Source of the DNA: Ectobius pallidus
Lineage: Eukaryota; Arthropoda; Insecta; Blattodea; Ectobiidae
Assembly: GCA_964059195.1 (NCBI GenBank)
Contig: CAXKWD010000007.1
Location: 62,558,705-62,622,704, forward strand
DNA length: 64,000 nt
Direction: 5' to 3'
Part shown: in pieces, positions 1 to 64,000 of the stretch
How the letters are laid out: each line of letters begins with the position of its first letter
Position numbering within the stretch: the first letter of the stretch is position 1
Made by a program: the position numbers and the translations under genes
Notes under the pieces: model-generated
Seen by the model: the letters and a program-made list of their open reading frames with translations, nothing else
Databases searched by the model: none
What the model was told of the DNA's origin: nothing

Positions 1-18
1 CTTGCGTGGGACTCACTG
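1..18. mobile_element. Right terminus of a Tc1/mariner-like MITE (cut by the window edge)
   Basis: The first 18 bases match the right end of the complete MITE at 19049-19927, with one difference in the shared terminal sequence, and are followed by the expected TA. Only the terminus is inside the window. Confidence 0.6.
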
Positions 19-20
19 TA

Positions 21-1240
21 GTTAGTTCACTGCTGAGCACACTATAAGCGAGGGATATGCAAAAAAATAAATATCTAATTTTTATGAATATATATTTGGA
101 AAAACATTGTTTTTTGTGTAAGATAACAATTTTCTGCATTTTTCAGTCGGTAGATATGAAAGCAGATGTCCGTGAAAAACAGTTTAAACACACCGTAATT
201 TTCGGCTGGAAAATTATACATGGTATATTGTGCAGTCTACTCAGGGAAACGTAGAACTAAAAGGAAAAGGAATCAGTCCTTTCTGGCAGCATGAATCAAC
301 TTGCATTATTGTGCCGGGCTTCCAGCCGGTAATGTATGCCAATAAGTTAAAGAGATTTTCTGCTCCATTATGACCGATATGGTCATTATCAAATATGCCG
401 GTACTTACAACCTCCCCTTAATTTCCGCAAAAATATAAATAATTTTCTTCTTGATCTGTGATGATTAAAGTTGTCTTTTAAATGAAAGAACCATAAAAAT
501 GAATCAAATAGAATAGGGGAAAATAAGATAATCTAGTTCCACGCTTTATCACATTCAAGAATATAGTACATGGTTTTTAAGCCCAACACAGACGGAGCAA
601 AAAATTAAACAGAAACAAAAAACACTACCATCCACCAATACGCCAGGGTCCGCACTGTGGAAGCGACAGTGCTCTCTATCCCTCGCAGCCGCGCGCCGGC
701 CGCGGCGTGCATCTTCCTATGTCCGCATGCACACAACAGTCAAACACAATGCCGCTGGAACTGTGAAGCGCACAGTTCCATACAAAGATTTTCTTTTAAC
801 TATTCAATAAAATGGGGGATGGCTACTGGCATTAAGCTTAAAGATTATATATTGTACAAGTATACAGAAAGAATTAAAGAAGAAAGGACTCATTACATTA
901 TTATACTATAATAATTCTCTTATATTATATTAGAACTCATATTATATGGATAATAACAAGTGGAAATAGGGGGTGCTGCAGTTCCACAGTGCATATACAC
1001 GAGCCGCCACTGAACAACATAAAACTAAGAAAAATCTCATTATTAGTGTACCGTTAATGCTGAATACGTAATTGAAGGTATACGAAATATCGCACTCCAC
1101 ACGCGGGTGTTAATGAAGTATTTGTAAGTCTAATACAGTACAATTAAAACTTATTAGGGTCGTAGTGACCTTACATCATCAGTTAAGGATTAAAATACAA
1201 GTTGCATGATACCGTTCTGCTTGATCAGTGTACAGTTCTA
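21..1240. other. Intergenic, no gene recognised
   Basis: Short open frames exist here but none resembles a known family and none has plausible gene context. A GC-rich patch lies near 690-720. Nothing else is supported. Confidence 0.5.
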
Positions 1241-1319
1241 AATGAAAACTCTATTGTTCAACTTTTTTCCACTTATGCCTTTTGATGTCTTTAAGGGCAT
1301 CTGGAAATTTGAAGTTTCG

Positions 1320-1495
<176 letters not shown>

Positions 1496-1499
1496 ACTG

Positions 1500-2085
1500 G
1501 TTTACCCCTTCCAATGCCCATGGGAGAAGGAATAATCTTTGATCAATGAATCAGAAATAGAAATACCCCTAGGGTGAGCTCAAAATGAAGCATGCCTCCT
1601 CCCAAGACAACACATACAATAGTACAGATTAGCGGACAGGCAACTTTCGGGGTGGGCATTAAGTAAAGGCCAAACCGGCATATTGACCTTTGTAAGTGAG
1701 GAAACCCTATAAAAAGACCACACTTAGCTTGTTCGGCCATGGGATCTGAATTCGTGGGGAAAAAATTGTTTTAGATCGCGCAATAGGCTCCACTCACCAA
1801 CTCTCTAATGGGACCCACCTGGGAAGGAGGGGTTTAGGGTTTCGAATGTCTCCTCTTAGATGGCGTTGCTAGTAATTCAAAAGGTGAAACTGGGAAAAAT
1901 GTATCTACCCTTTATCTCTTCCTTTTCCTCTCTCTTCCTCCCTTTCTCTCGTCTTCTCCTTGTCCTACTTGCCTATTTGGATTCTACACCACAGAATATC
2001 AACATACAACATATTAAAAAATCATTAACTTCGGACCTTTTTCCAGGCAAAAGTACCTGGTGACTGGACTATAAACCGTTCCACG
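1500..2085. other. Intergenic, no gene recognised
   Basis: No motif, RNA gene or mobile-element end could be supported between the microsatellite and the satellite array. Confidence 0.45.
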
Positions 2086-2129
2086 GCCTTCAAGGAAATC
2101 GCCCAACAGAACGTCCTGACGGGGGGGGG

Positions 2130-2440
2130 GAGGGGGAAAGAACCCTATTGATATTGGACTAAATCGGTTGACCGGTACCGGAGTAAAGCCCAATTTAGTG
2201 TCTATTTTAAAGGCGCGATAACTCATATACGCTTTATCGGATTTTCATGAAACTTGGTATACAAATTTATAAAGTCCATGGGAAGAAGTCTATTGATATT
2301 AGACAAAATCGGTTGGCCGGTACCGGAATAATCCCCAATTTAGTGCCTTTTTATGGTAATATATCACAAAAGGCGCGGATAACTCAAACACGCTTCATTG
2401 GATTTTCATGAAACTTGGTATAAGAATTTATGACGTCAGT
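2130..2440 (-). repeat. Interspersed ~150-bp satellite units, inverted orientation
   Basis: Two units containing the phrase cggttgaccggtaccgga and its variants lie in the opposite orientation to all the other copies further right (2590-5790). The orientation switch between about 2440 and 2590 makes a palindromic arrangement. Confidence 0.75.
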
Positions 2441-2589
2441 TTGACGGTCTAGTTGGATAAGCGCTTGTAAAGCAATATAGCTAACTGTATTTTAATTGCC
2501 AAAGCCTTATAAGATCACAGTAAAACAATTGACTATGCTGTCATGATAACTGATTTGCATTTCATAAATTCTTTCGAATACGTATATTA

Positions 2590-3445
2590 TCATAAAACAG
2601 GCACTAAATTGAGCATTACTCCGAAACAGGTCAACCGATTTTATCCAATATCAATAGACGTCTTCCCATGGGCATTATAAATGTGTATACCAAGTTTCAT
2701 AAAAGACCCGTAAAGCGTATTTGAGTTACCGCGTCTTTAAAATAGACACTAAATTGGGTTTTACTCCGGTACCGGTCCACCGATTTAGTCCAATATCAGT
2801 AGACGTCTTCCCATGTACATTATAAATGGGTATACAAAGTTTCAGGAAAATCCAATAAAGAATATCTGAGTTATCGCGACTTCTTATATATTAACATAAA
2901 TCACTAAATTGGGTATTATTCCGGTACTGGCCAACCGATTTAGTCGAATATCAATAGACGTCTTTCCATGTACATTATAAATGTGTATACAAAGTTTCAT
3001 AAAAATGCGATAAAGCGTATTTGAGTTATTGCGCCTTTAAAATAGACACTAAATTGGGTTTTTTTCCGGGAACGGTCAACAGATTAGGTTCAAATTCCAC
3101 AGGGTACTTCACATAGACGCCGTAAATGCGTATACCAAGTTTCATGGAAATCCGATACAGCGTAGGCCTATTTGAGTTATGGCACCTTTCTATTAGAAAG
3201 GCGCCATAATCTATTAAAATAGACATTAAATTGGGCATTACTCCGGTACCTCTCAACCGATTTGGTTCAATATCAACAGGGTTCTTCCCATGGACATTAT
3301 AATTGTGTTTTCCAAGTTTCATGAACATCTGAAAAAGCGTATTTGAGTTATGGCGCGTACAAACACACGGACGGACGAACGGACAGACGGACAGACATTT
3401 TTCGTCCCCACACACAATCTCATAACGTGCCATACTGACACTTAA
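2590..3445 (+). repeat. Satellite array, block 1
   Basis: Units of roughly 140-180 bp each contain 'ggtaccggtcaaccgattt', then 'ccaatatcaatag', then 'ccaagtttcatgaaaatcc'. The block ends in a degenerate cgga/caga tetranucleotide tract and the tail 'cacacaatctcataa'. On the minus strand the block reads as an open frame of 135 codons (3026-3433) with internal repeats. The identical terminal module recurs at 4710-4800 and 5695-5790. Confidence 0.85.
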
Positions 3446-3585
3446 TAAAATCAGGTAAACTGATATAATAAAGTGCCAGTTTGCTTTTTTTAATCAGTAA
3501 TAAACGCAATTATGATAGGCCAATACAGAACAGTTATTTTTGTTATAGATCTCCGAGTTAAACTCCAAAATCAAAATGCGCTGGC

Positions 3586-3588
<3 letters not shown>

Positions 3589-3628
<40 letters not shown>
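3589..3628. repeat. (AAT)n microsatellite
   Basis: About 13 uninterrupted taa/aat triplets. Confidence 0.95.
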
Positions 3629-3869
3629 CAATTGGCCTACGATTCGCTGATATGTCTGTTTCAAGTTTAAAGCAGCCTTAAAGGTTATGAATGAATAATA
3701 AGTAAATATGAAATCAACCTGTCAGGAATTACATTAGGTATTGCTGCACAGGAACGAATAAGAAAAATACTCACATTAAAATATAGCCTATTGTAAATAT
3801 CGGTAGTCTACATATCCATAGAATGCACAATATAATATCAACATTCAATGGCTAGTTTTTTTTAAATCT

Positions 3870-4905
3870 TTTATTTACATTATTTAAATTATTATTTATT
3901 TTACGCTGACATCGTTATGAAGAAACGAATCCATCAAGGCTGTTATCAATATCAATATCAAAGGTCTAAAGTTTCATACTTAATCTTAATTCAAACTCGT
4001 ATACACTGATATAAGACATTCTTAAAATATGTTAACATTTCACGAAATATACAGGCGATGACCTCCACTTAATGTATGTAGGCCTAATTATTTCAGAGTA
4101 ATATATCTTCTGTATATAACAGCATTCAACTTGATGAACGAAGTAAACATCTGACTAGTTTGATAATCAATGTGTCATGGCTTACTATTGCAAATTCCAA
4201 GACTGTAAAACGATATGTTTTCAGAATAACAGGTTTGCATTTGTTAAATTTGTTATAATATATTACCATAAAATAGGCACTAAATTGGGCATTACTCCGA
4301 TACCGGTCAACCGATTTTATCCAATATCAATAGACGTTTTCCCATGCACATTATAAATTCATATGCCAAGTTTCATGAAAATCCGATAAAGCATGTATGA
4401 GTTACCGCATCTTTAAAATACACTAAATTGGGTTTTACTCCAGTACCGGTCAACTGATTAGGTCCAAATTCAATAGGTTACTTGTCATGTACGTCATAAA
4501 TGGGTATACCAAACTTCATGAAAATCCTATAAAGCAAATTTGAATTATGGCGCCTTTCTAATATAATACTATTAAAATAGGCAATAAATTTGGAATTACT
4601 TCGTACCGGTCAACCGATTTGGTCCAATATCAATACGGTTCTTTCCATGAACATTATAAATGGGTATACCAAGTTTCATTAAAATCCGATTAAGCGTATT
4701 TGAGTTATCGCGCGTACAGACACACGGACGGACGGACGGACGGACAGACATTTTCCCGTCCCCACACACAATCTCATAAAGTACCATACTGGCACTTAAT
4801 AACATAACAAATTTACAATCGTATATTGATATTGTTAGCAGCCTTGATTGATTTGTTTCTTCAAAACGGTGGCAGTGACGGCTAAATAATAATTTTAATA
4901 AAATC
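3870..4905. repeat. Inverted arms flanking satellite block 2
   Basis: Sequence at about 3870-3962 (including 'aagaaacgaatccatcaagg') reappears reverse-complemented at about 4818-4905. The arms embrace satellite block 2, so this looks like part of a larger foldback or TIR element. No coding region is recognised here. Confidence 0.55.
4260..4800 (+). repeat. Satellite array, block 2
   Basis: Three further units of the same family (cores near 4295, 4440 and 4605) end in the tetranucleotide tract at about 4725-4750 and the shared tail. Confidence 0.85.
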
Positions 4906-5065
4906 AGGTAAACTGATATAACAAAGTGCCAGTATGTTTTTGTTGATTCAATTATAATTGCAATTATGATATGCAGAAAATAAGTTTTTTTAATCAGATT
5001 AAAATTGACCAGCGTCAGGAGAACTACAGATTTGTGATACCTTGACAATCGCGCACTCACATAAT

Positions 5066-5175
5066 AATAAAAAATAAAATAAAAAAAATCCATGACAAAT
5101 CGGCCCGCTCCGGGATTTGATCCGGGAACCTCCAAAATACGAGCCCAAAACGTTACCATTGGCCAACTCAGTCAG
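5066..5175 (-). mobile_element. tRNA-derived SINE head
   Basis: Read on the minus strand, the segment has an A-box-like tggccaatggtaacg and a B-box-like ggatcaaatcc within about 75 nt. A T/ATTTT-rich tail follows. The acceptor stem is not closed, so this is a SINE rather than a tRNA gene. Confidence 0.6.
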
Positions 5176-5269
5176 TTTGACGGTGATGATTGATAAGCAT
5201 ATGTGAAGGAATAGTGTTAACTGATAAATTATACCGGTAGACAAAAATTAAAAAACATTGATCTTTAAT

Positions 5270-5790
5270 TAGTTTTTACTCTGGTACCGGTCAACCGATT
5301 AGGTCCAAAATTAATAGGTTTCTTACCATGGACGTTATAAATGCTTATACCAAGTTTCATGAAAATCCGATAAAGCATAGTTGAGTTATGGTGCATTTCG
5401 TTATATAATACCATAAAAATGCACTAAATTGGGCATTATTCCGGTACCGGACAACCAATTTGGTCCAATACCAACAGACGTCTTTCCACGGACATTATAA
5501 ATGTGTATACCAAGTTTAATGAAAATCCGATAAAGCGTACTTGAGTTATGGCGCTTTTAAATAAAAACACTAAATTGGGTTTGATGTCAGTACCACTGGA
5601 CCGATTTGGTTCAATATCAATATTCTTTCCATGGACATTATAAATGCGTATACCAAGTTTCATGAAAATGCGATAAAGCGTATTTGAGTTATCTCGCGTA
5701 GAGACACACGGACAGACAGACAGACAGACGGACAGACATTTTTCCGTCCCCCACACACAATCTCATAAAGTCCCATACTGGCACTTAATA
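5270..5790 (+). repeat. Satellite array, block 3
   Basis: Three more units (cores near 5285, 5445 and 5590) with the same terminal tetranucleotide tract and tail. The array abuts the R2-like LINE fragment directly at about 5790. Confidence 0.85.
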
Positions 5791-6057
5791 TTGTGAAGGT
5801 TCACCTTTATCACCAACATTGTTCAATTTGTCAGTAGATCATATTTTCAACGAACTTAGTGAAAACAGGCAAGCTTTAAAATACGGTTTTAAATTAAGTT
5901 CACCTCAGGAGAGATTAACCGTATTAGGATTTGCTGACGACATAGGAATCAAAGGCAAAGATAAAATTTCACCTTCAATCCTCGTACGCCATGCCATTCA
6001 GCAGTTTAATGAAATTGTCTTAGACATTAATATTAACAAATGCAAGGGAATATGTAT
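5790..6057 (+). pseudogene. R2-like LINE reverse transcriptase, left half
   Basis: The translation contains the RT catalytic box as GFADDIG, preceded by a 'LFNLSVDHIF' segment typical of R2/NeSL-type reverse transcriptases. The frame is cut after about 6057 by insertion of another LINE and resumes at 11192. The 5' part is missing: the fragment starts right at the end of the satellite block. Clade assignment is from family memory. Confidence 0.7.
6043..6057. repeat. Target-site duplication of the 6058-11176 LINE (left copy)
   Basis: The 15-mer caagggaatatgtat occurs here and at 11177-11191, exactly flanking the LINE. Joining the flanks restores the reading frame of the R2-like element. Confidence 0.92.
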
Positions 6058-6239
6058 GAATGAATGAATGAATGAATGAAGTGCTTTTATTGTTAACAAG
6101 AAAAACTATCTTTTTACATTATTCGTTGCATGAGCCCTTAGGCTGTCCATGCTTTAACTGTGCACAAGCAAAAATGTATCCTAAAAGTAAAACTAAACAA
6201 CATCCAAACAGTTAAACACTAGTAAATATACAAACAAAA

Positions 6240-6262
6240 CACCACACACACACACACACACA
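6240..6262. repeat. (AC)n microsatellite
   Basis: A run of ac dinucleotides inside the 3' region of the LINE. Confidence 0.85.
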
Positions 6263-6408
6263 CTCCCCACCAAAAATAGCACATACACCAGCAATACCCT
6301 TAAACACACCAACCAAATATATTTTACATATTATTCTATATACAGCCGTCTACCCCATCGGAGTACTCCCCTTACTCCCTCGGTCCCACTCCCTCGGCCA
6401 GTTCCATC

Positions 6409-6870
6409 CTAAGCTGCCTCACTTTGGACATAAATTTCCCCACCCCCCCAAAATCTAGTGTTAAGTAGCAGATCGTATGTGAACAGCTGACCTCTACAAG
6501 AAGCAGTGAAAGACTCTGGTAGATGCCGTTGCCTCAGTGTTTCCGTGAATGTACACTCTGCCAAAATATGGTGTGAAGTTTCTCCTGTCCCACAAAGCGG
6601 GCATATTCTCTCCCCCTCATCATTTGTAATTTTAATTGCCCGCCAAGCTCCTAGACGGAACCAGGCTAAACCAAATCTTTCCTCTTTATTTGCCCCATAC
6701 AAGTAAGTCTCTGTTCCCCAATTTGTCTTGGTTAACATTTGGATCTCCAGAGTGACTTTATTCCTGCATTCCGCTAATGTCACTAGTTTTTCAATATCTC
6801 TCAAACGCTTCTGAACTTTCCGCCACGCATTGTGCCTATTCCTAAACCCCCTCTCAATTATGAACTCCAT
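6409..6870 (-). pseudogene. LINE ORF2 C-terminal region with Cys-rich knuckle
   Basis: The minus-strand frame contains CPLCGTGETSHHILAEC, the CCHC-type motif found at the C-terminus of many insect LINE ORF2 proteins, and 'GLAWFRLGAWRA' just upstream. It is separated from the RT domain by frameshifts between about 6870 and 7147. The knuckle is thought to contribute to RNA or target DNA binding in this family. Confidence 0.8.
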
Positions 6871-7986
6871 TCCTATTTCCTCTAATCCCCTACGTAATCT
6901 ACCCGCTCATGATACTTGGTCTCTCCAAGCTAATTGTTCTCTGCAACACACCGCCCTAATAAGGGATTGATCTCCATGGAGAATCCGCAAGTAATACTTT
7001 ACAGCCTTTATTTTACACTCAATTGAGTCTCTATGGCGTCCAAATTCTCTTAGAACTCCGCAGTTGTCCGTCCCTCTACCCACTCCCGCTATCCCTTTCA
7101 GAAAGTTGCTTTGTACCTGATTAAGTTTTTCTGTTCTCCCCCACCCTCAAATTTCTGCCCCATACGTAATTGTCGATCTAACTACTGCGTTGTACACTGT
7201 GTCTAACAATTTCAGCGAGACCTCGGGAATCTTGTCACGTATCTTCAGTGTTTCCGTCACTTTCGTAATAGCTCTGCGTTTAGTTATGTCTATGTGTTTG
7301 TTCCATTTGCCATTCATAGCCATTGTTACCCCTAAGTAAACAAAATTTTTCACGTTATTTAATTCTTTCCCATCATATGTCCATCTTTCGCTTTTCCCGT
7401 AAACACTCCCGTTCTTAAATGTCATAGTTTTAGTTTTTTCGGCATTTACCACCATCCCCCATTCCCTGGCATACACTTGTAAGTTGTCTAGACTTGTCTG
7501 TAGTCCCTCGACCGATCTTGAGCACAATGTCAGATCGTCCGCGTAGAGCAATGCTGGAATCTTTACCTCCCCCACCACCGGAGCGTCAGTATTTACCCTT
7601 GACGTGGCATCCGTTACATCATCGATGAACAGGTTGAACAGTAAGGGGGATAATATGCAACCCTGCTTCGCCCCTTTATAGCTGGTGACGCTATCCGATA
7701 TCCTATCTTTGTCGTACTTAATACAAAATTCCACATTATCATACACACCCTGAAGAGCCTTAATCATCCTACCCGACATCCCTTTCATCCATAATTTGTA
7801 CCATAATGCTTCCCTCTCCACGGTATCGAATGCTTTCCGAAAGTCCACGAAAGCGCAGTGAAGTTTCCCTCCCTTATTTGCCAGTTGTTTTTGTCTTAGC
7901 GTGTCCAGAATGAATATACTGTCTACAGTGCTACGCCCTCCCATAAACCCCATCTGAAATTTAGAAATTTTGTCATGTCTTGCCAC

Positions 7987-8428
7987 CATAGGCGTAACGA
8001 GGAGGGTTTGGGGGGTTTGAACCCCCCCCATTGATTAAAAAAAGGAAAATTGTATAATTTTTTTAAGTCTGCCCATAAATTACTTAATACAAGTATAAAG
8101 TGTGGGAAGCTTAAAACTCGTTATTTTGCGTGTTAATTTTAAAAATCTTCCGGGGATGGACCCCGGAAGCTTAAAACTCGTTATTTTGCGTCTTAATTTT
8201 TAAAATTTTCCGGGGGAGTTCCCCGGAAGCTTAAAACTCGTTATTTTGCGTCTTAATTTTTAAAATTTTCCGGGGGAGGTCCCCCGGAAGCTTAAAACTC
8301 GTTATTTTACATCTTAATTTTTAAAATTTTTCGGGGGAGGACCCCCCTCTCCCTGGGGGATATTCCATACCCCCCAGACCCCGCGGATGTTATAATCCCC
8401 CCATATGGTCGGCCTGGTTACGCCTATG
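7987..8428. mobile_element. hAT-type MITE with internal 60-bp tandem repeats
   Basis: The element begins cataggcgtaac and ends gttacgcctatg (12-bp perfect TIR). It is flanked by the 8-bp duplication cttgccac (7979-7986 and 8429-8436). An 8-bp duplication and short TIR fit hAT-type elements. It has no coding capacity and splits the LINE RT. Internally it holds four copies of a 60-bp unit. Confidence 0.88.
8104..8345. repeat. 60-bp tandem repeat, four copies
   Basis: Units start at 8104, 8164, 8224 and 8285, each beginning 'ggaagcttaaaactcgttat' and ending in a ccggggg run. The later copies are nearly identical. Confidence 0.93.
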
Positions 8429-8973
8429 CTTGCCACCCACCTCTTTATTCTCTCGCATAGGATTTTACAATAAATTTGACCATAATAGGAAGTAAAGCCA
8501 CACCTCTGTAGGAGTCCGGAGATCCAACCGCGCCTTTGTTTTTATAGATAGGGTGAATGATTGATTTTGCCCAGATGTGCGGATATTTCCCATTCATAAA
8601 TAATTCATTGAATATACTTAGCATCATCTGTAGAAATGTCTCATTTTTGGTGGCCGCCTTGAACATTTCTGATGGTAGACCATCCCATCCTGGTGCTTTG
8701 TTATTCTTCAAGGAGGAAACAGCTTTTTTAATCTCTTCCCTTAAAATTTCCCCATCCAGTTCAGGTACGCTGGGAATCCCTGTTAATTCTTCTGGCCCCA
8801 CAACTAAACCCTCCCAAGCCCCTCCCTGCCCAAAAATGTCCCTAAAATGATCCCTCCATGCATCTGCTGATATTTCGTTCTTTATCCACCCCCTCCCCCG
8901 TAATTTTTTAATACTACCCCATATCTCTAACATATCCCCATTCTCTACTACTCTCCTCAGTTCTTCTGCTTTC

Positions 8974-10113
8974 TTAAGTTGCCAGGTAAAACTTTTTGAG
9001 TTGTGTGACTTCTTTGTAGTTTTTCCTCAGCTGCACATATTCTGACCTATTCCCACCATCCCCACGTCTTCGAAATTTCCTAAGAGCTTCTTCGGCCAGC
9101 CTCTTCGCTTTCCTGCATTCGTCATCATACCAGCCATTCCCTGTTACCCCCCTACCTCTGCCCCGTACTGTCATAAAATTAGCTGCCCTCCTTAAAATGT
9201 TTGTCAGCCTCTCAGCCGATTCTACCCTACCCCCTTGAAGTTGATCTCCTAATTTCGCCAGAAACTGTTCCTCCCTCTCACTTTTCCACTTATATCGGTG
9301 AACTATTTCGCCCTGGTTATCCCCCACCCCCCTTCCCGCTCCTTCTTCTTACATGCTACGTCTACCTTAATCTGCAAAATCACTGGTGAATGTTGTGATT
9401 CGATCCTGTCTCCCACCCAAAAGTCTAAAATTTTGTCAAGTAAGCCCATACTACAAAGAATATAATCTATCACGCTCCCCCCGTTAGCGCTAATAAATGT
9501 TAGTTGTCCCTCCATGTCTCTTCCATATTTCCCGTTAGCAATTTCCAATTCAAAGGCGTCACAAAATGCTAAAAATTCTCTTCCTTCCCCATTCAAAATA
9601 CTGTCCCTGCTGTTCCTGTTTGGTCGCCTCTTGTCCTCTATATCCCCCTCCCCACCCCCTAAGGACACATTTTCGCGTCCCGCTCTTGCGTTGAAGTCCC
9701 CGAGAATAATGAGTTCTGCCCCTGGTTCTTCCGATGTTACACTGGCAACGGCATCTGTCAGGTCCTCAAAGAAATGCGGGTTGGCATATCGAGAGTTGGA
9801 GGCCTATAAATTCCTAATAATATCAGATCAATTTCCCCTACCCTTAAAGAAACCCCTAGCACTCCATCTTGATCTATCTGCAATTTTTTAAATTATCTCC
9901 AATATCTTTCTTGATCGATATAGAAATCCCGCCCGGCCAACGTCCCCTTCTGCCTCTCCGATCATTTCCCTTACTAAAGCTATTAAAATTATCTACTTCT
10001 ATATTATCCTTAAAACTAAGCCACGTTTCCGTGAAGCAAACAACATCTAAACTATTTACAAAATTAATAAAGTCTTTGCATAAAAATCTTCTTCTAAACC
10101 CTTCTATGTTGAA
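8974..10113 (-). pseudogene. LINE ORF2 endonuclease region, frameshifted
   Basis: Pieces of an apurinic-type endonuclease are visible. A start-like 'FNIEGFRRRF' and 'VVCFTETWL' lie near 10110-10030, and 'GGSVIDYILCS' with 'SQHSPVIL' lies in 9303-9668, followed by a linker (8974-9327) leading into the RT. Several frameshifts interrupt it. In LINEs this domain nicks target DNA to prime reverse transcription. Confidence 0.75.
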
Positions 10114-10143
10114 AGTCGCAATGCTGAGGGGTGCATGGAAATC

Positions 10144-11096
10144 CTACTTCCTACCTTGGGGTTGAAACGCCTGTGGCGTAGTAGTGGAGCTGCGTAAATT
10201 CCTCGTTACTGGTGTTTCGGTCCCCCTCCTCATGGCCGGCTCTCGTCCACTTTCCCCTCTCGGAGCATGCGGTGTCTTCTTGGAGGATTGGTTACCACCC
10301 CTCAATGGAGGGACCTGCTGCTTCTGTCTGTCCTCCTCCTTTGACATCTCGCCCAACCGCTGGGTGGGCGCTGCGTTACGAGGGGACTTCGGATCTTCCT
10401 CCCCTACCGACCGCTGCACCTGTTCCTCGTTCCCGCTCTCTGCTGCCACCGCCAGTACAGAAAACTGGTTCCTCTCCTCCACCCCCGTCTTGTCTGCCGG
10501 CATGTCTCTTCCCTGTTGCTGGTCAGGGTTGTCCCATCCGCGTCTCTCAAATTCCTCCAGCTCGTGCCTGGTCCACACGCGCCCATTGATAACAAGCTTA
10601 TCAAATTGCAGTACAGCGTGGCACCCTTGCTTCCTCGCCTCCGTATTTCCCTCACTCTCTCGCTGAAGTCTTCAGAGATGCTCAATCCAGGGCCCCTCAA
10701 ATATTTACTATCCCGCAGTATAAGACATTTCATTTTATAGTGGGCCAGTTTGCATACAATGGGGCGATTTCTATTACCCCATCGTCCCACTCTGTGTGCT
10801 CTCTCGACGTCAATGTCCATGAGGTCGATCCCTATCTGCGCCACCACTCGACGAACCAACATTTCGGTCTCTTCCCAAGTCTCTCTCCTTTCCTCGTGGA
10901 CTCCGTAAATCACAATATTGTTCCGCCTGCTCTGATTTTCTAAGTAGTCCAATTTATCTTCTAGTCTGCCCAGTCTATCCATAGCGGAACTTACTCTTTC
11001 CTCAATACGCTCCATATCTTGTTTACCGTAACACTTACTGAAGCCCTCCTTCATTTCTTGTGCCATCTCCTTTATCATCAACTTCACTTCCTCCAT
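10144..11096 (-). pseudogene. LINE ORF1 (coiled coil plus RRM-like), one frameshift
   Basis: From the ATG at 11096 the protein has an N-terminal coiled coil, then 'LENQSRRNNIVIYGV' and 'VERAHRVGR', the signature of L1-type ORF1 RNA-binding proteins. A frameshift near 10590-10640 moves the frame; the remainder continues to 10144 as a charged low-complexity tail. The upstream extension to 11105 needs a GTG and is not preferred. It would coat LINE RNA. Confidence 0.8.
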
Positions 11097-11191
11097 TGCT
11101 CCCACTTTTGGACACCCTTTACAACTCGCTTCACCCGAACACGACCGCTCACCACCACGTCTCCAAGCAGACTCCTCAAGGGAATATGTAT

Positions 11192-11645
11192 TGAAAAGGG
11201 TGAATTATCTGAACATGATTTTCAAATTTCGCCAGGGAAGACATTGCCTTGCTTGAAAAGAGGAGACTGCATTCGCTATTTAGGTGTTACCTTCTGTGAC
11301 GAAATAAATTTTGACTCTCTTACGACCCTGAGTAAGGTGAAACTGAACTTGGAACTCCTTATTTCATCACCACTCTTGCAGGCAGATCAGAAATTCGCCA
11401 TAATAAACGCCTCGATATGTCCTGGTTTGGTATATCCATTTCAGACAGTCCAGCCTAAAAAAATCCCTCATAAGTTCATCGCTGATGCAGATATCATGGT
11501 GCGAGGGGCACTGAAGGAATTATTACAACTGCCAAATGATATTCCCAATGCTATGGTGTATTTTTTTTTAATTTGTTTATTAACTGCATGTCCCATTACA
11601 ATGAGAGTAATACTACATGCACTAATTACTAACATTACATTTTAA
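11192..11645 (+). pseudogene. R2-like LINE reverse transcriptase, right half
   Basis: Continues the frame broken at 6057: after the duplicated 15-mer come 'GDCIRYLGVTF', 'ADQKFAIINASICPGLVYPF' and 'VRGALKELLQLP', typical of the RT thumb/connection of R2-type elements. The recognisable homology fades about 11550, after which the sequence is T-rich. Confidence 0.75.
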
Positions 11646-11830
11646 TGCGCATATAATATACTGTCTTTTATCTTCCTTATTCTATGGCTGTGGAACTTAT
11701 TAAAACTAAATTTTCATACTATTCTTTACAATATTATTTAACATGTAGGTATACTCTATTTATATAATATTAGTTAATCTCCTGTATTTCTGATATATTA
11801 GTTAACTACTTGTATTACTACTTCATTTTT

Positions 11831-12350
11831 TTACAGCTTATCTAAATCTATCGAATTAATGAATGAGATTAGTTCTTGTGTATAATAGCGCATTAATTTG
11901 ATTTTGTCAAATGTCCATTTTCCATGTTTACTTATCATATTGCTCTTAAAAATTTGCCTTTCCCTTTCAAGTTTGATACATTTAAATAGTAGGTGATCCA
12001 CTGTTTGTTCTTCGTTTCCACACGTACACATAGGACTGGTTGTTATATTAAATCGGAAATAGTATGAGTTCATTTTCCCATGGCCTGTTAAGAAGCTAGT
12101 TATTTTTCCACTTAGCGGTACGTTTATTTTTAACCTGTCTTTTATACTGGGGAGAAACGACTTTGTCACTGTACCGTTTTTTGTACTGTTCCATTCTTCT
12201 TCCCATTATTAACACTTATTGTCTGTAGTTCGTTTAGCACTGAACTTAGTGGTTTACGATCGTAACTCACTGGTATGTCGTCGTTCCCTGCAGCCTCTTT
12301 TGCTATACGGTCAGCTGTTTCGTTACCGGTATTCCCGTTGTGTGCCTATA
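11831..12350 (-). pseudogene. LINE tail: RNase H end plus Cys knuckle
   Basis: The minus-strand frame 11831-12169 has 'CTCGNEEQTVDHLLFKC', the C-terminal knuckle of I/jockey-type ORF2. In 12180-12350 the segment 'GNETADRIAKEAAG' is the conserved end of an RNase H domain. Stops and a frameshift separate them. 5'-truncated fragment; the 3' end is probably near 11650. Confidence 0.7.
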
Positions 12351-12359
12351 TGCTGATAC

Positions 12360-13660
12360 TAAATTCTGTTCAACATGGGAAGTGCACCTACAGTATATTA
12401 ATGTATGTAAAATATTACAGAAATCTAATGTTCCACTGTGGATAGTGTTTAATGCTAAAATCTGTTTTCTCTTATTATCTAAAGCATTATTATACCAAGC
12501 AGGTCTACCCTATTTTTAGAATTTCTGTTATGATCAAATATTACATTTTTAAATGGAAAACACACATCAGATAGATTTTAAAATATTTAAAAAAACATTA
12601 AAATTGTCGTAAACTGCAGTATCGCATTGTACATTGTTAAGATAAGAAATAAAATTATTCATATTGTTTTGGACATGTTCCGAGAAAGCACACATTTAGT
12701 ATACTGGCTACTGTCGTTATTCTTCCAGTTAACATTAGTTACCGTCCAAGAACCGCTAGCTCTATTTACTGCTTTCTTAATCTAAAACAATACAGAAAAA
12801 CCTGCTGTATTAACCATATTTAACTTGGGCGGGATTGGTTGTCACATGAGTCATGGGATTGAAGTCACACGTGACAACCAACCACTTGACGCCATTTCGG
12901 AATTCCATTGCTCTACCAAGCAAAATCAGAAAATAATATAGCAATATACTCCTAAATAAATGTATTCTTTAACATAATATAGAAAATATTTGTAAACTTC
13001 CCCGTTTACAATGAAGTAGAAGTAAACTTCAGAGCAGCAATTTTATTTTCAACACAGCAAATCACAAATCTTTCGGTAATGGACACAAAACTAACACCTG
13101 CTTCGTAGAAAGCTGCAAAGCGGTGCTAATGGTCAAGGGAGCATCTTTCCCGCTTAAAACCAATCACTCCTGTCATCTGTGTATTCAGTTACTTACTAAT
13201 GAGACAACCAACACTTGTGACAACCAAGACCGGTCTCCCCTACAATGTATGCCTTCCTCTACCTTTCAAGGATAATAAATAAAATTAACTTAAAAAAATA
13301 AAAATTCGAGTTCACAGCCCACAGAAGAATTGCATGTTAATTTAGACTAATGCGCACACGTTTTTAAAGTGTTTTTGTCTGCAGTAATTTAGTTATAATC
13401 ATAATTTTTCCGGGTGTAACAAGGATGGGAGTCAGAAGCGGAGTAGGCGCTTCAGGCCAAGGGTGCGTGGGGACATGTCCCCCCTGGCCGGCAAGGGCCT
13501 GGTGGCACAGTGCCGTATTTAAGACTAGGCAGCTGCCTAGGGCGGCAGATTTGAAGGGGCGGCTTTTAAGCTGTTACTTTTTTTTAGATTCTATTCATAA
13601 CTCTTCAAAATAGTACTAATGTAACGCACAATGAAATAGAAATGAATAACATTGACAACA
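12360..13660. other. Intergenic with a short palindrome and a hAT-like terminus
   Basis: No gene. A hairpin-forming 'ggttgtcac...gtgacaacc' pair lies near 12838-12883, and a related gtgacaaccaa word recurs at 13218. At 13508 'cagtgccgtatttaagac' resembles a hAT-type terminus, but no partner end was found. Confidence 0.4.
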
Positions 13661-13768
13661 ATACGCACCTGTTTATTTATTTAATTCAATTCAATTTATT
13701 CACAATCAGAATACAAGATTCATGGCTTCGTCAAGGACTTTACATAATAAACATACAATACTAAATAA

Positions 13769-13790
13769 AAAGAAAGAAAGAAAGAAAGAA
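13769..13790. repeat. (AAAG)n microsatellite
   Basis: About five aaag units near the 3' end of the CR1-like LINE. Confidence 0.85.
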
Positions 13791-13899
13791 AAAAGACTTA
13801 AGTACATATTACAGGTATTAAAAATAATATACGAACTAATTGAGTCAACATTACTCAATAGTAAAATAAAATAAGGTGAATCTACAAAATATTACTCAT

Positions 13900-16737
13900 C
13901 TAATAACAAAAATATTCATCTACAGAATAGTACGATTCATTACATAGGAAAGCAGATAATTGAATCTTGAATTTGGTAAAATTTTCAATTTCTTTAATTT
14001 TGGTAGGTAATTTATTGAAGAGTTGTATTCCATTATGTGTGAGAGAATTTTCAAATAATTTTGTATTGTGACTGATTAAGGCTAAATTCGATTTTCCTCT
14101 TGTATTATGAGAATGTATTACTGAATTTGTTTTGAATTTATTAATGAACGATTTTACGTGCAAAATAACATAGAATATGTGCATATATGGTAACGTCTTA
14201 ATGCTTAACTATTAAAAATATTGTTTACAGCTTTCGAATCTTGGAATATTACAGATTATTCGTACTACTCTTTTTTGTACCCTGAAAACTCTATTGGAAA
14301 TCTTCATTCCCCCCCAAAACATTATACCCTGTTTTAATAGGCAATGAAAATAAGCAAAATACACTGTTCTAATAATATTCATATGAACCGAATTCTTTAA
14401 CGTTTTAAAGGCAAAACAAAATTTACTAAGTTGTTTCGTCAAGTTATCTACATGGACTTTCCAATTTAAATTTTCATCAATCCATACACCTAAAAATGTT
14501 GTGTGATGTTTGTAAGAAATCTTCGTATCATTTTAAATAAAATCAGGGAAAATGAAACTTTTGTTTACTTTATGATGGAAACCAATTGAAACTGTTTTAT
14601 CGATATTTATAATAAGACCATTTTCATGAAACCAGGGTATGAATCTCTCTTTTAATTTCTCTAGATTTAGATTTACTTCATTTATATCCCTTCCTGAAAT
14701 TAAAACATTTGTATCATCAGCAAACATTGTTAATTTGATATCATTACAATTTTCGATAGTTTTATCTAAATCATTTATATATATTAAGAATAAAAGTGGT
14801 CCTAATATGGAGCCCTGTGGGACACCACAATGAACATCATTTACTTGAGAATATATGGGCTTTGGCTCCTTCTTTGTTGTGTCCAAGTCATTCCATTCAA
14901 CTATCTGCTTTCTATTTTTAAAATAAGATTCAAACCATTTATTTGCAATTCCCCTGATACCACAAGAATTTAATTTTGATAAAAAAATGTCATGATTTAC
15001 TAAATCAAAGGCTTTAGATAAATCCAAGAATAAGCCAATGCAAACTTTCTTACTGTCTAATTTTCTGTATATGTCTTCTAAAAATTGTTCCAATGCTGTA
15101 TCAGTGGATTTACTTTTACGGAAACCATTTTGACTATTCGTTAAAATTTCGTACTTATTAAAAAAAGTAATTAATCTGTTATAAACAGCTCTTTCAAGAA
15201 TTTTTGAAAATGTGGAGAGTATTGCTATAGGACGATAGTTTCCTAATTCATCCTTAGCGCCTTTCTTAAACAGAGGTTTTATTTAAGCAATTTTTAGGTT
15301 TTCGGGAACTTCACCAATAGAAAGCGATAAATTTATTAGAAATGATAACGGCCCTAGTAAATATGCGTAACATCTTTTAATTAGAAAACTAGAAATTTCG
15401 TCAAATCCACTTGATTTTTTTATTTTTTAGGTCCTTAATTATGTTCGAGACTTCGCCTTCATTAACGGGCGTGAAAAAAATTGACGTAGCAAGATTTTGG
15501 CTATTTCTTGAAGTTACACTATTTCCTATTTTAGGGTGACTCTTCAGCCTTTTGGCAATATTAACAAAATAATCATTAAATGCATTAGCAATTGTTCTAG
15601 GTTCAGACACGAGTTGACCGTTAAGTTTTATAGTATTTGTTTTATCAGTTTTTACTGAATTGTTTTTATTTAACTCATTTTTAATTACGTCCCATATTCG
15701 TTTGGATTTACTCATAGATTCTAGAACGACTTTACTATTGTACATTTTTTTAGCTTCTCTGACAACTGCATTGTAAACTTTTTATAATTTTGAAAATAGT
15801 TTATAAATTCAGGGGATGCGTTGTTGGTTTTGACAAATCTGCTAAGGGATTTAAGTGTTTCGTATGATTTGCGGATACCTCTTGTAATCCATCTATTAAC
15901 AATTCGTTCTTTTTTTAAAAATATTAATTCTTTTAATTGGAAATGCAATGTTGTAACAATAAGTGACAGAGTATAAAAAATTGTCAGTTGCAGCGTCAAT
16001 ATCAGTTTGCTCGTAAATTTTGTTCCAATCTTCCTTAGAGAGAAGACAGTTAAAATAATTTATAGTTTCTTCATTAATTATTCTAATATTTTTATAAAGC
16101 ATCTCATTAGTTTTAATGTTGACATTACATTTATTTAATATATTATCTAGTGTTGACAGTTGTCCGAAATGATCTGATAAGCCTATTTCAAATACAACAA
16201 TCGAAGACTGCGAATTTGAATTTAGAAAGATCTGATCAATAGCAGTTTGAGATGTAAATCTAACTCTGGTTGGTTCATTTATCTGAGCTTGCATACCAAA
16301 TTCATATAAGAGATTTTCTAGTTCTCTCTTATCATGGTTATCTTTTAAACAATCTATATTCAAGTCTCCCACAAGTATAATTTGCATTTTGTTTTTTTGC
16401 ACATTACCAAAAAGTATTTCGAGATTATGAAAAAAATCTTAAAATTACTACTTGGATTTCTATAAATACATATTATGATAATCTTGTAATATACGAGATT
16501 AACCACACTGCATTCGAAATGTTCTTCTACATCTAGAGACTCAAATTTGTTTATCGAAAGTGATTTATTACTAGACTTCACGTAAATGCATGAACCCCCA
16601 TTTTTCTTATTTTTTCTGCAAAATTTACTAATAAGATAATAATTTGGAAAACAGTAATAGTCGATTTCATCTTCAGACAACCAGTGTTCTGTGAAACACA
16701 TTACATCTATCTCTGTGCCAGAATTTTTTAACAACAC
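13900..16737 (-). pseudogene. CR1-like ORF2: endonuclease, RT and C-terminal region, broken
   Basis: The endonuclease is in 15896-16737 ('VMCFTEHWL', 'QIILVGDLNIDC', 'TAIDQIFLN', 'GLSDHFGQL'). The RT is in 14533-15745 ('LFLDLSKAFDLVNH', 'GVPQGSILGPLLFLIY', catalytic box MFADD). The thumb and tail are in 13900-14442. The frame changes between these blocks, so no full protein is made. Motif order is normal for a CR1/jockey ORF2. Confidence 0.85.
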
Positions 16738-16936
16738 TTCTACATTAGACTGTTTGTTTCTAAGGCTTCGTGTATTTAGGTGAAATATGCTAATAGGGCC
16801 TACTATTTTTACATTTGTTAGAGTTTAATGTACCCATAATCTGGTTGACTTTACACTGATCTTGGAAGTCGGATTCTAACTCAATTTTCACTGACTTATT
16901 CAAAATATTGAGACTTTTTGTTTGCGTAGGACTATC

Positions 16937-17626
16937 TCATAAGTTAAGTGTACACTGACTTCTCACTAGTTTACTTGATCTTAACTTCATAACTTCATCA
17001 CAGGCCAGTCTTGTGTCTTCGTTATCTGCTTTGTCCTTACTTTTATTCGCGGCTTTTTCCTGGGTCCACTTTAATGCAATACTAGGTTTTGACTTCGGAT
17101 ATATCGATTCTTTTATTGTCACTGCAATCTTTTTACATATTTCTTCTTTCCCTCTCCCATTTAGGTAAAGGCCATGTTTGGTGAATCCTTCTCGACCTAC
17201 TTCGATATCTACTATTTTCACATTGTCATAGCGTTTCATCATTTTCTTCAGATTTCGGTTAAAATTTAAAACTTCCTGTTTTACTGCTGAAGATTTTTGG
17301 AGATCGTATCTTTGTGGAACACTCATTATTACAATATTTGTGTTGCTGTTAACCTCTGCAAACAAATTTAACTTTTTGAGGCCTGCTTTTGAATTGTTTC
17401 GACTAATGTCGTTTGTGCCTCCCCATATTACAACCACGTCGTTCATATTCATATCTTTTATTTCTGTAACAGCTGTATTTGTTATAGCATCTAAACCAGC
17501 AGCTGGCTTTACGACAGCACGCACGTCGACACTTGAGTCCAAGTTGGATTTAATTTCTGGACCGTTTCCTCTGGCGTGACTATCACCAATTACTAAGACT
17601 TTGTTCTTGTAGCAGGGCCGCCACAT
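16937..17626 (-). CDS. CR1-type ORF1 with SGNH/GDSL hydrolase domain
   Basis: 229 codons from an ATG, still open. Block I is 'VLVIGDSHARG' (about residues 10-20), block III is 'IWGGTNDIS', and the C-terminal His block is 'HGLYLNGRGKEE', so the Ser/Gly/Asn/His set of an SGNH esterase is visible. CR1-group LINEs carry such an esterase in ORF1, possibly for membrane or RNP interaction. Its integrity contrasts with the broken ORF2, so it may simply be younger decay rather than function. Confidence 0.8.
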   Translation of the reverse strand: MWRPCYKNKVLVIGDSHARGNGPEIKSNLDSSVDVRAVVKPAAGLDAITNTAVTEIKDMNMNDVVVIWGGTNDISRNNSKAGLKKLNLFAEVNSNTNIVIMSVPQRYDLQKSSAVKQEVLNFNRNLKKMMKRYDNVKIVDIEVGREGFTKHGLYLNGRGKEEICKKIAVTIKESIYPKSKPSIALKWTQEKAANKSKDKADNEDTRLACDEVMKLRSSKLVRSQCTLNL

Positions 17627-17639
17627 CTCGGGGTCGGGG

Positions 17640-17870
17640 CCAGGTCCATTTACTGGTCACGGGCTCCTCATCGATCGCCGACCATCCTCATACAGTTGTC
17701 TGATTTAAGTAAATAAAAAAGGATAGTTTACTTTGACCATATTAATTGGTGTAAACACTGTAAACTTGTGTTATGTTGGTCGTTAGTTATCAAATGATAC
17801 CAGAAACCATATTTCCAACATTTTTTATTACTTATTTACTCACTTACTTACTTACTTGCTTCTCATTGGC
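17640..17870. other. Spacer between two LINEs
   Basis: No gene. A short ttac-repeat tract occurs at 17836-17860. Confidence 0.5.
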
Positions 17871-17889
17871 AATAAACAATTCCTCAGCA

Positions 17890-18995
17890 AGCTAAAGGAA
17901 TACTATCTATTTTATGGAACCCGAAGGTTCATTGCCGAGCATACCTGAGCCCACCATTCAACCCTTTTCTGTGGTAACTCCATCCAATCATCCCTCGCAA
18001 ATGCTACTTCCCTTAAATCTAACCTAACCTTGTCCTCCCACCTACGTCAGGTGGTCCTTTCCCTTCGGGTCTCCCTGTCAATATTTTTGAGACGTGTCTT
18101 TCCTCTCCCATGCGAGCAACATGTCCAGCCCATTTCATCCTCCCTGATTTAATTACCCTTACTATATCCGGTGACGTCATGAAGCTCGTCGTTATGAAGT
18201 TTTCTCCAGTCCCATTTTCACCCCTCTTTGGCCCAAACATTTTCCTAAGCACCCCGTTTTCGAACACTCTTAGATCATGTTCTTCCCGACCAGTAAGCGG
18301 TCATGTCTCACATCCATATAATACAAACGGCAAAATAATAATCTTATAAATCTTTATTTTTAGATTTCTGGATAGAAGACGAGAAGATAGAGTTTTTGAA
18401 CTGCATAATAACAACCTTTTCCTTATTTGAGTCTACACTTAACTTCTACCTTAATATTATTTGTGTCTGTAATTACTGCTTTCAGATATTTGAATTTCTC
18501 CACTTGTTGGAACGATTTACGGCTATTCTAATATTTCGTAGAATATTATTTTGACGTTTCATAACCGTATACTTAGTTTTTTCTGTATTAATTTCCAATC
18601 CGACATTCTTGCAGGCATCGAAAAGACTTTCTGCATTTCTCTCGATTGTGTTTAAGTCATCGCCCAACAGACAAACGTCATCTGCGTAAGGTAAAATTGG
18701 GTGACTGCCATTTAATTCTAGGCCTGTCTTGTTTTTCCTGATTTGTTCTAATGTCATATTCCAAAGCTAAATTAAAAAGTAAAGGCAATAGTGCATCTCC
18801 TTGCTTCAATCTGCTTCTAATGGCAAACCTATCTGATATAAATTTCCCTACGCTGACTCTGCTACAGGTTTCAATTAGACACATTTTGATCAGCCTAATT
18901 AACTTCTTTGGTATCCCAAACTCAATGAGGATATTATACAGTTTTTCTCGCCTAACTCAATCATATGCTATTTTTAAATCTATGTATAGCTGGTG
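17890..18995 (-). pseudogene. RTE-like LINE, 3' part of RT and tail
   Basis: 'RSRLKQGDALLPLLFNLALEY' region (18678-18884), the box PYADDVCLLGD (18482-18757) and the tail 'RMKWAGHVARMGEE' with 'LTGRPEGKGPPD' (18019-18267) are the sequential hallmarks of RTE-type LINEs. Frameshifts separate them. A second fragment of the same family lies at 62862-63210 on the other strand. Confidence 0.82.
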
Positions 18996-19048
18996 ATCAA
19001 ACTTATTATATTCCCACTTTTTCTCCAAGATTTGGCGAATACAAAATA

Positions 19049-19927
19049 CAGTGTGTCCCACGCAAGAGTTGGCCAATCATGCGGGTTTCTGCGTCGCGCC
19101 AACTACAGCTCTAACTCCCGAGCGAGCGGGTGAAATATCTACGCTAATAAAGCCGCTAATGGCGTTATGATTCAGGTTCTCACATTTACAGTTGGAATTA
19201 CAATGAAAATAACCACGTACCTCATCATGAGAGATGTTGGAAATGTCCCCCTCTTGCATCCACACAACACTGGAACCTTTTTAAGAAATTTTCTTTCACG
19301 CGCATAAATTCAGCTTCCGAGATAGAAACACCGTGCTTTTGTTGGGAGAGAACTCGTCTTTTTTAAATCCACGAATTGTATCAAAATAAAATGAGGTAAC
19401 TGATATAAGAACGTGCCAGAATGCTTTTTTTAATCAGATTTTGCCAGATAAATCACATGTGTTTTTCTTTGTGAGAACCTGAACCATTACACCATCAGCG
19501 GGCTTTATTAGTGTAGATATTTCACCCGTTTCCTTTGTAATGTACGGGAAGTTGACCTATACACTTTATTTTTCAAGTTTCTCCAAAAATAATATTCACA
19601 TACTGTTAGAAGAACTTAAAGACATAGGCCTATCATAAGAGAAATTAACTCTGTCTCGGAAGCTGAACTTATGAGCGTGAAAGAAAATTTCCTAAAAAGG
19701 TGTCAGTGTTGTGTGGATGCAAGAGGAGAACATTTCCAACATCTCTTGTGATGAAGTACGTGTTTGTTTTCATTGTAATTTTAACTGTAAATGTGAGAAC
19801 CTAAATCGTAACACCGGTCGCGGCTTCATTAGCGTAGATATTTCACCCGATCGCTCGGGAGTTGGAGCTGTGCCCGCCGCGCCGCAGGAACCCGCGTCAT
19901 TGGCCAACTCTTGCGTGGGACACACTG
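19049..19927. mobile_element. Tc1/mariner-like MITE with ~270-bp TIRs
   Basis: The ends are cagtgtgtccc...gggacacactg, flanked by TA (19047-19048 and 19928-19929). The arms are similar over about 270 bp (19049-19330 and 19670-19927). Each arm contains the same short frame starting MWMQE (minus 19077-19265, plus 19711-19962), so those frames are TIR copies, not two genes. 879 bp; no transposase. Confidence 0.88.
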
Positions 19928-19929
19928 TA

Positions 19930-20740
19930 TATGAGTACATATATCAGTATTTTTATTACTAGGCCTTATAATAGTATTTGTTTTTTGTTCTAAATTGTGT
20001 TTATCCTGATCAGTAAATCATTGTGTTGAAACGTCTAAATACAAAATTTGACACTACTTTAAATGAATATATTGTGTTTTTATTACAATCAAAACAATTT
20101 CAAGAACCAAGCATAAACAAAATAAGGAGTGTAAATATTCAAGAAGCAAAAACTGAAACATTACAGCGGTATTATATTATACCAATAGTTGAAAAATGAA
20201 AATAAAAGCAGGGCTATTTGCTAAAATATGTTACAAACATAATACCAATATAAACACCTAATTAATTTAGCACAAACTAAATCGGCATTTTGAATAAACG
20301 TAGTGCATGTTTCCACCAATTGAGAAGCTTAGCCTGACTGCGGGCATGCGCATGTCAACTTCACTTTTAAAGATTACCGCAGAGTGAAGGGTCATGTTGA
20401 ATACTCAATAACTAAACACAAGGAATGAAAGCAATCCTCATTAACACGATCACCTGGCGTGCAATGCGAAATACTCAGAATATATTATTTGTAAAGTGCA
20501 TGAAATCAGGCAGTAATTGCACTGGAATTTTAAACTGAAGTTTATAAAACGTATCCCTGGCAAGCAATAAATTTTATTCCATGAGCCAGGGAAAATGTTT
20601 GACGAGAGGGGGAAATCCCCCATCCCCTAATTAATTCAAGCCCTGGCTTAGACTCTTCACTTCTCCGTGGAACTTCCTTCTCGTTACTCATGTGGCGGCC
20701 CTGTCTTGTAGGATATTTTCTTTTTGTATTTGAGCGAAAC
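19930..20740. other. Intergenic, no gene recognised
   Basis: AT-rich sequence with no supported feature. Confidence 0.45.
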
Positions 20741-20742
20741 TA

Positions 20743-21499
20743 CAGTCGGTCAAATAAAAAACGTCGGGACTCGTATGCAGTTAAAATTAAAGTTTTATTG
20801 CATTAGTTCACAAGTTTCCTATAAAAAACATAAAATACAGGTCATTTTCGGAACATATGAGGCCATGCGACAGGAGGGAAGAAATGAACAACGAGGGAAA
20901 AATGAAAAACGCAGAAAGCGCAATACACGATATTCAACTTAATGTATTGTCATAATTCATTTTGCTTTGTCATCGCACCACATACAAATGCTAGCTTGAG
21001 AGAAAGTGTAGTTAGGGCTGTAATTGACCTGCATTTTTCGGCCTCTGAAGCAGCGAGAAGGTTCCATATTTCTTAAAGAGGTGGGTACTTCACTATAATG
21101 CGACCGGAAGTTTTCATAGGAATCGTGGATCTGGCCGGCGTATTTCGATGCTAGATTGGTGGCAGAAGTTAAACGTAAGTTATTGATTTTGCACTACAAG
21201 TACCGGTAATATAAAATAAAATCTTAAAAAAATGCTCCTTGAATAATCATATTCCTTGCGAATTTATTAATTATTAATATTCTAAGAATTTGCAACCAAG
21301 AATATGGCGGATGTGAGACATATAGCCACAGCCTCCTATACATGTTCGTTTTGGAACAAAACTGACTAAATAATCAAGAAAATACATGGAGAGACAAGAG
21401 GCACGTGTGAACCTAACCTTAAGTCTTCCTGTACATGCGCATATGCTCGTTCGTGATACTTAATCAAATACCACCCGACATTTTTTATTTGACCGACTG
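20743..21499. mobile_element. Tc1/mariner-like element, copy 1 (757 bp)
   Basis: Starts cagtcggtcaaataaaaaac and ends with its inverted form, after a TA at 20741-20742. The body is closely related to copy 2, which follows immediately. Confidence 0.9.
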
Positions 21500-21501
21500 T
21501 A

Positions 21502-22275
21502 CAGTCGGTCAAATAAAAAACGTCGGGACTCGTATGCAGTTAAAATCAAAGTTTTAACCCATTAGTTCACAAGTTTCCTATAAAAAACATAAAATACAGG
21601 TCATTTTCGGAACATATGAGGCCATGCGACAGGAGGGAAAAAATGAATAACGAGGGGAAAAATGAACAACGCGGAAAGCTCAACACACGATATTCAACTT
21701 AATGTATTGTCATAATTCATTTTGCTTTGTGTCATCGCCACATACAAATGCTAAAGTGAGAGAAAGTGTAGTTAGGGCTGTAATTGACCTGTATTTTTCG
21801 GCCTCTGAAGCAGCGAGAAGGTTCCATATTTATGAAAGAGCAGCTCAGTGGTGGGAACTTTACTATAATGTGACCGGAAGTTTTCATAGGAAGCGTGGAT
21901 CTGCGGAAGGCCGCGTATTTCGATGCTAGATTGGTTGCAGAAGTTGAGCGTAAGTAATTGATTTTGCACTAGAAGTACCGGTATTATAAAATAAAATCTT
22001 TAAAAAATGCTCCTTGAATAAACATATTCCTCGCGAATCTATTAATTATTAATATTATAAAAATTTGCAACCAAGAATATGGCGGATTTGAGGCATATAG
22101 CCACAGCCTTCTATACATGTTTGTTTTGGAACAAAACTGACTAAATAATCAAGAAAATACATGGATAGACAAGAGGCGTGTGTGAACCTAACCTTAAGTC
22201 TTCCTGTACATGCGCATATGCTCGTTCGTGATACTTAATCAAATACCGCCCGACGTTTTTTTATTTGACCGACTG
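21502..22275. mobile_element. Tc1/mariner-like element, copy 2 (774 bp)
   Basis: Same TIRs and body as copy 1, separated from it by only the dinucleotide TA (21500-21501), and followed by TA (22276-22277). It retains a helix-turn-helix-like segment of a transposase near 21740-21900. Confidence 0.9.
21702..21929 (+). pseudogene. Transposase HTH remnant in copy 2
   Basis: The frame includes 'RESVVRAVIDLYFSASEAAR', which reads like the first DNA-binding helices of a Tc1/pogo-type transposase. No DDE catalytic region follows, so it is a relic. The equivalent segment of copy 1 (about 20990-21150) is more disrupted. Confidence 0.5.
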
Positions 22276-22279
22276 TACA

Positions 22280-23340
22280 TGATTCACAAAATCACCAGGT
22301 ATTTTGTTTTTGACTTTGAGCGGAATTTTACGGTTCACAGTATCATCAGGCAGTGGCGGATCGTGGGTGTAGAAACAGGGTGTTGCATTATTGTACAGGA
22401 ACTAAATACATACAAATACATGCTGATAATACATAAATACTCGCTTCGCTCCTTTGGGGGTCTGCCTCCAAACCCCCAGTGTGATTTTCATAAAAAGCTT
22501 TATCTTCAATACAGTGTCAGTTCATAAAGAAATCTTTGTATTTAATTACTGTTTAGCCATACTTAACCTTTTAAAATGTGCAGAACGACTTGGTTTCTAG
22601 CTCTTCTGGAAGTGAGTCAACATTAATGCCAGTGAACATTTTGAAATTTGGGGGGGGGTAAAAAGTTAAGATTTCGAACTTTTTGGAACTTTCCCGTCGA
22701 TTATAGGCTAAATGCTATAAGGCTGCCAAATGTCAAGTTTTTAGCTCATGGAAAAGTGGGTAACATTAATGTCAGTGAATGGGTGATTTAAACTGTGCTA
22801 GATGTGAATGGCGTTAGGCTAAACAGTCAGTTTTTCCATACTTGTAGGGCAGCAAGAATCGCCAAATTTGGCATACTTATGAAAGTTGGATGTACCAATA
22901 TTTCTGCGACATTTTATGACTCTAGCTGTTCAATAAGTTGTACAAAATTACATAATGTATAGAAAAAGTGCACAATTTAGTTAAAATAAAAATATCAAAC
23001 TCTATCTAAGGCATAACCGATGGCGATACAACAAAAAGACACAGGAGCAATTTGTAGGTCTCCCAAAACCCGTTACTGGAAGTGCAATCGGTTTTGTGAT
23101 AAGACTTACCGTTTACCTACTTGGTCTATAAGCTTTAAAAAAAAAGTCTGCAGCGACGTTAAAGCTTCACCCGCCATTTTGAACGTTTTTTGAGGGGCAT
23201 AAAATAAAGTAATAACTTTTTAGAATTTTACCAATGTTTTAAGGCTAAAAGCAAGTGTGCTAAATTTCAAGTTTCTAGCTCATCTGGAAGTGAGTAAACA
23301 TTGCCAGTAAGTCAACCATGTAACTTTATATTATTGGGAT
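22280..23340. other. Intergenic, no gene recognised
   Basis: Two phrases, ctagctcntctggaagtgag and a g-rich run near 22650, recur loosely at 22600, 22740 and 23275. This suggests a degenerate repeat, but no element ends were found. Confidence 0.4.
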
Positions 23341-23346
23341 ACTATA

Positions 23347-23650
23347 GTGTGCATGGTCTCGTGGTTAGCGTCGCTGGCCATGGATCCACAGACTGGGTTC
23401 GATCCCCAGTACCTACTCGAACTTTTCTGAGGTATGGAGGTCTCTAACGGGGTGTACCAGCCTCGTGATACAAACTGAGGAGAGACTTGATTGAGAAGTA
23501 GCGGCTCTGGTCACGGAAACCATCAATAACGGCCGTGTGTGTATCGGCATTCTGACCACAAGACCTCAATCCTGCTTTCTGCCTATGGTAGATGACGCAG
23601 ATTCCTACAGAGATTTAGAGTCATGGAGTTCAGTTTAGTGTCTAATAGAA
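23347..23650 (+). mobile_element. tRNA-derived SINE
   Basis: A-box-like tggtctcgtggttagcg and B-box-like gggttcgatcccc are spaced as in a tRNA and followed by a ~230-bp unrelated body. The 5' start is clear; the 3' end is approximate. Confidence 0.78.
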
Positions 23651-24076
23651 TGGTGAAATTAGCAATATAGATCTCGCCACAAAGTGATTACATTGGCAAT
23701 TGGCATCTCTGTAAGGGACTTCATACCCCGCGCTCTTGGTAAAAAGGAAATCTCATGCAGCCGACGCGTAGAAAAGCTCGTGTGCTTCAGAGCGCTCTAG
23801 CGGTGAAGACAAGAATCATGCTTAGTCGTTGCAGATTGTCCTGCAACGCCCAAGCCCTGAAAGTACGGGAGATTTACCAGGAAGTCAAGCATCTCGCACA
23901 CGGGTAGCACACGCTGCTCGCCCGCAGAATGAGGCAGGAAGTCGTTGCAAATCCAAAGCAACAACCAACCCGAATTTACACGTTTAAATGATTTAAAATG
24001 GCAAAATATCTTGTGAAGCATGTTTTCGGCCAATAAGAACCTATCACAAAGGCGATTTCGAAGTAGTTTATTAGTA

Positions 24077-25082
24077 CAGGGTGCGGCAAAACATCCTCCC
24101 TATTTTAAAGTTCAAATAAAAAACGCATGGATCAAAATAAAGAAGCTGTATTAACATGAATGATTCTACACAGTGGGAAGTTTCATGTTTTAAACAATGA
24201 GTCACTCAAGTGGTGTCCTTCACTATCAATGCATTGTTGAATGCTACTTCGGAAATTCTCCATCGTTCTAACCAACATTTCTTGAGGAATACGATCAATC
24301 TCTTCCAGTATTGCATTTCTTAGGGCTGGCAGAGTCCTCGGCCGATGTTTAAACACCTCACCTTTAAGATATCCTCACAGAAAATAATCGCAGGGTGTAA
24401 GGTCTGGTGATCGTGCTGGCCAGGAAATTTCGCCATGTAAAGAAATTAAGCGCCCGGGAAACATCTGTCTCAGCACTTGGAGAGAAATCCGAACTGTGTG
24501 AGCGGTGGCTCCGTCCTGCTGAAACCATACATGTTCAGTTGGCAATGCATTGAGTCTTGGCGAAAAAAATGTGTTGATCATGTGAGCGTATCTTTCAGAG
24601 ATTACTGTCACAGTAGCACCATCATCTTCAAAAAAGTAAAGACCCATTATCCCGATTCTTCCAACTGCGCACCATACAGTAACACGGTTGCTATGCAGAG
24701 GTTTTTCATGAAGTTCACGAGAGTTCTGTCCACTCCAATAACGGAAATTTTGCTTATTAACACATCCAGATAAGTGAAAATGTGCTTTATTACTAAAAAG
24801 GACCACAGCATCTTCTGGTACAGCTTCAAGGATGTTTCCACTTGACCTCACATGATTTTCATAATCACGTTGACACAATTGATATGGTGAATCTTGCTTT
24901 AAGAGCACGGAGACAGGATTAAGGTCTATTGCCACTTCGCAGTGAGGTGAACTAATGTATTATACTGAAAACCCTAAACTCCCACTGTGGAGATATCATT
25001 AATATTAATACAGTTTCTTTATTTTGATCCATCTGTTTTTTATTTGAATTTTAAAATAGGGAGGATGTTTTGCCGCACCCTT
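24077..25082 (-). mobile_element. Mariner-like element with TIRs, internally deleted
   Basis: The left end is cagggtgcggcaaaacatcc and the right end its near-perfect inverse, with TA on both sides (24075-24076, 25083-25084). Similarity of the arms extends over about 70 bp. Carries a partial transposase on the minus strand. Confidence 0.88.
24375..24935 (-). pseudogene. Mariner-like transposase, central part
   Basis: 186 codons. 'SNKAHFHLSGCVNKQNFRYW' holds the position of a first catalytic acidic region (Asp replaced by Asn-Lys context), 'WFQQDGATAHT' holds the second Asp, and 'WPARSPDLTPCDYFL' is the third block, where this family has its last acidic residue. The DNA-binding domain and the extreme C-terminus are missing. 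Confidence 0.82.
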
Positions 25083-25084
25083 TA

Positions 25085-25371
25085 TAAAGTAATAAAAAAT
25101 CTAAATATTCTTTACATTAAAAACTGGTCGTTGTGCAACACTGCAACATGATCAGAGGCCGCCACTGTCATCAGGAATTCGGTCATCCAATACTTAAAAT
25201 CGATTATATGTGGGATAATCTGGTGGTTTAATTCTTCTGTTCTCTGCCGCAATCCACGTTTTGCTGGAGCCCAACTGTTTCCCCGACTGCTTTCTTGTCC
25301 GTTGAGTCTAGCGTCACCATGGTCAGATACTTGCAATTTCTCTTTACTTAATATACTGATTTACTCATTTC

Positions 25372-25421
<50 letters not shown>

Positions 25422-25672
25422 TATTATTATTAGCCTACTATTTCAGTTACAATCATGCTTACTGTATGTTAATTTGTACATTCATGTGGAAATAAGGGGG
25501 CGAAAATATTTTTCTCTGCCTAGGGGCGCTCAAGTAGCTTAATACGCCCCTGGGTGGCAACGGGTCGATGTTCGTTGAAATCGTTTTTTCCTTACATCCT
25601 TATTAATGGAAAGGAAAAGGTGTTCAAGGGAGAAAAATTGAGACTAGGCAGTAATAAATAAATAGTACTGAA
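25085..25672. other. Intergenic with (ATT)n tract
   Basis: A long att/tta microsatellite occupies about 25372-25432. No gene recognised. Confidence 0.5.
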
Positions 25673-27332
25673 TAGGGATGTAGCGAACTAGAACCAACAG
25701 ATGTCTCCACTGCTCTAGCCGGTATGCGCTAGCCGTTCGTCACTTGTTTTTCCACTCGTCGTCTGCTGGCACCATGCTTTTTAAATGGCGTTTCATCTTA
25801 GCAGACTGAAAAATACGTTCTAATTTTTATTTTTTTTTTGTAGCGGGTAAAACGCTACTAGGCGCATTTCTTTGTATACTGGACACTTCCAGAATATATT
25901 TACGTGAAAAAACTTAAAGAAAAATTGCAAAAGATAGACGCTATATAAGTCGAAAAGAAAGAAGAATAAGCTGACAAATACTGTGAGAAATGCCCGCTAT
26001 TAACTACATTACTATGTTCCCGACGTACAAAATGTTATGCAGATATGAATATTTATATACAGTACTGCTAATTTGGCGATTGGGTATGATTCAAAGCAAC
26101 TAAAAGAATATACCTCTAGGGTTCAGACAGTAAAATACTAATTGATATACGTGATAAACACTGATTTATGTGGTGTGTATTCGCAGATATTTTTAATATT
26201 ATTTATTTACTATATCAAATGCATATTTAGCCTATACCGTCATATTAAAAACGTATTCAAAATCAAAATATTAAAATATGTATACATCACGAAAACTTAC
26301 CTTTCCTGTCCCTCGTAGTTAAAAAAGATGGGAACTTGGGAATCGATTAGGCCTTTTTTTTTTCTTCTTCTCATTCCTCATTCTTTCTTATTCCTTTTAT
26401 TATCGGTAAGTTATGCTAGACCATCGTTACATGACTTTCATTTCTAGTTATGAAACAGAATATTGTTAAGAATATTTCATTGCATGACATAGCAGATTAT
26501 AAATGCAGGATTTAATAATTATCATACGTTAAGTTATGTAGCCTATTAAATTAGCAACGCTATTGTCACAATTTTCATTCGAGGCCGTCAATCTAACTTG
26601 GCTATTTAGAAATCACAGAATTTATATTTTGATATCAGATGCAATAGAAGGCTACAGTAGCCTAATATACACATATTTATACAGCAAAGTAAAATAAATA
26701 GGCCTAAAATAACTAAATAAATTAAACAGGGAAGCGGTCTTTAAATATAAAGGTGCACTAAAGATACAGTTTAACAAAGGTATAAAACTAACACAATGTA
26801 CTGTAATTATCATTGCGTTACTAGGTAATTTTAATTTATTGATTGTAATTTACTCTATTTTTAAATGGCCCATAACATCTTCTTGAAGCTCAGGGCAAAT
26901 TTAATATTAATTTCAAAATTAAATAATATCTAATCTCCGCACTGCATATAAATATTCATACATTGATAACATATTACTGCAAGTCGAGTACAAAACAATG
27001 TCGTCTGTATCGGAAATATCTCACAATATTTGTTCGTTAATCCTTCCTTTTTAGTGTTATTTAGAGCCTATCTGCTGTGATTTTTCTTTCGTATTTTTGA
27101 CACTTCAACATTCTAGGAGGGCCCAGTAGACAAGGAAGTACGTATAGTAGCCTCGTGTCCTCTATAAAAATATAAAATTACGAACATATTTTTCGGACCG
27201 AGAAGTTGGAGCGTCATTTAAAAGCATGAAGCCAGCAGAAGAAAACTGGAAAAACAAGTGACGAACGACTAGCGCATACCGGCTAGTACACTCACGCTAT
27301 CTGTCGGAGAAGTTTGGCGAGCTACATCCCTA
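25673..27332. mobile_element. Long-TIR DNA element without coding capacity
   Basis: The left arm 25673-25845 reappears reverse-complemented at about 27165-27332, both starting tagggatgtagc; the core 'ctagccggtatgcgctag' is shared. The interior shows no transposase. Superfamily unknown; the flanking duplication is unclear. Confidence 0.75.
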
Positions 27333-27334
27333 TA

Positions 27335-28780
27335 GTAGTAAAAATGCAGTTTTTATTTGGTTGTTTCCAAGTCCCCACACCACCAGCTGCGCAGACGGCG
27401 TGAAATGGCTCCAAATAGAAGTGGTCGCTTGCCGCCATCTTGTCGGCAAGAAATCATTTAGCAGACGACATACAGCTGTTAAACGTAATAGGAAACATAA
27501 ACCAAGCAGTATTTAACCTCATAAATAACGAAAAAATTAATAAAACATGAGTTGAGAGTAATATTATTGTTAGATCAAGCGCTTATAAGTTTTTATATTT
27601 CAAATTTGCCTCTGTGGTAATTGGCGCAAACCGCCAATTCTTTGCCGCGTGTGCTTGTCATATACTGTGCATGCACCTGCTTAGGCTTCCCCACGCCAGT
27701 CAGTTGTGTAGACGCTGCAGCCCGCAATGGACGCTGGCACGTTGCTCCTGTGTGTTTAGGACAATAACCAGTTTGCAGGCTTTATTGCTCGTCTCATTCC
27801 ACACCAATTTGCTCCTTCATTGTTAGGCAGCTCGTGTGTGAAGTTCCGGGAATCAGATTGTATTTTCAGTGCAATTTACAATTATTTCCATTGTGTTCAT
27901 AGCCTAGCAGCCACGTGCAGTGAAACAAAGAGCTGGTGCTAGCGCTTATATTAATCTACTTGGCGGGAGTGTTGTATTGCTCCTAGAAATAGTAACTGTA
28001 TTTAACCACATCTATCATATTCTTGTTAAGTGTTTATACAATTTCTCATTCTTCAGAGTTCAGGCTTCCTGAATATATATTGTTGCAAAACCCTCAGATT
28101 TAAATCTCTGTTCCAGCTGACCTACAGTCCTAGCTTCCTTTGTGTAATCTTAAGTGGTTTTAAAATAAACCTGGCCCTCCGAAAATCTATCATTTGTTCC
28201 TAATTCCCCAATCATTTGTTCCTCTCGGATCGGATCCCAAACAATTATTATAAATAAATGTAAGAACTAAACGTAATTACCTGCATTTATCGCATGTGGA
28301 CGCAATAACAAGATCATAGGCCTATCTTGACATTCCCAGTAGTTTGTCAGTAATTTTCGTGAATAATATAAATTGCATAGAGAACTTTGCAAATAGCCAT
28401 TCGGATTCATGAAATATGTTGTGATTAAGTGAATGAATGTAATTATAATTAAATAAAATGTAAAGAAATTAAATTAAAACCATATAATCTAATGCTCACC
28501 TATTGGTTCATAGGCCTAAATAGAATTGATTTAGAGAGGTGATGTAATCTGAAATAATATATGAACTAAAGATAATAATCCTGAATATTCGTAGGCCTAT
28601 AGATTGTATTATAAAAATGTTGAGTATGCATTTAGATTTGGCAGTTTGTATTAGGCTATACAAGCAAACATATGCTATAAATTTGCGGTTGTTTGCTATC
28701 TTTAAATAGGCATATAATAGCATCTTAATAGGCCTATTACTGAAAGTATAACCATGGTTACATTTGTAATATGAGGAGGA
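27335..28780. other. Intergenic, no gene recognised
   Basis: AT-rich, many taggccta words. A 17-mer ccgccatcttgtcggca at 27432-27448 is repeated inverted at 29516-29532. Confidence 0.45.
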
Positions 28781-28783
28781 AAA

Positions 28784-29258
28784 TTAAACACAGAAGGAAC
28801 TGCATCTGGTTAAGAAGCCTGTTGCCATTAGACTTCCAGAAATGACCTGAGCAGAGTCTGTTGGGTTAAATTTCTCACGTCTTACAGCCGATAACCATTT
28901 CGTTAACAGTCCAGGATTTTGAAGAGGAAAACTAACATTATATTTTTCTGTTATTCCTAATGACACATGGAATCCCAAACATTCCCTTCCCAAATAAGAA
29001 ACTCACAAACTGTTTCAGTATTTTATAATAATCTCTGTCATTTTATGGAACGTCTTGAAGGGACCTATTCCAAAGTTGAGCCTTATTAAAATATCAAATT
29101 TAAAATTATTCTTCACAACCAGTAGAATATAGTCCTATAATAGTACATAAAGTGACACTGCACCTAACCTATAGTTATATTACTTGCTTGTGAAAATAAA
29201 TCCCCAAACCCATCTTACGATGATTTGTGCAGTTGTATGCACCACCAGAATGTCCCAT
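28784..29258 (-). pseudogene. THAP zinc-finger remnant, two exons
   Basis: Exon 1 (29258-29188, ATG start) holds the first Cys region and a GIYFH motif. Its end matches a GC-type donor (gcaagt). Exon 2 begins at 28931 after ...gttag and reads FPLQNPGLLTKW and AVRREKFNPT, the centre of a THAP domain. The LCS.HF block that completes the C2CH finger is present but one frame away, so at least one indel has broken it. THAP domains bind DNA and occur in P-element-type transposases and host regulators. Confidence 0.55.
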
Positions 29259-29755
29259 ATTTTTAGTAATCCCAGGAAAACTATAAAACACACGGCAAGA
29301 TTGAAACAATTCTAACCAACACACATGTCCTACGATATTTGAATGTACCCGCAGTAATAATCACCGTTTTACAACTCACTACACTTCATGTAATTATGAA
29401 ATAGCACATGATAACAAAATGAACGCAAAAGCTGTAATTCTAAGCTTACATTTCGTTTTTAATATTTAAAAAATCTCACTGTTGACATTCCCACGTGTGT
29501 TAGAAGCACAACACATGCCGACAAGATGGCGGATGCGCGAGTTGTTCAATTTTAGCCACTGTTACGGCTCACATTGTAAGTCTAGGTCAGTGATCTCAAT
29601 ATATAAACAGGATACACAACAGCTGTGCTTTGGAATTGCATAAATCGTGACGTTCACTTGTTGTTAAATTGGCTACTCCGTACGTATTGGTGAAGTGTGC
29701 TTCCTATGGTAAACATATATTTATGAATGTGTTTATTGTTATTTTTCATGACAAA

Positions 29756-30160
29756 ATGGTCAAATATTGCGTGGCATATGGCTGCACAGAGCTCCAGAGA
29801 AATGGAAATGGACTTAAGTTTCAAGGAGGTTATTTTTGTTTGGAACATTTGAGGATACTGGCCGAATCTGACTTAACCGCAAGCGTAGCATAGCCACGAA
29901 CGCTTGTCTTTTTCTTGCCTGTTTTTACAGGTTTCCATTTTCTTGGCCTGATATTCCGAAGAAGTGGGTTCAAGCAATGCGCAGAGAATATTGGTCACCC
30001 ACAGCGTACAGTACATTAAGCAGCAGACACTTTACACCTGATTGCTATCAGTCATAAGGACTGGTGCACTTGTAAAATTACTAAAAGATGCTGTACCATC
30101 AGTCTTCAATTTTCCAGGACATCTTCAAAATATTATTGTTCCAAAAATACAATTGGTTCG
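29756..30160 (+). pseudogene. THAP zinc-finger remnant, divergent to the previous one
   Basis: The ATG at 29756 opens MVKYCVAYGCT, the start of a THAP domain. After an intron-like gap (acceptor tttttacag ending 29930), a second block reads FPFSWPDIPKKW, AMRREYWSPT and SSRHF. A further block, 'DAVPSVFNFPGHLQ', typical of sequence after the domain in THAP proteins, lies in a shifted frame past a stop. The donor of exon 1 is not clean. Probably a dead copy. Confidence 0.6.
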
Positions 30161-30370
30161 TAATGTGGTTAGTAGTAGGCCTACTTTAGGTACCATGTAG
30201 GAATATAAATTATGCAATATGTCAGTCATGTAAACATAATATTCTTATGCATGTAGGCCTAAATTTTTCATGCTTGTTTTTAATTGCAGAAATAAGAGGA
30301 AGCAGATGTTTTTGTATAAGACTTCGATGAAAATTATATGAAAATAGATAAACAGACACAAACAGATGAT

Positions 30371-30378
30371 CTCCCACC
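30371..30378. repeat. Candidate 8-bp duplication flanking a hAT-like element
   Basis: ctcccacc here and ctcccaca at 49121-49128 (7 of 8) flank the TIR pair at 30379 and 49120. Confidence 0.65.
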
Positions 30379-30559
30379 CAGGGCCGTAGCTAGGCGGTGG
30401 CGAGGTGGGCCCCCGCCAAGGGCGCAGGTACAAAGAGGGCGCAAAATGGGAACCTTTCGTGTGCAGTTAAAAATTTGTCCACCAGAGCGCAGCAGGGTCA
30501 GAGGAGGTCCTGCCATCTCGTTTTGCCATATGCTTATGCATATCAAAAGATGTGAATAA

Positions 30560-31346
30560 TGTTGGCTGTCCTATAAAAACTGGCGATTAATAACGTTTAA
30601 GTTATATTCCAGAAATCAGATACCTATATTCTGCCTAGGAGAATGTGAGATCGCCAGAAAAAGTATTGATTTGTTAAAAGAATTAAAGAATTAATGTCTG
30701 TCTGAAGTAATAAATGGTTGTAATTATTATGTTGAAAAGAACCCGTGGGGTTGGTCAGCAAAAACAGGAACAATAATTATTTTGCAGTGGCAGAGACATG
30801 TGTAGCTTAGTGACACATAATTCAAAATATTTAAGTTATTCCTGTATATCGCGGTGGCATTTTTATTCGTTAAATGGTGAAGAAATAATTCAAATTTTAT
30901 GAAACGTATTTAAAGCTTGTAGTACAGTACATCACAAAGAAAACATCCCATCTTCTTTAGATTTATAACCATAGGCGTAAATATGTAAAAAAAATTCTTT
31001 ATACTATAAATCATTTGTAAAAAGTAATTTAGGTTCATGGTTGTTTGCTTTCACAATATTCTGTATGTATTTCAGCTTTCGGTTATGAATTTACTGTGTG
31101 GTAGACAGATGCTAGTATTTGATTAATATAACACAGTAGTTATAGAAAGTAAAGAATTGAATATAAATGTGTAAATATTTAGTTCCTATTATCATTAATA
31201 TTTTATAAATAAATTTAGGTTACGTTTGCTTGCTTCTAAATAATATCCTTTAGAGGCTTACGAATAATACATGCTCCAGAATTATAGCTGTCATAAAGTT
31301 TTTGTGTGGGAAACAAATACGAATAATAGTATTTGAATAGTGTATC
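30560..31346. other. Carrier-element interior, no gene recognised
   Basis: AT-rich, no open frame of note. Confidence 0.45.
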
Positions 31347-31360
31347 ATATTAGTAATAGA

Positions 31361-31548
31361 AGTCCGTCGCCGTGGGTGAGTCGGTAGCACGCCTGCCTTC
31401 CACTCCGGCGGCCCGGGTTCGATTTCCGGCCGGGTCGGGGATTTTTCAGTAGTGAAAAATCCCTTTCCCGGGTTCAGGACTGGGTGTTTGTCAGTAGGTT
31501 AAGTCTTAGGTTAAGATCATGCACATTGTGCGCGATTCCTTAATTATT
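31361..31548 (+). mobile_element. tRNA-derived SINE with 14-bp TSD
   Basis: 188 bp with an A-box-like gtgggtgagtcggtagcacg and B-box gggttcgatttcc. It is flanked exactly by atattagtaataga (31347-31360 and 31549-31562). Confidence 0.88.
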
Positions 31549-31562
31549 ATATTAGTAATAGA

Positions 31563-32695
31563 ATGTTCTTTTCATGAAGTCAACGTAATTAGAAAGAAGC
31601 TGGAATGTCAAAATAAGGTAATACGGGAATGGTTTTCTTGTGATTATTACTATAGGCCTAAATGCGTAATATTTTTAACGTCAACGCCCATCCATAATAT
31701 AGGTTCATACTTTTTGTTTTATAATTATATTACATAAGTTTCAGAATTATGGCTCGCAGGGAATTGTTATTCATCGTACTGGGTTCTCATATGCTAATAA
31801 TTCAAAATATTATGTTCTCTTCGATTCGAGTTAAAATATCTACGTGCATCGGTAATTCCAGTTCTAATATAATTAATGTGCATTATAAAAGTGAGTTGTA
31901 TATAATAACAGTGTAGTTGATTTATTTATCTTTTTATTTTTTTGTATTTAGAGGGGAAAATAGCCAGTGCCAATTGCCAGTATAGAAAGGAAAAATATGC
32001 TTTGACGTCTTCTTTATAATAATTTTTTTTTTAATCTTCAATTTACAAGAACCACCAATGCCTGTAAGAATAATCTAGTTTTGCAAGTGTTTCAATTTTA
32101 CGGTTTGTTTTAATGTTTGCAATGAAAAAACTTACAAATTCCGTTTAAACAAAATATTCATAATTTTATTATACAAATTATAATAAATGTGAAACAGAAA
32201 TATGTGAATTTTTGTTATGAAGTTAATAAATTAAGTAAGTTGTATTTATCAAATACTGTCCATTCCTTCTTAAGAAGTAATTTTGTATCATTGTTTGAAA
32301 GAGAATAAGTGGTTGAGCTGCCTGCTGGGCGAACTTTCTGTTTAAAGCAACAGAACATAAGTGAATCTTGTCCATTTGATGAAGATATTGGAAACATGAC
32401 CTTCTATTGTAGATAATGAGAATACTACTTCTTGTTAAGTTTTATTATTTGTAAAAATGATTAAGATAATGAGTCAATTCTGAGGATCTGAAAGTGTTGA
32501 GCGGGGAGAATTGAAGGAACTCATAGACTATTAACTATTAGCATCCGTTTAATCTTCTTTACATTTTATAACCATATATTTCGTAAAGCATATGTGTACC
32601 CCTCTGTTTTACACAGAGGATCGCCACAACATGTTTTCTGGCATTCTGACTGATGTTTAAATAGTCTGTACCATTATGTTCAATGGACAGCAGAC
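31563..32695. other. Carrier-element interior, no gene recognised
   Basis: AT-rich; short open frames only, with no recognisable motif. Confidence 0.45.
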
Positions 32696-32701
32696 GACAT
32701 G

Positions 32702-33177
32702 AGTAGTTATAGGGGAGATATAATCCAAAATGGCCGCCAACCGACGCCGCCCCCGACGCCTGAGTTGTGCCCTTTGTACCGGCGACGCCATGACGTCATG
32801 GATATCATATGAAAGCGCGCGTTATGCCCTTTCGTCCTATGGTGTTCCGACGTCTCCGACGCCGCCCCCCGATGCCCTAGTTGTGCCCTTTTGGCAAATG
32901 ACGTCATGGGTATGGTTTGGACGCTATTATACACGTTTCGAAACAGGAAGAGAGGCCTTTTCATCCTGTGCTAACCCCGTCTCCTCCAGACGCCCCGTTT
33001 AAAAGTTAGGACCTTATGCCATCCGACGCCTCCCCCCGACGCCCACTTAGGTCCTTTGCTCCATGACGTCATGGGAATTTTTCAAACAAAGGGATACGCT
33101 CTTATGCGTTATGGTATTCCCTGGTTCATACCTACGGCCGCCCCCCACCCATACTTAGGTCCTTTGCTCTATGACGT
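32702..33177 (+). repeat. Maverick left terminal inverted repeat
   Basis: About 476 bp, roughly 97% identical by eye to the right TIR, with the outermost 35 bp most diverged. It is GC-rich against an AT-rich background. It contains repeated gacgcc-type blocks, ttgtgccctttt-type blocks and four copies of the palindrome tgacgtca (32791, 32899, 33064, 33172). Confidence 0.96.
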
Positions 33178-33179
33178 CA

Positions 33180-33513
33180 TGGGGTTAGAATTGAAACATG
33201 TCACAGCATGCACCAACGTGACGCTATTATAGCTAGATAGTGTAATAGTGACATACGTACAATATTGCGCAAGGGCACATGATAGTTATGAAAAGATAAA
33301 ATAGGTTTATACTTACATAACCAATTCTTATTCCTTTCAGCATCCTTTCTTCTTCCAGATGAACACTCTTACTATTACTATCGACTAAGTGAAATGACTT
33401 TGTAAGGAATAGGAATTGGTTAAGGTTATAGTTTCATTTCAGAACGTCACAACCTTATCCCATAACATAAGGTTGTCACGCTCCTATGAAATAAAGTGTA
33501 TATACAAATGGCT
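33180..33513. promoter_or_regulatory. Left subterminal region with two inverted repeats
   Basis: An 18-nt inverted repeat (33319-33336 with 33404-33421, 17 of 18) and a perfect 10-bp stem with 8-nt loop (33449-33476) lie between the TIR and the last gene. They may be transcript-end or replication structures. On the minus strand an AATAAA overlaps the end of the terminal ORF (33536-33541). Confidence 0.5.
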
Positions 33514-34323
33514 TCAGAGTAATAGAGCTGGATGATTTATTTCATCGCTAACCATGTCTAATAAAGACAGAATTTCACAATTTGCAGGAACACTTTGTTT
33601 GTTGTTTATATAGTTAAACACTTCGCTTTGCATTAGTACAAACTTATTCATAATGTCATTTATTATGATAGAATTCATAACGAGGTAAGTAATGTCATCA
33701 TTACGTAAAACAATACGAGCACTATCGTATTGCATCACACATTCTTTCAAGTCTTTACGTGTCTGTAATTTGAAAGAGTCTTCTTTAAACAGATAAGGTT
33801 TAGAATAACACATATTTTCACACATTTTAGGTAAATGTAACAAGAACGAAGAGAGGAGGTAGGGCGACAAAATAACACAAGCACCTTTAGAAGTTCCAAT
33901 CTCCGCACATCCAGTGTAATTCACAATGGAGTAGAATCCAAAACTGATGTATCGGTCCTTTCTGTTGTTGAGGAAGTAGGTTCTGCGGGCTAGCACTGTA
34001 GGAGCAACTCTTGGGAGTGTTGCCGACACAGCTTCCTTCACAACCTTGTCGATCATCATCTTCTTCTGTTTCTTTACAGATCCTGATGACGAAACCTGAA
34101 ACACATAAAACAATACCCGTAAGAAATCTAATTTTATACAGGGCCTGATGATGAAACCTGAAAACAAAACAATCAAATAAACAAAGACACAATACAATAC
34201 AAGCATATGAGTAATGAATATACATACCTTTTTACATTTGCTGGTTTTGCTCTTGGTAGTAGTAGTAGTCTCTGATGATGAAGACATCACGATAGAACTG
34301 GGAGGACCTCTCGTTCCAGACAC
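33514..34323 (-). CDS. Maverick terminal ORF, function unknown, probably spliced
   Basis: The ATG-started frame is open for 269 codons, but an intron with clean signals (34096-34227, 132 nt, gtatgt...ttcag) lies inside it in phase. The intended product is therefore probably 225 residues, and the hydrophobic stretch near residues 33-76 is intron. The N-terminus is Ser/Thr-rich. The C-terminal part has a 'YISFGFYSIVNY' segment followed by 'KGACVILSPYLL', which loosely recalls PC4-type single-strand DNA-binding modules; that is speculation. Last gene of the minus-strand cluster, beside the left TIR. Confidence 0.65.
   Translation of the reverse strand: MSGTRGPPSSIVMSSSSETTTTTKSKTSKCKKVCIFITHMLVLYCVFVYLIVLFSGFIIRPCIKLDFLRVLFYVFQVSSSGSVKKQKKMMIDKVVKEAVSATLPRVAPTVLARRTYFLNNRKDRYISFGFYSIVNYTGCAEIGTSKGACVILSPYLLSSFLLHLPKMCENMCYSKPYLFKEDSFKLQTRKDLKECVMQYDSARIVLRNDDITYLVMNSIIINDIMNKFVLMQSEVFNYINNKQSVPANCEILSLLDMVSDEINHPALLL
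34096..34227 (-). other. In-phase intron with duplicated acceptor
   Basis: Donor aaaaag/gtatgt at 34227, acceptor gtgtttcag at 34096. A second, nearly identical acceptor region (gttttcag, ending 34158) lies 62 nt upstream because of a local duplication. Using it would bring in a stop after seven codons. Confidence 0.7.
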
Positions 34324-34377
34324 TGCAACGAAACTGAGCTAGTCCGATGAAATCGAGCTGCTTTATATCTTTTCGTT

Positions 34378-34460
34378 CTGAAATCAGAAAGTAAAGGTTT
34401 TAACTTAAGCACAACCTACTTTTCTAAGCTAACAATAAATCCATGTAGATAAATACTTAC
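34378..34460 (-). other. Intron at the end of the protease gene
   Basis: 83 nt with donor gtaagt at 34460 and acceptor ctgatttcag at 34378. Splicing joins t to aa, creating a stop codon right at the junction. It also supplies a leader exon for the next ORF, whose ATG is 54 nt past the acceptor. Confidence 0.65.
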
Positions 34461-34947
34461 AATGCACATGTCCTGGAAAACATCTCTGACCTCCACCCTT
34501 CCTCGTTCCACAGAGAGTTCCAAGGAATTTGTGGAAGATGCGGACGACCTCTATGTCTGGAGACGTAGTAAACATGCTTACAAACTCCTGCATCGTCCTT
34601 CCATTATTCATGAAGTATGTGAACAAACAGGCATAATGTCCACATACTGCTGTTGTCGGTCCCTGGAGTCTTTGAGTGTTGTACAGCCATTGTATAGAGT
34701 TTTGTTTTATAAATTTTGTTATCCCGGGAATGATGGGTGGTAGACCAAAAGAATCAAAGTAATAGGCAAAATTTTGATTTTTGAAAAGCACGGCAACCCA
34801 ATGAGAACCAGGTGAAGAATGAGGATCAAAGTTAATGACATAAATCTTAGGTTTATGCGTTACAACAGATGGTAACATATCGCTAGGGTAAACCCCACCG
34901 AATGTTTCTACGTGACGTAAAGCATAGTTTATTTGGTTACTATTCAT
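34429..34947 (-). CDS. Adenain-like cysteine protease (Maverick PRO)
   Basis: 172 codons unspliced, 162 if the 3' intron is removed. The adenain-type catalytic set is visible: His49 in GSHWVAV, Asp65 in YYFDSFG, Gln95 in NTQRLQGP and Cys102 in TAVCGHYACLF. Family role: maturation cleavage of capsid-associated proteins. It starts 4 nt after the stop of the major capsid gene. The last ten residues of the unspliced form read like intron sequence. Confidence 0.93.
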   Translation of the reverse strand: MNSNQINYALRHVETFGGVYPSDMLPSVVTHKPKIYVINFDPHSSPGSHWVAVLFKNQNFAYYFDSFGLPPIIPGITKFIKQNSIQWLYNTQRLQGPTTAVCGHYACLFTYFMNNGRTMQEFVSMFTTSPDIEVVRIFHKFLGTLCGTRKGGGQRCFPGHVHCKYLSTWIYC

Positions 34948-34951
34948 TATT

Positions 34952-36274
34952 CTAAAAATCTGTAATCACTCTTCTATCTTTAGTGATCTCGATAGAGTTA
35001 TCGTATTCGGAGTAGAGGATACAAGTGATGGCTTGTTCTAAAGCCTTATCGAACTTTGCTTCTATTCGAATGTTCCCACTACAGGGCAAACTTCTATGAC
35101 CATGCGATGCCGAAACATCAGGCGTAAGATCATACATCAGTGTGAAATACCCATTTATATACATGTCGTGAGTGATTAGCATCCCGCTATTGCTATGATG
35201 GATCCCCGAACCTTTAAAAAGTGTATCGTAAGCTAGAGTAGTAGTCTTCTCATGATCTGTGGAAATGTGTAATCCTTCTGATGGAATCTGTTGTCCATTA
35301 ACGTACAAAGCAAAAGAACTCAAAGCAAAATGTCGAAACTCGTAGGGATTGGACTCCACTGTGCCGGAGAAAGAAGAATTTTTCACCATGGAGAAGAGAA
35401 GTCTTTTAGGTAGAGTACCAATGTATGCGTTATCTATAGAAATGGAGCTTGCTCCTGAACTAAACGTAAATGTTTTCAAATCCACTCTTGTGACAGGGTA
35501 GTGAGCATTATGACCTTTCTCTAGAGTTTTGACGTGTGCTAGTAGAATGCTGGGCGAAGCTTTAATTTTCCTCACGTACAGACCTGCATCGAGAAATTTA
35601 AAGAAGACTTTTGAATTGTCGTTTTCACCCAAGAGATAAAACTCTCTCTTTGCTTTCGTAAGTCGTATATGCATGTTTACTCCTGGCAGTAAAAGTTTAG
35701 ACAGATTGAAAATATCACCGTGTAGTTTACCTATCATTACCAATACTTTAGAATTCTTAGACTTGTTGTATCTTTCGACCCAACCGTCGTTTTTAACATT
35801 TGCTCCTAACGTTCCGTTTAATTCGGCGAGTTCTTTAGGTTCTGTCAAACCTTCGATAGCTTTATCGGCATACCAAAAACCGTTTGTCAGATGAGTTTTA
35901 GAAGCATCCTCACCGTATGCAAACAATGTTTCTAGGTAAGACCTGTAATTGTACAAGTCCTCCGAAGGGGTGATTGATGTCCCGTTCAAGGAAACGCTAA
36001 GATGACTGAAAAGTGAATGAAGCAAGTTGTTTACTCCTGTAACCTTATCCCCTTCAGCTATATCTGCCCCGTCGCTTTTAACGAATTTTCCCTCCACCAT
36101 AAGTTGTACATTTAAATCTGTATAATGTTCGCTGTCTGCAGCAACCACGAATTCGAGAACGCTCTGTTCCACCGGAGTAATGGCTTTGCATAATGTAGTA
36201 ACATTTCCCACCACCGATGTTTGAATAGGGCTCCTCTCGAAAAGGTCGAACTCTGACTTTGTCACGGCAAACAT
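34952..36274 (-). CDS. Maverick major capsid protein (double jelly-roll)
   Basis: 440 codons from an ATG. Segments such as 'LFSHLSVSLNGTSITPS', 'YNYRSYLETLFAYG' and 'FSGTVESNPYEFRHF' match the pattern of the Polinton capsid family, annotated in many animals as an F54H12.2-like protein. Double jelly-roll fold is known for the family and not visible directly. It lies between the small basic protein and the protease, the usual morphogenesis block. Confidence 0.9.
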   Translation of the reverse strand: MFAVTKSEFDLFERSPIQTSVVGNVTTLCKAITPVEQSVLEFVVAADSEHYTDLNVQLMVEGKFVKSDGADIAEGDKVTGVNNLLHSLFSHLSVSLNGTSITPSEDLYNYRSYLETLFAYGEDASKTHLTNGFWYADKAIEGLTEPKELAELNGTLGANVKNDGWVERYNKSKNSKVLVMIGKLHGDIFNLSKLLLPGVNMHIRLTKAKREFYLLGENDNSKVFFKFLDAGLYVRKIKASPSILLAHVKTLEKGHNAHYPVTRVDLKTFTFSSGASSISIDNAYIGTLPKRLLFSMVKNSSFSGTVESNPYEFRHFALSSFALYVNGQQIPSEGLHISTDHEKTTTLAYDTLFKGSGIHHSNSGMLITHDMYINGYFTLMYDLTPDVSASHGHRSLPCSGNIRIEAKFDKALEQAITCILYSEYDNSIEITKDRRVITDF

Positions 36275-36288
36275 CTTTACACGACTGA

Positions 36289-36666
36289 CTACTTTCTCCT
36301 CTTTACATCGCTAAATATATCTCGCATCTTAGGAGACGCCCTTTTTCTCTTTCTACCCCTACCCTTCATTTTTTTCACGAGTTTCTGAGTTGATTCGTTT
36401 ACTCTATTAGCAATAATATCTTTTACCTTATCACCTTCCTTTCTACTTGCTATATCGGTTAAAATATTTGCTCCTGCCGAAAGAGTTTCACGACCTACTG
36501 CTTTAGCACCCGAAAAGAGAATTGGTTTTATCATTCTAAATAATCCTCCCAAGAAACTACCTATTCCACTACCGTGTTGAACATAGGGGCTGCCGCTGTA
36601 GAAAGGACCAACATTGCCTAGACGCCCTCCCGACTGATTCACGTAGTATGCTGTAAGGTGGTCCAT
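36289..36666 (-). CDS. Small basic amphipathic virion-like protein
   Basis: 125 codons. Gly-rich N-terminus; a likely amphipathic helix near residues 33-55 ('SFLGGLFRMIKPILFSGAKA'); then a strongly basic tract near 98-110 (KKMKGRGRKRKRA) and a KRRK end. Mavericks commonly place such a protein beside the capsid genes, and it recalls adenovirus minor virion/core proteins in layout; homology is inferred, not shown. 14 nt upstream of the major capsid ATG. Confidence 0.75.
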   Translation of the reverse strand: MDHLTAYYVNQSGGRLGNVGPFYSGSPYVQHGSGIGSFLGGLFRMIKPILFSGAKAVGRETLSAGANILTDIASRKEGDKVKDIIANRVNESTQKLVKKMKGRGRKRKRASPKMRDIFSDVKRRK

Positions 36667-36672
36667 CGCAAA

Positions 36673-37179
36673 CTAATTCATAACACCATGCCTTCTCTTT
36701 TTAAAATGTAAAACGAGCATCGTAGGTTTAGTGCTATCGGTTATGTTAGCTAGTTCTCCTAGTTTTGTTGTCATTTCTATACCTATCACCTGAAATTCGG
36801 AAGATTCGACAGGAACATAATAAACTTCAGGAAAGACATGAGTTGCTGTATTTAAAGGAAACTGAATAATTCTAAGACATTTAACGTACGCATCTCCTAC
36901 AAGTTGCGGTTTTATTATATTACAGTATATAAAAACAAGTTCTTTCCTATTTAGATTTGTTTTCACAGATTTCGATTCCAATGTTTCATATGGTGTTGAA
37001 GCTGTCGTTTCCGATACATTCCCTTGAGAGTAACTAATTTCGCACAAGCCCACATCCCAATGATTCCTCTCCAGCTTTATGCTCTGTGCCAACTGCACCT
37101 GGAAACTAGCAAGGGTGTTACTAGGAAATGATTTGTACGATGCATCGCTCAGGAGAGTAACGTAAAATTCTTCTCCCAT
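36673..37179 (-). CDS. Maverick minor capsid (penton-like) protein
   Basis: 168 codons. It starts 'EEFYVTLLSDASYKSFPSNT' followed by 'HWDVGLCEISYS', the recognisable N-terminus of the Polinton minor capsid family (single jelly-roll expected). Its ATG overlaps the integrase stop as TAATG. On the short side for the family. Confidence 0.85.
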   Translation of the reverse strand: MGEEFYVTLLSDASYKSFPSNTLASFQVQLAQSIKLERNHWDVGLCEISYSQGNVSETTASTPYETLESKSVKTNLNRKELVFIYCNIIKPQLVGDAYVKCLRIIQFPLNTATHVFPEVYYVPVESSEFQVIGIEMTTKLGELANITDSTKPTMLVLHFKKRRHGVMN

Positions 37180-38243
37180 TACGCTAAATCCTTAGCTTTA
37201 ACCCAGGAATCAAACTCAGGACCGTAACCTCTCCAGCGAACGAGATGTTCGGTACTACCCCTTACTTTACGACTGCGTAGAATTTTATCTATCTTATAAA
37301 CAGTGTCTTTCCCAATAGTTACTGGTGTGAGCTCATAACTGTAAAACTGTCCGAAAATAGGACTGCCCTTGAGATCTTCTAGTTCGTATACGGGTTGAGG
37401 AGAATGTTTAATGACCTTGACAATTCTGAATACTTCGGTAGAATAGTTTTGCTCGAAACCTTTAGCGAATTTCATTTTCTCTCTACCTATTCTTACCGTT
37501 TGCCCTACCGAAAACTTTACAGGTCTCTGTTTCACACGACTCTGTTTCCTTGTCATACGTCGCCATATTTTCAAAACATCTTGATCGGTAACCATACTTG
37601 GGGCCATTCCTGTTGTATTGTGTACGCTATCGTTATAACCCTTCACAAACTTATCCAACACGTCGAGATACTTGTAACTGTTCTTGAAAGTAAAATATTT
37701 GTACATTTTAGTTTTTAGGGTCCTATTAAACCTTTCCACGACGGAACATTTAACATCGGGATTCCTACACACTTGAAACTCGATATTCTCTTTCCTTAAC
37801 AAGTCTTGAAAAGATTTGTTTAGAAATTCTTTACCCCTATCGGTTCTTACAGCGACAGGATTCCTATCGGACTTCTCCAACACCTGTTTAAATCCCTCTG
37901 TCACATCCTTACCTCTTTTAGATTTTAAAGGTACAACCCATACGTATTTGGAAAACACATCGATAACAACAAGTAAATATCTTGCGTTGTCATTATGTTT
38001 CGCAATGCTTTGTACATCGACTAGATCAAGTTCAAACACGTCGTAAAGGTTATTTACAGAATACGGATTCCTAGGAAACTTTCTCCTGATTGGTTTATGT
38101 AAGGAGTAAACATCCTGCTCAACTAACCATTCCTCGATATTTTTATCTGTAATGCTAGAAGCTTGTGAAAGTTTACTAACAGTGGAAAATCCCGTTGCTG
38201 CTTCGGGATCGTAATACAACTTGTGTAATGTTTCCTTCATCAT
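37179..38243 (-). CDS. Retroviral-type integrase with chromodomain (Maverick INT)
   Basis: 354 codons. Catalytic triad Asp73 (FELDLVDV), Asp135 (RTDRGKEF) and Glu170 (SVVERFNR); the 35-residue Asp-Glu spacing is the standard D,D35E. The C-terminal 40 residues ('YKIDKILRSRKVRG...HLVRWRGY') form a chromodomain, known to direct integration to chromatin marks in other elements. It catalyses strand transfer of the linear element and produces the 6-bp TSD. The ATG overlaps the upstream stop as ATGA. Confidence 0.97.
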   Translation of the reverse strand: MMKETLHKLYYDPEAATGFSTVSKLSQASSITDKNIEEWLVEQDVYSLHKPIRRKFPRNPYSVNNLYDVFELDLVDVQSIAKHNDNARYLLVVIDVFSKYVWVVPLKSKRGKDVTEGFKQVLEKSDRNPVAVRTDRGKEFLNKSFQDLLRKENIEFQVCRNPDVKCSVVERFNRTLKTKMYKYFTFKNSYKYLDVLDKFVKGYNDSVHNTTGMAPSMVTDQDVLKIWRRMTRKQSRVKQRPVKFSVGQTVRIGREKMKFAKGFEQNYSTEVFRIVKVIKHSPQPVYELEDLKGSPIFGQFYSYELTPVTIGKDTVYKIDKILRSRKVRGSTEHLVRWRGYGPEFDSWVKAKDLA

Positions 38244-38878
38244 CTCCGTTGTTTATAGGTACTCCACCTAAGCTCTCTCGTTGGAAACAATTTTGCAATG
38301 ACTTGTTTGTATTTAACTGTTCTAGCGGTTTTAATATCGCTCTTATGTCCTTCGGTCCTAGTTAAAATGTCTTTGTACGTGTCGAGGTCTTCCTGCGTAA
38401 CAAGATTCATATCCATCTTCTTCCTAGTAAGCAACTCCCATAAACCTGCATTAGCATCGTATTTTATACCGTTAATGATCAAACTATTGTTTAACAATTG
38501 AATTTTAAAATTACCTATCATGTACTCTCCCGTCTCTTTCTTTTTATAGATTCCAAACTGTGTGTCTACAAGTTTTGGCGATGTTACATAAGCCGATAAA
38601 TATTTACCTGCTACATCACCTATAACGTTACGTTTAGCTTCGTCCTCGGAGATAGGTTTTTTCTCGGGTGATAAATCTCTAACTCTTTTCCTCGATTCAG
38701 CTACTTCCTGTTCGAGTATTCTGTTCTGTTTTCTCTTGAATATAGGATCCTCACTCTCGCGTATTTTAGCCAACTCTATGTACGGATCCGTAACATCAAC
38801 TGCCGGGTTTGAACCTTCGACACAACGTTTTAAACGCTTGTACTCTTTAGCACTAACCAGAAACATTTTCTGTAACAT
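38240..38878 (-). CDS. Conserved Maverick protein, function unknown (212 aa)
   Basis: The N-terminus is charged and likely helical (residues 1-80). The C-terminal half contains 'FGIYKKKETGEYMIGNFKIQ' and 'AGLWELLTRK', a pattern I recognise as recurrent in animal Polintons without assigned function. It starts within the stop of the 105-aa gene (TAATG) and ends within the start of integrase. A virion or genome-binding role is possible. Confidence 0.7.
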   Translation of the reverse strand: MLQKMFLVSAKEYKRLKRCVEGSNPAVDVTDPYIELAKIRESEDPIFKRKQNRILEQEVAESRKRVRDLSPEKKPISEDEAKRNVIGDVAGKYLSAYVTSPKLVDTQFGIYKKKETGEYMIGNFKIQLLNNSLIINGIKYDANAGLWELLTRKKMDMNLVTQEDLDTYKDILTRTEGHKSDIKTARTVKYKQVIAKLFPTRELRWSTYKQRR

Positions 38879-39195
38879 TATGTTAAAGATCCCAAGACGG
38901 ATAACACGGAGGACAAGAGAGGAATTAAAAATTCTCCTTTCTGTACCAAAGTTTTCTTTTTCTCAGACAAGGATACGTTCCTATCTAGAAGATGTCTTAA
39001 GGAATGTTTATGTTTAAACAGCTTACGTTTAGAACACGAAGATAATTTACACTGACCGTTCAAAACATTAAGAACACAGTCTATAATAGCAAGTATCAGG
39101 TTTTTGTTTGCACTTTTTAGAATAACGTTTCGTACCCTGGGAGTTGCCTTTTTAAGAACTTGTAACATATGGTAATTGGATTTTATCCTTTTCAT
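38878..39195 (-). CDS. Conserved small Maverick protein (105 aa)
   Basis: A helical basic protein with 'LLDRNVSLSEKKKTLVQKG' followed by a hydrophobic tail (residues 89-105). The same layout, ending in a Leu/Gly-rich tail, is common in animal Polintons, where its role is unknown. Overlaps the end of the ATPase gene by 44 nt. Confidence 0.7.
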   Translation of the reverse strand: MKRIKSNYHMLQVLKKATPRVRNVILKSANKNLILAIIDCVLNVLNGQCKLSSCSKRKLFKHKHSLRHLLDRNVSLSEKKKTLVQKGEFLIPLLSSVLSVLGSLT

Positions 39196-39829
39196 CCTTT
39201 ACAGGGACGTAAACCTTTGTAACCTCCGAGGGAAATATTTTAGTTCTAAATCTAAGTAAATCGTTTGTTCTTTGACAAAAGTCTATTAGTAAATAACCGT
39301 GAGGTTTTCTTGTTGCGTCTTGGAAAGCTCTGTAGAAAGACCTCCAATCTTCAGGATACACTTGTCTTGCTAGAAAAGTAATTTGATTTTTATCTCTCAG
39401 GTTTCTAAACAAAACCATATACTTTGTGTTCAAAGAGATGTCTCTGCTGTGAGCAGACTGGTGAAACAGGTTTTGTGTTATGAGAATAACTGAAATGTTT
39501 CTATGATGGCAACCTTTTGTAAATATAGAACTCACTTCTGTCGAATAAGCTTTGTCCAGTAAGTCGTCTAGAATAACGAGTCTGGGTTTAGTACATTGTT
39601 CTTGTTTAAAGTCAGGAAGACCTTCGTGGTATGTCACGGTAGTATTGAATTTTGTCTGGGGAGGGACAGCGTTACTTTCACTAAAGCACCACAGAATACT
39701 TTCGTATTTGCTCACGTTACACAAATGGTGTAAATTATTAATAAGTTTTACACAGAAAGTCGTCTTTCCAGAAAATGACGGACCTGATACAATCAAAGAA
39801 AAGGGATGGTCAAATTTTATTACAACCAT
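39152..39829 (-). CDS. FtsK/HerA-type genome packaging ATPase (Maverick ATP)
   Basis: 225 codons. Walker A GPSFSGKT (residues 16-23), Walker B LVILDD (84-89), and a sensor-like 'ILITQN' (115-120). This is the A32-like ATPase expected to pump element DNA into capsids. Length is typical. Overlaps both neighbours (20 nt and 44 nt). Confidence 0.93.
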   Translation of the reverse strand: MVVIKFDHPFSLIVSGPSFSGKTTFCVKLINNLHHLCNVSKYESILWCFSESNAVPPQTKFNTTVTYHEGLPDFKQEQCTKPRLVILDDLLDKAYSTEVSSIFTKGCHHRNISVILITQNLFHQSAHSRDISLNTKYMVLFRNLRDKNQITFLARQVYPEDWRSFYRAFQDATRKPHGYLLIDFCQRTNDLLRFRTKIFPSEVTKVYVPVKDEKDKIQLPYVTSS

Positions 39830-40100
39830 AACAATGTTTAATCATAGGTGGGGGTCCATCCAAGCAATCGTAAGGAGAATTAGGGTAATGTTTAAAGCAT
39901 CTAAGACACTTTTTTAAAAGATCGTTACGTTGCACACTTTCAGGTAATTTATGATACACTAAATATATGCTCTCGGCTCCGCATGTCGTTAAAAGTTCAG
40001 GGGACAACACCTCCAACTCTTCACCTGTGTGATGAATAAGCGTTCTAAAATCCAATAATTTTCTAACTGACGCACACTCCAGAGACGACGACGAGTCCAT
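39810..40100 (-). CDS. Small Cys-containing Maverick protein (96 aa), unknown
   Basis: Lies 26 nt after the PolB stop and overlaps the ATPase start by 20 nt. C-terminal residues show two Cys pairs (CLRC near residue 65 and CYGC near the end) that could bind a metal. No family recognised. Tight packing between two core genes supports it being real. Confidence 0.6.
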   Translation of the reverse strand: MDSSSSLECASVRKLLDFRTLIHHTGEELEVLSPELLTTCGAESIYLVYHKLPESVQRNDLLKKCLRCFKHYPNSPYDCLDGPPPMIKHCYGCNKI

Positions 40101-40126
40101 ACTGAGATGGTGCTCTCGTCTCGTTT

Positions 40127-43100
40127 CTATTTATACCCGAACGGGAGGGAATCGAACCCTCCGCTAACTCTGCGTCTTTTTCGAAAACAGAGTCGGTATA
40201 TCTTATTCTCGCCTTCAGACACGATCTGTGGGCCAGGCTTTCTCTTAATTTTCCTCTCTGTCCTCACAGAGATAATTGCCGCGGGATCACCATTTAAAAC
40301 CATGGTTTTAATGGCGTCGAAGTTGACATCCTGCAACGTTTTATAATTAAGAGTAATACCTCTGACTTTACACACAGAGGTATTTGCGGTGTTGTTGGAA
40401 GGAACGGTAACCCTAAAACCATAGTTCTTGGGGCCCCCGCTTGCAAACTCCGAAATGTACGCGTCCTCCCCGTAGTCTGTGAGTTCGCTGGTCATGTCGC
40501 CTAAATAGTCACCTAAAGGCACAGTGTACCTTTTAGCGTCGTCGGGCGTCTGTGTATAAATCACACTGTCCGTGTCACAGTAGATAGCTCGACGATCTAG
40601 CTTGTCCAGGTAGCCGTAGAGATTCATTCTACCTCCCGATGTCACATAAGCACCGTGAACGACACTAGTATGAGGAAGAGAGTCCTGTTCCTCCTCTATA
40701 GGGATCCAATTAATCCACACGACTTCGTCATTTGCAAAAAGTAGTCTCTGAATTTCAATTCCGGGTGTCGTGAGGAACCTATACAGCTCTTTAGGCTCTT
40801 TAATAAGCTTTGTTTTACCCAGGTTAGACCTCTGGACGAGCTTTCCCCAGAAGGAATTCAAACAAAGCTTACTAATGGTCCTTTTTCCAGCGTTCTTCAC
40901 GATTTGTTTGGGGTCTAACTTAACACCTTCGTGTTCGTAAAACAAATCGATATATTCCTGTTTCTGGGCCTCTGTTTTCACCCAACCAGGGTATCCGCTG
41001 GATTCTGTCTTAATCTGGAGGAAAAGGTTGATGTAATCCACGAATAACCCTCCCTCACGAGTTTCACGCGAGTATTGCGTGACATCGTATTCGAGAAATT
41101 CGTGGATTGCCAACACCCTATAGCCCTTATTTACAGCTAGTCTCACTTCATCAACTACCCATGTACCAGTGAGCACTCTCTCTTCCTCTTTCGCATGTTT
41201 GCAGCTACCTTGTTCGACAGTCATAACACAGGTGCGGCAAAGGGGAAACAAGAGCCTACCATTCCACCTGAAAGGTAAAACGGGATGGTAGAGCCCTTGC
41301 GGTGGTAGGACAGTGCATTTAATGAGGCCTTCTTTCTTCATCATTGAATCTATATCTGTACACTGGTCACTAACGTGAACAGTGGGGTGACCGATAGGAA
41401 ACTTGTTGTACTTACAGACGGATGGGTATAGGGACATTATATCGCTGTATAGGATTTTCTCTTCTTTCGTCTCATCCGCCTTACGATAAAGCCGCATGGC
41501 TTCTGTACGTCCTCCGTAGACAGAGTCCCTAAGGACCAACGGGACATCACAGACCAAGGGGTCGTCTCTCAGTGCGGGGAACTGTTCGAGAATAACATCG
41601 AACTTGCATTCCCACATCACATTGACAACATAACCCTTTGATCGGATCTTGTCCAGTCGGCCCATGGTGTTCTCGTACCTCTCGGCAAGGGATTCTGAAG
41701 AATCCATCATAGGTACATCTCGGTTTGGTTGACAGAGACAGCCATGATAATAGCAGCCGAGAAATTCGAAAACCTCTCCTGTTTCATCACAGAAACCGTC
41801 CACCTTCCATTGGGGAAGTTCGGGAAGCCGTACCTCGCGTCCGTTACCTGCATGACGTATAAATACATTCCTCTCCTTGGCTTCATGGATAAGCCACATC
41901 AACGATTTTTTAGAATGCCTGTCTGCCTTTCTATAGCCACAGGAGGGAGCAATGCCAATGGTCTGAGGTTTAAGGAATAGCTGTCTAAATATTCTGTTAC
42001 AGGCCGATGCAATAGTGATAGTCTCTAGGAAAATATCTATATTGGCAATTTGTTTGAACGGATTTTTAAAGAGAGTGCAGGCTTCTCTCAGTACAGTAAC
42101 ATCGGCCTGGCAATACCTCTCCAGTTCTACACGGGTATTGAACGGCAGATCTTTAACGGTCTCGAACCATGTCTTGAAAGCTTCTCTATCTTTCACAGAC
42201 ATGGTGTCCGGCCCGTAAAGATCTTGGTTCGGGTGATGTGGGAGAATACTGTTGAGGTTCTGTGCCGTATTCCACAAATGTGGAAAGTAGCCCTTAACAG
42301 CGTCTTTTAGGTCAAAGGTCTGAGGGAAACTACGCAGAGGCAGCGGAATGAAGTTCAGACTGTCTAGAAAAGTTAGATGGTGCATCTTCATGCAAAGGAT
42401 CTTGCATCCGGTCATAATCAAGTCGGGAGTCCACTGTTGCCTAATAGCGTAGTCGAGAATGAATTGGAGATCGAACGCTCGAGCATTGTGAGCAATAACA
42501 ATGATCCTATCGAACGCTCTATCCATTCTCAGATAGTCCATGAATCCACAGACGGGATCTTCCCAGAAAGAATGACTGCGTTGCCCGCATCTGGCGCACT
42601 CTTCGTCTTGCGATGTCTCGCAAAGAGAACAAAACTGCTGTGCACAAATCAGATTGGGGACGTGAAGAAAGGTATTGTCTTTGATAAGGGTATTCTGTGT
42701 TGTTTCTATATCGAATATCACATACAATACCTTGTTTGAACGCATAGTTTCTTTCAGCGGTGCCATGTAACATTCATGTCCTGTCTCTGCTTGATTACTT
42801 TTACACACGGTACAATAAATTTTGAAACATTCATGTTTCCGCTGAAATGTCGTAAACTTACCACAGTTTAGACAGTTCTGCATAGCCATGCATACAGTGC
42901 GCCCTTGAACCTTGGTACGCTTATGATTCTCGAAACATCCCGGTCCGCGAAATTCTCTACGACAATCGGCACACTTCACCGCCTTCTTGCTAGGATCGCA
43001 AGGAGGCACCGTTCGGCAACAGAAGCAGACGTAATGACAGGAGTGTTGCGCACCGTTCCTGAAGCCTTTAAGACAGCCTGGACAAACGAATCGTTTAGCC

Positions 43101-44194
43101 ATTGCAGAGGTCAAGTTTGTTATGGTATGGTAATGTAAGGTGTCTGGGTCGTATAGTAAATACAGTATTTGTTTACCTACATTACCACCGTCGTAAATAA
43201 TGGAGTCAAGATTAAATCCGCTATACACAACTAGTCTATATGAATCCTTAAGATAGGCTTGAAGCTTCTCCAGCTCAGGGATACCTCCACCTCGCGAGAG
43301 ATCGACACCTGAGTTTCTGATTAACTTATCCACTTCTGCTTTGAGTTTTTTGCTTGTCATATTATGATCTATATATGATTTATAAATTTTACGTTCACCA
43401 AGTCTAGCAATAGCGATTACTATAGCAAATGCTAAACAGTTCACCACTGCTTGTACGAAGACTACGCTTCTCTTCAAATGGGCAAGTACGCCAACCGTAC
43501 GCCCCTTCGTGGGTATACCGCTAGCTCGACCGTTTCCGTTGGGCATGTGAACAATGTCCACAACCAGACGCAAGCGGTCGGTGGCATTGAAACGAGCGTT
43601 CGATTGGCATACTTTGCTTACGACGCCTGAAATCACATCTACACTGATCTGATCTTTACGCCTAAAGGAGATACCAATCGGCTTATCGACCTCGTTTTCC
43701 TCATTGAAAATCGAGATCCCTACCATGTCATGGTCTCTCGTATCGACTAGGGCATGATCTATTGCCTGTTTAAGGGAACGTTCAAAAGGGTTTGGTCCTG
43801 CATTCGCACCTGGTTCTTTGAGCTGTATCACTAGCTGCAGACCAACGGAATTAAATCGCTTGTAGTCTTTACGACTACTTTCAAGGACTGAAAACAAAGT
43901 AGGGACGTTTCCCGTAGCGTTTTCGTCAGTATTACGTGACGTCGACGCTACAGGTTCCTGTTCCTCCTCGTTTTCATTCAATACATCTAATTCATTGGCT
44001 GAAGCTAGTTCATCTTCATCGGATTCATCTACGTCAGAATCGGACAACGTGACAGTTTCTATTCCGTTATCCGATTCCGAACTTGACACTGTGTAAATCT
44101 CAGGTTCGGAATCGTCTATCGTAATAGTGTCCATCTCGTTTTCTGATTCCGACGAGATAGTATATACAGGGGCAGACATTATCGGTATTATCAA
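40127..44194 (-). CDS. Protein-primed family B DNA polymerase (Maverick POLB)
   Basis: 1355 codons. Acidic Ser-rich N-terminus (1-80); Cys/His-rich zinc-binding region (about 370-480); 3'-5' exonuclease motifs FDIET (about 494), AHNARAFDLQF (about 565) and YCQADVTVL (about 691); palm motif A 'DIMSLYPS' (about 917), motif B 'KLCLNSFWGK' (about 1108), motif C YCDTDS (about 1204). Sequence between A and B is long, as in protein-primed polymerases. A FLGCYYHGC motif near 810 recalls a nuclease-like insertion. It replicates the linear element from its TIRs. Met1 or Met6 could start. Confidence 0.97.
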   Translation of the reverse strand: MIIPIMSAPVYTISSESENEMDTITIDDSEPEIYTVSSSESDNGIETVTLSDSDVDESDEDELASANELDVLNENEEEQEPVASTSRNTDENATGNVPTLFSVLESSRKDYKRFNSVGLQLVIQLKEPGANAGPNPFERSLKQAIDHALVDTRDHDMVGISIFNEENEVDKPIGISFRRKDQISVDVISGVVSKVCQSNARFNATDRLRLVVDIVHMPNGNGRASGIPTKGRTVGVLAHLKRSVVFVQAVVNCLAFAIVIAIARLGERKIYKSYIDHNMTSKKLKAEVDKLIRNSGVDLSRGGGIPELEKLQAYLKDSYRLVVYSGFNLDSIIYDGGNVGKQILYLLYDPDTLHYHTITNLTSAMAKRFVCPGCLKGFRNGAQHSCHYVCFCCRTVPPCDPSKKAVKCADCRREFRGPGCFENHKRTKVQGRTVCMAMQNCLNCGKFTTFQRKHECFKIYCTVCKSNQAETGHECYMAPLKETMRSNKVLYVIFDIETTQNTLIKDNTFLHVPNLICAQQFCSLCETSQDEECARCGQRSHSFWEDPVCGFMDYLRMDRAFDRIIVIAHNARAFDLQFILDYAIRQQWTPDLIMTGCKILCMKMHHLTFLDSLNFIPLPLRSFPQTFDLKDAVKGYFPHLWNTAQNLNSILPHHPNQDLYGPDTMSVKDREAFKTWFETVKDLPFNTRVELERYCQADVTVLREACTLFKNPFKQIANIDIFLETITIASACNRIFRQLFLKPQTIGIAPSCGYRKADRHSKKSLMWLIHEAKERNVFIRHAGNGREVRLPELPQWKVDGFCDETGEVFEFLGCYYHGCLCQPNRDVPMMDSSESLAERYENTMGRLDKIRSKGYVVNVMWECKFDVILEQFPALRDDPLVCDVPLVLRDSVYGGRTEAMRLYRKADETKEEKILYSDIMSLYPSVCKYNKFPIGHPTVHVSDQCTDIDSMMKKEGLIKCTVLPPQGLYHPVLPFRWNGRLLFPLCRTCVMTVEQGSCKHAKEEERVLTGTWVVDEVRLAVNKGYRVLAIHEFLEYDVTQYSRETREGGLFVDYINLFLQIKTESSGYPGWVKTEAQKQEYIDLFYEHEGVKLDPKQIVKNAGKRTISKLCLNSFWGKLVQRSNLGKTKLIKEPKELYRFLTTPGIEIQRLLFANDEVVWINWIPIEEEQDSLPHTSVVHGAYVTSGGRMNLYGYLDKLDRRAIYCDTDSVIYTQTPDDAKRYTVPLGDYLGDMTSELTDYGEDAYISEFASGGPKNYGFRVTVPSNNTANTSVCKVRGITLNYKTLQDVNFDAIKTMVLNGDPAAIISVRTERKIKRKPGPQIVSEGENKIYRLCFRKRRRVSGGFDSLPFGYK

Positions 44195-44198
44195 AACT

Positions 44199-44306
44199 CT
44201 ACAAACACAGATGAAGAATGAATCTGGAAACAGTAGAAATATTCATATATGTAACAGTATAATTGACATATAAATGTATGGTAATTAAAAGCACACTAAC
44301 ACTCAC
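44199..44306 (-). other. Intron in the PolB leader
   Basis: Donor ataag/gtgagt at 44306; acceptors ctgtttccag (44224) or tgtttgtag (44199) lie just upstream of the PolB ATG. A short leader exon would be spliced to the coding exon. Confidence 0.6.
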
Positions 44307-44331
44307 CTTATATGTAGAAAGCGTTGTAGTA

Positions 44332-44367
44332 CACTGAGAAGTGAAAAGTAAGATGTGTCTATTTATA
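44332..44367 (-). promoter_or_regulatory. PolB core promoter: TATA box plus initiator
   Basis: On the minus strand TATAAAT (44367-44361) is followed by TCAGTG (44337-44332). The initiator A is 32 nt downstream of the first T of the TATA box, the canonical spacing. TCAGTG is the arthropod initiator form. Confidence 0.8.
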
Positions 44368-44407
44368 CTAGCTTTCGAAATGTTATTTTTAGAAAGTATG
44401 AAGCTTT

Positions 44408-45343
44408 GGAATTTTCCTGTGTCGTAATGTATTTGCTATGTTTGCGTTATCTGTCTACTTACTTACTACATCATCGAAAAGTTATTTAGAAAGCATGTAT
44501 TTACGGGGTCTTATCTTAACTTAGGAATGTGCAGAAACATGTATCTATACAGATAGCTCAAGCACTTACACTAATGATACTCTCTCGCAAGAAATAGATT
44601 GTATCACATAGGAATTTTCCTGTGTCGTAATGTATTTGTTATGTTTGCGTTATCTGTCTACTTACTTACTACATCATCGAAAAGTTATTTAGAAAGCATG
44701 TATTTACGGATTCTTATCTTAACTTAGGAATGTGTGGAAACATGTATCTATACAGATAACTCAACCACTTACACTAATGACACTCTCTCGCAAGAAATAG
44801 ATTGTATCACATAGGAATTTTCCTGTGTCGTAATGTATTTGTTATGTTTGCGTTATCTGTCTACTTACTTACTACATCATCGAAAAGTTATTTAGAAAGC
44901 ATGTATTTACGGATTCTTATCTTAACTTAGGAATGTGTGGAAACATGTATCTATACAGATAACTCAACCACTTACACTAATGACACTCTCTCGCAAGAAA
45001 TAGATTGTATCACATAGGAATTTTCCTGTGTCGTAATGTATTTGTTATGTTTGCGTTATCTGTCTACTTACTTACTACATAATCGAAAAGTTATTTAGAA
45101 AGCATGTATTTACGGATTCTTATCTTAACTTAGGAATGTGTGGAAACATGTATCTATACAGATAACTCAACCACTTACACTAATGACACTCTCTCGCAAG
45201 AAATAGATTGTATCACATAGGAATTTTCCTGTGTCGTAATGTATTTGTTATGTTTGCGTTATCTGTCTACTTACTTACTACATCATTGAAAAGTTATTTA
45301 GAAAGCATGTATTTACGGATTCTTATCTTAACTTAGGAATGTG
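44408..45343. repeat. 203-bp tandem repeat, 4.6 copies
   Basis: Units begin at 44408, 44611, 44814, 45017 and 45220 with ggaattttcctgtgtcgtaa. The spacing is exactly 203 bp. Copies 2-4 are nearly identical, copy 1 more diverged, copy 5 partial. They lie between the divergent PolB and plus-strand promoters. Confidence 0.97.
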
Positions 45344-45391
45344 CTCTCAAGGTCTCTGTTACTACGTCATACTGTTGCTCGGAGAGTTTTG

Positions 45392-45454
45392 TATAAAACA
45401 CATGTATTTACAGGGTTATGTTAAGTGTGTAAGCGGATCTACAGTTGTTCAGTC
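45392..45454 (+). promoter_or_regulatory. Probable promoter of the right-hand transcription unit
   Basis: TATAAAA at 45392-45398. A TCAGTC initiator-like word is at 45449, too far for strict TATA spacing, so the start site is uncertain (about 45422 or 45451). Confidence 0.5.
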
Positions 45455-45488
45455 ATCTTGTTCTTCTCCTACTTTAAAAACTTATAAG

Positions 45489-45600
45489 GTAAGACTACAT
45501 CTACACTATTTTATGATATAATCTTTACAGCTTTGTGTGATACTTTTATTATTAATATAAATAAGTAGTTAATCAGACTTCGTTCTCGTTTTTTTTACAG
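45489..45600 (+). other. Leader intron of the right-hand gene
   Basis: Donor ttataag/gtaaga at 45489 and acceptor ttttttacag ending at 45600, immediately before the ATG at 45601. Mirrors the leader intron of PolB. Confidence 0.75.
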
Positions 45601-45924
45601 ATGGTCTCTCTAGTTGCGAAATTTAACTCAGCATCTTCTTCTTTACCAAGGTGCGTAGGAATGTTAGAGCTCGTAGAGAACGTGCCTTACAATATTGTTT
45701 ATGCGGCCATAAAGGAAACACGATATGGCCGTTGCGTGTTATTACATATTCGAAAGAGCGAAAGTATAGATCTGTTATCGGTATTCTTACCCAAAAAGTA
45801 TACCGATGTGTTTAGCGAAACAGAGATCTGCGGAATAAACAGTGGTGAAACCAGGGTTGATCTGATTTATAAAGGAACTTTCCCCAATTCTAAGGCATAT
45901 AATCTATCCTTGGTTAATGCCTAG
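45601..45924 (+). CDS. Right-hand Maverick gene, isoform A (107 aa)
   Basis: Starts at the ATG exactly at the leader-intron acceptor. Contains 'NIVYAAIKETRYGRCVLL' and 'SVFLPKKYTDVF', a pattern I recall from short arthropod proteins linked to mobile elements, possibly an OB-type nucleic-acid-binding fold; not verified. This form needs retention of the splice site at 45651. No AATAAA follows, only an ATTAAA variant near 46050. Confidence 0.65.
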   Translation: MVSLVAKFNSASSSLPRCVGMLELVENVPYNIVYAAIKETRYGRCVLLHIRKSESIDLLSVFLPKKYTDVFSETEICGINSGETRVDLIYKGTFPNSKAYNLSLVNA

Positions 45925-46165
45925 GTACATGTTTCTCCCTCTAATGATACTGTTGCTATGAATGTTTATTACTTCGCAAGTGTTTGTGTTGAGGTACTGA
46001 ACATATGGATATTGTAATGTTTAATTCATTCCCATATACACTACCTATATTAAATAATTCTTCTTCTGGGGTAATGAATGTAATGAAGGTATTATCAAAA
46101 GAGGAATGTAATGTTTCCTAAACCATATAACTATACGTAATTAATTATTGTTTTGCTTTCATCAG
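45651..46165 (+). other. Alternative intron linking the shared first exon to isoform B
   Basis: Donor ccaag/gtgcgt at 45651, acceptor tttcatcag ending 46165. Splicing is in phase and keeps the first 16 codons plus one junction codon. Confidence 0.6.
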
Positions 46166-46664
46166 GGACTGTCGCATAGTTGATTTGCAAGGCTATTATG
46201 AACAGAGTACAAAAAAAAACTTCATACTGAAAGAATATGCTTCAGTTGATCTTACTACTACTACTGCCTTTCGTGTGCTTCACCTGTTATTTGAATCACC
46301 AAAAGACTGTATTGTGGACGAAGGTACTAAGCATTTTCTTGAACATTTTTATCATGGACTGCAGTACGAGTTTGGTGTTGAGAAGTACGATCAGTTGTCT
46401 TGTATAATACAAAATGATTTAGGAAACTGTATGTATGTATTTGTAAAAGGCATTGAAAAAAGACGTTTTTTACAAACTATAGTTTCAAAAGATGTTCAAA
46501 TCATGGATCTTACGAACTATGAATGTCCAAGCTTAAGATGTCTTCCTAAAACTAACATAACTTGTGAATATCATAGTTTCCCCTATGGAATGTGTTCGTA
46601 TAGGAATGTAATAGCTTTACAAACATGGCTGATGAATGACAACATGTGTAGCTTTTTTGTATAA
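46166..46664 (+). CDS. Right-hand Maverick gene, isoform B body
   Basis: The frame is open from the acceptor at 46166 to 46664 and lacks a good internal start (46185 is TTG), so it needs the upstream exon; the spliced product would be 182 residues. 'VDLQGYYEQ' near the start, 'VFVKGIEKRRFL' and a Cys-containing 'YECPSLRCLP...CEYH' segment match a widespread insect family of unknown function, which may have a nuclease-like fold (weak). An AATAAA lies at 46684-46689, 20 nt past the stop. Confidence 0.7.
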
Positions 46665-46683
46665 ATACATAAAGGACAAATGT

Positions 46684-46689
46684 AATAAA
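46684..46689 (+). terminator. Poly(A) signal of the right-hand gene
   Basis: AATAAA 20 nt downstream of the isoform B stop codon. Confidence 0.65.
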
Positions 46690-46739
46690 ATGTTGTTGTT
46701 ACGTTTTGAAGTATTAGAAAACACTTGTGGTAAACATAA

Positions 46740-47800
46740 TAATCGTTAAGTATCTATATATCTATATAACTAAGTCACATTGTAATAATATTAATAAAAG
46801 TCAGATTCACTTTGTATCGTATTATTATTTAAATAATGTATTCCTTTCCTCTCACACAATCCTGCTCCTATGTCAGGATTTAATTTATTATATAGACCTA
46901 GTAAAAAGTGTTCCTTATTACAGGGCATGGAGGCACTGAAGGTGCCAAGAGGTTGAGGCTCCCAGATTTGAGACATTCGGCACAAAAAAAGGTGTTAATG
47001 TTGTCATCAATACGCATCGAAACTAGCACAATGAACCAATATTAGCATTTGTTTTTTTTTGTTTAAATAAAATGTCACTATAAAATCCTCGGAGCACACA
47101 AGAATAGTTTACGGTGTAATTTAGAAAGTGTATCAATTGAACGTAATGTGGTTGCTATTATAGACTTCAACTGTATAATAAATATGTTTGCATCCATCAA
47201 AACTAAGAAGGCACATTTTAGATTTTGTTTTGTTTTGTTGAGATACCGTAACTTCTTTAAATCAAACTATCCATATAATTAGGTGGAGGCTTTCTATGAC
47301 ATTAAATAGGATATATGCATGCACCCTACAAACCGTTCCATTTTCACCAGGATGATTGGAATAGGATTTTAAAGTTAGTTGGGTAAGAATGCAAAGTGGA
47401 GAATATCTCATGTCATAGAAACCTTGCACCTACTTATAATACATTTATAATCATATGGTATGCATATTATATGAACTATAAAAAAAAGGTGAGATTCAAT
47501 TCGACTCTGTTTACTTAATACAGGTATTCTTTGTAAAGGCCTAAGTGAAACGCACACAATGAACATATATTAGTTTTTATTTTTACTTACAACTTTTCAT
47601 AGCTCTGAACCACAAACATTTTGTACTAAAACTGTTATTATAAAATCCTTGAGTCAACTAATAAAGAGGGGCGTTCACTATAAAAGCCCAGCGCAATCAT
47701 AAAAAAAAACAATAAACTGTCACTTAATTATTAGTAAATAAACGAAAATATGATTACTTACCACAGGGTCAGATGTATGACTTCGCTCATACACTAAGCG
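46740..47800. other. Maverick right non-coding region
   Basis: No gene recognised. Contains a loose direct repeat ('acacaatgaac' to 'ataaaatcct', 47023-47100 and 47552-47650) and an imperfect 21-nt inverted pair around ctttctatgaca (47281-47301 with 47411-47431). Confidence 0.5.
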
Positions 47801-47802
47801 AT

Positions 47803-47916
47803 CACTCTTAACTTAGGACAGTACGGAAACATGTATTTATACAGAAAGCTCAAACATTTACATTAATGACATCACACCTTTAAAATTCTCTCTTCCCCAA
47901 GAAAAAAAGATTGTAT
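47803..47916 (+). repeat. Diverged partial copy of the 203-bp repeat
   Basis: Shares cttaacttagga, ggaaacatgtat, 'cattaatgaca' and 'agattgtatc' in the same order and orientation as the 44408-45343 units, but about 2.5 kb away and next to the right TIR. Confidence 0.75.
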
Positions 47917-48120
47917 CTCTAAACAAGCCAAGGGATACATTCCAGAGCTACACTTCCGTGTTCCTGTTGTTTCGCAAAAAAAAGATAAGCTGTTGAAAGG
48001 AATTCTTTTCCTCTTAGTCATGATGTTATGTATAGTGCTTGTTACAGTAACTCTATCCACCTGCTAGATTTGGTAATAGGATATGAACGTTTTTCTTAGA
48101 ACGTATTTGCATAATAACCT

Positions 48121-48597
48121 ACGTCATGGAGCAAAGGACCTAAGTATGGGTGGGGGGCGGCCGTAGGTATGAACCAGGGAATACCATAACGCATAAGAGC
48201 GTATCCCTATGTTTGAAAAAATTCCTATGACATCATGGAGCAAACGACCTAAGTGGGCGTCGGGGGGAGGCGTCAGATGGCATAAGGTCCTAACTTTTAA
48301 AAGGGGCGTCTGGAGGAGACGGGGTTAGCACAGGATGAAAAGGCGTCTCTTCCTGTTTCGAAACGTGTATAATAGCGTCCAAACCATACCCATGACGTCA
48401 TTTGCCAAAAGGGCACAACTAGGGCGTCGGGGGGCGGCGTCGGAGACGTCGGAACACCATAGGACGAAAGGGCACAACGCGCGCTTTCATATGATACCCA
48501 TGACGTCATGGCGTCGCCGGTACAAAGGGCACAACTCAGGCGTCGGGGGCGGCGTCGGTTGGCGGCCATTTTGCTTTATAGCTCCCTACTTACTACT
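48121..48597 (-). repeat. Maverick right terminal inverted repeat
   Basis: Inverse of 32702-33177. Two tgacgtca palindromes remain intact (48393, 48501) and two are mutated (near 48121 and 48228). The 90-codon frame it contains (48297-48569) is shared with the left TIR through inverted-repeat identity. Confidence 0.96.
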
Positions 48598-49036
48598 GAC
48601 ATGCTTGGACCTCTTTTGACCCTGCTGCCACCTATCGGGAGTCGCTGACAGAAAGGTTCCCATTAACCATGAAAAATCCCGCCTTTTTTAGACTGGTGCA
48701 ATTAATAAATAAATAATATGCATTTTTTCATTTTATCATTGCATGATCCAGATTTTTTTTTTAAAGTTTCTGTTCGAAAAAAATACTTTTACCTACAGTA
48801 ATGTGTTAAACATTTTAGTAGGCCTCAGACCTATTATGTACTTTACTTTTGATACTAGATTTTATGATTAAATTATTTTTTCAAGTAGTTCATTCGTCTG
48901 AAAATAAGGTTTTAGTACCTTGAAAGTCCAACACTTAGTTTATTTTCAAATTGAGGTTTAGGTTTTCTTTGATAATAACAGTGTTTTTATGTTAAAATAA
49001 TAAAGAATTTTACAGAAATTTAAAGAAATTGTTCAG

Positions 49037-49102
49037 GGAGGGCGCAGATTTGTCAAACTCGCCAAGGGCGCAGATTTGTCAAATTCGCCAAGGGCGCAGA
49101 AG
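49037..49102. repeat. Short tandem duplication at the carrier hAT right end
   Basis: Two and a half copies of a 30-bp unit, gggcgcagatttgtcaaa... and variants, just inside the right TIR. Confidence 0.8.
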
Positions 49103-49129
49103 GACCTTGCTACGGCCCTGCTCCCACAA

Positions 49130-49840
49130 TCTCCTATCAAAACAGAATTGATAAAGAACAAAAGGCTACAGATGATGTCTGTCGCAAGAACAAGAAGATA
49201 AATAGCATGGCTAATTAATTTCAGATTTGAAGAAAAAGGAACTTCTAAGTAGGCCTACTAACTTAAAGTATTTTGAAATTTCATTTCAGTGGCTCCCCTT
49301 TTGCGCTAGTCTACAGGAATTATTTTAAAAATAAATAAATTATGTGAATTGTATCCAGTACAGTAACGGTGCAGTTGAAGATCACGGTTTACGGTTTATA
49401 CATTTCCAAAGCACTTTGCATATTCTCTTTTTATATAGAAATCAAGCTTAATATCGCAAAATGTAGGCCTAATGTAAGTTATTTTAAATTTTTTAAACGC
49501 GAGTGTTTACAACTGTTGACCAATGTACATTCACGCCTGATTCAGATTAAAGAAATATTTTTACGAAACCATTACGATATAAAATTAGTTTTGTTATGTA
49601 CTTAAAAAGCATCAAGTAGTTTATATTGAAACGTTTCATTTATAAAAGTGTTTTTAAAACGTCATTACATCTTCATAATTTCATTAATACACATGAGTTT
49701 GTTAGAAGGAGATACGGGATAGGAGCTAAAGTATACGTTCACTTTCATGGCGGACCGCGAACCCTGCCGTCACGATTTTTCATCATGCAGTGCTACCTCC
49801 AATAAGTAATAGAGCTCAATGGTCTAGGTAGATATATACA
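49130..49840. other. Intergenic, no gene recognised
   Basis: AT-rich, with taggccta words. A possible promoter-like CpG-containing stretch starts near 49735. Confidence 0.4.
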
Positions 49841-50892
49841 AATACTCTCAATAAGTAATACCGTCCACTCCCTGTCTTTTTCCGGGACACGCTACTACTA
49901 GCGCCGCCAGTGAGCAGGAATGGGCAGTTACTCGTCAGCTGATATAGTTAACGTTTGTCTGTTGTGTTTTGTGTACGAAAATATAATATAAATTCTAGTA
50001 AAACAGGGTGCCCACGGGGGGGTGGGTTAAGACGCAGACTGCGTCATTGAAATTTCTTGGAGGGGGGAAATATTATCGTGTTATGAATTTTCTGGCCGGG
50101 GGTTGAAAATTGTTAAAAATTAGAGTTTTATATGTTAAAAATAAAAACGGTCAAGTTCTATAACTTCAAAAGATCTCTTTTAATTCTTTATAAAGATAAA
50201 GATGAAGAATTTCGACAGCCATGGGCGCCCATACCCGGGGGGGCCGCAAGGAAAAAAAAGTATATTATTAATTACACTGTTAAACACACATTTTGTGACA
50301 TGAAAATTTTTAGGTGTTTCCGATGTATTGAGGCACCCTAATAACAAATTTAAAAACAGAAATTGCCTATCACCCACGGATTTTTAGTAACAAGCGTTTA
50401 TATTCTGCAAGTATGCAACATTTGACTCACAAAACCGTTGCAATAACAATGAAAACAAATTTAAAATAAACTCTGAATAATACATTTGTTGCTTCCATAG
50501 TGTAAAACAAGACATTCTTCTCCACCCTACTCCACCATTCATTATTTTTAAATAATATTTTACTGAATTTTTAAAAAATATATAACAAAAAAAAACAGCA
50601 ATCATTGCAACAGTTTTGTGAGTCGCTGTATGTATATTGTACCACTTCGTGTAATGCATGTATCAGCAGTGTAGCAGTGTGTTAAGACAAGTTCCTTCCA
50701 GTATAGCCTATTAGGCCTACATGCAAGAAGTAGGCCTACGCACCCAAATGAGATTGTGCATTAGTAGGCATTTACCCGCGTATGAAGTTACTGCATTTAC
50801 TATGTTGTCTTTACTAACGTGCTTGTGTTCTACATACTTGGTTTATTTTTATTATTGTACTGTGATTGACTGTAAATTAACAAGTCAATACA

Positions 50893-51226
50893 ATGCCTAG
50901 GCAGTGTGTAAATAATGTCAACAGTTTTTGTTATGTGTGAGAAGAAATAACTTTTAAATCGCAAAAACGTAATTTCACCCAACTTGTGCGAAGAGCTTAC
51001 GAATTTTATTTCGGAGTTAAAGCAGGAGATCAAGATAAGACATGGGCCCCTCACATATGTTGCAAGACTTGTGTAACATTGTTAACAGGTTGATTGAAAG
51101 GTGAAAAACGTAATATGCCAATTTGCAGTACAAATGGTGTGGAGAGAACCAAAAGACCATCCAACAGATTGTTACTTTTACCTCACTAAAATACAGGGCA
51201 TCGGACTGAAGTCCAAGGATGCTGTG
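50893..51226 (+). pseudogene. Decayed arthropod repeat protein, N-terminal part
   Basis: The ATG at 50893 opens MPRQCVNNVNSFCYVCE. In shifting frames 'FGVKAGDQDKTWAPHICCKT' and 'VWREPKDHPTDCYFYLTKI' follow. This Cys-containing order matches a repetitive insect protein family annotated only as uncharacterised. Frameshifts and stops break it, and it is cut by the LINE at 51227. Confidence 0.6.
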
Positions 51227-53128
51227 ATATGATATGATATATTTATTGTACCAAGAAAATTACAAAAGAATCTACTGGATTCGACACTTGTCATTTTACC
51301 AGTAGACATCTTAGAAAACACAATAACACTTTTGTAATTGGAGGAATGTGTAGACATATAGATAGTGCTGCTGAATACATATAAACTGATTTCCCTCTCT
51401 ACTGAAAGAAAAAGAGAAATAAACACTAGGCAATAAGAGAAACAAAAACAAAACAAATAAACGAAAAAATACAGTTTTCTAACACTCATCAAAATACCTC
51501 TCTTTGTAAGTCCCTTCAAAGTTCGCATCGTACCACGAATTAGGCCGCTGTTCTAATGATATTGCTGTTATCATGAAAAGGAACACTAAATAGTGAATAA
51601 AACTGGGCTTGTGATAATGAACTTGATAATGGCAATGAACTTGACTTATAAACAAACTTTACAATACATATATGTGTTCGAATATCATTTAACTCGGATT
51701 CATTTAATTTCACCACTGGTTTGCTCTCACTACTTTATTGTACACTAATCACTATAGCTGTCAGTTAATACAGCCAAACTCGTATTTATTATGTTGAATT
51801 ACTGCTTAGATCGATTTACATCCGCACTAAAAGACTGCAAGCGCCTCCTGGATCTGGTAACAATCCCTCCATCTCCTGCTCTCCATGGATCATCCCTCCA
51901 CGGGTCGTCCAAGGCCTGTGAATTGTTGACTTGAGCCATTCTCGCCCCGTTATCAGTAGATCTTTCTCTGTTTCGTAATTCAATCCCTCCTGTATTATTT
52001 CCGTTGTCTCCCTCTGCTCTTCTTGATTCTTCTTCATTCGTTTCTTTTAACCACGGACCGGCCGCTATCTTTAATCCACTGTTTAGAGTTATTGTCTTCG
52101 CTTTCTTGGCATCTGCATTGTTGTTTACGGACATCAGCTGAGATGAAGCGTGACGTATTATCCCTCTCGGAGGCGACGTCACTCGCGAGATCTTCTCCAC
52201 GCGCTTAGCTGTCCTGACGTGGGTTGGTGGACTCTCGGCGTTGCCTTGAGACACAGGAATTCGCTGACTCGTATCCTCTCTACCTTTGTTGCTGGTTAGC
52301 TCGCTTTTGTCTTCACTGAACTTTTTACCATCTACGTACAGTTCCAAATTGCGTATAACAGCTTCCCTACCTGCTAACTTTAATTCCTTCCTTTTTTGTA
52401 TCAATTTTCTCCTGGTGATCCGTTCTTGAGGCGAGAGATCTTTGTTTATAAAAATGTTCGATCCTTTTAAAAGTTTCGCTGTTTCCAGAATGACATGTAT
52501 AACTTGCTTCGTAGCAAAACGAGCGATTATTAATCTTCTCCCGTTTTTCTTTCCCACTCTGAAGGCTTCGACTATTTCCCATCCTTGAAGTGATCCCAAT
52601 TTTAGCTTGCCCTCCAGAATTTCTGTAATCTCCATCCTAGGCGAAACATCTCGTCTTTCTTCTATCCCCGTGAATACTAGGTTGAATGCTCTATTTCTAT
52701 TCTCCATACGATCTATTGTAGCTCTCAGATCTTCCACCTCCCTCTTCATAAATTTAATCTCTTCTCTGATCTCCTGCTTTACTTCTTTTGTTGCCATACT
52801 GATTTTATTTCTGAGACGTTCTTCTAGGCCTTCAAGCTGTCTGATTATCTCTCCAAGATTACCGTGTGCGTCCGCTGGTCCTGGATTCTTCTCTATTCCT
52901 CCAACCACTAGAAGGAGTATGATTACAATTGAGTAAATCAATGCGTTAAGAATGTTTACTTTAGTTGCTTCATCCTTCTTTTCCATCGTCTTTTCGTTCC
53001 CAAAGGTGCCAATTCTTGCTCTGTATACTGCTATGTCTACACCCATTGTCCCTTATGCCACTTTTCCTTAAACAATCCGGAGCACTTCCTACACACGTCC
53101 TCCCTCTGCCTTTGCTTGCTTAGTACTG
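51227..53128 (-). mobile_element. ORF1-only LINE (half-LINE), 1.9 kb
   Basis: Flanked by caaggatgctgtg (51214-51226 and 53129-53141, 13 bp). It has a 5' leader, one ORF1 and a ~570-bp 3' region ending in an atatc-type repeat tail. No endonuclease or RT is present, so it must be mobilised in trans. Layout resembles HAL1 (half-L1) elements. Confidence 0.85.
51799..53046 (-). CDS. LINE ORF1 with N-terminal hydrophobic segment and 2A-like motif
   Basis: 415 codons, ATG start, uninterrupted. 'VYRARIGTF' at residues 8-16; hydrophobic stretch 35-48; then GGIEKNPGP (49-57), which matches the 2A ribosome-skipping core ExNPGP, with Gly in place of the usual Asp. A coiled coil (about 63-110) and RRM-like region (about 118-195) follow, as in L1-type ORF1. 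Skipping would release a short N-terminal peptide and an ORF1 starting at Pro57. C-terminal 200 residues are charged and low-complexity. Confidence 0.85.
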   Translation of the reverse strand: MGVDIAVYRARIGTFGNEKTMEKKDEATKVNILNALIYSIVIILLLVVGGIEKNPGPADAHGNLGEIIRQLEGLEERLRNKISMATKEVKQEIREEIKFMKREVEDLRATIDRMENRNRAFNLVFTGIEERRDVSPRMEITEILEGKLKLGSLQGWEIVEAFRVGKKNGRRLIIARFATKQVIHVILETAKLLKGSNIFINKDLSPQERITRRKLIQKRKELKLAGREAVIRNLELYVDGKKFSEDKSELTSNKGREDTSQRIPVSQGNAESPPTHVRTAKRVEKISRVTSPPRGIIRHASSQLMSVNNNADAKKAKTITLNSGLKIAAGPWLKETNEEESRRAEGDNGNNTGGIELRNRERSTDNGARMAQVNNSQALDDPWRDDPWRAGDGGIVTRSRRRLQSFSADVNRSKQ

Positions 53129-53141
53129 CAAGGATGCTGTG

Positions 53142-53951
53142 CAATATCCCAATTTACCATCAGCCCGGCACGTCAAACATAGTGAACTATCCTATCCCAA
53201 ACCCACCAGAATCATGGAGTTCGGACGAAGAAGAATGTGCTAGTGATCCACCTGATGTTGTGCAATTCGCACAGGAAATCGACAATGATCCAGACTTTCA
53301 CGCATCAAAATGCTCAACAAAACCACATCTGATTTCAAAAGCTGAACTGAATTATTTAGTTCGAGATTTAAAACTAGCAAAATCACAGTCACAACTCCTA
53401 GCATCCAGATTAAAAGGATGGAATCTCCTCGAAGGTGACGTACATATAACTGGCTTTCGAAAACGTCAAAAAGGACTTACACATTATTTCGCTCAAGAAG
53501 GGATTTTGGTGTAGGCTACTGCATGGCTGTTGACAACTTATTTGATTCATTGGGACAGAAACATGAATCAAGCAATTTGCGCCTATTTATTGATTCTTCT
53601 AAACTTAGCTTAAAAGTATTAGATCGGAACGGAAGGGGGTTCTTGTATCTGAAACAGAAATTTTCGAGAGTTAGTGAGGCAAACATTAAAGAGGGCATAT
53701 TTGTGGGACCGCAAGTACGAGAAATTATGAAAGATGGCAAATATGACAACATGCTGAATGAAGCTGAACTAAGAGCATGGAAAGCTTTTAAAACAGTTGT
53801 GACCAATTTTCTTGGATATGTCAAAGCTGAAAATTACAATGACCAGGACATTGTTGGAACTATGGGAAAGCGATACCAAGGCAAATGGAGCCCTAGTTTG
53901 CTTGCTGATGACTGCTGGACATTTTGTAATAAAATGTTGAATCAAATATAA
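53142..53951 (+). pseudogene. Decayed arthropod repeat protein, C-terminal part with internal deletions
   Basis: Continues after the LINE. One frame (to 53514) includes 'AELNYLVRDLKLAKSQSQLL' and 'ASRLKGWNLL'; a second (53523-53951) includes 'LRLFIDSSKLSLKVLDRNGR' and 'MGKRYQGKWSPSLLADDCWT'. Compared with the family as I recall it, a large central block is missing at the SLK/VLDRNG junction and a second near 'DIVGTMGKRY'. Function of the family unknown; probably element-borne. Confidence 0.6.
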
Positions 53952-54574
53952 TATTAAGAACATACCGAAATTAACATATTTCAGTATAACACAAAACACT
54001 TCGTAGCAAAAAAATAGTGGGTGATAGAGAAAATCCAAGGTCATTTTCTGTTTTCTGGTGAAATTTTACATAAGGTATGCATTGTTTTATCCATGCCACA
54101 AAAAAAAGTTGATTTTTGTTTACCAGTGTTATTATAGTCAGGTGTTTTTCTTTTAAGACAATTATTTGAATTGCAGAAGTTTTACCAAATCGACAACATG
54201 GAAGCAGAATCCACAGTGGATTAGGAAAGGGGGGTTCAGACCCCCAAGAGTCAAAACCTAAAATTCTATATTTGTATTTAAAAAATATATTTATTTAATT
54301 AAACAAGATTTGTTGGTGTGTCAAATATGATATAGCAGTTATTTTCTTTTCATAACATAATGAGTAGGCCTATTATGTCCACTGTTCCATGTGCTATAGG
54401 GCTAGGACTTTTAGGTAAATACATATTTTTTTTGCTATTACTTATGATTTCTGGACTTTGTCAAAGTTTCGGTTGGGACCTTTGGATTCAAAATACTGAG
54501 TTGCATATCACAAAAAAAAAAATATATTTTCGATATTTCTTATTTGAATAAATATTTTTGGTAACTTAATTTTT

Positions 54575-54690
54575 TTTACATATTTTACCACATATCATGT
54601 TTAGAAATGAATATTTTGACAGTTTTTGTAATATTTTACCACATATCATGTTCAGAAATGAATATTTTGACAGTTTTTGTAAAATTGCGT
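54575..54690. repeat. 58-bp direct duplication
   Basis: 'aatgaatattttgacagttt' with its upstream 'accacatatcatgttnag' occurs twice in tandem. Confidence 0.85.
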
Positions 54691-54829
54691 CATATTTTCA
54701 ATGTGTTGCGTTGTTTTGTTCAGTTAGAGAATAAATCAGGGCGGATTTGGCCTTCATTTGTGCCAATTTCTGTTTCCTCTCACACTGCATTACTAAGTTG
54801 GAAACAGCAAAACAATTGTTGACAGAATC

Positions 54830-55158
54830 AATAAAAAGAAATCAAACACATTGAAAACAAACTTAACAAAATCAGTGGTTCAAAAGCAAACAAAACTAAA
54901 GAAAAATTCCTGTCATGCCTAAATAAGAATGAAGGGTTACAAGTGTTGCGCAAGATTTCAGAAATTTTAATGGGTAACAGTGTAGAGAACTTGGAGCAGA
55001 TGGAACATCTGAGTGTCAGTGTTACAAATATGCAAGATGTTGAAATTACATTTTCAAGATACAAGTCTCTGTTCCGTGAAAATCGCCACAGCTTTAAGAT
55101 GCACGACTTAAGATCTACTTTTGTCGTTCACTGCAACAATTCTACACTTGCTGACTAG
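54830..55158 (+). pseudogene. hAT-type transposase C-terminal remnant
   Basis: The frame ends 'DVEITFSRYKSLFRENRHSF' then 'VVHCN', which resembles the C-terminal dimerisation region of hAT-like transposases (ERSFS.YK...L...R..F pattern). No catalytic part survives upstream. Orientation agrees with the inner hAT-like element. Confidence 0.5.
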
Positions 55159-55322
55159 AATGACTAGATGAGTAGGGCTACTTCTGTAAATATTGGTTAA
55201 ATAAGTTAATTAAAATATTTTCATATTTTTTAACATATTATCGACTTTTTAAACACATAAAAAATAAATATTTTCGTTTTTATAAGCAGCTAAAAGTCCG
55301 AGCCCTAGTAATAAGTATTATA

Positions 55323-55890
55323 ATTTAGGTAACAATTTCATGTTTAAGTTGCCATGTCTTAGAGTATAGTAAACAAATTTGCTAATTCGTTTTTCAGTGC
55401 TAAAATAGCGTAAAATATGATTTTCATTAGTTCAACATTTAAAAATTTCCCGGGGGTGGACACCCAACTTAGGTAACATTTTCTTGTTTACATTGGCATG
55501 TCTTAGAGTATGGTAAACAAATTTCCTAACTAGTTTTTTAGTGCTAAAATAGCGTAAAATGTGATTTTCATTAATTCAATATTTAAAAAATTTCCGGGGC
55601 TGGACCCCCCACCTAGGTAATGATTTCTTATGTACATTGAAATGTCTTAGAATATGGTAAACAAATTTCATAACTAGTTTTCAGTGCTAAAATAGCGTAA
55701 AATGTGATTTTCATTAGTTCAATATTTAAAAATTTCCCGGGGTTGACATCCGACTTAGGTAACATTTTCTTGTTTACATTGGCATGTCTTAGAGTATGGT
55801 AAATAAATTTAGTTAACTAGTTTTTGAGTGCTAAAATAGCGTAAAATGTGATTTTCATTAGTTCAATAATTAAACATTTTCTGGAATGGA
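55323..55890. repeat. ~145-bp tandem repeat, four copies
   Basis: Units start at 55323, 55468, 55613 and 55754 with ttaggtaacattttcttg-like sequence and end in a ttcccgggg(g)tggac motif. The terminal sequence 'tattccaaaccccccgg' resembles the end of the MITE at 7987-8428. Confidence 0.92.
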
Positions 55891-56192
55891 CCCCCGACCC
55901 CTTTTTTGGGGGGTATTCCAAACCCCCCGGCACTTCCGACCTTCCCCGTAATTATTTTCTGGCTACTTATTATATTATTAATATAAAATACAAAGTGGCC
56001 CAAGAAGTTAAAGCGACAAAAAATAAATAAATTTAAAAAATTGCCCCCCCCCCTAGAAAATATCATATGGGCGCCTTTGTCGACAGGCGATTGGGTTGGG
56101 GGTGAGCAATGAAGTTTGGGGGGTGAGCAATGAAGTTTTGGGGGGTGGGCACCCCTGAGTAAAATAATAAATACAACATAGGCCTAAAGAAA

Positions 56193-56270
56193 ATGTCCGG
56201 TTATGTAGGTGGTATGATATGTGCTGTCTATGGTTGTAATAATTATTTTGAGATTTTGAGAGTGAAATAA
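56193..56270 (+). pseudogene. THAP-like first exon remnant
   Basis: The frame MSGYVGGMICAVYGCNN resembles the start of a THAP domain (Cys-x4-Cys) and then meets a stop after a few residues. The 49.84-50.0 kb sequence may be its upstream region, separated by the hAT insertions. Very short, so uncertain. Confidence 0.35.
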
Positions 56271-56514
56271 GTAAAATCGTTAATTAGAGTGTGTACAAGA
56301 CTGATTCATACCGATGTTCATTGGCTTACCATCCGAATTGTTTTACATGTAAAAATTTCAAATTAAAAAAAAAGTATATATTGTACAAAGTATCTTGCAA
56401 ATCGTATGAATTAAAATTTAAAGCTGATTTTCACGAAAATGTATTAAAGTGAAACAATTAGTTTTGATACTTATTACAAAAAAGTGTGTGTGGAACGCCA
56501 TGCGGCAGAAGTGA

Positions 56515-57000
56515 AACTTTTTTTTATTCTTTCAATTTTGGATTAGTGGATTTTTCAAATTTTGGATTGTTGGACTTTTTAATATTGGGTTTTTGGACTT
56601 TTTAGATTTTGGATTTTTTAAATTTCTGATCTTTTAATTCTTTAATTTTTAATTTTTTTACATTTTAGATCATTGATGTTTTTTTAGTTTCGTATTTTTA
56701 ATTTTTTATTTTTAATTTTGGATTTTTTTATTTTTATATTTTAGAATTTTGGATATTTATGTTTTAAATTTTGGATATTAAGATTTTTTAATTTTGGATT
56801 TTTTATTTTTTAAATGTTGGACTTATTAATTTTGATTCTTTGAATTTTTTTATTTTGAAATTTTAGATTATTTAAATGTTGGATCTTTGATTTTTTATTT
56901 TTTGTATATTTTAATTTTGGATTTTTTAACTTATTAAATTTTAGATTTTTTAATTTTTAATTTTTGGACTTTTTCAGTTTTGGATAAGTTGATTGTTTTC
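56515..57000. repeat. Degenerate T-rich (ttttggattttttaatttt) tract
   Basis: About 480 bp of strongly strand-asymmetric T-rich sequence built from variants of ttttggatttttta. No open frame of note. Confidence 0.85.
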
Positions 57001-57754
57001 TGTGCAGTCCGTTCCGTCACACCTCACTAATTTCGTGACGATTTTGAACGTTACACAAGCTCTCGATTTACCCCTACCGCGGCTAAAGAAGTTTTACTTA
57101 AAAAATTAGCGTTATCGTCATTTAATTAAGTTAGTTTAGCGGTAGTGTAAATTATGTTATTTCCCGACCTAATTCCTGCATTATCAAGCACAAAAATAAG
57201 TTACTGTGTCATCAGGACTTTGAAAAACAAATTTATTTCTGCAGCTATATAGGTTCATTAAGTAGCTTCTGAGACTGAGACTGCTGCCCATTCCTACTCA
57301 ATAGATGGCACCTCTGTGCTAGCGGACATTTTGAACAAAGGGAATAGAGTAGAGTGGGCGGTATTCTTATTGAGAGTATTTGACAACGAGCTAGAATAGA
57401 GATCTAGCTCGTTGGTATTTGATATATAGAACGTCTTTGGTTGTTTCACGAAGGCAGTGATTTCGCTATGCTCACATGTTGGTGTGTCTGTATATCCTGA
57501 GGAATCGGGTAGATTGTTGAGTTGGTGATACTGAGAGCGGGAATCTGACAATGAGAAGCTGGCACTGGCATGGCGTGATGAAAAAGCAGACGAAAGTCGA
57601 AAACATGTGAGCAGTGTTTTTCGTGGTGGGTTTGTTAATTTAAATACATGGTGATGTAATCAAGAATGTGAGCCAATGTGTTCAATACTTCAGTTATGGA
57701 ACACACAAATAATGAGAATGTACATCACGTTAAGGAAAAGGTATGGCGAAGTAG
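57000..57754. other. Intergenic; inverted partner of 49.85-49.93 kb
   Basis: 57285-57382 reverse-complemented shares 'aaatactctcaataag', a 'ccactc' block and 'ggaatgggcag' with 49850-49930. No gene recognised. Confidence 0.45.
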
Positions 57755-57892
57755 ATGTAGATGTAGATGTAGATATCTCGTCCTGTAGATCCTGTGTTGA
57801 GCGGGGCTCAAGGATATAGAACATGTCAGATCAAAAAATACATGCATGTTATAACAATAATATAGGCCTACAGAAACTGTAAGCTGCCAAAT

Positions 57893-58171
57893 TTATCCAA
57901 GCTGGAAATATTCCTCCAAATTGTAGAAGGTGTGAGTTATTAAAAATTCCTTGACAGCTGTTTTGAAAGGTTTGCTCTTTCTTTGAATATATAATAATTT
58001 AATGTTGTTTGGAAGCTTGTTATATATCTGTACTGCAGAATAATAAGCACCCTTCTGAAAGAGTTTTAACGAGTTATTTGGTCTGTGTAGATCATTCATG
58101 TTTCTGGTAGTACGTCCGTGTACACTAAAATTAGTTTGAAATTTATCAATATTATTCACTACATAACACAT
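57893..58171 (-). pseudogene. CR1-like ORF2 C-terminal region
   Basis: 'FSVHGRTTRNMNDLHRPN' and 'GAYYSAVQIYNKLPNNIKLL' are the standard tail of CR1/jockey-type ORF2 (compare 13900-14184). Separated from its RT by the MITE at 58220-58910. Confidence 0.8.
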
Positions 58172-58219
58172 AACAGAGTATATATACTCCCCTGTAAGAG
58201 TGAGGACTTTTAATTTTTC

Positions 58220-58910
58220 GGCAAGGATATACTTTCCGACTCACCCTGCTCCCCTTTCCATCGGCCGCTTCCCCTCATCGCCTACCGCGCATCTTCCCGC
58301 ACGCAGCTATGGCTCATGCCGGCCGCTACTGCCGCTTTCTGTGTTGCAATTACCATTATAAAAAACAAAATAAAATTTCACGAATTATAGAAAATGTCGA
58401 ACAATTAAAAAAATACCCTTGTACCAAACATCGCATTTCACGATCTTTAAACACCGATTTGATAATATAAAAAATCGAAATTTACATAATATTTCCCAAT
58501 TTTTAAAAACGCCGTGTTATGATATAAAACATAGCTCAATCGATGCAGAAAAATTCCCTTGCACCAACAGTACTCTTTTCGTAACAAACAAAACATTTCA
58601 AAATTTGAAAAAGCGATTCTTGCGTTAACACTCGCGAATGCATGAAGTCACCCTTAGTACCTATATATACATGAAATCTTTCTTCACTGCTCAACTGTCA
58701 TTCGCGGCGTAGTGGGTTCAGACTCCTAGCTATAACGCTAGAGGTTCCGATAGATAGGTAGGGTGACGAGGAGGTGAGAGGAAAGAGACGGGAAAGAAAG
58801 AGAAGAAGAGAAGAAAGGAAAAATAAATTATTTTTCTCCCCACCCAAAACCCCTACTTTCCACGCGGTAGTGGTGGGGGACTCGGGTGAGTCGCAATATA
58901 TGTTTTTCCC
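58220..58910. mobile_element. MITE inserted in the CR1-like LINE, 8-bp TSD
   Basis: Flanked by aatttttc (58212-58219 and 58911-58918). Ends are imperfect inverted repeats (20 of 27) with a perfect gactcaccc inner part. 691 bp, no transposase. Confidence 0.75.
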
Positions 58911-59990
58911 AATTTTTCAAATAGCGGTTTACAAGATTCCCTTTTTTTCTTTCCACATATTATTCTTATTGCCCCCTTTTGTAATCTAAATATTTTCTCC
59001 CTATGGGAAGAGTTGGGGATGCCCCAGAATATCATCCCGTACCTCATTACCGAGTGAAAATATGCAAAATATACCATAAGTAATGCATCCTGTTTTAATA
59101 TATTATTCAAAATTCTTAAAGCAAAGCACGCTGAACTCAGTTTTGGACTTATCATTTCTATGTGTGTCTTCCAGTCAAGATTTTGGTCAATTTGCAGTCC
59201 TAAAAATTTTACATTGCTAATTTCTTGTATGATTTGTGTTCCATAATTAATTTCAAGATTTGAGACACATCTGTTTTTTGTTCTAAATTGTATAAAATGG
59301 GTCTTATCAATATTAAGTGTCATTTTATTAGCTAGAAACCATGTGTTTAACTCGTGAAAAGCCTTTGTAGCTATTCTTGATAAATGCTCTTGTGACGTTC
59401 CTGTTACAAGTACACTAGTATCATCTGCGAAGAGCAATACCTTTGATTCGTCACTTAAGTTATAGGGCAAGTCATTAATGAAAATTAAAAAGAGCAAAGG
59501 TCCTAGTATTGATCCCTGAGGTACCCCATTCTTAACAACCCCTAAGTTAGATTCATTTCCATTTATTATTACCTTTTGAGTTCTATCAGAAAGATATGAT
59601 TTGAACCACTTAAGTGTTAAATTATCGAACCCATAATGATCCAATTTTTGAAGTAATATTTCATGATTTATACAGTCAAACGCTTTAGCTAAGTCGCAGA
59701 AAATTCCCACAGCATATTTCTTTTTATCTAACGCTTCCAGTATTTCTGTAGTAAGTTGAAATGTAGCATTCTCAGTGGACATGCCACTTCTAAATCCAAA
59801 CTGAGATGAAGTAAGAATGTCATTCAAATTAAGATAGTGTATTATGCGTTTGTACATGACTTTTTCAAAAACTTTTGAAAATGAGGTTAAGAGCGATATA
59901 GGTCTATAATTTGATGGTAGATTTTTGTCACCTTTTTTAAAGAGGGGCTTAACAATAGCATGCTTCAGTCTTTCTGGAAATATTCCATTT
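58911..59990 (-). pseudogene. CR1-like reverse transcriptase
   Basis: Open for most of its length: 'SQFGFRSGMSTENATF', 'GIFCDLAKAFDCINHEIL', 'GVPQGSILGPLLFLIFIND', catalytic box LFADD, then 'NVKFLGLQIDQNLDWKTHI'. The endonuclease half is missing through 5' truncation, and the C-terminus is split off by the MITE. Confidence 0.88.
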
Positions 59991-59997
59991 TCTAATG

Positions 59998-60242
59998 AAC
60001 CCTAGTAGCACAGATCGTTGGGCCAATGTTGGGAAATGGTCGCCATGTTTCGTTGGACAACGGTTAGGAATGTCCGTCGGGGTTCCGTTGGCAAAGTGCA
60101 TTTTACCCAACCAATTGCCAACTGTAGCCAACCAATATCCAACAAAATCCCAACAGTTGGGAATATTCGTTGGCGATCTGTTGGGCCATCATTGTAATGC
60201 CAACAGAATGCCAACTGTTGCCATCCGAATTCCAACATAATT
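59998..60242. repeat. ttgg/ccaa-rich pseudo-palindromic repeat
   Basis: Starts 'ccctagtagcacagatcgtt' and contains many short ttggg/ccaac blocks in both orientations. It resembles a common invertebrate interspersed repeat whose class I cannot name. Confidence 0.55.
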
Positions 60243-60787
60243 CCATCCATAAGCCAACCAAAATCCAACGATTTCCCTACATTCCTCCATTGGGTTCTGC
60301 TTTTTGCCTTGGTTTCATGTTTATTTTGTCACAATTAGGTAGTTAATAAAATATTTACCCCAGCAACTGCAATTTAAGAATGACTTATAAATCCATGCAA
60401 ATCTTTCGCACTTCACCCCTTTTGATAATAGTCCAAGAAAACCAAGTATTTAGCTAACTAATAAATTCACTCATACAGATTCACAAAACACAGTAGGCCT
60501 ATACAGTTCATATGTTGCTCTTAATTCAACCGTATACTGTATTTTGTGAATGTATAAGAATGAATTTATTAGTTAGCTAAATGCCTAGTTTTCCTGGGCA
60601 CCTATCAAAAGGGGCGAAGTGCGAAAGATTTGCATGGACTTGCTAATCATTCTTAAATTGCAGTTGCTGAGGAAAATATTTTACAAACTACCTAATTATG
60701 ATAAAATAAACATGAAACCAAGACAAAAAAGCAGAACCTAATGGAGGAATATAGGGAAATCATTGGATTTGGATGGCTTATTGATGG
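60243..60787. mobile_element. Foldback element with ~250-bp arms
   Basis: The left arm (60243-60495) is repeated inverted at about 60530-60787, including 'cacttcaccccttttgata' and 'agctaactaataaattca'. The loop is about 35 nt. No coding capacity. Confidence 0.82.
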
Positions 60788-60792
60788 TTATA

Positions 60793-61274
60793 CAGTGCTT
60801 TCACTGTACGACTTGGTTGGCAATCGCACGGGCCGCTCCACCGACACAGATTAACCGCATGCGGGGCCAGATCACGGTACTCCAGGCGAATCGATATATT
60901 TCCGTAATTGTAATAACAATAAAATATGAAAATATAAAATAAAAATACAAACTTACCTTATCACAGGAGATGTTGGAAATGCCGTCCTTCTGCATCATTA
61001 CATCTACGTCACCTTTTGAGGAAATTGCTATTCACACGCAGTAGTTCTAATGTATAATTATGTTGTGGCATTTTTAAAACACTTCAAGCAAAACTAAAAA
61101 CTACTTTAACCATAAGAAAACACAAACACTGCTGTAATAATTATTCATGTGTGAACACTATCAGATCACATGCTAGACTTCAGCGGTGAGACGAGGCATC
61201 ACTCTGGAGCTTGATGCATGAGTCACGGAGTCGGCCCGTGCGATTGCTGGCCAAGTCGTACAGTGAAAGCACTG
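60793..61274. mobile_element. Tc1/mariner-like MITE, 482 bp
   Basis: TIRs of about 43 bp starting cagtgctttcactgtacgac, flanked by TA on both sides (60791-60792, 61275-61276). The interior contains the gatgttggaaatg motif also present in the MITE at 19049-19927. Confidence 0.88.
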
Positions 61275-61279
61275 TAATA

Positions 61280-61818
61280 CTAATGGTCGAGAACTTCATC
61301 CCATGAGGGGACAAGGCCTACTACCCATGTTGCATCTTCTTCCTCCATTCTTCTACATTGGCAGATGGTTGTCTTCATGACTGAAACCGCTATTTCTTTA
61401 TCAAGTGGCTCCTCGTCTTCATGAGGCTATGTGCACCTTGGTCCAGAATTCTATACCTCAGAAAAATGGTGATACATGGTATAACATAAGGAAAGAATCT
61501 TGGCTATAGGCTAAATAAAATTCAGAGAAATGAATAATGAATAGTTTATTGTTATTGCTGCTTTACAAGTTATGAATAAGTCAGATATATATATATATTA
61601 TGAACTACATAACATGTATTAATAAACTTCATTTTTATGTAATGTGAGAATAGTTGATTTATGTAAGTTGATCTTTCCACCTTATGCCCTCAATATAGTC
61701 TAGGAAATCCAAGAATGTTACCATTAACGTTTACAATATTATATGGTGTTAATCTTTATATTCTCATATAAGTAACAATGTGCAATCTTTTAGCCTACTG
61801 TGATTATTTAATTTGTCT
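61280..61818. other. Intergenic, no gene recognised
   Basis: AT-rich, with a short (ta)n run near 61588. Confidence 0.5.
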
Positions 61819-61832
61819 TGTGACCAGTTATA

Positions 61833-62448
61833 ATAATAAATTAGTATTGCGCACAATGTGCATTGTGAGTAAATCAGTCTTCGCAGCAGAAAGCGGTTAG
61901 GGATTCGTTTCGCCTCTTGCAGTTTAGTGCATGGTACCTGTCGCATGCTTCACCACATTTAGTGCATGCGCATCCCGCTCCTGGGTTGTGATAATGTTTA
62001 GTGGCACACAAAACTTAAAATGGAAACCGTGGACTGAGAATCTTGTCGCCGCATGCCTCAGCTTATATCCCCCCTGCATCCATTCACGGTTCACAAATGC
62101 ATCCGTGCTGTAGAATGCCTCCCATATAGGCCTAGTTGCCTTCTTTGATTTCAAGGCCTCCAGGGCATCTACGTACGCCTTCGTCACAGGCAGTAACATT
62201 TGAACATGCAGCTCCTCAATAAAGAATGGTTCTCTTGCCAGTTCATAAATAAGACGTAATGGTGTATATTTCGACACGCAGAGCACTCTCTTTAGGTATC
62301 CCGCCTTCACTTTCTCCAAGAGTTCCAATTGTTTAGCTCGTAGGTGAGGCCATACATGTTCTATGCCATAGGTCGCCACTGGTTTGACTTTCAGGTTAAA
62401 GAGTTTTACTGCCGTTCCAATAGATAGTTTGCCGGGATGGTTGATGTC
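61833..62448 (-). mobile_element. 5'-truncated LINE fragment with 14-bp TSD
   Basis: Flanked by tgtgaccagttata (61819-61832 and 62449-62462). The minus-strand frame (61924 to about 62448) reads 'KLSIGTAVKLFNLKVKPVAT' and 'LLEKVKAGYLKRVLCVSKYT', a LINE C-terminal region downstream of RT. Short, typical of truncated target-primed insertions. Confidence 0.85.
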
Positions 62449-62470
62449 TGTGACCAGTTATAGCATCACC

Positions 62471-63796
62471 ATTATTAGGCTTATACGTTAGAAATATAAT
62501 CAACTCTTATCAAGTAACTTCCATTCTATTTGCCTGTATAATTTATAAAACATAGGCTAGTTCATAACAGGGTTAAAAGGCGTATTTACATTATGTTTGA
62601 AAAACAGTCTAATCTGATTAGCTTAACCTGTAAGAGCTTTATTTCTAAAATGCTGTTCTATCTATTCCTATAGACCTATGCACTTAGATTAGCTTATTCA
62701 TTATCAAATAATACTTAAAAGACTTCAATATAGGCTTAAAAAAGCTTTAAAAATTTGTGTAAAATCTTTTCAAAATTCATAATAATTCTATTTATTATAT
62801 TCTTAATTTACATTCAATTACAATTTTGACTGTAAGATGCAGTTTGTAACATAATCTGAGTGTGTTCGAAAACAGGCTGCTTAGGAAAATATTTGGGCCT
62901 ATGGGACAGATGAAAATGGGGACTGGAGGAAACTGCATAATGACGAGCTTCATAATCTGTACTCGCCACCAGATATAGTAAGGGAAATTAAATCACAGGG
63001 AATGAAATGGGCTAAACATGTTGTGCGTATGGGGAGGAAAGACATCTAAAAAATGCTGAGTGGGAGACCCAAAGGGAAATGACCACTTAGAAGACTTAGA
63101 CGTAGGTGGAAAGAAAATATTAGGATGTAGATTTAAGGGAAATAGGATTTGTGGGGGATAGTAGGATGGAATTAGTACAGAATTGGGATGAATGCCAGGT
63201 GCAAGGGTATTTTATTTTTATTGTGAAATATTAGGTGACATGCCAATCGCAATTACGCATTACCGGCGTTGACCAGTGGCTACAGGCATGACGGCATGAC
63301 CTGCGTGGCAGGTGGCTTGTGGGAAGCAGCCAGGCGAGTGGAAAGGGGAATGCGTGGGGCACAAAGTTCCATTATTCCCATTTTATTCCATAATCTAGTA
63401 ATATTTTACTTTTACAAAGACTGATGTTAAGATCATTAGCGAAATTGATTAGGCCTACACACAACATTTTAGAGTTCATTTTAAATTGAATTCTACAAAC
63501 TGTAGCCTATTGGGGTTATAACCAAAATTGTGACTGAATGTAAGCCTAAATTAAGAATAGAACAGATAGAATTCTTTAGAAATTTTTGAAGAGATTTTAC
63601 ATGATTTCGTAAAGATGTTTTAAATAACCTAATCTATTAAGTGCACATATAGGCCTATAGGGATAGATGAAACAATTTGATGGAAAAGCATTCTAGCAAT
63701 CAAGTTAAGCTAATCAGATTTAGACGGTTATTCAAACATAATGTAAATGCAAGTTACTTGGTAGAGTTGATTATATAACTAACGTATTAGGCCTAA
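62471..63796. mobile_element. Element with ~350-bp terminal inverted repeats
   Basis: The left arm (62471-62850) is repeated inverted at about 63440-63796: 'tttacattatgtttga' and 'ctgattagcttaac' are shared in order. Between the arms lies an RTE LINE fragment, probably a later insertion. Confidence 0.7.
62862..63210 (+). pseudogene. RTE-like LINE 3' fragment
   Basis: Same family as 17890-18995: in broken frames one can read LLRKIFGP, then 'MKWAKHVVRMGRKD' and 'LSGRPKGK'. Several frameshifts. Confidence 0.7.
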
Positions 63797-63799
63797 AGC

Positions 63800-64000
63800 T
63801 CTATCCACAATGTGCAGTTGGCAGTCTGTAGTCGGTAGTCAAAGTAAAACATGTGGTGAGTAATGTACGCCATTCACAAAGTACAGTTGCTGTCAGCAGT
63901 CGAGAAATTCATCTTCGACAACCTAACCTAACTGCAAGTTACATATTACGAGATTGAAAATTATTTAGGCCTACTAGTGCAAAGAAATAGATTAGGTTAC
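63800..64000. other. Intergenic, no gene recognised
   Basis: A loose inner repeat (agtcggtagtc / cagcagtcgag) is the only structure seen. Confidence 0.4.

What the first reader, a model, noticed from the sequence alone, without database searches (positions are those of the whole stretch)
32702..48597. Intact, probably young Maverick/Polinton with virus-type gene set
Exact 6-bp TSD (gacatg), ag...ct ends, TIRs about 97% alike by eye, and uninterrupted PolB, integrase, ATPase, protease, major and minor capsid genes. A complete copy with no stop codons in any core gene is uncommon and could be mobile or produce particles.
Basis: partly seen in the sequence, partly recalled or inferred. Interest (0 to 1): 0.88.

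Follow-up and report, generated by a model that had tools for sequence, protein, structure and literature searches.

The report
Polinton family with hypervariable shuffled tips
The stretch is a complete, virus-like mobile element (a Polinton), one of many close relatives in this animal genome, and the family's extreme ends carry a short block that differs widely between copies, usually matches at both ends of one copy, and looks shuffled while the elements were being copied.

Summary
In detail: 32702-48597 is a Polinton/Maverick with an exact 6-bp duplication, inverted ends and open genes for polymerase, integrase, ATPase, protease and a double-jelly-roll capsid protein. The interpretation needs changing. 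Such copies are not uncommon here: an end pattern of the family matches 700 times in this 2.1-Gb genome, 135 distinct places carry the integrase and/or capsid gene (capped listings), and 71 of the 76 places listed for both have no stop in either. The window copy is not shown to be young: its ends are hybrid, so the difference between its terminal repeats (21 of 479) is no clock.

What is new is the family. Between constant AGTAGT and constant AAAATGGCCGCC lies a block, mostly 19 nt, that differs by 40% between copies (next 19 nt: 2.4%), built from recombined sub-blocks (linkage gone by about 8 bp), yet identical at both ends in 40 of 55 paired copies (shuffled 1.2). The gene half is near linkage equilibrium beyond 200 bp, and shared changes lean against amino-acid change. 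This fits a virus-like population that recombined before integrating. Strand exchange at protein-primed initiation is inferred; no particle was seen.

The parts
32696..32701 (.). Target-site duplication, left (gacatg)
48598..48603 (.). Target-site duplication, right (gacatg)
32702..33180 (+). Left terminal inverted repeat
48118..48597 (-). Right terminal inverted repeat
32702..32707 (+). Constant end AGTAGT (jump-back type repeat)
32708..32726 (+). Hypervariable 19-nt tip block, left type
32727..32738 (+). Constant subterminal AAAATGGCCGCC, left
48573..48591 (-). Hypervariable 19-nt tip block, right type; 7 of 19 differ from the left
33514..34323 (-). ORF-A, function unknown, possibly with an in-frame intron (by eye); one homologue found
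34429..34947 (-). Adenain-like cysteine protease
   Evidence: Peptidase_C5 6.2e-07
34952..36274 (-). Major capsid protein, double jelly roll
36289..36666 (-). Small basic protein between MCP and candidate mCP (PW-like by position)
   Evidence: role inferred
36673..37179 (-). Candidate minor capsid protein
   Evidence: position; 10 homologues; fold not confirmed
37179..38243 (-). Retroviral-type integrase with chromodomain
38240..38878 (-). ORF of unknown function
   Evidence: no match over a cut-off
38878..39195 (-). Small ORF, function unknown
39152..39829 (-). A32-like packaging ATPase
   Evidence: Pox_A32 2.3e-08
39810..40100 (-). Small ORF, function unknown
40127..44194 (-). Family B DNA polymerase (organellar and viral type); exonuclease and polymerase motifs recognised by eye
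   Evidence: PF03175 7.9e-42
44408..45343 (.). 203-bp tandem array (4.6 copies) inside the element
45565..45924 (+). Accessory ORF, perhaps first exon
   Evidence: exon reading inferred
46131..46664 (+). Accessory ORF, perhaps later exon
   Evidence: exon reading inferred

Best explanation
A complete Polinton (an integrating virus of the Eupolintoviridae kind), one sample from a recently active, freely recombining population in this host. Shown: many copies; open integrase and capsid genes in most scored copies; shared changes leaning against amino-acid change; near linkage equilibrium in the gene half; a short hypervariable, block-shuffled tip that matches at both ends of most paired copies. 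Inferred: copies replicate outside the chromosome by protein-primed, strand-displacement synthesis from the AGTAGT ends. When different genomes replicate together, short terminal strands switch template between genomes and between the two ends of one genome, shuffling and then equalising the tips, and ordinary recombination shuffles the body. The integrase then inserts the products, which largely stop exchanging. The window copy integrated while its two tips still came from different parents, and its MCP and INT genes carry tracts from a divergent lineage.
For: 700 matches of the end pattern, reversed-pattern control 0; 516 with a longer flank, control 0. Tip: 30 distinct 19-mers in 33 copy-ends, pairwise difference 0.40 against 0.024 in the next 19 nt. 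Linkage over 62 distinct 19-mers falls from V2 0.211 at distance 1 to 0.060 at 5-7, 0.039 at 8-11 and 0.034 at 12-18; shuffled 0.032-0.039. Paired ends: 40 of 55 identical, 4 with at most 3 differences, 1 the same with extra terminal bases, 10 hybrid; shuffled partners 1.2 identical on average, 8 at most in 10,000 shuffles. Of 14 copies read at both ends with a 6-bp duplication, 11 have identical tips, one differs by one base, window and L003 are hybrid. AGT number varies between the ends of some copies. Body: r2 0.459 within 50 bp, 0.095 at 50-200, 0.054-0.071 beyond (theory for 18 unlinked copies about 0.06), 64-76% of site pairs beyond 50 bp show four combinations. In the 200-bp windows starting at 35380-35980 and 37380-37580 the window copy differs 2-5% from its nearest copy; the windows on either side differ 0-0.5%, others 0-2%. 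Shared changes outside MCP are 42 N to 44 S against 2.9-3.0 to 1 without selection. Adenovirus ends carry a duplicated trinucleotide and initiation in phi29 is unfaithful (PMC4974454, passages).
Against: No particle, free DNA, transcript or new insertion was seen. Strand switching at initiation is an analogy: in phi29 the polymerase leaves the priming protein by nucleotide 10, sooner than this 25-nt tip. Recombination alone does not explain why tip alleles differ by 40% where the flank differs by 2%. The copies used for the body were picked from an MCP-ranked list (20 of 96 rows; 18 used), so MCP dN/dS 0.06 is biased low. INT is less constrained (0.37) than MCP or protease. 7 of 20 fetched left halves have a break in one of five core genes. 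10 of 55 paired ends are hybrid; pairing is by nearness, so some pairs may join ends of different insertions. One copy (L020) has matching tips but no duplication.
Confidence: 0.6

Rival explanations
1. A plain transposon burst: copies amplified in the germ line without particles, and the mosaic pattern comes from gene conversion between chromosomal copies.
For: Dispersed repeats do convert (general knowledge); the 135 listed places lie on 14 contigs; integrase constraint is modest, 0.37.
Against: Conversion in the chromosome would alter the two ends of a copy separately, but 40 of 55 paired copies have identical tips while different copies match in 21 of 3003 comparisons. Capsid and protease genes are constrained among copies, though the MCP value is biased.
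Confidence: 0.17
2. The tip is under diversifying selection: a spacer of nearly fixed length that must differ from resident copies to escape host silencing or interference, with recombination as the source of new combinations.
For: Difference of 0.40 beside 0.024; length 19 in 84 of 99 ends; a kept T[AT]TAA core in 29 of 32 copies; tip similarity hardly follows body similarity (Mantel r 0.125, p 0.065).
Against: No host factor, small RNA or interference was tested; neutral high mutability with a spacing need would look alike.
Confidence: 0.25
3. Ends are equalised by annealing of the whole inverted repeat (panhandle) and mismatch repair, not by tip-limited strand switching.
For: Subterminal repeat types also agree between the ends of 12 of the 13 copies aligned; L003 is the exception.
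Against: The window has different tips but identical columns 26-60; L005 has identical tips, but its inner repeat differs from about column 100 on. Exchange tracts can therefore begin or end inside the repeat.
Confidence: 0.3
4. Assembly or polishing artefact.
For: Read data were not seen; near-identical repeats invite errors.
Against: Matching rare tips some 14 kb apart, 6-bp duplications in 14 read pairs, reversed-pattern control 0.
Confidence: 0.03

Closest known systems
Vertebrate Mavericks (PMC8097293, passages read)
   Same: 6-bp TSD, (AGT)2 as the commonest end motif, TIRs, size about 17 kb, genes for PolB, ATPase, integrase, minor and major capsid, PW and protease; purifying selection on core genes in cyprinid elements; 134 intact elements in 17 species, 96% defective.
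   Different: There two gene modules lie on different strands; here all identified core genes are on one strand. The most intact copies in one genome there was 38, judged on eight genes; here 71 places have INT and MCP both without stops, a weaker test. A hypervariable, shuffled tip is not described in the passages read; the paper does say that information content falls inward from the end motif.
Eupolintoviridae (formerly Adintoviridae), order Amphintovirales
   Same: Gene set of animal polintoviruses (recalled; their description was not read here).
   Different: Assignment to a genus not tested (no tree was built).
Protein-primed replication of adenovirus and phi29 (PMC4974454, passages)
   Same: Short terminal repetition used for jumping or sliding back; linear genomes with repeated ends.
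   Different: A block-shuffled hypervariable region just inside the terminal repetition is not mentioned in the passages read.

Membership tests
Polinton/Maverick | 6-bp target-site duplication | tested here: met
Polinton/Maverick | Terminal inverted repeats with (AGT)2 or (AG)3 ends | tested here: met
Polinton/Maverick | Family B polymerase of the organellar/viral type | tested here: met
   PF03175
Polinton/Maverick | Replication by protein priming | not testable with these tools
   only the end motif hints at it
Polinton/Maverick | Retroviral-type (rve) integrase | tested here: met
Polinton/Maverick | A32-like ATPase | tested here: met
Polinton/Maverick | Adenain-like protease | tested here: met
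Polinton/Maverick | Double-jelly-roll major capsid protein | tested here: met
   (PDB matches include SGIV, PBCV-1, Sputnik and mavirus capsid proteins)
Polinton/Maverick | Penton-type minor capsid protein | tested here: inconclusive
   homologues; model pLDDT 38.3
Vertebrate Maverick architecture | Two core modules on different strands | tested here: not met
   PolB to protease all on the minus strand
Eupolintoviridae (virus) | Virions or free linear genomes | not testable with these tools
   no reads or microscopy
Eupolintoviridae (virus) | Placement in a genus by phylogeny | not tested
   no tree built

The most novel reading that the evidence does not exclude
Polintons possess a terminal diversity system: a tip of nearly fixed length whose sub-blocks are recombined during protein-primed replication and copied to the other end, giving many integrated copies their own identity tag. 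The tag could record which copies replicated together, or serve to evade host or superinfection control.
Probability: 0.22. Interest if true: 0.85.

Novelty: new variant of a known kind. Interest (0 to 1): 0.62.

Why it matters
Mavericks encode capsid genes but, by a 2021 survey, particles had not been observed (PMC8097293, abstract start). Many near-identical copies in one genome give a population sample: selection can be compared between shared and private changes, recombination can be mapped, and the tip is a natural tag that tells whether the two ends were equalised before integration. It also warns that differences between Polinton terminal repeats are not a safe clock.

Tried and rejected
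Tried without result: Rfam and tRNA scans of the window (none); MCP against PDB by sequence (none); MCP and its alignment in viral contigs (no relative confirmed); PHROGs (strong only for PolB); AF2 of the minor capsid candidate (failed); naming the host (nuclear COX1 copies; code 5 reading; I recall it as insect-like, not tested). Considered and rejected: TIR divergence as the age of the window copy (hybrid tips); a broken minor capsid gene (only the last residues differ); chromosomal gene conversion as the main cause. Literature: searches (listings only); passages of PMC8097293, PMC6431247, PMC4974454, PMC12451622. None of what I saw showed a hypervariable or block-shuffled Polinton tip; subscription papers are mostly not held. 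A study of nematode Mavericks that I recall was sought and not found.

Rows dropped before counts: L001 and L015 (rearranged) from the body analyses; one slipped AGT row each; second ends and copies with the same flank; tips of L038, L042 and L051, read, fell out because the pieces were short; L052 and L053 showed no intact end motif; only one end of E5 was recognised; L068 (an end piece fetched by guess) held no end.
Full report
1. The element. The element runs 32702-48597 (15,896 bp) between two copies of gacatg. The inverted arms found by program are 381 and 105 nt at 96%; aligned, the repeats differ by 21 substitutions and one gap in 479 positions. On the minus strand lie, in order of transcription, PolB, a small ORF, ATPase, two unknown ORFs, integrase with chromodomain, the candidate minor capsid protein, a small basic protein, the major capsid protein, the protease and ORF-A. 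Pfam supports PolB, integrase, chromodomain, ATPase and protease. The MCP has no Pfam or PDB sequence match, but 185 relatives in public proteins and a model with mean pLDDT 83.8 whose solved matches are double-jelly-roll capsid proteins, among them those of an iridovirus, PBCV-1, Sputnik and mavirus. The minor capsid protein is supported by position and ten relatives only. Beyond PolB lie a 203-bp tandem array and two plus-strand ORFs that may be exons of one gene.

2. It is not rare here. The window lies in a 2.12-Gb assembly of 410 contigs. The integrase finds 115 scored places (of 6276 candidates, the rest not scored), all matched over at least 353 of 354 residues, at 94-97% besides itself, 11 with one stop (by eye). 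The MCP finds 96 (of 848 candidates), full length at 98-99% besides itself, 2 with a stop. Joined, these are 135 distinct places, 76 with both genes listed; in 5 of the 76 one gene has a stop, leaving 71, window included (frameshifts are not seen in those tables). A pattern of constant end, 15-24 free bases and constant inner sequence matches 700 times in the genome and 0 times read backwards; some matches are slipped double readings of one end, short derivatives or extra ends. Of 20 left halves fetched, 13 show protease, MCP, small basic protein, minor capsid candidate and integrase without stop or frameshift; this set was picked from the MCP listing (20 of 96 rows), so it leans to intact copies. 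For scale, a survey of vertebrates found 134 intact Mavericks in 17 species and at most 38 in one genome, judged on eight genes (PMC8097293, passages).

3. The tips. In the copies read, the end is AGTAGT (sometimes AGT three times), then a free block, then AAAATGGCCGCC or nearly so. In 33 copy-ends (both window ends counted) there are 30 different 19-mers; mean pairwise difference is 0.40, against 0.024 in the next 19 bases. Positions 18 and 20 are T in 33 of 33, and 21 and 22 A in 31 of 33, a kept T[AT]TAA core; outside it the difference is 0.49 (32 copies). In the listing the block was 19 nt in 84 of 99 ends, 20 in 9 and 21 in 6. The blocks are combinatorial: 41 left halves and 20 right halves make the 62 different 19-mers, and two right halves each occur with nine left halves. 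Association between positions is V2 0.211 for neighbours and 0.039 at 8-11 bases, as in shuffled columns.

4. The two ends of one copy agree. Listed ends 5-30 kb apart in opposite orientation gave 55 pairs (the first 100 rows of each, on C1, C2 and the start of C3): 40 identical, 4 with up to three differences, 1 the same with extra terminal bases, 10 hybrid. Shuffled partners gave 1.2 identical on average and 8 at most in 10,000 shuffles; different copies agree in 21 of 3003 comparisons. Fourteen copies were read with flanks and a 6-bp duplication: 11 identical, one with a single difference and one extra base at the duplication (E2), and two hybrid, the window and L003 (some duplications checked by eye). 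For L020 the tips match but no duplication was seen. Right ends were missed in the first pieces for L002, L007, L008 and L020; L002 and L008 appear as an identical pair 25.9 kb apart and as a hybrid; none was found for L007. The window has different tips (7 of 19) but the same bases in columns 26-60 of both ends, whereas L005 has the same tips and differs further in.

5. The body recombines. Over 33.18-38.24 kb, 18 copies (L001 and L015, rearranged, left out) differ by a median of 1.2%. Of 86 sites with the minor base in three or more copies, r2 is 0.459 within 50 bp, 0.095 at 50-200 and 0.054-0.071 beyond, near the value that theory gives for unlinked sites in 18 copies; 35% of pairs within 50 bp and 64-76% beyond show all four combinations. 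The window itself is 1.9-2.6% from each of the 18, concentrated in the 200-bp windows starting at 35380-35980 and 37380-37580, where it differs 2-5% even from the nearest copy. Body and tip similarity are barely related (Mantel r 0.125, p 0.065).

6. Selection. Summed dN/dS among the 18 copies: ORF-A 0.34, protease 0.22, MCP 0.06, small basic protein 0.10, minor capsid candidate 0.20, integrase 0.37. The MCP value is biased low because the copies came from an MCP-ranked list. Without MCP, changes shared by two or more copies are 42 amino-acid-changing to 44 silent, private ones 72 to 47 with one stop; about 2.9-3.0 to 1 is expected without selection. So the replicating lineages were selected, and the private changes, some of them after insertion, less so.

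7. How it works. The ends resemble those of protein-primed genomes: a duplicated trinucleotide, as in adenovirus, allows the initiating product to jump back, and initiation in phi29 is unfaithful and not proofread (PMC4974454, passages). Varying AGT number between the ends of some copies fits this. Block-shuffled tips that are then equal at both ends need an exchange that can be limited to the outermost bases and a step that copies one end to the other, both before integration. I think the most likely step is switching of short terminal strands between genomes and between ends during initiation; panhandle annealing is the main alternative, and both may act. Neither explains alone why the tip alleles are so diverged; raised error at initiation with only spacing and the T[AT]TAA core under constraint, or selection for difference, is needed. 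Shown: the pattern. Inferred: the steps.

8. What is known and what is new. Gene content, duplication length and end motif are ordinary for Polintons. The hypervariable, shuffled, end-matched tip and the near-equilibrium mosaic of copies did not appear in what I saw of the literature (listings 22, 37, 38, 44, 60, 80, 83, 97, 100; passages as named). The survey of vertebrate Mavericks mentions falling information content inward from the end motif, which may be the same thing seen from afar.

9. Limits. PolB, ATPase and the empty site could not be searched in the genome. Absolute dates are not given, because the repeats are not a clock and no rate was tested. No tree was built. The pair and tip counts rest on the listed rows only.

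Noticed in passing
G000:C356:1615269-1622608: Two MCP-bearing left halves lie head to head about 6 kb apart, like the palindromic products of polymerase template switching.
   Followed up: no
G000:C6:29317333-29359970 (L046-L049): Several element ends in 43 kb; three share the same flank and tip, so a host segment carrying an end seems to have been duplicated.
   Followed up: partly
L010; G000:C1:78583556 and 78583612: The terminal unit with the same tip is repeated 91 and 56 bp further on, a duplication of the very end.
   Followed up: no
G000:C1:62359968-62360218 and C1:118171486-118174076: Pairs of opposed ends with the same tip only 0.25 and 2.6 kb apart: likely short deletion derivatives.
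   Followed up: no
Left repeats of L002-L020 and the places: Terminal repeats of many copies hold arrays of about 99-bp units and fall into at least three subterminal types.
   Followed up: partly
G000:C5:44393378-44446399 and other contigs (L035-L037): Many nuclear copies of mitochondrial COX1; six full-length ones have no stop but TGA, so they look like recent transfers (one read under code 5).
   Followed up: partly
window 44408-45343: 203-bp tandem array with 98% matches inside the element, between PolB and the plus-strand ORFs.
   Followed up: no
window 7147-9026, 14212-15282, 58853-60001: ORFs that read like LINE reverse transcriptases (recognised by eye; no family search).
   Followed up: no
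window 24375-24959: ORF that reads like part of a mariner-type transposase (by eye).
   Followed up: no
window 33514-34323 (ORF-A): Protein kept among copies (dN/dS 0.34) with one relative found among 5.8 billion proteins, and a hydrophobic stretch that may be an in-frame intron.
   Followed up: partly
P0126 against window 36673-37179: One relative of the minor capsid candidate is 294 aa, with a long middle part that this family and the other aligned relatives lack.
   Followed up: no
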